From positions 1 to 37,261 of the forward strand of contig CAMVJE010000013.1 in assembly GCA_947167745.1 (NCBI GenBank): a DNA stretch of 37,261 nt, given 5' to 3'. Below the pieces are notes generated by a model. That model did no database searches. It had not been told where the DNA came from and saw only the letters and a list, made by a program, of their open reading frames with translations. The translations under genes and the position numbers were made by a program. Position 1 is the stretch's first letter. Each line of letters opens with the position of its first letter. Below, piece by piece: positions 1 through 37,261 of this stretch. The stretch is from an uncultured Treponema sp. (GTDB lineage: Bacteria; Spirochaetota; Spirochaetia; Treponematales; Treponemataceae).

Positions 1-78
1 TTTCTCAGAAACCTTCTCGATGTCCGCGGCTGTGACTCCGCCTTTTGCCAATGCCTTTTTCATCTCTTCGTTTGTCAT
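1..78 (-). CDS. N-terminus of a small protein, candidate exported peptide precursor (cut by window edge)
   Basis: An open frame starts at the ATG at 78-76 after a good ribosome site (GGAG, 7-8 bases upstream) and runs off the left edge. The 26 visible residues begin MTNEEMKKALAKGG and continue VTAADIEKVSEK. They are charged, probably helical, and resemble the leader part of double-glycine-type peptide precursors. It lies just downstream of an NHLM-type export operon with a C39 leader peptidase, on the same strand but beyond that operon's terminator, so it probably has its own promoter. The core peptide and any Gly-Gly cleavage site are outside the window. The role as transporter cargo is inferred from position and leader character only; it could be any small protein. 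Confidence 0.5.
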   Translation of the reverse strand, partial: MTNEEMKKALAKGGVTAADIEKVSEK

Positions 79-208
79 AATTATTTCTCCTCGTGTATTT
101 TGCACTTATGTTTTTTTGTGTAAGCCTCTTGCGCCCACATATATTTATACGAAGGACTTTAAAAAAAGGCTAAAAAATTAAAGAAAATGGAAAATCCGTC
201 AGAATCAT

Positions 209-231
209 AAAAAAAAACGGCATTTCTGCCG
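209..231 (-). terminator. Intrinsic terminator of the export operon
   Basis: On the minus strand a 5-bp stem CGGCA/TGCCG with a GAAA loop is followed by a run of about nine T. It sits some 28 bases after the stop codon of the substrate-binding lipoprotein gene and separates the export operon from the small gene at the left edge. Confidence 0.8.
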
Positions 232-258
232 CTTTTGAACTGAACTAAAAGCACTAAC

Positions 259-1446
259 TTATTTAGTCAGAGGAAATTCCTCAAATCTTCCGTTTCTGAA
301 AACCTTCGCCGTAAGAGTCCTTCCAACCACAGCGCCTTTTGAATTGAAAGTGTAAGGACCAGCCGCTTCATCCCAATATCTTGTACGGAGAAAATCTGCA
401 ATTCTTGAGGGAACAGCAGAATCAGCCTTACTGATTGCCGAAGCAAGCACCATAAGAGCATCGTAAGTCTGCAATGCCTCTTGATCAGGCTCGATTCCAT
501 ATTCTTCCTTAAAAGATTCGAAAAATTCCCTGAATCCGCCATGCATAGAATCCGTATTAAAATTCGATACGGCAAAAATCTTTTCATTCTCTGACTCTGG
601 AAGTTGCGCAACAAAGAGAGGATCATCAAAAGGATCTGCGCCTACGAGCGGACAGTTAATGCCATTTCGGCGCATCGTTTCCCACACGGTGTGAATAACT
701 GGCATTCGCCCTGCAAGGAAAACGGCGTCAAATACAAAATTATTTTTCCAGTGCTTGACGATTCGGTCATAATCCTGACGGGAAGTCGTAAGATCATAGC
801 TGTCACGGGCTACCACGGAAATTCCGCGCTTATTGCACTCAAACTCGAAGCTGTTGGAAAGGCTCGTTCCTGATGTGTTCTCCAGATAGTAGATAAGAAC
901 GCTTTTATATCCGTTTATGTCGCAAATATGGGCAATGGCATCTCCAAAATCATTGTCATCAGGCATATTACTGAAAAGGAGAGGATTGTTCCGTTCCGTA
1001 AGCACATGAACTGTCGATATATAATTGAACATGAGAATACCGTAATACTGATAGATAAGGGAACAGGGCAAAGAAATGTCTGAATAACCATGACCGATAA
1101 CTGCGCAGACCTCATCATCAGAAGCGATTTCATAGGCTGCCTGAGTGCCTGAAATTGTCGTGCCGCCGTCATCACATTTAATCAGCTCCAAATCCACCGA
1201 GCAAAGACCTTTTTCACGGATTTTTTTCTGGGCAAGAAGAGCTCCCTCCCACATAGAGGTTTGATTTTCGTCAAAACTGTTGGCAAGGACTATTTTCGCT
1301 CTTCCTTTTTTGTATAGCTTTTTAATTGCATTCTCTCTGGCAAGAATAGGGTCATCGCTATGACACGAAGAAAAAAACATTCCCGCCAGGAACACAAGCA
1401 AAATCGTCTTTAAAACTCCGTTTATAAATATATTTTTTCCTTTCAT
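259..1446 (-). CDS. Periplasmic-binding-protein-like lipoprotein (Leu/Ile/Val-binding family type)
   Basis: A 395-residue protein with a lipoprotein signal: basic start, hydrophobic stretch and lipobox ending SSC with Cys28 as the lipidation site. The rest resembles the type I periplasmic binding fold used by branched-chain amino acid ABC importers (IVLANSFDENQTSMWEGA near the start, AVIGHGYSDIS, LVGADPFDDPLF). No permease or ATPase of such an importer is nearby. It is the last gene of the peptide export operon: its ribosome site (AGGAG) overlaps the end of the upstream ABC transporter gene, with a 9-base gap. It may capture or sense a ligand linked to the exported peptide, but that is inference. 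Family assignment is fairly sure; ligand is unknown. Confidence 0.8.
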   Translation of the reverse strand: MKGKNIFINGVLKTILLVFLAGMFFSSCHSDDPILARENAIKKLYKKGRAKIVLANSFDENQTSMWEGALLAQKKIREKGLCSVDLELIKCDDGGTTISGTQAAYEIASDDEVCAVIGHGYSDISLPCSLIYQYYGILMFNYISTVHVLTERNNPLLFSNMPDDNDFGDAIAHICDINGYKSVLIYYLENTSGTSLSNSFEFECNKRGISVVARDSYDLTTSRQDYDRIVKHWKNNFVFDAVFLAGRMPVIHTVWETMRRNGINCPLVGADPFDDPLFVAQLPESENEKIFAVSNFNTDSMHGGFREFFESFKEEYGIEPDQEALQTYDALMVLASAISKADSAVPSRIADFLRTRYWDEAAGPYTFNSKGAVVGRTLTAKVFRNGRFEEFPLTK

Positions 1447-1455
1447 ATTAATCTC

Positions 1456-4017
1456 CTATACTTCCTGACGGCGTGCAAGCTGGGCAAAATATCCGTTTTG
1501 CTGCATCAGTTCATCATATTTTCCTGTTTCGATAACCTCGCCGTCTTTCATCACATAGATTCTGTCGGCATTTATAATCGTGCTCAAGCGATGGGCAATG
1601 ATAATCCTCGTGACTTTGAGAGAGTCAAGGCTTTTCCGCACTATCAGCTGAGTCTTATTGTCAAGCGCACTCGTTGCCTCATCAAAAATAAGAACGCTAG
1701 GATTTCGGATAATCGCACGGGCGATTATAAGCCTTTGAAGCTGACCGCCTGAAAGAGTCGTTCCGCCCGCCGGAATCATAGTGAACATTCCCATAGGCAT
1801 TTCCTGAATATCCTTGTCGAAAGAAACTTTTTTTGCCGCTTCCCATGCGTCCGTCTCTTTTAGACCAGAACTTCCGACAATATTCTGTAAGATAGTTCCC
1901 TGTAAGACCGTATCATTTTGAAGAACAACGCCCATCTGCCGGCGCAAAGAACCAATGTCCACGGCAGAAATATCTTGATTGTCAAAGAAAATCGCTCCAG
2001 ACTCAGGTTTTTCAAAACCGAGAAGCATACGCATGAGAGTTGACTTGCCAGCCCCAGAAGTTCCTACAACCGCTATGAATTCACCGCTTTTTATACTCAT
2101 ATTGACATCCTTTAGAACCAAAGGCGCATCAGGGCCATAGCGGAAATTTAAATGGCTGATTTCAATATTGCCAGAAAGCTTGTCAACAGATGGTTTTGAC
2201 GACTCTATTTCCGGCTCAGCGTCAAGAATCGGTTGAATTCGTTTTGAGAGAGGAATGACATTTCTGATTTCAAGAAGAGCACCCGCAACTCCCAGGAATG
2301 CTCCCTGAAAAGAAGAATAAGCGCTTAGGAATGCCATAAAAGTACCCGTCGTAAGCCCTGTAATGGACTGGAGCTTTATTCCACGCCCGTATAAATAGTA
2401 AAAAATAATACTCACGACAGTTGGATACACCGCATTGATAAGCGAAGAGATAATGCCAACCAAGCCCAAACTGTAGCTGATTTTCGCCTGACGAGTGTAT
2501 TCCCTTGACCACTGGGCAAAAACGCGTTTTTCAGAATGAGAATTCGTAATCTTTTCGATTCCGGTCAAAAACTGAAGCAGCATACCCTGAATCTTGCCCT
2601 GAGCCTCAACGAGCATTTTCTGCCATTTGTATGTTATGAAACACAAAAGAGCAGAGATAATAATGGGGAAAATACAGAACAAAACGCCCCACTTTGCAAA
2701 ATATCCGCAGAAACGGAACATTTGAATCAAGTAGACGAAACTGAAGACAAAATTCATAAAGCAGGAAAGCACAATACTGAAAATCTGCTTTCGGATTGTG
2801 GAAATCGTCATGGTGCGGGCGGCCAAATCACCTGAAGAAAAATTCTTAAAGAAATCAACAGGAAGCTTTAAAAGCCTATCCATGACGGCCGCCTCCAAAT
2901 CAGAATCAGCCTTCGTTTCCATTCGCATGTTGGCAAAATACTTTGAAAGCGAGCCAATCATCGAAGAAATATTACAGAAGAAGACGAGCACACAAATTTG
3001 AATAGCCTGATTTTTTGCCGCCTCAGGAATTACATTATCGATAAAATTACGGGTAATAAGAGGCGTAATAAGGCCAATAAGCGTACACAAGAGGGATATG
3101 GCAATATAACGGAAAATGTCTGCCTTGATGTCCATAAAGACGAATTTACACACAGATTTGATGCTGATTTTTTCGTCGGCCATTGCCCGGTACATCATAA
3201 ATGCCATCGGGTGAATCTGGGCGGCTATTTTCTTTGTGACAGGAACCTCAGTTCCGTCAACAGGATTTTTCATTATGTAGCCGTTACGCTCAAGGTTTTT
3301 TATAAGGGCCACAGGGATAAAAGAAGAGTCTTCCGTTTTGGAAAGCTCAATCTCACCCTCAGGTTTATAGAAAGCAATTAAATGACCATTATCATCATTA
3401 TACCATTTTCCACGCAACACGACTTCACGAACACGCAATGTATTGTCTTTGGCTAGTTTTTGTATTCCTGACTTAGAACTCTCATACTCTCTTCCGGGAA
3501 TCGCACGGACAAGCATGCCACCCATTTTTTGCGCTACAATCTTAAAAACCCTGACAACAGGCGCATCATCTGTCTCAAATATAAGATTTGCCGAGCGTTT
3601 TCTGTTGACTACGGAAGCGATATTCTCAAGCGCAGAAGAAAAAGCCTCATCCGAAAGGCGCTGCTGCTCAACAGAACGCTCCCTGTCACGGTCTTCCTCA
3701 ACGCGCAATTTTTCAATGATAAACTGTTGGGCAACTTCAAGGACTCCCTCAAAATCAGGATCTTCATAGGGAATCGCCCTTACCTCTGTGCCGATTGTTC
3801 CAGTGAGGATTAACTTATATTCATCAGTGCTGGGAATATTAGGGAATCTTCCACCGACCTCATAATTCGTAATCTCATGCCTTGCTCCAAGTGAGCCATC
3901 TTTTAAAACCGGCACTACAAAAAGATATGCATGCCCCTTAAGCACTTCAAGCGTCGTACTTGAGCCGTCAAGCGTGAGAAAATTCGTATTGTCTATCTGA
4001 TAGATTTTGTGTTCCAT
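1456..4017 (-). CDS. NHLM-type peptide export ABC transporter, second subunit (ABC2-like)
   Basis: An 853-residue ABC exporter half-molecule. The first ~300 residues form a soluble region without a C39 peptidase; part of it resembles a sensor or cyclic-nucleotide-binding-like fold as seen in NHLM ABC2 proteins. Next come the transmembrane segments (about 300-590) and the nucleotide-binding domain: Walker A GTSGAGKST near 652, signature LSGGQLQR near 754, Walker B VLIFDEATSALD near 775 and the H-loop IIAHRLS. In NHLM clusters this protein works with a peptidase-containing ABC partner and an HlyD adaptor to export ribosomal peptides. The gene lies 14 bases after its ABC1 partner. The soluble N-terminal region plus this neighbourhood identifies the subunit; the substrate is unknown. 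Confidence 0.88.
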   Translation of the reverse strand: MEHKIYQIDNTNFLTLDGSSTTLEVLKGHAYLFVVPVLKDGSLGARHEITNYEVGGRFPNIPSTDEYKLILTGTIGTEVRAIPYEDPDFEGVLEVAQQFIIEKLRVEEDRDRERSVEQQRLSDEAFSSALENIASVVNRKRSANLIFETDDAPVVRVFKIVAQKMGGMLVRAIPGREYESSKSGIQKLAKDNTLRVREVVLRGKWYNDDNGHLIAFYKPEGEIELSKTEDSSFIPVALIKNLERNGYIMKNPVDGTEVPVTKKIAAQIHPMAFMMYRAMADEKISIKSVCKFVFMDIKADIFRYIAISLLCTLIGLITPLITRNFIDNVIPEAAKNQAIQICVLVFFCNISSMIGSLSKYFANMRMETKADSDLEAAVMDRLLKLPVDFFKNFSSGDLAARTMTISTIRKQIFSIVLSCFMNFVFSFVYLIQMFRFCGYFAKWGVLFCIFPIIISALLCFITYKWQKMLVEAQGKIQGMLLQFLTGIEKITNSHSEKRVFAQWSREYTRQAKISYSLGLVGIISSLINAVYPTVVSIIFYYLYGRGIKLQSITGLTTGTFMAFLSAYSSFQGAFLGVAGALLEIRNVIPLSKRIQPILDAEPEIESSKPSVDKLSGNIEISHLNFRYGPDAPLVLKDVNMSIKSGEFIAVVGTSGAGKSTLMRMLLGFEKPESGAIFFDNQDISAVDIGSLRRQMGVVLQNDTVLQGTILQNIVGSSGLKETDAWEAAKKVSFDKDIQEMPMGMFTMIPAGGTTLSGGQLQRLIIARAIIRNPSVLIFDEATSALDNKTQLIVRKSLDSLKVTRIIIAHRLSTIINADRIYVMKDGEVIETGKYDELMQQNGYFAQLARRQEV

Positions 4018-4031
4018 CTCTCAGCCCTTCA

Positions 4032-6218
4032 TTACATTGTCTGAACTAATTCTTTATAAGCACCGCCAGAGGCAATCAACTCATCATGTGTACCGCGCTC
4101 AATGATGGCTCCATGATCCAAAACGATGATTTCATCGCAATCCCTGATTGTAGAAAGACGATGGGCGATGATTATACTGGTACAACCACGGCGGCGGATA
4201 TTTTTGTCTACAGTCTGCTCGGTGATTGCGTCCAAAGCGCTTGTCGCCTCGTCCATTATGATAATGCGAGGGTTCGTTGCGAGGGCGCGGGCAATTTCCA
4301 GTCGTTGCCGTTGTCCGCCACTGAAGTTTCTTCCTCCCTCCCCTACTTTTGAATAATATCCGTTCGGACGAGATGTAATGACATCATGAATACAAGCATC
4401 TTTTGCAGCCTGCATATAAACTTCCTCAGGGATGGTAGAATTCCACATGGTAATATTGTCTTTGACAGTCCCCTCAAAAAGAGAAATCGACTGGTTCACG
4501 ACTGCGACAGAAGATGAAAAAACCTTCTTTTCGATTTCCTGCATTGGCTTTTTGTCGAAGAGAATCTCTCCACTCCAAGGCTTATAGAGTCCGCTTACAA
4601 GCTTGCCGATTGTTGACTTTCCTGAGCCAGTCGCACCAACAAGGGCAATTCGCTTTCCCGGAGTAAATTCAATGCTCAAATCCGTGATAAGGGGAGCTGC
4701 CAAGGGTGAATATCCAAATGTAATGTTTTTGAGTGAGATATATCCTTCTAGTTTTGGAATCGGCTTGTACATCAGGCTCTCGGCTGCTTTTGCGTCAGAC
4801 TGAGGCTCTGAATCATCTTTAAAAATTTGGGGAATCGGATATTCCATTACATCATCGATTCGCTGCATATCAGCGTTTGCCGAAAGAAGGGATGATCCCA
4901 ATCCAAGGAAAGAATTGATTGGACCAGAAAAATGCGAGAGCAAGGTCTGGAATGCCATGAGCATACCAATCGTAAGATGACCGTCCATTACACGAAGGGC
5001 GCCGACCGTAAGAATCAAAATGCTTTGTATGGAAGAAATAAGCTGGGGAACGATGGAATTTCCAGTGTTGGTTTTAACAAGACGCTGTGTCTCTAGAAGA
5101 ACTTTTGCCTGCTGACCCGACCACTGCATAAAAAAGTCATTTTCAGAACCAGATGCTTTGAGAGACTCAATCATCTCGATTCCAGACATCGTAATGCCGC
5201 TCAGTTTTCCCTCCTCCATTTCGATTTTAAAAGATTTGTCCTTGATTCGGTCAGAATTAATCTTAAAAACAATGACAACAATGGATGTGAGCGTAACAGA
5301 AATTATCGTAAGCGGAATGTCATACATAAGCATGAGCACAAGAAAAAAAATCGTACTGAACAAATTGATGACGACTCCGATGAGCTGCCCAGAGACAAGG
5401 GAAGAAATAGAATCACAAGATGCGATACGATTACACAACTCACCAGGAAGACGCTGGACAAAAAACTGCATCGGCATCTTTAAAATATGGGCAATAAAGC
5501 GTGAGGCAGAAGAAAGGCTCAGCCGAACCTGAAAACGCATCAAAACTGCATTCTGGATTGCCTGTAAAACCGTACTGACGACACATGTAAGCACCATGAC
5601 AGCAATCAGAGGTTTTAAAAGATTCATTGAATTTTTTACAAGGATTTCATCAATGAAGAAGCGGGAAAAAGTCGGATATACAAAACCAGGTATAAAATAG
5701 AGGAAACTCAAGAATCCGAGGAATGTAAAGATTGAGCCAAGTCCGCCCAGCCGTTTTTTGAGACGATGCCAAACCCGTGGTTTTACGCCGCCTTTATTAA
5801 AGTCTGGGCCTTTGCCGAATGTAAGCACAACTCCAGTAAAAGACTCGTCGAATTCATCCATGGACACTCGCCGCCGACCAGAAGCAGGATCATTCAGAAC
5901 GGCATTTTTACCTTTAAAGCCCTCCAGAACAACGAAGTGATTGAAATTCCAGAAAATAATGCATGGTTCTTTGAGGAGACGAAGTGCGTCAACTTCCATT
6001 TTGAAGCCTTTTGCTTCAAGTCCGTATTTTCGCGCCGCCTTGAGAATATTCGTTGCTTTCGTACCATCACGGGAAACACCGCAGTCAACTCGCAGGACTT
6101 CGAGCGATATATATTTCTGATAATAACCAAGAATCATCGCAAGGGAAGCCGCGCCGCATTCAAGAGCTTCCATCTGCAAGACGGTAGGGGTTTTCTTGAC
6201 TCTGCCAAATCCAAACAT
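4032..6218 (-). CDS. NHLM-type peptide export ABC transporter with C39 leader peptidase (ABC1-like)
   Basis: A 728-residue peptidase-containing ABC transporter. The N-terminal C39 domain (about 8-140) keeps the catalytic set: Gln15 and Cys21 in LQMEALECGAASLAMILGYY, His94 in FNHFVVLEG and Asp110 in LNDPASGRR. It should cleave a double-glycine-type leader during export. A six-helix transmembrane region (about 160-440) follows, then the ATPase domain with Walker A GATGSGKST near 527, signature FSGGQRQR near 629 and Walker B IIIMDEATSALD near 650. Its ATG shares one base with the stop of the HlyD-like gene (TAATG), implying translational coupling. The intact peptidase residues argue for an active system that needs a leader-bearing substrate. 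Confidence 0.93.
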   Translation of the reverse strand: MFGFGRVKKTPTVLQMEALECGAASLAMILGYYQKYISLEVLRVDCGVSRDGTKATNILKAARKYGLEAKGFKMEVDALRLLKEPCIIFWNFNHFVVLEGFKGKNAVLNDPASGRRRVSMDEFDESFTGVVLTFGKGPDFNKGGVKPRVWHRLKKRLGGLGSIFTFLGFLSFLYFIPGFVYPTFSRFFIDEILVKNSMNLLKPLIAVMVLTCVVSTVLQAIQNAVLMRFQVRLSLSSASRFIAHILKMPMQFFVQRLPGELCNRIASCDSISSLVSGQLIGVVINLFSTIFFLVLMLMYDIPLTIISVTLTSIVVIVFKINSDRIKDKSFKIEMEEGKLSGITMSGIEMIESLKASGSENDFFMQWSGQQAKVLLETQRLVKTNTGNSIVPQLISSIQSILILTVGALRVMDGHLTIGMLMAFQTLLSHFSGPINSFLGLGSSLLSANADMQRIDDVMEYPIPQIFKDDSEPQSDAKAAESLMYKPIPKLEGYISLKNITFGYSPLAAPLITDLSIEFTPGKRIALVGATGSGKSTIGKLVSGLYKPWSGEILFDKKPMQEIEKKVFSSSVAVVNQSISLFEGTVKDNITMWNSTIPEEVYMQAAKDACIHDVITSRPNGYYSKVGEGGRNFSGGQRQRLEIARALATNPRIIIMDEATSALDAITEQTVDKNIRRRGCTSIIIAHRLSTIRDCDEIIVLDHGAIIERGTHDELIASGGAYKELVQTM

Positions 6219-7336
6219 TATTTGTTTCCTTTTTGAGCCGTCTGAGCGACCGGCTCATCGCCAATGCCAAGCAATTTCTTTTTTATGGTAGGAATTATAA
6301 GAGAAATTGGACGGCGGCTGTCAGTAGTGACTTTTGCGGCACACAAATAGCCTGAGCCGATTTTTTGAGCTGGTCCCTTGGAAGAAGACCATTTGTATCC
6401 GGAATATGTGGAAGGATCAGGGATAATGCTTACTTTAACTTCGATTGGATTTGAAATCTGATGAAAAGTTGAGGCAAGGCTCGTGTTCTGAAGGCTTGAT
6501 ACAAGATAGTTGTCACTCACCGGGAATTCCGAAACATCGGTGATAAGCCCTTGCATATATCCGTATTCCTCTTGCTTTACCGTCGTGGGAACAAGTCCGA
6601 TTTTCATGCCAGGACGGATTTTCTTTCCGTCTGCTGCAGAAAAATACACGAGCGCGCCGATTGCATTCTCTCCGGAACCAGATTCAATTACCGCGATTGT
6701 GCTTCCCGCCTGTACGAAATCACCTCGGCGAACGGGAATTTCCATGACACGGCCAGTTGCCGTAGCCACCACCTGAGTCGCCGTCTGATAATTTTCATTC
6801 AAAAGGTAAATTTGCTGTTTTGTCTCGGTTATCTGCTGCTCCACATTCATCTCGGTCTGCCGGGAATTCAAATATTCATTCTCAGTGATTAGCCCCTGAT
6901 CGTAGAGGGATTTCATCATCATCTGCTTTGAATTTCCGTTTTTATTGGCAGAACGAACGACCTCCTGCATACGAAGAAGACCATAAAGTTTTTTTTCATT
7001 TACCTTAATTTGATCCAGGATATCCTGCCTTTCAATTCGTGCGATTACCTGACCGTTTTTTACCTCATCTCCGTGATTTACGAAAATATTCTTTACCGCA
7101 CCCTGATTCGCATATTTTACACTCACAACATGGTCAATATTCACAAGAACTCCAGTTCCGTTCACCATATCAGGAACAGTACCAACAATTCCCCACACAA
7201 GAGCCGCAGCTATGATGATTGCAATTGAAATTAAAGCAAAAACGCTGGACGGCTTTACCACCGTCATTGTCTGATCAAGCTGATCAAGCGATGCTATTCT
7301 GTCCAAAGCGGATTTTCTGAAAATTGCGCGTTTCAT
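6218..7336 (-). CDS. HlyD-family adaptor of the NHLM-type peptide export system
   Basis: A 372-residue membrane-fusion protein linking the inner-membrane ABC exporter to the outer envelope. It has a short cytoplasmic segment (MKRAIFRKSALDRIASLDQL), one transmembrane helix around 32-54, biotinyl-lipoyl-like halves (KYANQGAVKNIFVNHGDEVKNGQVI and ATGRVMEIPVRRGDFVQAGS) and a coiled-coil hairpin between them. The start at 7336 is preferred because the RK..LDRIASLDQLDQ opening is typical of NHLM HlyD proteins; the frame stays open to 7456, but that part overlaps the iterons. No strong Shine-Dalgarno sequence is visible. It is the first gene of the export operon. The nearest plasmid iteron (7398-7415) lies only about 60 bases upstream, so initiator binding could affect its transcription. 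Confidence 0.88.
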   Translation of the reverse strand: MKRAIFRKSALDRIASLDQLDQTMTVVKPSSVFALISIAIIIAAALVWGIVGTVPDMVNGTGVLVNIDHVVSVKYANQGAVKNIFVNHGDEVKNGQVIARIERQDILDQIKVNEKKLYGLLRMQEVVRSANKNGNSKQMMMKSLYDQGLITENEYLNSRQTEMNVEQQITETKQQIYLLNENYQTATQVVATATGRVMEIPVRRGDFVQAGSTIAVIESGSGENAIGALVYFSAADGKKIRPGMKIGLVPTTVKQEEYGYMQGLITDVSEFPVSDNYLVSSLQNTSLASTFHQISNPIEVKVSIIPDPSTYSGYKWSSSKGPAQKIGSGYLCAAKVTTDSRRPISLIIPTIKKKLLGIGDEPVAQTAQKGNK

Positions 7337-7397
7337 ATTCTTTAATATAGAATGTTTTAAGAAAAAAGAATAGCCTAATACTGAAAGGCCCCCTCTT

Positions 7398-8069
7398 GGT
7401 AACAAATTTTCAACGACACAGAAATATAAAAATTCGTCTACAAATTCATACAACATGGTAACAAATTCTCAACGGAAAGCAAAATTACCACTCGTTAGCC
7501 GGGAATTTTAAAACTACGGATTATCCTCTCCACTCCCCTAATCTTTTTATTGTAATACAAGGAAATATCTAGGTAACAAATTTTCAACGGCATGACGCAA
7601 AATCGGATTCTACCGAACGGTAGTAACAAATTTTCAACGATTTTTAGAGAATTGGTAACAGATTTTCAACGATTCAATGAAAAATCGTTTCTAACCAGCA
7701 TTTTCAAAAGACTGGTAACAAATTCTCAACGGAAAGAGATAGAAATTGTCATAAATTTTCAACAGAAATCAACAAAAAGAATAGAAGAAAAAGGAAAAAA
7801 GTAACGGAATCTCAACGATTCTGCACAAATTGATGTGGAAAAGTCTTATGAAAGTAACAGAAATCCAACGAATTAAAAAAATCATCTAATTCATTTCATA
7901 ATAAAGACTTAGTCAATATCAAAAAAATTCTGGGTAACAGAAATTCCACGCAATCGTCACAAATTCACAACTTCTTCTATATAAACAAATAGAATTCAAA
8001 TAGTCTTATAAATTTATGACAAATAGTAAGATAAGTTGAAAAGTGTAAAACCGTTGAATTCTTGTTACC
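7398..8069. repeat. Iteron array, probable plasmid-type replication origin
   Basis: An 18-bp motif with consensus GGTAACAAATTYTCAACG recurs through the 742-base gap between rep and the export operon. Good copies start at 7398, 7457, 7572, 7622, 7654, 7714, 7800, 7853 and 7933. Degenerate copies start at 7747 (TGTCATAAATTTTCAACA) and 7954 (TCGTCACAAATTCACAAC). One copy is inverted at 8052-8069, nine bases after the rep stop. Start-to-start distances vary (21 to 115 bases), unlike CRISPR or simple tandem repeats. Direct repeats beside a RepA-type gene are typical iterons, the binding sites for the initiator. Here they lie 3' of rep. Confidence 0.9.
7871..8051. other. AT-rich segments of the probable origin (candidate unwinding region)
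   Basis: Two strongly AT-rich tracts, 7871-7932 and 7972-8051, flank the last direct iterons and lie next to the inverted iteron. This fits the usual origin design of iterons beside an easily melted segment. I see no clear consensus DnaA box (TTATCCACA), so assignment as the unwinding element is positional. Confidence 0.4.
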
Positions 8070-8078
8070 CTACCCTTT

Positions 8079-9047
8079 TTAAAGATTAGATGTTACCAGA
8101 ACATAATGCTTGTCGTTGGGGAGAATTACAGGCTTGCTTTTTGCCAGCGTGATTCCCGAATTGTCCTGAGCGACGCTTACATTAAGGTCAGGATAATACT
8201 TCTTTTTGATTAAATTTATCTGCTCCTTAATGGTGTTCCAGTTGACCCTTTCCTCCGACTCATAGCTTTTTTCCTTGACGGGCAAAAACTGATTGACTAG
8301 AGATTCCCTGGAAATGAAAATCGGCTCGGTGATGCTGTTGTTTCGGTAAACGAACCATGCGTACAAGTCCTTTCCTACGACGCTGGAGATTTCCTTGTAA
8401 ACGCCGTAGTCGATGGGAACCGAGTGGGCCTTTGAGAGCTTGGTGAATTTGTCCGAAAGCACGATAGTAAGACCTATGCTCTTTTTTTCCTTGCCGTTCT
8501 CGTCAATGTCCACATAGCTCATTGACTCGAAGAAAGGCACGATTCCGCTGGAATTCCAGGTTGCCGTGACCTCTGTTCCAAGGTTCTCGTCCTCGCTGAA
8601 AAATTCCTTGAAGAGATATTTCTGGGTTTTCTGCACCTTTTTTTCCCGGAATACGAATGAGGCGCCTGAGAAGCACTCAAGCTGCTCCTTGATTTCCTTG
8701 CCCCTCTGTTTTGGAAGCTGCAGCTCGTCCAAAAGCTGCTGCAGAGAGGTGTACTGCAAAACCACTGGATTTTCCGGGTTTGCGTCTTTGTCCAAAACGG
8801 CGTGGGTGGTCATAATCGTAAGGAGAAGACGGCCGTTCTTTCCGTAGGGGACTTTTATGTCGCTGGTGAGCTTGAAGTTGATGTTGTTGTATTTTCTCTC
8901 AAAGACATTTTTCTTGACATCTTTGAGGGGAAGAGCCGCCGCGATGAAGGGACTGGCTATGTAGCTTCGGAATTTTTTAACTATTTCCTTGCGTGTCTCT
9001 TCTTCGGGGAAAAGCTCCTGCAAATATTTGTTCTCTTCGTCCGTCAT
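8079..9047 (-). CDS. Plasmid replication initiator, RepA type (PF04796-like)
   Basis: A 322-residue protein resembling plasmid-encoded RepA initiators: an N-terminal acidic segment, then PYGKNGRLLLTIMTTHAVLD, which matches the typical P-G-x-x-R-LLL...T-x-AV pattern of that family, then a winged-helix-like region (YTSLQQLLDELQLPKQRGKEIKEQL). It should bind the adjacent iterons to start replication. The ATG at 9047 is chosen because an AAGGAAAG ribosome site lies just before it and the parB-like stop is one base upstream (TGATATG); the open frame upstream to 9140 only overlaps parB. It is the third gene of the parA-parB-rep operon. The family call rests on motif resemblance, not on a search. 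Confidence 0.82.
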   Translation of the reverse strand: MTDEENKYLQELFPEEETRKEIVKKFRSYIASPFIAAALPLKDVKKNVFERKYNNINFKLTSDIKVPYGKNGRLLLTIMTTHAVLDKDANPENPVVLQYTSLQQLLDELQLPKQRGKEIKEQLECFSGASFVFREKKVQKTQKYLFKEFFSEDENLGTEVTATWNSSGIVPFFESMSYVDIDENGKEKKSIGLTIVLSDKFTKLSKAHSVPIDYGVYKEISSVVGKDLYAWFVYRNNSITEPIFISRESLVNQFLPVKEKSYESEERVNWNTIKEQINLIKKKYYPDLNVSVAQDNSGITLAKSKPVILPNDKHYVLVTSNL

Positions 9048-9048
9048 A

Positions 9049-9537
9049 TCAGCTTTCCTTGCGTTTGTATGAGTGGGCGCTGAGGGAGACCTTGCCGTTT
9101 TCCAGGTCTTCCTTGAAGTAGTCCATTGCGCACATGACAAAGTGATTCATAGACACATTTTGCATGGCACAGAAGGCCTTGAAAACGCTGCGCTCCCCTT
9201 TTGACATGGAGACGAGGAATTTTTCCTTCACTTCCCTTCTCGCCGGTGTTTTTGCCTGAAGAGGAGTTTCTGGGCTTGTTTCTGCAAGATTGCTGCCGTT
9301 GGAAATTTGTGACTTTTCCTCTGAAATGGCGGCTGAATTTGACTTTGGAAGGGTATTTTCACCAGATTCCGCCCTTGCGCCTGCTGAAAGCCCTCCTCGT
9401 GCCTCTGGAGAGGAATTTTCGCCTGTCTGGCGGACTGAGCCTTGCGACGAACCCTGCGAAAAATTACTGTTGATTGCCGCTTCCAGGGGATTTACTTTTT
9501 TTGTGGCGCTTGCGGTGAAATTTGCGGGAGCTTTCAT
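9049..9537 (-). CDS. ParB/ParG-like partition partner with ribbon-helix-helix C-terminus
   Basis: A 162-residue protein. Residues 1-105 are low-complexity, rich in Ser, Ala, Glu and Asn, and probably disordered. The C-terminal 50 residues (KEKFLVSMSKGERSVFKAF, then NVSMNHFVMCAMDYFKEDLE) read as the strand-helix-helix pattern of ribbon-helix-helix DNA-binding proteins. Its ATG overlaps the parA stop (ATGA, 4 bases), so the two are translationally coupled. The position after a short ParA suggests a centromere-binding partner like ParG, which binds its own promoter region and stimulates the ATPase. The role is inferred from context and the C-terminal pattern; the sequence itself is not closely recognised. 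Confidence 0.68.
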   Translation of the reverse strand: MKAPANFTASATKKVNPLEAAINSNFSQGSSQGSVRQTGENSSPEARGGLSAGARAESGENTLPKSNSAAISEEKSQISNGSNLAETSPETPLQAKTPARREVKEKFLVSMSKGERSVFKAFCAMQNVSMNHFVMCAMDYFKEDLENGKVSLSAHSYKRKES

Positions 9538-10286
9538 TTTGTCATCTCCTTGATGATTGCGCCGATGGCGTCGGTGGTTTCTTTTCGGGCGGTGATTGAT
9601 TTGTCAGAAATCGCGTTCTTCAGGATTTGAGCCTTGACGAAAGAAGTGTCCGTGGGAATGGTGAAGAACTGGGTGTCGTCGAAATTCTTCATGAAGTTCT
9701 CGGCGAAGAGAGACTGGAATTTCATTCGTTTGTCCTGCTGGTTGAGGATTACGAAGGAGATTTTCTCCAGCAAGTCCTTGCAGCGGATTTCCTTTGTGGT
9801 GGTGATTAGGTTCTCGATGAGAGTCTGAAATCCGTCGGCGGAGAACTGGTCAAGCTTGAGGACAGGAACGATGGTGTCGGCGCAGTTTGCAATTCCTTTT
9901 TCAAAATCACCGAAAGCCGGAGATGTATCAAAAATAAGATAGTCGAAATCTTTGAGGGCGGGAAAAACCGAGTCCTCAAAGGCATAGTAATTTCGCGTGC
10001 TGGAAGCGAAAGCCTGCAAGCCTCCGTTGATTGCGAATGTGGGCAGGAGGAAGAGGTTGTCGAAGTGAGTCTGGACGAGACAGTTTTCTACGGTGACTTT
10101 GCCGGTGAGGACATCGGAAAGCTCGTACTGAAAATCCTTTGCCAGCCAGGAAGAAGAATTCCCCTGGGGGTCGCAGTCGACCAGAACGGTCTTGAAGCCT
10201 TTGCGGGCAAGCTCGATTGCGCAGGTGACGGAAACGCTGGTTTTGCCAGTGCCGCCCTTGCGGTTTAAAAAGACGAATGATTTCAT
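9534..10286 (-). CDS. parA: ParA-family partition ATPase
   Basis: A 250-residue P-loop ATPase with the deviant Walker A motif KGGTGKTS (signature Lys10) directly at the N-terminus, plus VDCDPQGNSSSW and the YLIFDTSPAFGD motif. It has no N-terminal DNA-binding domain, so it resembles small type Ib plasmid ParA proteins rather than the long type Ia ones. It would segregate the replicon together with the overlapping downstream gene product. The start at 10286 is set by a strong ribosome site (AGAGGGGAT) and by the conserved motif beginning at once; the upstream open frame to 10409 lies in AT-rich non-coding DNA. It is the first gene of the par-rep operon. Confidence 0.93.
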   Translation of the reverse strand: MKSFVFLNRKGGTGKTSVSVTCAIELARKGFKTVLVDCDPQGNSSSWLAKDFQYELSDVLTGKVTVENCLVQTHFDNLFLLPTFAINGGLQAFASSTRNYYAFEDSVFPALKDFDYLIFDTSPAFGDFEKGIANCADTIVPVLKLDQFSADGFQTLIENLITTTKEIRCKDLLEKISFVILNQQDKRMKFQSLFAENFMKNFDDTQFFTIPTDTSFVKAQILKNAISDKSITARKETTDAIGAIIKEMTK

Positions 10287-10299
10287 GAAATCCCCTCTG

Positions 10300-10470
10300 T
10301 TCACGAAATGTGAAAAAATCTGAAAAAGTATATATTTATATTTATATAGTATTTTAGATATAAAATCAACTATGAAAATATCAAAAAATATGTGTAAAAA
10401 TATATGCAAAACGCTAGTTAAAAAGATATAGATATATAAAAAGATATATATTTATATAAATATAGCATAA
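10300..10470. promoter_or_regulatory. AT-rich parA upstream region with short repeats, candidate centromere/operator
   Basis: Immediately upstream of the parA ribosome site is the inverted repeat TTCAC-GAAAT-GTGAA (10300-10314). Beyond it lie very AT-rich blocks with repeated TATATTTATAT-like units (10329-10348, 10444-10462) and a repeated AAAAAGATATA (10420-10430, 10439-10449). ParG-type proteins bind short repeats in this position to repress parA and act as the centromere. No exact parS can be named. Confidence 0.4.
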
Positions 10471-10554
10471 ATATTGAATTTAAGGGCTGTCTAAATTTTT
10501 ATTTGATAAAGTTCATGCCTGATGTCGGAAAGGCTGATTTTGGCAAAAAATTCC

Positions 10555-10632
10555 GGCGCGGGATAGTAACGGCGCGAAGCGTTCCGAAGCGTAGCGAAGG
10601 AATGAAGCGTCAGCGGAACCGTGGATAGTCCG
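10555..10632. repeat. GC-rich repeat-like element
   Basis: Within the 407-base gap between parA and the next gene, a GC-rich block stands out from very AT-rich surroundings. GGATAGT occurs twice (10561 and 10623), and between the copies are several GCGAAGC/GAAGCG units and inverted GTTCC/GGAAC arms. It has the look of a dispersed extragenic palindrome and may mark the right-hand edge of the plasmid-like segment. The rest of the gap (10471-10554) shows no gene. Confidence 0.45.
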
Positions 10633-10655
10633 GATTTCAGGTAATGTCGCCCCTT

Positions 10656-10683
10656 TAAAGATTTCTAAAATTCTTGCCGATAA
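10656..10683 (+). promoter_or_regulatory. Sigma-28 (flagellar)-like promoter
   Basis: TAAAGATT (10656-10663) and a perfect GCCGATAA (10676-10683) match the FliA-type consensus, with one extra base between boxes (16 instead of 15 between TAAA and GCCG). The start codon of the small gene is 10 bases further on. Confidence 0.5.
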
Positions 10684-10693
10684 TTAAAGTCCT

Positions 10694-10885
10694 ATGGAAA
10701 ACAAAACTGAACGAACATTGTATAAAATCCGCTATGTGGGCGAGGCCTGTGATTTTTTTGAGCGGGATAAAATTTACCTTTGTGTCGGTGAGGTCGTTGA
10801 CGGTCCTCAGAAGGGCTCTCTTTTTGTAATTAACGAGCAGGGCGTGGACTATCTTTACGACGCAAATTCTTTTGAGAGGGTTTAA
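10694..10885 (+). CDS. Small hypothetical protein (63 residues)
   Basis: A short protein beginning MENKTERTLYKIRYVGEACD with no signal peptide or membrane segment. Its pattern (YKIRYVGE, then DKIYLCVGEVVDGPQKGSLFVINEQGVDYLYD) suggests a small beta-barrel or SH3-like fold similar to short proteins found in phage and gut-bacterial genomes, but I cannot name a family. No clear Shine-Dalgarno sequence is present; a GATAAT/GCCGATAA box lies about 10 bases before the ATG, so the mRNA may be leaderless. Function unknown. If the sigma-28-like promoter is real, expression would follow the flagellar/chemotaxis programme. Confidence 0.65.
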   Translation: MENKTERTLYKIRYVGEACDFFERDKIYLCVGEVVDGPQKGSLFVINEQGVDYLYDANSFERV

Positions 10886-10915
10886 TTTTTTCTTCCTAAA
10901 TTCAAGAATCTGCAA

Positions 10916-10921
10916 TATAAT
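10916..10921 (+). promoter_or_regulatory. TATAAT -10 box for the NfeD gene
   Basis: A perfect TATAAT ends six bases before the ATG at 10928, leaving no room for a ribosome site. This suggests a leaderless transcript. The -35 region is not obvious. Confidence 0.5.
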
Positions 10922-10927
10922 CTGCGT

Positions 10928-11395
10928 ATGACTGATTTTTTGAATTTGATTCTTTCTCATTTGCCCTGGTTTTGGGTTGCAATTATGGTAATCGCCCTTG
11001 TCTTTGAGGCGATAACTTTTTCTCTTACCACGGTCTGGGCGGCGGTTTCGGCTCTTTTAATGATTTTCCTCTGTCGCACTGCTCTTCCTTTCCGCTGGCA
11101 GCTTTTGATTTTCTTTGCTATTACGATTCTTCTTATGGTTTTTACGAGACCCTTTGCAGTCAAAAAACTCAAGCTGGGGCGTGTCACGACAAACGTAAAT
11201 TCTATGGACGGTCAGGAAGTTCTTGTCGTAAAGAAAATTACCCGCTTTGATAAAGGAGAAGTCCGGGCTTCAAACGGAGTTACATGGACGGCCATGTGTG
11301 CGGATGGAGCAGGGGAGGGTGAAATTCCTAAAGGCTCTGTCTGTCTGGTGGAGAGGGTTGAGGGTAACACCTTAATTGTAAAAACTAAGATTTAG
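10928..11395 (+). CDS. NfeD-family membrane protein
   Basis: A 155-residue protein with two or three transmembrane segments in the first ~80 residues (WFWVAIMVIALVFEAITF; LLIFFAITILLMVF) and a C-terminal OB-fold of the NfeD type (NSMDGQEVLVVKKI through GSVCLVERVEGNTLIVKTK). Short NfeD proteins usually pair with an SPFH/stomatin protein in membrane microdomain or quality-control roles. An SPFH gene follows two genes later on the same strand, supporting this. The next gene starts three bases after the stop. The molecular function of the family remains unclear. Confidence 0.87.
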   Translation: MTDFLNLILSHLPWFWVAIMVIALVFEAITFSLTTVWAAVSALLMIFLCRTALPFRWQLLIFFAITILLMVFTRPFAVKKLKLGRVTTNVNSMDGQEVLVVKKITRFDKGEVRASNGVTWTAMCADGAGEGEIPKGSVCLVERVEGNTLIVKTKI

Positions 11396-11398
11396 TAT

Positions 11399-12049
11399 AT
11401 GATAGTTGAATTAATCGGTTATCTCGGCTCTCTTTTAGTTGTCGTTTCCATGCTGATGACTTCTGTGGTGCGTCTTCGTATTATAAATACGATTGGAAGC
11501 TCTATCTTTACGGTTTATGCCCTGCTGATTCATTCTTACCCGACGGCGGCGATGAATGGCTGTCTGGTTCTCATCAATCTCTACAACATCTTCCGCCTGT
11601 ATAAAAATGTCCGCCGTTATTCCATTCTGAGACTGTCTCCGTCGGACGGTTTTGTGAGATTCTTCCTTAATAAATATGAGCTGGACATGAAGCGTTTTTT
11701 CACTCAGGTCAATAAGAATCTCCTTTATGATTATACCTGCCTTGTATGCCATGACTCAAACCCTGTAGGAATTTTACTTGCAAAGACCGGAGAGGATAAC
11801 AGTCTGAACATTTACATTGATTATACGATTCCGTCTTACAGGGATTGCTCTGTCGGCAAGTATCTGTACGAGAGCCTTTCAAAGGAGCCTTTTAAAAAAC
11901 TCGTTGCGCTTAATGCGGGGGATGGTCATGTCGATTACCTGAAGAAAATGGGCTTCGTGGAGAAAGACGGGCATTTTGAGAAGGAAGTGGAATTTCAGAA
12001 TTTTTCAACAGAGGAAAAGACTGTAAGGCGGCCAATTACAGAAGACTGA
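11399..12049 (+). CDS. YgjV-like membrane domain fused to a GNAT-like domain
   Basis: A 216-residue protein. Residues 1-70 are hydrophobic and resemble the YgjV-type inner-membrane family (ELIGYLGSLLVVVSMLM; SSIFTVYALLIHSYPTAAMNG). Residues ~75-190 look like a GNAT acetyltransferase: YDYTCLVCHDSNPVGILLA, a beta-strand region, then YRDCSVGKYLYESL in place of the acetyl-CoA loop and YLKKMGFVEKDGHFEKE near the end. The canonical R/Q-x-x-G-x-G/A loop is weak (DCSVGKYL), so activity is uncertain. It sits three bases after nfeD and 73 bases before the SPFH gene, suggesting a membrane-linked role. Neither the substrate nor the biological role can be read from sequence. Confidence 0.72.
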   Translation: MIVELIGYLGSLLVVVSMLMTSVVRLRIINTIGSSIFTVYALLIHSYPTAAMNGCLVLINLYNIFRLYKNVRRYSILRLSPSDGFVRFFLNKYELDMKRFFTQVNKNLLYDYTCLVCHDSNPVGILLAKTGEDNSLNIYIDYTIPSYRDCSVGKYLYESLSKEPFKKLVALNAGDGHVDYLKKMGFVEKDGHFEKEVEFQNFSTEEKTVRRPITED

Positions 12050-12066
12050 AAAAAAAGAAAATTCTC

Positions 12067-12095
12067 TTTATAAAAATAAAAATGAGCATTATAAT
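12067..12095 (+). promoter_or_regulatory. Promoter of the SPFH gene
   Basis: TTTATA (12067-12072), 17 bases, then TATAAT (12090-12095). A good AAGGAG ribosome site follows at 12111-12116, 6-9 bases before the two possible ATG codons. Confidence 0.5.
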
Positions 12096-12122
12096 AGAAG
12101 TGATTTTTTAAAGGAGTTTTTT

Positions 12123-13013
12123 ATGATGATTCCCGTTTTGGTTGTCGTTCTTTTTGTATTTTTTGTAATCATTGTAGCCAATGTTCGTGTTGTGCCCCAG
12201 TCACGGGCCTGCATTATTGAGCGTTTGGGTGCGTATTACACAACATGGCAGGTCGGCTTTCATGTTAAGCTGCCTTTTATCGACCGGATTGCCAATTCTA
12301 TGTCACTCAAAGAAAAGGTCATGGATTTTCCGCCTCAGCCGGTCATCACAAAAGATAATGTTACGATTCAAATTGATACGGTAGTCTACTGTCAGGTTAC
12401 AGATCCAAAACTTTACACTTACGGAGTAGAAAGCCCTAATTTTGCTCTTGAAAATCTTACTTCAACGACAATTCGAAACATCATTGGTGAACTTGAACTG
12501 GACGAAACGCTTACCAGCCGCGATGTAATCAATACAAAAATGCGCAGTATTCTTGATGAGGCAACAGATCCCTGGGGAATTAAAGTCACCCGAGTTGAAG
12601 TTAAAAATATCGATCCGCCTAAAGCAATCCAGGAAGCGATGGAAAAGCAGATGCGGGCTGAACGGGAACGCCGTGAGCAGATTTTGATTGCCGAAGGTCA
12701 TAAGCAGAGCGCAATTCTTGAGGCCGAGGGTAAAAAGCAGGCTACGATTCTTGAAGCAGAAGCTCAGAAAGAAGCTGCCGTACAAAAGGCAAAGGGAGAG
12801 GCTGAGGCAATTCTTGAGGTTCAGAAAGCAACTGCTCAGGGTATTCAAATGATAAAAGAAGCTGGAGCTGACGAGTCAGTCATAAAACTCCGAAGTCTTG
12901 AGGCATTTGAGGCTGCAAGCAAAGGAGCGGCTAATAAAATCATAATTCCGTCAGACATTCAGAACATGGCGGGATTTTTGACCAGTGTGAAAGAATTGGT
13001 AAAAGGAAACTAA
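12123..13013 (+). CDS. SPFH/band 7 (stomatin, QmcA-like) membrane protein
   Basis: A 296-residue protein with an N-terminal membrane anchor (about 3-22), an SPFH domain (VRVVPQSRACIIERLGAYY... VTIQIDTVVYCQVTDPKLYTYGV; RNIIGELELDETLTSRDVIN) and an Ala/Glu-rich coiled coil (about 165-240, repeated AILEAEGKKQATILEAEAQK units). This architecture is that of stomatin-like microdomain scaffolds such as QmcA, which act with NfeD proteins. NfeD lies two genes upstream. Translation may begin at the first or second of two tandem ATGs; the second has better spacing from AAGGAG. The only odd feature is the tiny membrane gene immediately downstream. Confidence 0.93.
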   Translation: MMIPVLVVVLFVFFVIIVANVRVVPQSRACIIERLGAYYTTWQVGFHVKLPFIDRIANSMSLKEKVMDFPPQPVITKDNVTIQIDTVVYCQVTDPKLYTYGVESPNFALENLTSTTIRNIIGELELDETLTSRDVINTKMRSILDEATDPWGIKVTRVEVKNIDPPKAIQEAMEKQMRAERERREQILIAEGHKQSAILEAEGKKQATILEAEAQKEAAVQKAKGEAEAILEVQKATAQGIQMIKEAGADESVIKLRSLEAFEAASKGAANKIIIPSDIQNMAGFLTSVKELVKGN

Positions 13014-13014
13014 A

Positions 13015-13134
13015 ATGATGGTGATTATTGCAGATGTAATTATTGGCATATTTTCACTTGTATTTTTAATTTTGTTTATTGTGTTTGGAATAAAGTTAAT
13101 AAATGCCGTGATTAATTGGTTAAATCGACACTAA
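13015..13134 (+). CDS. 39-residue single-pass membrane peptide
   Basis: A short frame starts one base after the SPFH stop codon, with AAAGGAAAC as ribosome site inside the end of the SPFH gene. It reads MMVIIADVIIGIFSLVFLIL, then FIVFGIKLINAVINWLNRH: one long hydrophobic helix ending in a short polar, basic tail. The chemoreceptor gene follows 15 bases later with its own AGGAAAGAG site. The tight spacing, ribosome site and clean transmembrane pattern support a real gene. It could be a small partner of the SPFH protein. Function is unknown. Confidence 0.65.
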   Translation: MMVIIADVIIGIFSLVFLILFIVFGIKLINAVINWLNRH

Positions 13135-13149
13135 TATAGGAAAGAGAAA

Positions 13150-15234
13150 ATGAAAAATAAAAAATACATGTCACTTCAGAGCGAGCTTTTGGTTGGAACA
13201 ATCGGATCTATGCTGATTGTCGCAATCTTTTTGAGCATCTCCTACATTTTTGTTTTAAGGAACATCCTTAATAAATCCACAGTCAAATCCGTTAATCAGA
13301 CAATGGAAACGCTGAATGGTGAGATTTCGGGTATTTTGGGTGAATATAATGACATGGTAATAAATCTATCGAATGTCATTCCGGCCCTAAATGGTAACCG
13401 CACTTTAATGAAAGAAGTTATTCAAAGCATGGGAAAGGATTTATCATCTGATACACTTTTGTACTATGCTACGGCTGAGCAAATCTGGGATGGCGGCACC
13501 CTTATTTCTCATTCCGGCTGGGAGGCTCCCGGTGATTTTGACATGCAGTCCCGCCTCTGGCATAAAAATGCCGTCTCAAACCTCAACAAAATCTGCTATA
13601 CAGAACCTTTTAATGATGTGAATACAGGTAAAATCATCGTTACAATAAGTTACCGTGTTCTTGATAAAAGTGGCTCCCTCATCGGTGTTTCTGCATTCGA
13701 CATAGTTCTTGACGGTCTTTCTGAGGCTGTAAAAAACATTACTCTTTCTGAGCACAGTAAAATTAACCTTATTACAAGAGAAGGTTTTTATCTTACCAAC
13801 AGTGATTCTTCTGCCATTATGAGCAGAAATTATTTTGATGAAATTTCATTCAAGAAGTATTCAAAATCTTCTTATCTTGACGGAAATTCAAAATCTTTCA
13901 TTGAGGGAGATACTTTCTATGGTATTCAGCAGATTGACGGCACTGACTGGTTCATCGTTGCTGACGGTCCTGTTGGGGATTTCTCCAGTGAATACATGAT
14001 GATTGTACTTCAGGTTCTTGGAACCCTTGTGGTAATCATTATCGCGATGATTATTATTGATATCGTCATTTCAAACCGAGTCTCAAAATGCTTTAAAGTC
14101 ATGGCAGATGGTTGTGATGCAATCGCTCACGGTGACTTCTCTCGAAAATACCCGGATTTCTTTACGAAGGAAGCTTCCATGCTGGCAAAGGGGTTCAATA
14201 CATTCTCAGAAAGGCTTAAGGGAATCATTGAGAGTATGAAACAGTCCAAGGTGTCCCTCGCAAAGGCCGGTGAGGCACTTAATGACGGAACTAAAAACAC
14301 ACAGGCTGCAATTACGCAGGTTCTTTCAAATATCAGCAGCATGAGCGGAAATCTTAAAAAACAGACCGATAGCGTTGATCAGACTTCCGGCAGTATGAAT
14401 GCGGTTCTTGCCAATATCCGTTCCCTTGAAAATCTTGTTGATTCACAGTCACAGTCTGTCCAAGGTGCTTCAGGTGCTGTCGAAGAAATGATTGCTAATA
14501 TCGGCGAAGTAAACCGCTCTGTCGACAAAATGGCATCTTCTTTCGGTCTTCTTGCAAATGACGCAGAAAATGGCGCAAAGACCCAGAGCGAGCTTCAGGA
14601 AAAAATCGGTGACATTGAAACTCAGTCTAAACTTCTGAGTGAAGCAAACACCGTCATCGCAAATATCGCAAGCCAAACAAATCTTCTCGCTATGAATGCG
14701 GCAATCGAAGCGGCTCATGCAGGAGAGGCAGGAAAGGGCTTTGCTGTCGTTGCAGACGAAATCCGAAAACTTTCAGAAACTTCTACAACTCAGTCAAAAA
14801 CAATTGGTGACCAGCTTGGCAGAATCCAGAGCACAATCGGCACTGTCGTAGAGGCAACTCAGAAGGGTGTTCAGGGCTATGCACATCTTGCAAGTGAAAT
14901 TCAGGAAACAGACATGCTGGTTCAGCAGATAAAGGCCGCAATGACAGAACAGCAGGAGGGATCAGCACAGATTACTGACGCACTCCGCACTTTGAATGAC
15001 AGTTCTCAGCAGGTTCAGCAGGCCTCACAGTCGATGACGGCTGCAGGTCGCACTATCATGGAGCAGGTTGGTGCCCTTCAGAACGAGACAAATGCAATGA
15101 GAAGCGGCATGAATGAAATGAGCGCAAGTGCAGAGCAAATCAGCGAAACAGGTTCTGCCTTGAGCGAAATTTCTTCTATAATGGAGCATTCTATTACAGA
15201 AATTGGCCGGCAGGTTGATCAGTTTGAGTCATAA
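13150..15234 (+). CDS. Methyl-accepting chemotaxis protein, dCache type
   Basis: A 694-residue chemoreceptor. Transmembrane helix 1 (about 12-37), a periplasmic dCache-like sensor (about 38-280), helix 2 (about 282-307), HAMP (about 308-360) and a long cytoplasmic signalling coiled coil follow in order. The hairpin tip that contacts CheA/CheW is well conserved ([20 protein letters not shown], then [18 protein letters not shown], near 505-545). There is no C-terminal pentapeptide tether for CheR. It would sense an unknown small ligand and direct periplasmic flagellar motility. The gene is close to the SPFH group upstream (15 bases after the small peptide) and to a P83/100-family gene 18 bases downstream. 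Confidence 0.95.
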   Translation: MKNKKYMSLQSELLVGTIGSMLIVAIFLSISYIFVLRNILNKSTVKSVNQTMETLNGEISGILGEYNDMVINLSNVIPALNGNRTLMKEVIQSMGKDLSSDTLLYYATAEQIWDGGTLISHSGWEAPGDFDMQSRLWHKNAVSNLNKICYTEPFNDVNTGKIIVTISYRVLDKSGSLIGVSAFDIVLDGLSEAVKNITLSEHSKINLITREGFYLTNSDSSAIMSRNYFDEISFKKYSKSSYLDGNSKSFIEGDTFYGIQQIDGTDWFIVADGPVGDFSSEYMMIVLQVLGTLVVIIIAMIIIDIVISNRVSKCFKVMADGCDAIAHGDFSRKYPDFFTKEASMLAKGFNTFSERLKGIIESMKQSKVSLAKAGEALNDGTKNTQAAITQVLSNISSMSGNLKKQTDSVDQTSGSMNAVLANIRSLENLVDSQSQSVQGASGAVEEMIANIGEVNRSVDKMASSFGLLANDAENGAKTQSELQEKIGDIETQSKLLSEANTVIANIASQTNLLAMNAAIEAAHAGEAGKGFAVVADEIRKLSETSTTQSKTIGDQLGRIQSTIGTVVEATQKGVQGYAHLASEIQETDMLVQQIKAAMTEQQEGSAQITDALRTLNDSSQQVQQASQSMTAAGRTIMEQVGALQNETNAMRSGMNEMSASAEQISETGSALSEISSIMEHSITEIGRQVDQFES

Positions 15235-15252
15235 GTTTACAAAGGAAAGACT

Positions 15253-16749
15253 ATGAAAAAATTGTGTACGATTGTTGGGATTTTTCTGATTTCATCTTTG
15301 GGATTCTCAATTGATGTCAATAAAGATGAATTACAGTCAGCCAGCGGGGATGCCGTAAAATTTGAAAACTACGGTGGACCCCATGCGGTAATTGAAAGCG
15401 CAGACGCAATTACTGGAATTGGTATTTCGCTGGGTAATGAAGTTGCCGCAGATATTGAAAATCCTCTTTCAGTGCAACCGTACGCAAAGTATTCTGTTTT
15501 TCATGTTGTAGGTTCCCCGGAAGAGCAGGGCCTTGATGCAGATATTTTCTGCCTGAACGCAAATGCCATGGTTGACCATATCAATAATCTTCGCAGAATC
15601 ATTACGGGCTATCTTATGTCAGCCTATGCATATTCAAAAGAAGATGCCGAGACGCTTTCTATCTTTGTTACGGTCTACAATGCAGTTTATCGCGGTCAAC
15701 TTTCAAATTTTTCTTCAAAATACAAAAAATCAGTTCTTACATACCTTACGGAAGAATCTGTCGGTTTAAGTACGAACTGGGAGGAATGGGCTGGTAAAAC
15801 TCAGATTGTAATTCCTCTGGGGGTTCTTGCTCAGGGAGAGGCTTCAATTGATACTTCGGTTATCAGTGACGATAAGGTAATTGAGGCTTTGCGTGCCGAA
15901 GATGATAAAAATGTTGATGTCCGCGAAAAACTTACTGAAATAAAAGAAAAAGAAGCTGGTGATGCCAGCGAAAAAGCAAAAACGGCTCAGAAAGAAGCCG
16001 CACAGGAAAAGAAAGACGGCAAAACAGAGCAGGCTGCTGAAAGTGCAAAAAAAGCTACAGAGCAGCAGAAAGTTGCAGATCGTAAGACAGAAGAAGTAAA
16101 AACTGAGCGAGAAACAATCGCAAAAGATAAAGAAGAAGTTAAAAAGGCTGAGTCTGCACAGAGTGCGGAAGCTGTTGAAAAATATCTGACAAGTCTCTTT
16201 ATCGTTGATGAAAAGAATAAATTATACTCTCTGATGACGGTTAATCCCAAAAACGGTCAGGTTGTTCGAAAGTCAGATTTAAAGCAGATTCGCGAAAAGA
16301 ATATTTTCCCGGTTACAGATGTAACTGTTCAGCGTGAAAGCGGGGAATCTGCTTCATATGCAGAATTGTTCCTGGCAGTCTGCGGAGTTAAAGACAAGCG
16401 GTCTGCAATAAAGCTATGCCTGATAGATGCCGGAGACCTACAGATTCAAAAACAGAGTGAAGAGACTCTTTCTGAATCTTCTCCATTGATTAAGCATGGT
16501 GATGAATTTTATGTGATTATCGCAGAAGAAAAAAATTATTATCTTGCATCTTATGACAAAAATTTAACGCTCAAAAAGAAGAGTTCCATTGCAATCAATG
16601 GTGCAAGCCCCCTTAATATTTACAACGAGGGTGTTCTTGTAACGGATGCAAAAGGAAATCCGGTTCTGCTTCAGCATTCAAATTTTGCTTCTGTTTGGAA
16701 TGCAAGTGCTGCCGGAAGTGGAAATACACGGACTGCAGATGTAAAATAA
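15253..16749 (+). CDS. P83/100-family exported antigen-like protein
   Basis: A 498-residue protein with a signal peptide (MKKLCTIVGIFLISSLGFS). The N-terminal domain (FENYGGPHAVIESADAITGIGISLGNEVA; PYAKYSVFHVV) matches the spirochete P83/100 antigen family. Residues ~215-310 are a Lys/Glu/Ala-rich coiled coil (EKAKTAQKEAAQEKKDGKTE and similar), and the C-terminal third looks like a beta-rich repeat domain (SLMTVNPKNGQVVRKSDL; VLVTDAKGNPVLLQHS). This three-part plan is typical of the family, which is largely limited to spirochetes and so supports the taxonomic guess. Function is unknown, and it probably sits in the periplasm. A strong terminator follows. Confidence 0.87.
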   Translation: MKKLCTIVGIFLISSLGFSIDVNKDELQSASGDAVKFENYGGPHAVIESADAITGIGISLGNEVAADIENPLSVQPYAKYSVFHVVGSPEEQGLDADIFCLNANAMVDHINNLRRIITGYLMSAYAYSKEDAETLSIFVTVYNAVYRGQLSNFSSKYKKSVLTYLTEESVGLSTNWEEWAGKTQIVIPLGVLAQGEASIDTSVISDDKVIEALRAEDDKNVDVREKLTEIKEKEAGDASEKAKTAQKEAAQEKKDGKTEQAAESAKKATEQQKVADRKTEEVKTERETIAKDKEEVKKAESAQSAEAVEKYLTSLFIVDEKNKLYSLMTVNPKNGQVVRKSDLKQIREKNIFPVTDVTVQRESGESASYAELFLAVCGVKDKRSAIKLCLIDAGDLQIQKQSEETLSESSPLIKHGDEFYVIIAEEKNYYLASYDKNLTLKKKSSIAINGASPLNIYNEGVLVTDAKGNPVLLQHSNFASVWNASAAGSGNTRTADVK

Positions 16750-16815
16750 AAAAAAGGATGACCGGAAGTTCTGTCATGTAATGATACAATGAACTTTCAG
16801 GTCATCCTTTTTTTA
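16748..16815. terminator. Bidirectional intrinsic terminator
   Basis: AGGATGACC (16755-16763) pairs with GGTCATCCT (16800-16808), and the stem can extend inward with GGAAGTTC/GAACTTTC. The stem is flanked by an A-run on the left and a T-run on the right, so it can end both the P83/100 gene (plus) and the SDR gene (minus). Confidence 0.85.
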
Positions 16816-16826
16816 TCAAAATCAGA

Positions 16827-17600
16827 TTACATACAGGTGTAGCCACCGTCGACCGGAAGGTTTACACCAGTTACATAGCTTGAAGCCGGGCTTGCAAGGA
16901 AGATTGCCGCACTGTCAAGCTCGCCCTCGTTTCCGTAACGCTCCATTGGAATCATTGTCTTTGCGTTCTGCTGGAAGAAGTCAGAGTCCAAAGTTTCTTT
17001 TGTGAGTGGGGTATAAAAGTATCCTGGGCAAATTGAATTTACCGTGATTTTGTATTTTCCCCATTCAGCAGCCAGTGCTCTGGTAAGGTTTACGACACCG
17101 CCTTTTGCTGCATGATAGGGAGCAGAGCCAGCAATTTTATTGCCGACGAGACCATACATAGAAGCAATGTTGATTATTCTTCCGTATTTTGCCGGAATCA
17201 TTGCTTTTTTAGCAACAGCCCGTGCAACTTTAAATGTTCCTGCAAGGTCAACATTCATTTCGCCATTGAACTGGTCGTCAGTAATATCTTCAGCTGGAGC
17301 TACAGCCCCTGTTCCGGCGTTATTAATAAGAATATCGATTCTTCCGAATTTTTTCATGATTTCATCGACTGTTGCGTTTACGCGCTCTGTATCGGTGATA
17401 TCACACTGGATTGCAAGCGTTTGAACCTTGTATGTATCAGCGATTTCCTTTGCTACAGCGTCAATTTTTTCTTTTCGGCGGGCGATTGCGACAATATTTG
17501 CCCCTTGATTTGCAAGTGCTTTAGCCATCTGAACGCCTAAACCTGTTGAACAACCTGTTACAAGGGCAACCTGACCCTTTAAATCAAAATATGAGTTCAT
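16827..17600 (-). CDS. SDR-family oxidoreductase (gluconate 5-dehydrogenase / FabG-like)
   Basis: A 257-residue classical short-chain dehydrogenase. The Rossmann glycine motif TGCSTGLG (15-22), the NNAG motif, the catalytic Ser in INIASMYG, the Tyr-Lys pair in PYHAAKGG and the C-terminal VDGGYT are all present. AIARRKEK after the second strand suggests NADP(H) preference. The overall sequence (LASPASSYVTGVNLPVDGG) resembles gluconate 5-dehydrogenase and 2-deoxy-gluconate 3-dehydrogenase more than dedicated FabG, but substrate cannot be fixed. A strong ribosome site (AGGAGG) precedes the ATG. It stands alone, divergent from the downstream-strand cyclase. Confidence 0.88.
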   Translation of the reverse strand: MNSYFDLKGQVALVTGCSTGLGVQMAKALANQGANIVAIARRKEKIDAVAKEIADTYKVQTLAIQCDITDTERVNATVDEIMKKFGRIDILINNAGTGAVAPAEDITDDQFNGEMNVDLAGTFKVARAVAKKAMIPAKYGRIINIASMYGLVGNKIAGSAPYHAAKGGVVNLTRALAAEWGKYKITVNSICPGYFYTPLTKETLDSDFFQQNAKTMIPMERYGNEGELDSAAIFLASPASSYVTGVNLPVDGGYTCM

Positions 17601-17670
17601 AGAACCTCCTGAAACCTTAAATTAAAATTGATAGATTAATTATATCACAAATAAAATTTTAATGCAAAAA

Positions 17671-17686
17671 GTTAGGGTGGGCTAAC
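17671..17686. promoter_or_regulatory. Inverted repeat GTTAG-N6-CTAAC in the divergent promoter region
   Basis: A short palindrome lies between the divergent SDR and cyclase genes, followed by AAATAATTTTTTT. It may be an operator for either gene. No regulator can be named. Confidence 0.3.
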
Positions 17687-17725
17687 AAATAATTTTTTTC
17701 TCTTTCCGAACAGTTTTCTTTACAG

Positions 17726-17731
17726 TATAAT
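17726..17731 (+). promoter_or_regulatory. TATAAT -10 box for the soluble diguanylate cyclase
   Basis: TATAAT ends eight bases before the ATG at 17740. No usefully spaced ribosome site exists, so a leaderless or nearly leaderless mRNA is likely. Confidence 0.5.
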
Positions 17732-17739
17732 TAAAGAGT

Positions 17740-19473
17740 ATGGCAAATTCAAAATGGCGAAGAATAAGTGATGTTACTTTTAAATTTGATAAAGATTTAA
17801 ATGTTGTAGAGGCAAACAGAAGCTTTTTACAACTTTTTAATGTTGTTGCTGCAAATATCAATCTCGGGGATTTTATGAATCCCACTGACAAAAAGAATTT
17901 TGCCTTTTTTATAGCGAATTTTCATGAAGGCATAGAAAATCCATATTTTCTGGTTGATTTTAATTTTCAGGACAGGTTTTCAGTTGCATTGATAAATATG
18001 AGCTGTATCGTTCATGTTCAGCAGGAAGGCAAATTTTATTCTGCTTCGCTGCAAGAGATTTCTCAACTTTTTAATATGTTTGATAAATTATTTTTTGATA
18101 ACCGCAAATTCCTTGGAATGCTGAATAATTTTCACACATACTTTTTTACATACAATGGGGAGCGTTTCCTCTTGCAGAACACGAGTGATTTTACAGACTT
18201 ATTTGAGAGTGATGGTGAAACATTCAAGTCTTATTTTACGGATTTTTTCAAAATTGATCTCAAAAAATCTTGTGTTACATCACAGCTTAAAACCTTGTTT
18301 GATGATATTACACAAAAAATCACGGGTAAAACATATCTCCTTCCACGAATCGGTACTTCTTCAATGAGCGTCAAAACAATAGAGGTAAGTACTCGCGAAA
18401 AAACTGAATATATTGCGCTTATTTCAATAGATGCCAACACTGTTTCACAAGAAGGTTTTACAGAAAAATTTGACGGACTGACAAATCTCTACAATAAAAA
18501 AACTGTTACTGAAATGCTTAAAAATAAAATCAATGTTTCAAAGCACAGCGGTTCCCTTTTTATTATTGATGTTGATAAGTTTAAGGAATGTAACGATAAC
18601 TTCGGCCATGCTTTTGGTGACAAAGTTCTTTCCGCAGTTTCAAAGGTGTTGAGGGATTCTGTCAGTAGTCAGGGCTTTGCAGGAAGAATTGGTGGCGATG
18701 AATTTATCTGTTTTGTTGATAAAATCGAAGATAGTGAAATACGAAATATTGCCCGCTCAATCAGGCTTGGTGTGCAGTGGGCAATTCCGGCAATCAATCC
18801 TGAGAGCGTTGTTACAACATCAATAGGTATTGCACGAATTCCAGAAAATGCCACCACTTATGAGGATGCTTTCAAGATTGCTGATAAATGCCTGTACATT
18901 GCCAAAAGCCGTGGTCGTAACTGTTATGTAATTTATCGCCCGGAACTTCACGATAAAATCATCATGCAGAACGAAGAGGCCCTTCACAATTTTAAATTGG
19001 GTAAAACCCAGTCAGAAAGTGCTGACAAATCAATTGAGATTCTTCAAATTATAATGAACCCCAAAAAGAACTTCCTGGAAAAAGTTATTCCACTTCTTAT
19101 AGAACACCTTGGTGTACATAAAGTCACAATTTACAAATACAGTGACGGAAAATACCGGCAGCTTCTTACATCTGGTTTTGAAGATGTAAAATTCCGTGAT
19201 GATAAACTTGATGAGTCTTACTTCAAATACTACAATTCATATGGATATTTCCACATCGATAACCTCAATATTTTTGACACAATCGACAAGGAAAAATATG
19301 ACATGTACCGTACGGACAGAGTAACTTCGACACTGGAAGTGAAATGCGATAACAGCGACGGCTCACCGAATATTTTAATCTGCTATGATGTTTTTAAGCC
19401 CGCACAGACATTTCCTCCGCTTAAAATTGAGTTCGGCATTATGGCAGCGCGGCTGATTTCCAAGAATATTTAA
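17740..19473 (+). CDS. Soluble diguanylate cyclase (PAS-like / GGDEF / GAF-like)
   Basis: A 577-residue cytoplasmic protein without signal peptide or membrane helix. The N-terminal part (about 1-110) is PAS-like (VTFKFDKDLNVVEANRSFLQLF), the GGDEF domain spans about 240-400 with an intact GGDEF at 318-322, and the C-terminal ~170 residues look like a GAF-type sensor. It should make c-di-GMP from two GTP. The inhibitory I-site RxxD is absent: SSQG (309-312) stands in that place, so product feedback is unlikely. The gene ends convergently with the YkgJ-like gene, overlapping it by four bases. Confidence 0.9.
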   Translation: MANSKWRRISDVTFKFDKDLNVVEANRSFLQLFNVVAANINLGDFMNPTDKKNFAFFIANFHEGIENPYFLVDFNFQDRFSVALINMSCIVHVQQEGKFYSASLQEISQLFNMFDKLFFDNRKFLGMLNNFHTYFFTYNGERFLLQNTSDFTDLFESDGETFKSYFTDFFKIDLKKSCVTSQLKTLFDDITQKITGKTYLLPRIGTSSMSVKTIEVSTREKTEYIALISIDANTVSQEGFTEKFDGLTNLYNKKTVTEMLKNKINVSKHSGSLFIIDVDKFKECNDNFGHAFGDKVLSAVSKVLRDSVSSQGFAGRIGGDEFICFVDKIEDSEIRNIARSIRLGVQWAIPAINPESVVTTSIGIARIPENATTYEDAFKIADKCLYIAKSRGRNCYVIYRPELHDKIIMQNEEALHNFKLGKTQSESADKSIEILQIIMNPKKNFLEKVIPLLIEHLGVHKVTIYKYSDGKYRQLLTSGFEDVKFRDDKLDESYFKYYNSYGYFHIDNLNIFDTIDKEKYDMYRTDRVTSTLEVKCDNSDGSPNILICYDVFKPAQTFPPLKIEFGIMAARLISKNI

Positions 19474-19952
19474 GCCTCGGCTTCTTCATTCATCATTTTT
19501 TCGACTTGAGCACGGGTAAGCGGCTTATTAGAATCATAGGCATTTTTGTTGGCTTCAATTTCTTCAAAAGTCCATAATTTGCCTTCTTGATTACGCATTC
19601 CAGGACAATCCTGAGCACATTCCTTCCAGGTTGCTTCGTCTTTGATCATCCAGGACCAGAAAGGGTAGGTAGAGCACTGAACCGGTCTTGCTTCATAGCA
19701 TGAGCAGCCGTTTTCCCAGAGGATGCAGTCGTAATTCTTTTTTTCGAGAAGGGCAAGAACTTGCTCCCCGTAATAATAATCAGCCCAGCGGCAGTATTTT
19801 GAAACAAATTCCGTAACGCTCATTTTGAGAAAAGTGCGTAATTCGGTTAAATCCCTGAGGGAAAGATATACGAATCCGGGCGAGTGACCACAGCAGAATG
19901 AACATCGCTGGCAGCCGAATCTCAGGCCGTTTTTATAGAATGGTTCTGACAT
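19470..19952 (-). CDS. YkgJ-family cysteine cluster protein
   Basis: A 160-residue protein with the N-terminal CxxCxxCC motif (Cys14, Cys17, Cys20, Cys21) and further cysteines in CILWENGCSCYEARPVQCSTYPFW, the pattern of the YkgJ/UPF0153 family thought to bind zinc or iron. The gene has no Shine-Dalgarno sequence; TATAAT lies seven bases before its ATG. It overlaps the stop of the convergent cyclase gene by four bases. The cellular role of the family is not established. Confidence 0.87.
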   Translation of the reverse strand: MSEPFYKNGLRFGCQRCSFCCGHSPGFVYLSLRDLTELRTFLKMSVTEFVSKYCRWADYYYGEQVLALLEKKNYDCILWENGCSCYEARPVQCSTYPFWSWMIKDEATWKECAQDCPGMRNQEGKLWTFEEIEANKNAYDSNKPLTRAQVEKMMNEEAEA

Positions 19953-19959
19953 GGTAAGA

Positions 19960-19965
19960 ATTATA
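19960..19965 (-). promoter_or_regulatory. TATAAT -10 box for the YkgJ-like gene
   Basis: On the minus strand TATAAT occupies 19965-19960, seven bases before the ATG at 19952, again implying a leaderless transcript. Confidence 0.5.
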
Positions 19966-19999
19966 TCGTAATCGAAAAAAATTATCTCTAAAAATTATC

Positions 20000-20028
20000 T
20001 TGAAATCACGGGGAAACAGTGGTAATTT
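20000..20028 (+). promoter_or_regulatory. Sigma-70-like promoter of the second chemoreceptor gene
   Basis: TTGAAA (20000-20005), 17 bases, then TAATTT (20023-20028). The ATG is at 20066 with a weak GAGG ribosome site upstream. No sigma-28 box is visible here. Confidence 0.4.
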
Positions 20029-20065
20029 TAAATAACATAGAACACTTGGTTTGTGAGGCTTTTAA

Positions 20066-22132
20066 ATGAAAAGATCTAGTAAAATATTTTTTGGTGCACT
20101 GATTGCCGTTGTGATCATTTGTGTTGATTTCTTTATCGTTAATAAAATCGCCCGGAATACTTTTTCACTCAACGCTAAGGACGATATGGAGATTCACGCA
20201 CGAATTCGTTCTGTTGAATTCGAGGCCGCAATGAACGAGCAGCTTACTCTCGTCCGCCAGATGATGAAAATGCCTTCCATCAAAGACTATCTCATAAATC
20301 CTGATGACCCCGTTGCCCGCGAGGCGGCATACCGTGACTTCGGCTCTTTTAAGGAATCTTTCCTCTCAAAATCAATTTTCTGGGTTTCTGATGTAAACAA
20401 AGAATTCTGGAGCAACATGGAGTATGGTTATGTCGTCAATCCGGATAATCCTGATGAATATTGGTACAAAATGACCATGTATGAGACGGATGAGTACAAC
20501 TTTAACATCAACTACAATCCTTCCCTCAAAACCACGAACCTTTGGGTAAATGCAGTTGTAAAAGATAATGGAAAGCCCGTTGGTGTCGTTGGAACCGGCA
20601 TTCCCCTTACGAATATGATTAAGCAGATTTATGACGGCCTTGATCCTAGAATCACTATGTTTCTTTATAACGATGCCATGGAAATTACAGGCAGTCTTGA
20701 TGAGTCTGTCATGGAGAAAAAGCTTTCCGTTCTTGATGAATTCCCCTATCTGTCTGAGATAAACAATAAGCCTAGTGAAATTGTTTTTGAAAGCACTTCA
20801 GCCGGTGATTATATTCTGGCTCCGATAGATCTGGTCAGCTGGCATATGGTTTTGTTCACCGAATACACGATTGCTGATTTCTGGAAGCATGCCGCCGTTC
20901 CTCTCATAATCAGCATTGTGATTGTGCTTGTTATCGTCGTCCTTGCCCTCGCAATGGTTAACATAATCTCTCAGCTTACTATTCTCAACGATGCCGTTTC
21001 TGAGCTTTCCAGCGGAAACGCAGACCTGACGAAGCGCGTCACCATGAGCACAAAATCATGGCTTTCCGTCTTCAATCAGTTGGTGGATTCCGTCAATAAA
21101 TTCATCATCAAATTTCAGGGAATCATCGGTAAGGTTAAGGATTCAGAGGCCGCATTGGGAGCGGTCGGAAGCGAAATGAGCGTTTCCACCGAAAATACTG
21201 CCAGCGCAATCAGTCAGATTATCGCTAATATCGAAAGCGTCCACAATCAAATCAACCATCAGGCAGAAAGCGTGCATGATACGGCTGGTGCGGTCAACGA
21301 GATTGCGTCTAACATTGAGAGTCTGGAGCGCATGATTCGAGGTCAGTCAGAGGGTGTTCAGCAGGCTTCAAGCGCGGTTGAGCAGATGATCGGGAACATC
21401 CAGTCTGTCAACAAGAGCGTGGATAAAATGGCGGATTCATTTACCCAGCTTGAGTCTCAGTCTCATTCAGGGCAGGCAAAGCAAAAGGCTGTAAATGAAA
21501 AGGTCGGCGAAATCGAAGAAAAATCAAAGATGTTGCAGGAAGCCAACAAGGCAATCGCGGACATCGCCAGCCAAACCAATCTTCTCGCAATGAATGCGGC
21601 AATCGAGGCGGCTCATGCTGGTGAGGCCGGCAAGGGCTTTGCGGTCGTTGCAGATGAAATCCGAAAACTTTCCGAAACATCAAGCGCCCAGTCAAAGACA
21701 ATCGGCGAGCAGCTTAAGAGCATTCAGACTTCTATTATCGAAGTTGTATCTGCTTCACAGGAATCAAGTCAGGCCTTTACTACGGTTTCCGAAGAAATTA
21801 ATTCAACTAATCAGCTTGTGCGTGAAATTAAAATTGCTATGGAAGAGCAGAATGAAGGTTCAAAGCAGATTATCGATACCCTTCATACTATGAATAACAG
21901 TACCCAGGAAGTTACGAGTGCAGCTGAGGAAATGACGGAAGGCAACAGACAAATCCTGCAGAATATAAATAATCTGCAGGATTCCACAAATACGATGAAA
22001 AACAGCATGGATGAAATGGCCGTTGGAGCCAAGAAAATCAATGAGACCGGTTCGGAGCTTTCTGACATCTCAATTAAGATGAAAGATTCAATCTCCGAAA
22101 TCGGCACTCAGATGGATCAGTTTACTGTTTAG
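20066..22132 (+). CDS. Methyl-accepting chemotaxis protein, dCache type
   Basis: A 688-residue chemoreceptor: helix 1 (about 7-29), periplasmic dCache-like sensor (about 30-270), helix 2 (about 275-300), HAMP, then a cytoplasmic coiled coil with the conserved tip ([20 protein letters not shown], then [18 protein letters not shown], near 497-535). The signalling half is nearly the same as in the receptor at 13150-15234, while the sensor halves differ, so the two are paralogues with different ligands. No CheR-tethering pentapeptide is present. The last 11 bases overlap the convergent uracil permease gene. Confidence 0.95.
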
Positions 22133-23477
22133 AATCTTCTTCTTTTCGGCTTTTTGAAAGAATAAGATTTGTGATGATTCCCAGGATAAGGGCGCAGGCT
22201 ACGGTTCGGATTTCGACTTTGCCGAATTTTACGACCATGCCGCCGACGCCCGTAATCAGAATCACGCTGGCAACAAAGAGGTTTGAGTTTTTGTTTAAGT
22301 CAACGGCTTGGAACATCTTTAAGCCAGAGACTGCAATAAATCCATACAAGACAATGCAAACACCGCCCATAACGCAGGATGGAACTGTCTCAAGAAAAGC
22401 GACGAGGGGCGTAAAGAAACTGAAGCCGATGCAGAGAAAGGCACAGCCCCAGATTGAGATGGTAGAAGCGTTACGGGTGATTGCCACGCAGCCGATTGAC
22501 TCACCGTAAGTAGTGCAGGGGCAGCCGCCAGAGAAGGAAGAGGCAATAACTCCAATGCCGTCACCTAAAAGAGTGCGGGAAAGCCCCGGTTTTTCAAGAA
22601 GATTTACCCCGACGATTGAAGAAAGGTTTTTGTGGTCTGCCAGATGCTCTGCAAAGACAACGAATGCCACTGGAACATAGGCCGTAAAAATCGTGAGAAG
22701 ATATGTTCCTGTAACTCCTTTGAGACCTTCTAAGCCACCGAGAGCGAATGTGAAATCCGGAAGTGAAATGTAGCTTGAGAATTTAGTGAAATCAAGCTGG
22801 CTTAGGGCATTGTAGTTGATTATGATAAAGTCGGGATTGTTACTTGCATGACCGATAATGGAAAAAATCGAAGCCAGAATGTATCCCGCCAAAATTCCTT
22901 GAATGAAAGGTATCAATTTACTGATTCTGCTGCCATAACTTGAGCAAAAAATAGTTACAAAAAGTGCGGCAAGTCCGCAGATGAGAGCGATATAAGTGCT
23001 TCCTCCTTCGATATTGCTCTTCATCAAGTCTTGAACAGCGTTTCCTGATAGGGAGAGACCGATGATTGCTACCGTCGGACCGATTATGACAGGCGGCATG
23101 AGACGGTCAATCCAGGCAACCCCGCAGAATTTAACTACGAGAGAAATGATGATGTAGACTATTCCCGCCATGACTGAGCCTATTATCAAACCCCAGTAGC
23201 CAATGGAGACCGAGGCTGCCCCTCCGAAAGCAGAGAACATTGAGCCGATGAAGGCGAAGGAACTTCCCAGAAAGACAGGACTTTCACTTTTAGTAAAAAA
23301 CAAATATATCGCAGTTCCAAGACCGGCACCAAAAAGGGCTGCAGAAGCTGTAAGTCCGTTTCCAACGATGGCAGGAACCGCGATAGTTGCTGCCATGATT
23401 GCGAGCAGCTGCTGGATGGCAAACAAAAACACTTTACCCAGGGACGGGCGGTCTTTAATTCCGTAAACTAATTCCAT
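22122..23477 (-). CDS. uraA: Uracil permease (NCS2 / nucleobase:cation symporter-2)
   Basis: A 451-residue inner-membrane transporter with about 14 hydrophobic segments. Family landmarks are present: the [18 protein letters not shown] opening, [31 protein letters not shown], the carboxylate-bearing [11 protein letters not shown] and the [13 protein letters not shown] segment. It should import uracil with protons or another cation. The uracil phosphoribosyltransferase gene lies just upstream on the same strand, so the pair forms a uracil salvage unit. An AGGAG ribosome site precedes the ATG. The 88-base gap between the two genes contains two palindromic repeats, which could reduce or uncouple expression. 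Confidence 0.93.
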
Positions 23478-23502
23478 TTTTATAACTCCTGTTTATAATT
23501 AG

Positions 23503-23562
23503 ATTGCCGGGTCGTGCCCGGCAATGACAGATTTTTGTCATTATCGGGCTTGACCCGATAAT
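23503..23562. repeat. Two inverted copies of a dispersed 23-bp palindrome
   Basis: ATTGCCGGGTCGTGCCCGGCAAT (23503-23525) and, in opposite orientation, 23540-23562 (reverse complement reads ATTATCGGGTCAAGCCCGATAAT). Both are followed by GACA in their own orientation, so they face each other. A third copy is at 30854-30876. They are hairpin-forming extragenic repeats in a uracil salvage intergenic gap. Confidence 0.8.
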
Positions 23563-23565
23563 CTT

Positions 23566-24597
23566 TTATCCCAAAACTGTTCTTTCAATTTCAAACATCT
23601 GGCTTCGGTACAGGCTTGAGATATTGTGACCGTAATCTGCCAGAAGCTGAATGATGTTGCGAGGATGTTCTTTGGTGTCACAACCGTTGAGCCTGTCGCC
23701 TGCATCACCAAGGCCCGGCATGATGTAGGCCTTTTCGTTCATCACCGGATCCATCCAGAGAGTGTAACAGGTGAGATTTGGCAAGGCGCGGGTGACACGA
23801 ATTGAGCCTTTAAGAGTTGAGATTGTGTTGAAGAAAGCGATTGATTTTGGTTTTACACCCTGACTCTGGAGATATTTTACAACTGTGACCAGAGAACCGC
23901 CGGTTGCGTTCATTGGGTCTGCGAAAATCAAGTCTTTGCCGTTGAGTTCTTCAAGTTTGAAGAAAGATTTATCCAGATCCATGATATATTCCATGTTACT
24001 CTCATTTTTTGAGTCGTTACGGCTGATTTTGAAAAGTGCAAAGGGAGTGAGGTAAGAATTTGAAGAGTATTCCTCAATTTCCTTTGAAACAATCATGCTT
24101 GGAAGCAGGGCGCCTCTCAACATTACGCACATTACAGTGTTGTGAATTTTGTGGTCGATATCAGGGATTTTGTGAACTGCATAGTTCTGAACAGGGAAAT
24201 TTACCGGAGTTTTTACGATGATATGGCCTTTTTTGTCAGTTTTTTGATTGATGTAGGCCATGCGGAAGAGCATTTCATAGGCACGCTGGCTATAATACAT
24301 GAATTCCTGATGGTCAGTGCGTTCGTCCCTGAGTTTTGCGATGACCCGGCTTGCCTCAGCCTGAGCCTGCTGTTCTGTCTCAAAGGAATAAACCTTAATC
24401 CGGGGATGTTTTTTGCAGATTGCGTGCATTTCATGCCCCATTTTGTCGTATCCTTCGATTATTTTGTCTTTGTTGACCGGATCGAATGACTGCATGGTAT
24501 CCTTGAAAAGGTCGTCAAGTTTTTTAAGGTCGGATAAATCTTCGTTTGTGAGGTAACCGTCAAGGTCTTCTGCTTTGAGAATGATTTTGTTACTCAT
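23566..24597 (-). CDS. upp: Uracil phosphoribosyltransferase with long N-terminal extension
   Basis: A 343-residue protein; ordinary Upp proteins are about 210 residues. The C-terminal two thirds carry the family signatures: the PRPP-binding loop [16 protein letters not shown] and the uracil-binding stretch [13 protein letters not shown]. It should convert uracil plus PRPP to UMP. The first ~130 residues ([40 protein letters not shown]) are extra and of unknown function, perhaps regulatory or for oligomerisation. The gene has a good AGGAG ribosome site and precedes the uracil permease gene. The main assignment is firm; only the extension is unusual. Confidence 0.9.
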
Positions 24598-24728
24598 GTG
24601 TGCTCCTATACTTTTTTCACCCTTATATTTTAGTGCTGGAATTGGAAATGAGCAATGAGAAATCTTTTTAAAAAAATCTTTATTTTCTCTAGATCGGTGA
24701 TTCTGGCAGAAAAATTTCCAGCAACATG

Positions 24729-24764
24729 GCTAACAACGGAAACACTATTTATGCACCTGTTAGC
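24729..24764. promoter_or_regulatory. Inverted repeat GCTAACA...TGTTAGC in the upp / phosphodiesterase divergent region
   Basis: Perfect 7-bp arms (24729-24735 and 24758-24764) separated by 22 bases lie between the divergent upp and GGDEF/EAL genes. It could be an operator or a transcript hairpin. The remainder of this 246-base gap is AT-rich and shows no gene. Confidence 0.3.
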
Positions 24765-24843
24765 AACTAAAATAAATTTATTTGCAAGACTTATGCCGGC
24801 ATGGTAAAATAAATTCGCATTTTTTTTGAGTTGGAGATTTTCC

Positions 24844-26793
24844 GTGGCGGATATAAAACGCTTTTTCTTAAAAATTATTAAATTTTTTGGAAAAATCTTG
24901 GGGTTAAGAGGCTATAGTGATTATTTTAAGCGTTATTTTGATACTGATAATGCCCGTTCAAGTATCATCATCACGCTTATAACTATGTCTCTTGAATTGT
25001 ACATGATGGGCTATATTTCATTTCATGTGCTTTCTGCCTCAAATACCCGCTCCTTTCTTTGGATAGTTCAGCATTTTTCTTCATATGTGTTGCTTTTTAC
25101 AACTTCGCTTGTACTTTTCATTTATTCAAGGAATTATCTCAAGGGTAAAAATTCCAGTCGCCTCTTCGGAAAAATTTTGCGCATATCTTATGCTGTAGTC
25201 TGTCTTTGTTTTGGAATTTATATTTCTTATCTTGATTTCCTCAGGGGCGAGCAGATAATTGTCCTCCTTACAATGGAAGTCTTTATTTTTGGAATCCTCC
25301 TGTGGCGACCGGCGACTTCTTTGCTTTTGACTTCGGCATCTTTCCTTATCTTCTATCATCTTGTGAATTTAAATAATCCTGCTTCTTATGCGACAAGAGT
25401 CAACATGTTTACATTCTGGCTTGCAATTTTTGTTGGTTCAGTCTGTCGCTTTCATCAGAAATTCTTTGAGGCAAAAAAGGCAGAGCATATTGAGAATGTG
25501 AATACATATCTTGGAGAAGTTGCAATCACCGATGAGGCTACAGGAATCGCCAATATGGTTGCTTTCAGGAATCAGGTTTCAGAGATTCGTTCATCGAAGC
25601 CAGAAGATTATCTTTCAAGGATTTTTATTTACCTGAATATTATTAATTTCTCAAGTTATAACGAGAGACATGGATTTGATGAAGGAAGCCGTTTTTTGGG
25701 AACAATTGCCCACATGATAAAATATACTTTTGAAGGCGACCCTGTTGCGCGTTTTTCAGATGATCATTTTATGGTGTTTGCACATCGTGTCGATATCGAA
25801 GAAAAGCTTTCTTCAATTCGCAAAAAAATTATCGCTTCAGATACTGAGGTTAAACTGGGGCTAAAAGTCGGTGCTTATGTTCCTGATTCAACTTCATGCC
25901 GCACGAATACGGCTTGTGATTATGCCCGCTATGCCTGTGATAGTATACGAAAGCGATTCGATGTGGATTATTGTGAATATACTACTTCTAGTGCAGAAGA
26001 TTTTGCCCGAAGACAATATGTAATCAATAATATCGATAAGGCTGTGGCCGAAGGCTATATTCAGGTATACTATCAGCCTGTAGTACTTTCAAAAAATCGT
26101 GAGCTTTGTGGTTTTGAAGCCCTTGCCCGCTGGATTGATCCTACTTACGGATTCATGCCTCCTTATACTTTTATTCCTGTTCTCGAAGAATACCGGCAGA
26201 TTCATAAACTGGATGCCTGCATTTTAAAGCAGGTCTGTGATGATATTCTTAAAGCTCCAGACAGGGGAATTCCCGTCCTCCCAATCTCAATAAATTTTTC
26301 TCGTCTGGATTTTGAACTTATGGATATCGAAAAATTGCTTGAAGAGCAGGTTGAGAGACATTCTATCAATAAAAAATCCATACATATCGAAGTGACTGAA
26401 AGCGCATTGTCGCAAAATGACATGCAACTGCAGGAAACCCTTAAAGTCCTCAAGGAAAAAGGATATTCCCTCTGGCTGGATGATTTTGGTTCAGGATATT
26501 CTGGTCTGAATATTCTTAAAGAGTACGAATTTGACATGATGAAAATTGATATGGCTTTTTTGAAGAATTTTTCATCAACTCCAAAGAGCCGTCCGATTCT
26601 CAAAAATATTGTCATGCTTGCAAAGGACATTGGTATGCACACGCTTTCTGAAGGCGTTGAAACTGAGGAAGCTTTTCAGTTTTTGCGGGATATAGGCTGT
26701 GAAAGGATTCAGGGATACTTGTTCGGTAAGCCAATGCCCAAAGAAGAAATTATCGAAAAAATAAAAAATGGTGTATTTAAAATTTCCAACTGA
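24844..26793 (+). CDS. Membrane c-di-GMP phosphodiesterase (degenerate GGDEF + EAL)
   Basis: A 649-residue protein. The first ~200 residues hold about six transmembrane helices. The GGDEF domain is degenerate (ARFSDDHF where RxGGDEF is expected) and cannot cyclise GTP. The EAL domain (about 400-645) retains its catalytic features: EALARW, INFS, EVTES, DDFGSGYSGL, KIDMAFL, EGVET and the QGYLFGKP end. It should hydrolyse c-di-GMP to pGpG, perhaps regulated by GTP binding at the dead GGDEF. GTG at 24844 is chosen as start because GGAG lies 8 bases upstream; a TTG at 24826 would precede this site. The helicase-nuclease gene follows 18 bases later. Confidence 0.9.
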   Translation: MADIKRFFLKIIKFFGKILGLRGYSDYFKRYFDTDNARSSIIITLITMSLELYMMGYISFHVLSASNTRSFLWIVQHFSSYVLLFTTSLVLFIYSRNYLKGKNSSRLFGKILRISYAVVCLCFGIYISYLDFLRGEQIIVLLTMEVFIFGILLWRPATSLLLTSASFLIFYHLVNLNNPASYATRVNMFTFWLAIFVGSVCRFHQKFFEAKKAEHIENVNTYLGEVAITDEATGIANMVAFRNQVSEIRSSKPEDYLSRIFIYLNIINFSSYNERHGFDEGSRFLGTIAHMIKYTFEGDPVARFSDDHFMVFAHRVDIEEKLSSIRKKIIASDTEVKLGLKVGAYVPDSTSCRTNTACDYARYACDSIRKRFDVDYCEYTTSSAEDFARRQYVINNIDKAVAEGYIQVYYQPVVLSKNRELCGFEALARWIDPTYGFMPPYTFIPVLEEYRQIHKLDACILKQVCDDILKAPDRGIPVLPISINFSRLDFELMDIEKLLEEQVERHSINKKSIHIEVTESALSQNDMQLQETLKVLKEKGYSLWLDDFGSGYSGLNILKEYEFDMMKIDMAFLKNFSSTPKSRPILKNIVMLAKDIGMHTLSEGVETEEAFQFLRDIGCERIQGYLFGKPMPKEEIIEKIKNGVFKISN

Positions 26794-26811
26794 TGATTTT
26801 ACCTGCTCAAA

Positions 26812-29800
26812 ATGATAGAACATAAAAGAGATTCTTTTGACATTTCCGATTCTTCTCTAAAAATTCTTTCTTCCGGCTTAAATGAAGAGCAGCTTTCTGC
26901 GGTCAAAAAAACAGGCAATGTGGTCGTTTCGGCAGGAGCGGGCAGCGGTAAAACTACGGTTCTGGCCAGCCGCTATGCCTATCTAATTGAAGCAAAAAAT
27001 ATTCCCTGTGACAGGATTCTGACCCTTACTTTTACAAAAAAAGCCGCCAATGAGATGAAGGAAAGAATCTTTAAGGGCTTGCGTTTTCATCTTCAGGGGA
27101 AGGATGTCAAAGGCAAAAAGAATTTGCCCCCTGATTTCGAGCATCTTGGCCAGATTAAGGCAAGGGCGCAGTCTGCAATCGAATCATTTGATAAAAGCCA
27201 TATTCAGACTCTGGATAGTTACTTTTCTGAAATTGCCAAAAAAGGCGCCCGTTATTATGGCATTAATCCGAATTTCACCCTTGATGACGATAAAATCAAT
27301 TCAGTCGTTAATTTTAAGGCGACAAAGTATGTCCTTGAGCATCTTGATGACCAGGAAATAAAAGAAATCGCCCAGATTTTTCAGATTCAGAATCTTGCGA
27401 GTGAGCTTTTTGCCCATTCCATTCTAAAATTTTCTACGGTTCTCACGCCAATTGATTTTGAAAAAAGCCTTGCCGCCCAAAAAGAGCAGATTCTAAAGGA
27501 TTATGAGAAAATCACGGCTCTAATCGAAGACGAAATCGCTTCATTCCTTTTACTGCCAAAAAGTTCTAAGCCTAGTGCAACGCTTCAAAAATTGTATGGA
27601 TACATAGAAGAATTTGGGAATCCAGAAGCGCCTTCCCTGCCACAGGAAGTTTTTGAGAGTGAAAAAATAGCAAAGTCCTTCCTTCAAGAAAATTTTTTCA
27701 CTTATTGCAGGAGTGTTTCCGGCTATTGCGGAAGCGTTTTTTCTCGTGGCCCGGACGATTACAAAATATTTAAAAAAAATCTTCTCTCTCTCCTTGAAAA
27801 ACTTTATCTTATTGCAAATTCAATTTCTGGCTTTGATCTGCAAAAAAAAGTCTTCGCCCATCTGGCTTCTTTTCAGGAAGATGTGAACAGAACAAAGCGC
27901 ACTGCTGGCGTTCTTTCTTTTTCTGATGTGAGCCAGCTTGCTCTTTCCAGCCTTTCTGACCATGACGAAATCCGCCATATCGAACAGCAGAAATTCGATG
28001 CCATAATGATTGACGAATTTCAGGATGACAACAGCCTTCAGTGCGATGTGCTTTTGATTCTTTCCGACGCTCATGAAAAATACGATGAAGCAGGCAGATA
28101 TGTTCTGCCCCGCCTTTCTGATTCAGATTTGAGCCAAAGGCTGGACAGTCACAAGCTTTTCTTTGTCGGCGATGACAAGCAGAGCATTTACCGCTTCCGT
28201 GGTGCCGATGTTTCAGTATTTAGAAGTCTTTCTGCCTCAATTCCGTCTTTAATCCAACTTAAAACCAATTACCGCTCCGATCCGGAACTTATCCGTTCCT
28301 TTAACAGTTTTTTTGGCGGCTACGATTATCCAAGTGGAGAAGAAGTAAACGATTCCCTGCCGGCCATTTTTATGACGAACGAAAAATTTCCGCCTCGACC
28401 TGACGGAAGCGAGCAGATTCCGGATTATGAAGCTGACTACAAGCGGGTAGAAGTTCCATCCTTTAAGCTTGAAAAATGTGATTTCTCACAGAAAAAAGTT
28501 ACGGTCGCCCTTTATCCGGCAAAAGTTGATGAAAGTTCTATAAATCCATCTTCAGATGAAGAGAGCGAGGCTGAGCGGAAAATTTACGAATGTGAGGCGA
28601 GTTTCGTTGCGAGGGAAATTAAAAAACTGCTGGAAGAAAAAGACGAAAAGGGCAGTCCAAAATATCATCGAAGAGACATTGCCCTTCTGTTCCGCACGGC
28701 CACGCCCACCGCGCCCTACGAAAATATCCTTCTTGCGGCGGGAATTCCTTATTCCACCGAGGTTTACAAGGGATTTTTCTCAGACGGTCCAATCAACGAC
28801 ATCATCGCCCTGCTCAAACTTTGCGTTTACCCCGAAGACAAAAATGCCTACGCAAAACTTCTCCGTTCGCCTTTCTGCTCACTCACATTTGCCGAGCTAG
28901 AAAAAGTTTTGGTGAACACGGAAGAGCCTTACAAATCTCCCTTTGACGAGAAAATGCTTGGAGCTCTTGCAGAAGATGGGGAATTGAATCAAAAAATCCT
29001 CAGTCTTAAGTCTATTTATGATGACATTAATTCACGGCTCAAGACCGAAAAACTCACAAAAACTATTTCCTATATCTGGTATGAGCTTGGCTACCGCTAC
29101 GAAACCCTTTGGAACAAAAGCGTCTCCATGTACGCTTCTTTCTATGACATTCTCTTTGAGATGGCGCGGCTTGCCGAGGACAAAACGGAGAGTCTGGCTT
29201 CTTTTATCGACATGGTAAAATCTTACGAAGAATCTGACAGAAAACTTGACGGCCTTGATGTGGTAATGGATGCCGAAGACGCAGTTCAGATACTCACGAT
29301 TCATAAAAGCAAGGGACTGGAATTTAAAGTCGTTTTCGTTTGCGGCGTTTCTGCTCGTAGCCGTGGAGGAATGGATTCAATTGTCTGTGACAAAGATTTT
29401 GGATTTTTGCTTAAAACTCCCGTCTGGAAAGACTACGCCAGGGCTGCGGAAGAACTTCCTGCAAGTGGTGAAATCCGTAAAAATATTGCACAAAATTACT
29501 GCATGTCTTGGGTTCAAAAAGAAAATGAGAGGGAGGAAAGTGCCGAGTTGCGCCGTCTTGCCTATGTCGCCTTCACCCGCGCCGAAGAAAAGCTCTACAT
29601 TGTTGGAAGCGAGAATGGTGAATTTGAGGACGAAGAAAAATCCGCCGAAAAAGCCGTCCCGAAGACCATGTACCAGCTTTTGCTGCCCCTTTTGTATCAG
29701 TTCAACACTGAAAATGGAGTAAATCACCCGGCCTTCAATTTTGTAAATGACAGGGAATCTTTTGCCCCTATTTCAATCGAAAAAAGTGATAAAATCGAAA

Positions 29801-30765
29801 AGTCAGACTTTATCGCAAGCCTGCCGGATTCAGAAAAGTTCACCGTGGAGCAGGAAAAGCTCTCGCCGAAAGTTTATGTCTCACCGAGCAAACTGAAGAA
29901 ATTGGGTGGGGGAAGTCTCCCCCTCGCTCCAATACCACTCACTACGCGGAAAAGACCTGAGCAAGCTCGGTCACTTCCTCTCCGTTCGGGTATTTCCGCT
30001 ACCCCCCCTGCCAACGGTGATTATTCTTTGATTAATTTGATTGTTGCCAGCACTGTGCCGGCTTGGAACGGAGAACTTTCCCTGGAAGATGAAGGTGAGG
30101 AAGACGACAGGCATCAGTCTGAGCAGGAAAATCCACAAGAACTTCTTTCAGCCTCTCCTCTCTTTAACTTTACAAATTTCGGTACGATTGCTCATGCCTA
30201 CATGGAAGGCAAAGTGCTTTCTAAGGAAGCGGTTATCAGTGGCCGGGAATGGATTGGCATGAACGAGAGCTTTATTCCCAAAGTCGGTATGGAAAAATGG
30301 CCGGGCGAGACAAACCGCGAGAAAAAAATTGCAAAAATCCGCGAACTTTGTGCCGATATGGCTGACAAATTTGAAAATTCCTCTATATATAAAGAGGCCT
30401 CTGCCGCCAGCTGGAAAAAAACTGAATATTCTTTCAGGAGTCTTGTCGATAAATCTTTTCTTGAAAACGGCGATTCCAGCAAAGGGGAGGACTCAATCGA
30501 AGGCGAAAATTACGCTGAAGACTTGATTGTCACCGGTCAGATTGACCTAGTTTATAAAAATGACGCTGACTCAAAATACAAATACACGATTGTTGACTAC
30601 AAGACCAATCAGAAAATAGAGCCGGAACTTTATTACAGCCAGCTCGCCTGCTACCGTAAAGCTATAAGTCAGATGTTGGGAGCAGGCGAGGGCGAAATCC
30701 GTTGCGTTTTGTATTATTTGCGCTTCGCAGCGGAAGTTGATGTGACGGAGCATTGTCGGGGATGA
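26812..30765 (+). CDS. addA: AddA/RecB-type helicase-nuclease subunit
   Basis: A 1317-residue UvrD-like helicase with a RecB-family nuclease end. Helicase motifs: Q-motif LNEEQLSAV, Walker A AGAGSGKTT (41-49), TFTKKAANEM, Walker B IMIDEFQDD (near 400), GDDKQSIYRFRGAD (near 453), ILTIHKSKGLEFKVVFV and YVAFTRAEEKLYIVG. The C-terminus has the nuclease motif IVDYKTNQ near 1260 and the later YYSQLACY. It should process double-strand breaks for recombination. No AddB partner gene is in the window. There is no clear ribosome site and the gene follows the phosphodiesterase by 18 bases. Between helicase and nuclease a Pro/Arg-rich stretch is encoded by repeat-like DNA. AddA versus RecB naming is not certain. 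Confidence 0.88.
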   Translation: MIEHKRDSFDISDSSLKILSSGLNEEQLSAVKKTGNVVVSAGAGSGKTTVLASRYAYLIEAKNIPCDRILTLTFTKKAANEMKERIFKGLRFHLQGKDVKGKKNLPPDFEHLGQIKARAQSAIESFDKSHIQTLDSYFSEIAKKGARYYGINPNFTLDDDKINSVVNFKATKYVLEHLDDQEIKEIAQIFQIQNLASELFAHSILKFSTVLTPIDFEKSLAAQKEQILKDYEKITALIEDEIASFLLLPKSSKPSATLQKLYGYIEEFGNPEAPSLPQEVFESEKIAKSFLQENFFTYCRSVSGYCGSVFSRGPDDYKIFKKNLLSLLEKLYLIANSISGFDLQKKVFAHLASFQEDVNRTKRTAGVLSFSDVSQLALSSLSDHDEIRHIEQQKFDAIMIDEFQDDNSLQCDVLLILSDAHEKYDEAGRYVLPRLSDSDLSQRLDSHKLFFVGDDKQSIYRFRGADVSVFRSLSASIPSLIQLKTNYRSDPELIRSFNSFFGGYDYPSGEEVNDSLPAIFMTNEKFPPRPDGSEQIPDYEADYKRVEVPSFKLEKCDFSQKKVTVALYPAKVDESSINPSSDEESEAERKIYECEASFVAREIKKLLEEKDEKGSPKYHRRDIALLFRTATPTAPYENILLAAGIPYSTEVYKGFFSDGPINDIIALLKLCVYPEDKNAYAKLLRSPFCSLTFAELEKVLVNTEEPYKSPFDEKMLGALAEDGELNQKILSLKSIYDDINSRLKTEKLTKTISYIWYELGYRYETLWNKSVSMYASFYDILFEMARLAEDKTESLASFIDMVKSYEESDRKLDGLDVVMDAEDAVQILTIHKSKGLEFKVVFVCGVSARSRGGMDSIVCDKDFGFLLKTPVWKDYARAAEELPASGEIRKNIAQNYCMSWVQKENEREESAELRRLAYVAFTRAEEKLYIVGSENGEFEDEEKSAEKAVPKTMYQLLLPLLYQFNTENGVNHPAFNFVNDRESFAPISIEKSDKIEKSDFIASLPDSEKFTVEQEKLSPKVYVSPSKLKKLGGGSLPLAPIPLTTRKRPEQARSLPLRSGISATPPANGDYSLINLIVASTVPAWNGELSLEDEGEEDDRHQSEQENPQELLSASPLFNFTNFGTIAHAYMEGKVLSKEAVISGREWIGMNESFIPKVGMEKWPGETNREKKIAKIRELCADMADKFENSSIYKEASAASWKKTEYSFRSLVDKSFLENGDSSKGEDSIEGENYAEDLIVTGQIDLVYKNDADSKYKYTIVDYKTNQKIEPELYYSQLACYRKAISQMLGAGEGEIRCVLYYLRFAAEVDVTEHCRG
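29904..30008. repeat. Repeat-like palindromic insertion inside the helicase-nuclease gene
   Basis: A GC-rich block of about 105 bases begins with a perfect hairpin GGGGGA-AGTC-TCCCCC (29908-29923), contains GCGGAAA (29946-29952) mirrored by TTTCCGC (29993-29999) and ends in a C-run. It is read in frame as GGGSLPLAPIPLTTRKRPEQ and ARSLPLRSGISATPPANG, unlike the flanking acidic sequence. It looks like an in-frame palindromic element placed in a linker. Confidence 0.55.
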
Positions 30766-30782
30766 GCAATAAGTATGAGTCA

Positions 30783-30876
30783 TTGCCGTGCTCAAGGGCA
30801 TTGCTTGTCGCCCTTGCTTAGACACGGCAAACTCTTGTATTGCAATTAAATGGATTTTCGGGTCAAGCCCGAAAAT
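30783..30876. repeat. Dispersed palindromic repeats downstream of the helicase-nuclease gene
   Basis: A nested hairpin has outer arms TTGCCGTG/CACGGCAA (30783-30790, 30823-30830) and inner arms CAAGGGC/GCCCTTG (30793-30799, 30810-30816). After it comes ATTTTCGGGTCAAGCCCGAAAAT (30854-30876) followed by GACA, the same palindrome family as at 23503-23562. Confidence 0.75.
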
Positions 30877-30912
30877 GACACTTTTTGAACTTATTGGACA
30901 GCCCCCTCTTCC

Positions 30913-31287
30913 TTACGCCTCAGCCTTCCACAAGCCGTGTTTGTTGCAGAATTCGTAGGCAGCGAGAAGTTTTTCGTCAGAGAGGGCGAAACTTGCTTTT
31001 GGCTCCTGACCAGGATTCAGGTATTTTCTCTGAACGCCCTTGTCTGTTTCGATTTCAATCCACTGGATGTAGTGATCGGCTTCCATTGGGTGAACTGCCG
31101 AGCCGACTTTGACCGTTACTTTATCGCCATTTTGCTCAATGACAGGAACATGTTTTTCGGTGGCTCCGTCATTTGTGTTAGCCTTAAGTTCTGTCATTTC
31201 TTCGCCACAGCAGACGACTACCGGGCAACCCTTGTTCACTACTTCAAGAATTTTTCCGCATTTTTTGCATTTAAAGAATTGTGCCAT
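30913..31287 (-). CDS. dfx: Desulfoferrodoxin (two-iron superoxide reductase)
   Basis: A 124-residue protein that reduces superoxide to peroxide without making oxygen, typical of anaerobes. The N-terminal desulforedoxin-like centre has four cysteines (Cys7, Cys10, Cys26, Cys27). The catalytic centre has the histidines in EKHVP, VGSAVHPMEADHY and the Cys-His pair in FCNKHGLWK; the lysine of TEKHVP near the iron is also present. The second ATG (31287) is preferred: the AGAGG ribosome site lies 8 bases before it but only 1 base before the upstream ATG at 31293. It stands alone between a repeat region and a divergent small gene. Confidence 0.94.
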   Translation of the reverse strand: MAQFFKCKKCGKILEVVNKGCPVVVCCGEEMTELKANTNDGATEKHVPVIEQNGDKVTVKVGSAVHPMEADHYIQWIEIETDKGVQRKYLNPGQEPKASFALSDEKLLAAYEFCNKHGLWKAEA

Positions 31288-31361
31288 TTTCATACCTCTT
31301 TCTATCTAAAAAATCTTGTTCCATTTTAACCGAGGATCTTTTAGAAAGCAAAGAAAAAATC

Positions 31362-31391
31362 TTGCAGAAACCGAAAGTCTTGGGTTATACT
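31362..31391 (+). promoter_or_regulatory. Promoter of the coiled-coil hypothetical gene
   Basis: TTGCAG (31362-31367), 18 bases, then TATACT (31386-31391). The ATG at 31398 is only six bases later and has no ribosome site, pointing to a leaderless mRNA. Confidence 0.5.
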
Positions 31392-31397
31392 GAATCC

Positions 31398-31883
31398 ATG
31401 TCAAAGAAAACTGAGCAGATTTACAAATCCATCGCTTCCCTTGAAGACTTGAAGAATCAGATTTCAATCATAAGGGAGCTGGCAAAATCAAAGGCTGGGT
31501 GTGAAATCTCCGAAATCGAGCGGACCGAAGAAATCCGCCACCTTGAGAATATTGAATTTGAGATGACCCAGCATTTAAAATCCCTGCGGTTCTGGGTTGG
31601 CTCTCTTTATTCTTACAACGGAAAATCCACTAGCAGGGCAAAAGTCGCGGCCAGCCAGCAAAACGGCAAGAAGGGCGGCCGGCCACCCAAAGAAATTACG
31701 ATGATGAAAAAACGCCGGGCGGAGCTTGAGGCTTTGATTGAAGAGGCGGAGCGCGAGAAGCTTGTCACGACTGACTTTGAAAGGGAAGAGGAGCTTACCC
31801 ATGAAATTGAAAGTTATGGGAAGGAGTGCTCTAATATAGAAGAAAAGTTAGAAAAGTGGAATGAAGAGCGAAAATTGATTTGA
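31398..31883 (+). CDS. Hypothetical coiled-coil protein with an AT-hook-like GGRPPK motif
   Basis: A 161-residue, highly charged protein. Residues ~1-70 and ~100-160 are predicted helices with heptad-like Leu/Ile spacing (LEDLKNQISIIRELAKSK; ELEALIEEAEREK; SNIEEKLEKWNEERK). Between them is a basic stretch SQQNGKKGGRPPKE resembling an AT-hook, so DNA binding is possible. No signal peptide or membrane helix. The ATG at 31398 is favoured because a TATACT box lies six bases before it; an open frame back to 31281 would overlap the promoter and the dfx start. I do not recognise the family. Confidence 0.65.
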   Translation: MSKKTEQIYKSIASLEDLKNQISIIRELAKSKAGCEISEIERTEEIRHLENIEFEMTQHLKSLRFWVGSLYSYNGKSTSRAKVAASQQNGKKGGRPPKEITMMKKRRAELEALIEEAEREKLVTTDFEREEELTHEIESYGKECSNIEEKLEKWNEERKLI

Positions 31884-31889
31884 AGCGGA

Positions 31890-31975
31890 AATGACGCGCG
31901 GGCATGGAGCCGGGCCGAAGGCAGCCGCTTTGCGGCCGAGCGGTGAGCGAGCTGCGGAACGCCCGAAGAGAGTTT
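31890..31975. repeat. GC-rich palindromic element
   Basis: A GC-rich block between the coiled-coil gene and tRNA-Val holds several inverted units, for example CGGGC...GCCCG at its ends and CAGCCGC-TTT-GCGGC inside. It differs sharply from the AT-rich flanks and resembles a dispersed extragenic repeat of the same general style as 10555-10632, though not the same sequence. Confidence 0.45.
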
Positions 31976-31999
31976 GTCTCGCACTTTAAAATAAAAAAA

Positions 32000-32100
32000 C
32001 ATCAGCACTCTTTGCGGAATAGTAGACTCGAACTACTGACCCCCACGATGTCAACGTGATGCTCTAACCAACTGAGCTAACCCCGCAGACAGTGCTGATG
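32000..32100 (-). terminator. Leader/trailer stem around tRNA-Val, ending in a terminator U-run
   Basis: The minus-strand transcript reads CATCAGCACT (32100-32091), four bases, the tRNA, three bases, AGTGCTGATG (32009-32000), then seven T. The 10-bp arms are perfectly complementary, so the precursor can form a helix stacked on the acceptor stem and directly followed by a U-tract, serving as an intrinsic terminator. Confidence 0.75.
32013..32086 (-). tRNA. tRNA-Val (anticodon GAC)
   Basis: A 74-base cloverleaf on the minus strand. The acceptor stem is GCGGGGT/ATTCCGC with two G-U pairs, the D-arm is TAGCTCAGTTGGTTAGAGC, the anticodon arm TCACG-TTGACAT-CGTGG gives anticodon GAC, and the T-arm contains GTTCGAGTC. 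The discriminator is A and CCA is not encoded. It decodes GUC (and GUU) valine codons. Confidence 0.95.
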
Positions 32101-32219
32101 TTGAATACGATTATATCAGAAATTTGACTTGTGTGTCAAGGGTGAATCGGGCAAAGAAGGATAAAAAGACTGATAAAATTCATCTTTTAAATTCTTCTTT
32201 CATTATTATAAATATGTGC

Positions 32220-32225
32220 TATAAT
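32220..32225 (+). promoter_or_regulatory. TATAAT -10 box for the cyclase-TRAP-rib run
   Basis: A perfect TATAAT lies 33 bases before the ATG at 32259, leaving a short leader with a GGGGGCAGGG ribosome site. The -35 is weak. Confidence 0.5.
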
Positions 32226-32258
32226 TGAAACAATGTAAAATAGTATGGGGGCAGGGTT

Positions 32259-34145
32259 ATGGGATTACGAGAAACACGAAAAATTTCTTTTTATGTCATC
32301 TTTGCAGTTTTTCTTGCTTTTGTTACGGTTTTTTCGTTTATTCATTTTGAGCGCTCGGTAAGTCATACTGTCTCAGAAAGTTCAACCAACTTCCTCAAAG
32401 AAACCGCATTTTTGTATGCAGGAACTTTTCAGGTCAAACTGAATGACCAGCTTTTCATGCTTGAGTCTCAAGCCCGTTATTTTCAGGAAATCGACATGGA
32501 TGACTATAATGCCGTAAAAGCTACGATTATGGCAACAAGGGGTGTGGGTGAGTTCAAGCGGATTGCAGTAGCAAATGCCAGTGGAATGACTGTAAATTAC
32601 AACGGTCAGTCTTCGGGCAATATTCTCATGAAGGATTATTTCAAGAAGGCTATGCGTGGTCAGGCACAGATTTCTTCCAATATTTCCACTGATGAAGACG
32701 GCGAGTTGGTTCTTACTTTGGCAGTTCCTATTTTTCAGAACGAAAAGGTCGTGGGTGTCATTACTGGTACATTCTCATATTCTGTTTTGAGTAACATTTT
32801 TTCTGTAGACACTTTCGGCGGTCAGGGATATTCAATCATCAGCGACAAGGACGGCTTGATTCTTATCGGTACCAACAGTAAAAATCATCTCTGCTTTGTA
32901 GACAACTGGTTTGAATTTTTCAAAAGCAACAAGGCTCTCCCTGTTTCAGAGTTGAGTTCAATTTACAATGAAATGCAATCGAATCGCACGGGAATTTTTG
33001 AATTTTCCGTGGGGGATGCCAGCCGAATCGTTGTATATACGCCAGTTGGAGTTAATGACTGGTACGTCCTTTCTACGGTTACGGCGGACTATATTCTTTC
33101 TCAGGAATATAAAATCACCCGAATTACGATTATGCTTATCGTTGTTATGCTTTTTGTCTTTGCAAGTATTATGATCTTCTTAAGCCGTATTCTTGTTCAA
33201 AAAGCCAAGGTTGAAAAGGATAATTCCCGATATGCAATCAATTCAGAAAACAGTCAGACTTTGATTTTTGAATATGATTTTGAAAAGAAGCTGATTGAAT
33301 TCACCGGCAATACAGATTTTGTTTTCGGCGAGAATATTAAACAGGTTCCTCTGACCGATTTCTCACAGATTGAAGAGAGAATTCATGAGTCAGAAAAGGG
33401 CTTGTTGGATGACCTTAGAAGTTTTGTCGCAACAGGGCAAACCAGCTATGCCTCAGAACTTCGCCTTCTTTCAAGGAGCGGGGATTATGTCTGGTACCGG
33501 CTTTCGGGCACGGTCATTCTTGATAAAGAAAATAATCCGATTAAATTCATCGGTAATGTCGTCAATGTAAATGCTCAGGTAGTGCATGAGCAGGAACTCA
33601 AAGCTCAGGCTGAGACGGATTTACTTTCGGGTCTTTTGAACAAAATATACATGGAAAAGAGTGTTTCAAAATTCATCAGCGAAAACAAGAACACTACTTT
33701 CGGTGCTTTCTATATCATCGATTTGGACAATTTCAAGCAGGTTAACGACAGGCTGGGGCATTCTTTTGGTGATCAGGCAATCTGTGACACAGCCAATAAA
33801 CTTTCCCTCGTCTTTTCCGAGAAGGACTTCATTGGGCGAATCGGTGGTGACGAATTCTGTGTTTTCCTCTGCATCAAGAATACGGTCAAAAATCCTCATG
33901 CAATTGCCGAAGAAAAGGCAAATACTCTCAAGTCGATTTTGGCCGAGTATTATTCCAACGGTGAAACTTCGGTTCAGGTTACGCCCAGTATCGGAATTTC
34001 CCTTTTCCCGGAGCAGGCAACTTCTTTTAAGGACTTGTTCATGCGGGCTGATTATGCGCTCTACCATGTGAAAAACAATGGTAAAAATAATTTTGCGATT
34101 TATGACAGCACTATGAAAAATGCTGGGGAGTCGGTCTATGAGTAA
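32259..34145 (+). CDS. Membrane diguanylate cyclase (dCache / PAS / GGDEF)
   Basis: A 628-residue sensor enzyme. Transmembrane helix 1 (about 9-28), a periplasmic dCache domain (about 30-280, with MKDYFKKAMRG and LVLTLAVPIFQNEKVVGVITGTF), helix 2 (about 288-312), a PAS_3-like domain (about 325-450) and a GGDEF domain (about 460-620). The active-site GGDEF is intact at 529-533; the I-site position reads SEKD (520-523), lacking the arginine, so feedback inhibition is probably lost. It should turn a periplasmic signal into c-di-GMP. Its last eight bases overlap the start of a TRAP-type binding protein, so the two are co-translated. Confidence 0.92.
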   Translation: MGLRETRKISFYVIFAVFLAFVTVFSFIHFERSVSHTVSESSTNFLKETAFLYAGTFQVKLNDQLFMLESQARYFQEIDMDDYNAVKATIMATRGVGEFKRIAVANASGMTVNYNGQSSGNILMKDYFKKAMRGQAQISSNISTDEDGELVLTLAVPIFQNEKVVGVITGTFSYSVLSNIFSVDTFGGQGYSIISDKDGLILIGTNSKNHLCFVDNWFEFFKSNKALPVSELSSIYNEMQSNRTGIFEFSVGDASRIVVYTPVGVNDWYVLSTVTADYILSQEYKITRITIMLIVVMLFVFASIMIFLSRILVQKAKVEKDNSRYAINSENSQTLIFEYDFEKKLIEFTGNTDFVFGENIKQVPLTDFSQIEERIHESEKGLLDDLRSFVATGQTSYASELRLLSRSGDYVWYRLSGTVILDKENNPIKFIGNVVNVNAQVVHEQELKAQAETDLLSGLLNKIYMEKSVSKFISENKNTTFGAFYIIDLDNFKQVNDRLGHSFGDQAICDTANKLSLVFSEKDFIGRIGGDEFCVFLCIKNTVKNPHAIAEEKANTLKSILAEYYSNGETSVQVTPSIGISLFPEQATSFKDLFMRADYALYHVKNNGKNNFAIYDSTMKNAGESVYE

Positions 34146-35163
34146 GATTAAATTTGCTTTGCTTGGCATCTGCGTTCTCGCGCTTCTGTCGTCATGCAAC
34201 AAAAAAAAGGAGTCTCAGGTCGCCGAGAAGCAGCCCGAGGTAGAAAAAGCTGTTTCAGCTACGATTTCATTGGGTTTTTCTACGAATCTTGAAGACCCGC
34301 GGGGAGTTGCTTCTATTCTTTTTAAAGAAGAAGTCGAAAAAAATTCCAACGGAAGAATCAAAATTGATATTCATCCCAACGGAGAACTAGGCGGTGACGG
34401 TGCATTAATCGAAGGTGTCATCAACGGTAAAGTCGATATGACCGTATCGAGCGCAGGGAATTTTGCCGTTTATGCCACAAAACTGGGGATTTCTGCCATG
34501 CCCTTCCTCTTTTCAGATTTTGACGAAGCATGGGCTTTTATGGACGGAGACTTGGTTGCCGAAGTAAACAAAACTCTTGAGGAATTCGGAATCATCGTTC
34601 TCTCTCATTTTGATAACGGTTTCCGCTGTGTCACTACGACTAACCGGCCTGTAAAATCTGTCGCTGACATGAAGGGCTTGAACATTCGCACTCCGCCAAA
34701 TCAAATCGTAATGGAAACAATGTCTGCCCTGGGAGCTACTCCAAAGCCTTACGCATTCAACGAACTTAAAAAAGCTCTGAGAGATGGACTTTTTGATTCT
34801 CAGGAAAATCCGATTCCAGTCATTTACAATTCAAAACTCTATGAGGAGCAGAAATATCTTGCGATCACAAATCACAGTTATGATGCAATGCCTCTCGTTA
34901 TTCGTAAAGACTTGTGGGATATATTCTCTGATTCAGACAAGGCTCTCATTCTTGCGGCTGCAAAAAAAGCCCAGGATTTGGACCGAAAGCTTGTAAAAGA
35001 GCAGACTGATTCCTATGTTTCTAAACTTAAGGAAGCCGGCATGACAATCACTACGCCAGATTTAAAAGCCTTTCAGAGCGCAACGAGCGGAGTCATGAAT
35101 GTATTTACCAATGTTTATGGCGAGGAACTTTTAAAGAAACTTGCTGAAAAGACAGCGAAATAA
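34138..35163 (+). CDS. Orphan TRAP-type solute-binding lipoprotein (DctP family)
   Basis: A 341-residue protein with a lipoprotein signal (MSKIKFALLGICVLALLSSC). The DctP family features are clear: FKEEVEKNSNGRIKIDIHPNGELG, VDMTVSSAGNFA, the binding-site region IRTPPNQIVMETMSALGATP and LRDGLFDSQENP. It should bind a carboxylate or similar anion in the periplasm. No dctQ or dctM membrane genes are present. The start at 34138 has GGGGAG upstream and overlaps the cyclase gene by eight bases; a start at 34120 would lack the clean signal peptide. The overlap suggests it presents its ligand to the dCache cyclase instead of, or as well as, a remote permease. Confidence 0.9.
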   Translation: MSKIKFALLGICVLALLSSCNKKKESQVAEKQPEVEKAVSATISLGFSTNLEDPRGVASILFKEEVEKNSNGRIKIDIHPNGELGGDGALIEGVINGKVDMTVSSAGNFAVYATKLGISAMPFLFSDFDEAWAFMDGDLVAEVNKTLEEFGIIVLSHFDNGFRCVTTTNRPVKSVADMKGLNIRTPPNQIVMETMSALGATPKPYAFNELKKALRDGLFDSQENPIPVIYNSKLYEEQKYLAITNHSYDAMPLVIRKDLWDIFSDSDKALILAAAKKAQDLDRKLVKEQTDSYVSKLKEAGMTITTPDLKAFQSATSGVMNVFTNVYGEELLKKLAEKTAK

Positions 35164-36359
35164 TGCCAGATTCTGATTTTCAAAAAGATGATATTGCTTT
35201 CATGCGCCGGGCCATTGAGCTTGCAAAAGGCGGTGAGGGCAAAACAAATCCAAATCCTCTCGTGGGTGCGGTCATCGTAAAAGACGGCCGCATTATCGGA
35301 GAGGGATTTCATCATGCCTATGGCGAATTGCACGCAGAGAGGGATGCCCTCAAAAATTGCACCGAGCGGGGCGAAAATCCTCAGGGGGCAACGATTTTTG
35401 TGACTTTGGAGCCATGCTGTCATTTTGGAAAACAGCCGCCCTGTACCCAGGCTATTATTGAAAGCGGAATCAGCCGTGTCGTCGTGGGAAGCCGAGATCC
35501 GAATCCCCTTGTTCACGGAAAAGGAAATGCCTCTCTTCGCGAGCATGGTATCTCTGTCGAAGAAGATTTTTTACGGGATGAGTGCGATTCCCTGAATCCG
35601 ATTTTTTTTCATTACATAAGCAGAAAAACACCCTTCGTTGCCTTAAAATATGCCATGACCCTTGATGGAAAAATCGCCACCAAGACCGGCGAATCAAAAT
35701 GGATTACAAACGAAGATTCCAGGAATTATGTTCATGTACTCCGTAATCGTTATGCGGGAATTCTCGCCGGAATCGGAACTGTCCTTGCCGATGACCCCAT
35801 GTTGAATTGCAGGCTTACAAACGAAAAAGGCGAGGCCGTGGGCAGAAATCCAGTGCGCATTATCTGTGACAGCGACTTAAAAATCCCCCTTCTGAGTAAA
35901 ATCGTAAAAACAGCAGGGGAGATTCCGACTATTATCGTTTCATGCAAAGATGGCCGTAGCGAAGACGAAGAAAAAATTTATGTTGAAAAAAAGGCTGTGC
36001 TTGAAATGGCAGGGCTAGAGGTAGTGGAAATTCCAGGCATAAAGCCTTCAAAAGAGTCTTTCAAAAGAAGAAAAAGGTCAAAGCCTCAGGTTGATTTATC
36101 TGTGCTTATGAAAATTTTAGGCGAAAAGGGAATCGACAGTCTGCTCATTGAAGGCGGTTCGGAGATTCATTACAGTGCCTTAAAATCAGGAATCGTGAAT
36201 AAAATCCATGCTTTTGTCGCTCCGAAATTTTTTGGCGGGGCAGGAAAGTCTCCTGTGGGCGGCGAGGGCGTGAAACTTCCGAGCGAGGCATTTAACTTCC
36301 AACTTGAAAAAATATCAAGATTCGGCGATGATGTCTTGCTAGAATACAAAAAAATATGA
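35163..36359 (+). CDS. ribD: Riboflavin biosynthesis bifunctional deaminase/reductase
   Basis: A 398-residue protein carrying out the second and third steps of riboflavin synthesis from GTP. The N-terminal deaminase has the zinc ligands and catalytic Glu: HAE (57-59) and PCCHFGKQPPC (Cys85, Cys94). The C-terminal reductase has KYAMTLDGKIAT, GIGTVLADDPMLNCRL, IEGGSEIHYSAL and FVAPKFFGG. A Lys/Arg-rich insert (ESFKRRKRSKPQ, near 300) is longer than usual. Its ATG shares one base with the stop of the TRAP-type gene (TAATG). No FMN riboswitch lies upstream, so expression depends on the cyclase/TRAP promoter or an internal one. Confidence 0.96.
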   Translation: MPDSDFQKDDIAFMRRAIELAKGGEGKTNPNPLVGAVIVKDGRIIGEGFHHAYGELHAERDALKNCTERGENPQGATIFVTLEPCCHFGKQPPCTQAIIESGISRVVVGSRDPNPLVHGKGNASLREHGISVEEDFLRDECDSLNPIFFHYISRKTPFVALKYAMTLDGKIATKTGESKWITNEDSRNYVHVLRNRYAGILAGIGTVLADDPMLNCRLTNEKGEAVGRNPVRIICDSDLKIPLLSKIVKTAGEIPTIIVSCKDGRSEDEEKIYVEKKAVLEMAGLEVVEIPGIKPSKESFKRRKRSKPQVDLSVLMKILGEKGIDSLLIEGGSEIHYSALKSGIVNKIHAFVAPKFFGGAGKSPVGGEGVKLPSEAFNFQLEKISRFGDDVLLEYKKI

Positions 36360-36390
36360 ATTATGCATTAAGCATTATGAATTGAGGCTT

Positions 36391-37053
36391 ATGTTTACTG
36401 GAATAATCGAAGAAATCGGAAAGGTCAAAAAAATCTCTTTGGGCGGTGCGTCCGGATCCCTTGAAATCAGTGCAAAAAAAGTCCTTGAAGAAACAAAAAT
36501 CGGCGACTCAATCGCAGTGAACGGAGTCTGTCTCACAGTTACAGGTATGACTTCCTCTTCATTTACGGCTGATGTGATGGCAGAAACAGTGCGGCGCTCT
36601 TCACTCGGCTCGCTTGTTTCTGGAAGCGGAGTCAATCTTGAGCGGGCAATGGCTGCCAACGGACGCTTCGGCGGCCACATCGTAAGCGGTCATATTGACG
36701 GCACCGGCACTCTTTCCCGTCTTCAAAAAGAAGAAAATGCTGTTTGGGTTTACATCAAAACAAGTGCGGAGATTCTTCGTCTCATAGTTGAAAAAGGCTC
36801 CATCGCAATCGACGGAATCAGTCTTACGGTAGCAGGTGTGAATGACAGTGAATTTGCGGTGAGCGTAATTCCCCACACGGCAGAAGAAACTACACTTCTT
36901 ACAAAAAAAGCAGGCGACCTTGTGAATCTCGAAAATGACATAATCGGAAAATATGTAGAAAAGTTGCTGGCTTCAAAGGCTCCTGCTCAAAGTGGTGAAG
37001 AGAGCCGGAAAGAGAAGGATGATAGATTCTTAAAATGGCTTGCAAGTGAGTAA
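36391..37053 (+). CDS. ribE: Riboflavin synthase, alpha subunit
   Basis: A 220-residue protein with the two tandem lumazine-binding barrels. The first begins MFTGIIEEIGKV and ends near GRFGGHIVSGHIDGTG; the second contains SIAIDGISLTVAG and FAVSVIPHTAEETTL. It dismutates two 6,7-dimethyl-8-ribityllumazine molecules into riboflavin. The ATG at 36391 gives the conserved MFTGII start and has GAGG upstream, so the frame's earlier ATG at 36382 is rejected. A short charged tail (SGEESRKEKDDRFLKWLASE) extends past the usual end. ribB/A and ribH are not in the window. Confidence 0.96.
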   Translation: MFTGIIEEIGKVKKISLGGASGSLEISAKKVLEETKIGDSIAVNGVCLTVTGMTSSSFTADVMAETVRRSSLGSLVSGSGVNLERAMAANGRFGGHIVSGHIDGTGTLSRLQKEENAVWVYIKTSAEILRLIVEKGSIAIDGISLTVAGVNDSEFAVSVIPHTAEETTLLTKKAGDLVNLENDIIGKYVEKLLASKAPAQSGEESRKEKDDRFLKWLASE

Positions 37054-37119
37054 GGGGCTATTGGGGGTAGTGTAAACAGTCTTAGAACTAAAGTTCCAGC
37101 TCTATGGCAGAAAAGTCGA

Positions 37120-37147
37120 TTACAAAAATCTTTAAAAAATGTAAAAT
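37120..37147 (+). promoter_or_regulatory. Candidate promoter upstream of ureA
   Basis: TTACAA (37120-37125), 16 bases, then TAAAAT (37142-37147). It would place transcription start before the hairpin at 37169-37192. Confidence 0.35.
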
Positions 37148-37168
37148 AAATCAATTTTTGGCAGCGAG

Positions 37169-37200
37169 GCCGTTCTGATTTTTCAGGACGGCTTTTTTTA
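37169..37200 (+). terminator. Intrinsic terminator between ribE and ureA
   Basis: GCCGTTCTGA (37169-37178) pairs with TCAGGACGGC (37183-37192), one G-U, with a TTTT loop and seven T after the stem. It either ends the rib operon or, given the candidate promoter just upstream, acts as an attenuator in the ureA leader. Confidence 0.8.
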
Positions 37201-37216
37201 TTGCTAAGGGGGAAAA

Positions 37217-37261
37217 ATGAAACTTACACCCAGAGAAACTGAAAAACTCTTGCTTTCGTAT
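37217..37261 (+). CDS. ureA: Probable urease gamma subunit (first 15 codons only)
   Basis: The frame starts at the ATG at 37217 after a strong AAGGGGG ribosome site and runs off the right edge. The 15 visible residues, MKLTPRETEKLLLSY, match the well-conserved N-terminus of UreA, the gamma subunit of urease, so a ure operon probably continues to the right. Only a short match is available, but the LTPRE..KLLL pattern is distinctive. Urease releases ammonia from host urea, fitting a gut- or host-associated organism. Confidence 0.7.
   Translation, partial: MKLTPRETEKLLLSY

Follow-up and report, generated by a model that had tools for sequence, protein, structure and literature searches.

An iteron-bearing parA-parB-rep module that probably serves a chromid in a clade of mostly ruminant-gut Treponema

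Background

Chromosome II of Vibrio cholerae is a secondary chromosome with a plasmid-type iteron origin, and it carries iteron copies elsewhere on the replicon, namely five extra iterons and a 39-mer within 74 kb, according to the available portions of three papers (PMC3937223, PMC6090056, and PMC11711613). Among spirochetes, the accessible part of PMC2229662 describes a second Leptospira replicon with essential genes (278 kb in L. biflexa), although in another spirochete lineage, and that of PMC10645730 describes a core function (the only rRNA operon) on a rep plasmid of the rumen bacterium Treponema saccharophilum, which differs in its size of 8.4 kb and its Rep_3-family initiator. A Treponema chromid is not mentioned in that part of PMC10645730 nor described in those of PMC12236494 and PMC3156407, and the available text of PMC13342612 counts Spirochaetota among the phyla rich in extra replicons and does not name Treponema. 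In the open PMC literature, judged by titles and the beginnings of abstracts, none of the papers found dealt with a chromid or second chromosome of Treponema, and in-gene iterons were reported for V. cholerae only.

The plasmids pTRESU01 (NC_015386.1) and pTB1 (NZ_AP025287.1) encode a Rep 46 to 47% identical to the one analyzed here, and pTRESU01 has the same order of parA, a small gene, rep, and 3' iterons. Both differ in having type IV secretion genes and other iterons, and no B12 or riboflavin genes are annotated in 35.6 of the 165.6 kb and 49.1 of the 85.1 kb of their respective records. In the window (the whole stretch of Treponema DNA analyzed, 37,261 nt), we describe a related module that is probably the replication and partition system of a chromid, i.e., a plasmid-derived second chromosome, in a Treponema clade found mostly in the gut of ruminants.

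The replication and partition module

The three consecutive minus-strand genes and the iteron cluster 3' of them (Table 1), from which the original prediction started, are real. With up to three mismatches, the 18-bp iteron has 13 matches in the window against 0.39 expected, a number reached in none of 100 shuffles. The overlap of start and stop codons that had been described exists between parA and parB (ATGA), whereas parB and rep are separated by one base (TGA-T-ATG). Similarly, the earlier tally of nine good, two degenerate, and one inverted copy was right about the inverted one, while the direct copies are six exact (7398, 7457, 7572, 7622, 7654, and 7714) and five degenerate (7747, 7800, 7853, 7933, and 7955); a thirteenth copy, within the parB-like gene, had been overlooked. 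A similar cluster adjoins rep in seven related contigs, and we presume that it is the replication origin. It also contains TTTTCCACA, which fits the DnaA-box consensus (TTWTNCACA) and may serve DnaA.

Table 1. Coordinates of the module and of its flanking genes in the window
Feature	Position	Strand	Basis or occurrence
Iteron cluster 3' of rep: direct copies of RGTMACARATTYTCAACG, 6 of them exact and 5 degenerate	7398..7972	+	Pattern match
DnaA-box-like TTTTCCACA inside iteron cluster	7834..7842	-	Pattern TTWTNCACA, 0 mismatches
Inverted iteron copy, 3 mismatches, just beyond rep stop codon	8052..8069	-	Also in G021, G130, G001, G065
rep, initiator of the RepA family (322 aa); fold predicted as a double winged helix, as in RctB, RepE, Pi	8079..9047	-	Homologues, predicted fold
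parB-like gene, 162 aa	9049..9537	-	Place between parA and rep conserved
Single iteron inside parB, 1 mismatch	9297..9314	-	9/9 clade parB genes tested, window's included
parA, ParA/AAA_31 partition ATPase	9534..10286	-	AAA_31 match, 9e-27
Very A+T-rich stretch with imperfect repeats, upstream of parA	10300..10480		Sequence
Small conserved gene at right border of module	10694..10885	+	Kept in G129 (86%) beside a different rep/par module
nfeD-like gene, conserved neighbor	10928..11395	+	Neighborhood comparison
SPFH/HflK-like gene	12123..13013	+	Rep contig in 6/9 clade genomes; contig 1 in 6 near-closed relatives
AddA/RecB-like helicase	26812..30765	+	Also on G214 rep contig
tRNA-Val(GAC)	32012..32087	-	Copy with 99% identity or more in 8/8 clade genomes searched
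ribD	35163..36359	+	In-gene iteron in 4 relatives
ribE (lumazine-binding)	36382..37053	+	Sequence match

Rep is clearly a replication initiator, as had been proposed, on the strength of its RepA-named homologues and its predicted fold. Among the 120 of 503 matches listed, few homologues are named by a source, all of them RepA, and many close ones carry PF04796. Rep itself matched this family (RepA_C) in the suggested search (E 2e-4), but with 22 bits against a cut-off of 26, below the curated score. Its predicted fold is nearest to RctB of Vibrio chromosome II, domains 2 and 3 of RctB being the top structural match. A predicted double winged helix encoded beside direct repeats is what characterizes iteron replicons with a RepA/RctB-type initiator, and Rep would bind the 18-bp repeats. 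The parB-like protein had no Pfam match, and its ribbon-helix-helix C-terminus was recognized by eye only. The A+T-rich stretch upstream of parA is probably a promoter/operator or a centromere. At the other side of the small border gene lies a gene that is presumably nfeD, for which no NCBIfam match was found.

A replicon with core-type genes

The choice between an integrated plasmid and a chromid, both envisaged in the original prediction, falls to the chromid, which is better supported by the common neighborhood, the skew, the location of dnaA, and the composition. The rep neighborhood is common to related rumen Treponema species, and conservation across many independent assemblies speaks against a misjoin near 7.4 or 10.6 kb. 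The cumulative GC-skew minimum of the window is at 8706, inside rep, as it is inside rep on all eight clade contigs tested (the known clade rep contigs number ten, and G097 C56 and G229 C135 were left out). Given the shared neighborhood and the skew centered on rep, we reject a recent plasmid integration as unsupported. The proposed search for dnaA placed it on a different contig from rep in all seven clade genomes in which both were found, these being draft assemblies, none closed. A chromosome lacking DnaA, with rep as the sole origin, is also ruled out, since DnaA domains were found in nearly all genomes: Bac_DnaA_C in 14 of 16 genome handles (some genomes being counted under two), and PF00308 in 25 of 27 genomes, 24 above the cut-off, the misses being draft assemblies.

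Plasmid-type replication and maintenance genes (Rep, ParA, and the iterons) are thus combined with a composition near that of the main chromosome (GC 0.484 versus 0.451 in G021 and 0.431 versus 0.397 in G214; dinucleotide distance of about 22 versus 23 to 33 within the comparison samples, which were 70- to 81-kb samples of other contigs, only the dnaA contig among them being known to be chromosomal). The right flank had been read as chromosome, and it does hold core-type genes (tRNA-Val, ribD, ribE, and an addA-like gene). The replicon has core genes that closed relatives keep on the chromosome, for which we count ribD, SPFH, and tRNA-Val. The tRNA-Val copy is on rep- or site-bearing contigs in six of the eight clade genomes searched, and ribD is on the rep contigs of G021, G130, and G214 and on contig 1 of G233, G071, and G081. 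The case of the addA-like gene is weaker (34 to 42% in relatives, and on contig 2 in G077). The replicon measures at least 117 kb on one contig, and 246 kb if G021 C4 is rightly assigned, an assignment made, as for the other site-bearing contigs, by common genes and sites without contig linkage. The skew minima are separate and rep shares no contig with dnaA in the seven genomes; since the clade has no closed genome, we infer rather than observe that this replicon is a separate circle.

Iterons inside genes of the relatives

Unexpectedly, and beyond what the original prediction covered, relatives of the window carry single copies of the 18-mer inside parB, cbiD, cobQ, cbiH, cbiA, cobD, and ribD, at the same places across species and nearly all confined to the rep replicon. 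Besides the parB copy, four to six vitamin B12 and riboflavin genes of the replicon have the 18-mer in these relatives, and the gene positions coincide in about a dozen species-level genomes. As in datA-like or other extra-origin titration systems, these sites share a replicon with the origin but are apart from it, the strictest case being G214, in which sites and rep are on one contig. The cbiH site is conserved at the DNA level (10 of 10 versus 0 of 20 loci, the 30 being taken from 44 matches). Three coding solutions (SQIFN, VTNFQR, and ALK..C) rule out a protein motif or a mobile coding insert as the sole cause; in ribD, cbiH, cobD, and cbiB, the site arises by codon choice in place, and insertion is a possible origin for those of cbiD and cobQ. 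Polarity of the FtsK/KOPS kind is ruled out as well, the distal sites being on both strands in one arm (G065 C7).

The sites are not universal. No in-gene iteron was found in ribD of the window (best match, five mismatches), and cbiD lacks its site in G023, a genome in which no copy of this rep was found. The scan that gave 34 distal sites used parts of G123 C136, G123 C92, and G197 C12, which entered the later gene and family tables whole. That all 34 are within ORFs is weak by itself because ORFs cover most of the DNA. In the table of 66 families (those in at least four of nine genomes), the site calls for the 421-aa and 521-aa families come from ORFs running into the origin cluster.

A swapped initiator

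One draft genome, G129, provides a natural replacement, likewise beyond the original prediction. A foreign rep module occupies the same location, and its vitamin genes lack four of the five sites present in its sister; two of the four, those of ribD and cbiA, are absent from some genomes with this rep as well, and the cbiH site is kept. Its two other site matches are on C20 and C16, whose fetched stretches had no chromid marker genes except for a 35% match. The cbiH tree comprised 23 of the 30 loci, and the concatenation up to 18 proteins from 11 genomes, G024 and G229 being left out.

In-gene sites as a general feature of such reps were not borne out on the two other-rep contigs scanned, G002 C4 and G129 C4. 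Their iterons (zero to one mismatch) are confined to three places, beside rep, between rep and parA, and ahead of parA, with no distal copies at this stringency, and an origin of this kind can therefore do without such sites. In both genomes, the ORF between parA and rep holds a copy of the iteron proper to that genome, which differs from the 18-mer of the window. Away from the module region, G129 C4 had 40 weak matches (two to three mismatches) versus 23 for the reversed pattern, and the partial plasmid records showed a few iteron copies, within about 4 kb of rep.

What the in-gene sites may do

The anatomy, its conservation across species, the near-confinement of the sites to the replicon, the DNA-level conservation in cbiH, and one loss beside an initiator swap are established. 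The explanation that we favor, and consider somewhat better than even, is a chromid module in which Rep starts copying at the iterons and is held in check by the in-gene sites. Rep would bind the iterons downstream of rep and bidirectional replication would start there, dnaA marking the separate origin of the main chromosome. Most likely, Rep would also bind the in-gene 18-mers, which could soak it up (titration) or pair with the origin iterons (handcuffing), so that initiation would be held down while the replicon is copied, like at the extra-origin RctB sites of V. cholerae chromosome II. ParB could be an alternative binder of the in-gene sites.

It is unlikely, albeit conceivable, that the sites are transcriptional, with Rep or a partner acting as a roadblock that damps the B12 and riboflavin genes and links vitamin synthesis to chromid copy number or Rep level. 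The six families outside the module with at least four site-bearing members are indeed all B12 or riboflavin genes (six of six, from 15 to 18 of 63; post hoc P of 7e-5 to 3e-4), the 126 kb scanned yielded only a single cobalamin riboswitch that attained the gathering score, and the parB site sits within the rep operon. However, the vitamin-gene sites range from nt 19 to nt 2545 in both orientations, two can occur in one gene run while adjoining B12 genes have none, and RctB appears to control only its own transcription in V. cholerae, according to the available part of PMC11711613.

Less probable still is a centromere role, in which the dispersed sites would be parS-like and serve the parB-like protein. 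Sites of the parS type are often inside genes, a copy is present in parB of all nine clade genomes tested, and the distal copies favor GTCAC (22 of 34) but the window's origin copies GTAAC, which could mean a different binder for each set. On the other hand, some sites are remote from the origin, at about 67 kb (G065 C7) and 78 kb (G021 C26), Rep is 89 to 99% conserved across the clade versus only 55 to 89% for the parB-like protein, and the iterons are 3' of rep in every rep type examined (pTRESU01, pTB1, G002, G083, G134, G209, and G129).

We give a similarly low probability to a module integrated in the main chromosome with two active origins, which might be an old integration with a working origin. 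Core-type genes surround the module, and a 2.9-Mb contig of G083 holds dnaA at 46 kb and, at 1.368 Mb, a related module that is within 10 kb of a skew minimum and in a region where GC is partly lower. This genome is, however, 81% complete and the contig may be an assembly join, the sites are confined to few contigs, and rep is separated from dnaA in the seven genomes mentioned, although drafts would give the same picture. Finally, we find it very improbable that the in-gene 18-mers lack a function and are products of chance or relics of hitchhiking: ribD (window and G001) and cbiA (G097) have lost the site with this rep kept and cobD is absent in three genomes, but the reversed pattern had no matches on the same 16 contigs, the cbiD and cobQ sites are kept although the flanking linker is unalignable, and the cbiH contrast is complete.

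Returning to restraint of a chromid initiator, a bolder version has, in our estimate, an even chance of being right, the site losses in genomes that retain this rep having lowered it slightly. A plasmid initiator turned chromosomal would have written its own site into B12 and riboflavin reading frames at tolerated codons, so that replication control, and perhaps vitamin output, would be carried by coding sequence; most sites would have gone after an origin swap in one species, and the identity of the initiator would shape distant codon use. Plain titration does not explain the B12/riboflavin enrichment of the site-bearing families.

Comparison with known systems

If the chromid is confirmed, Treponema gains a second chromosome of this type, and the taming of a plasmid initiator for a chromosome can be tested by comparison in an independent case. 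RctB of V. cholerae shares the predicted fold of Rep, but it belongs to another phylum and is only 11% identical. Extra-origin sites are already known in V. cholerae; those of Treponema differ in lying within named vitamin genes, at locations that recur from species to species, and in being mostly absent, for one set, from the genome with the swapped initiator.

The rep module and its iterons

The gene for a RepA-family replication initiator (rep) lies in the window next to parA and a parB-like gene. parA and parB overlap in an ATGA and a single base separates parB from rep, so the overlapping start and stop codons originally predicted for the whole operon hold for the first pair only. A scan of the window for the 18-bp repeat RGTMACARATTYTCAACG (up to 3 mismatches) found 13 sites versus 0.39 expected from 100 shuffles: six exact copies, five degenerate, one inverted (8052) and one within parB (9297). 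The original prediction (nine good, two degenerate and one inverted iteron) was right about the cluster and the inverted copy but overcounted the good copies, six of which are exact, and overlooked the one in parB. The region adjoining the iterons (259-7336) codes for a periplasmic binding protein and an export set of the NHLP bacteriocin type, made up of HlyD and two ABC proteins; the HlyD of this set is also found near rep in some relatives.

Features of the rep module and of its right border in the window
Feature	Position	Strand
parA	9534-10286	minus
parB-like gene (162 aa)	9049-9537	minus
rep	8079-9047	minus
18-bp repeats	downstream of rep	
Small conserved gene	10694-10885	plus

Rep was found in 63 of 200 genomes of the genus, at 89-99% identity in nine of them (mostly ruminant-gut Treponema, here called the clade). 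In several of these species the module is bordered by the small conserved gene, an nfeD-like gene and an SPFH gene, while in one stretch (L025) nfeD and SPFH are located on the rep side instead. A Treponema-type rep (47%) with parA was also detected in a contig labelled as a Bacilli MAG (L031), which is probably mis-binned.

A search of the 200 whole genomes for the 18-mer with at most one mismatch retrieved 132 matches in 18 genomes (14 matches for the reversed 18-mer): 109 in 12 clade genomes (the nine with the clade rep plus G129, G023 and G024, placed by chromid genes), a further 20 in three genomes whose rep is at 66-70% identity, and 3 singletons. All 11 matches in G214 are on the rep contig, and those of G001 and G021 are confined to two contigs apiece. 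In G134, whose Rep is 64-66% identical to that of the clade, a second spread of iterons lies several kilobases away from rep (C41, L159, 8721-11978).

GC skew and replicon content

The cumulative GC-skew minimum fell inside rep in the eight contigs tested (the window and contigs of G021, G065 [the same genome as G214], G130, G223, G197, G123 and G001), with a trend that, small reversals aside, extends over ca. 95 kb (G021 C26) and 76 kb (G065 C7). The minimum is inside dnaA in G065 C5 and ca. 4 kb away from it in G021 C16. dnaA and rep were on separate contigs in all seven clade genomes where both were found, the assemblies being mostly draft metagenome genomes and none of the clade closed. 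G083 C1, a single 2.9-Mb Treponema contig, has dnaA at 46 kb. It also holds, at 1.368 Mb, a related rep/iteron module; the surrounding stretch (ca. 1.1-1.46 Mb; L105-L111, L199-L204) is partly lower in GC and has a skew minimum within 10 kb of rep. The arrangement reflects either the integration of a megaplasmid or a join made in assembly.

A tRNA-Val copy of at least 99% identity is present in 8/8 clade genomes, and in six of them its contig carries rep or the sites; other matches in those genomes are at 77-78%. G021, G130 and G214 have ribD on the rep contig; elsewhere in the clade it is on contigs unlinked to rep, and the closed or near-closed G233, G071 and G081 have it on contig 1. Similarly, six of nine clade genomes have the SPFH gene on the rep contig, and six closed or near-closed relatives have it on contig 1. 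The addA-like gene of the G214 rep contig has matches of only 34-42% in relatives, one of them on contig 2. GC content and dinucleotide use are close to samples of other contigs. A single rep contig of 117 kb is known (G065 C7), and counting in a second G021 contig that matches in its genes and sites would raise the replicon total to 246 kb, contigs without rep being assigned through such common genes and sites. On the criteria tested, the replicon fits a chromid, putatively a separate closed circle. One chromid contig (G001 C29; L102, 5855-6153) has an Rfam match (87 bits) to 5_ureB_sRNA, a family described in another phylum.

Iteron sites within vitamin genes

Outside the origin, 34 distal sites (up to 2 mismatches) were found on 16 clade contigs, and none with the reversed pattern. 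They recur in corresponding genes of different species: parB (9/9), cbiD (8/8), a FecE-CobQ fusion (8/8), cbiH (7/7), cbiA (6/8), cobD (4/7), ribD (4/6) and cbiB (1/6), with four to six site-bearing vitamin genes in each of eight genomes. The site is absent in clade cobT, cbiC, cbiF, cbiET, cbiG, cbiJ, cobU, ribE, ribH and ribBA (the names ribH, ribBA and cbiK were assigned by eye), and every other conserved family has 3 mismatches or more, except for cases confined to one genome and for two ORFs that extend into the origin cluster. The six non-module families with at least four site-bearing members are all vitamin genes, from a background of 15-18 in 63 (post hoc P of 7e-5 to 3e-4). The sites use three coding solutions and both orientations. 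Of the cbiH genes compared, all 10 from the clade have the site with 0-2 mismatches; at the equivalent codons, all 20 from elsewhere in the genus have 8-14, often with a similar peptide. In cbiD and cobQ, the site is kept within linkers that are otherwise unalignable.

Replacement of the initiator in one genome

G129 C4 keeps the backbone of the replicon (cobD, cbiA, cbiF, cbiD, cbiC, ribD, cbiH, cbiG, ribE, cbiET, cbiJ, addA, cobQ and tRNA-Val), and its rep belongs to the subfamily of the Treponema plasmid pTRESU01 (60-67% to that group, 44-45% to the clade Rep), with iterons of its own, GGTAACANNNTTGATT. This foreign rep still adjoins the small conserved gene and the nfeD-like gene, and the skew minimum is located at it. 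G129 branches inside the clade, with G021 as its sister (100/100 for cbiH, 0.999 for concatenated chromid proteins). Because only the cbiH site is kept out of the five in G021 (cbiD, cobQ, cbiA, ribD and cbiH), most sites were lost where the clade initiator was lost, a comparison that involves one draft genome. However, the ribD site is also missing in the window and G001, and the cbiA site in G097, all with the clade rep; therefore, the losses distinctive of G129 are only those in cbiD and cobQ. In G023, where the clade rep was not found, cbiD likewise has no site. Clade-type 18-mers with 0 and 1 mismatch are present in G129 C20 (6115, L220) and C16 (92981, L223), and no clear chromid genes were seen in the stretches examined of these contigs.

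Six clade genomes have a second rep (G214 C54, G197 C76, G223 C160, G097 C39, G229 C33 and G129 C33), 44-46% identical to the clade Rep and 61-64% to that of G129 C4. These second reps probably mark plasmids residing in the same cells, and the module swapped into G129 may have come from this type.

Putative role of the in-gene sites

A site copy between rep and parA is also found in G129 and G002, with different iteron sequences, and appears to be an older component of the module. The vitamin genes may carry sites simply as the oldest residents of the replicon, or Rep may have an additional effect on their expression. In chromosome II of Vibrio cholerae, sites for the initiator RctB outside the origin ori2 inhibit replication, most likely by titration (PMC3937223; review, PMC6090056). 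By analogy, the simplest reading of the in-gene sites is that of putative Rep sinks: every replication round would double them throughout the replicon, and they would act like the extra-ori2 sites of V. cholerae, inhibiting replication most likely by titrating Rep.
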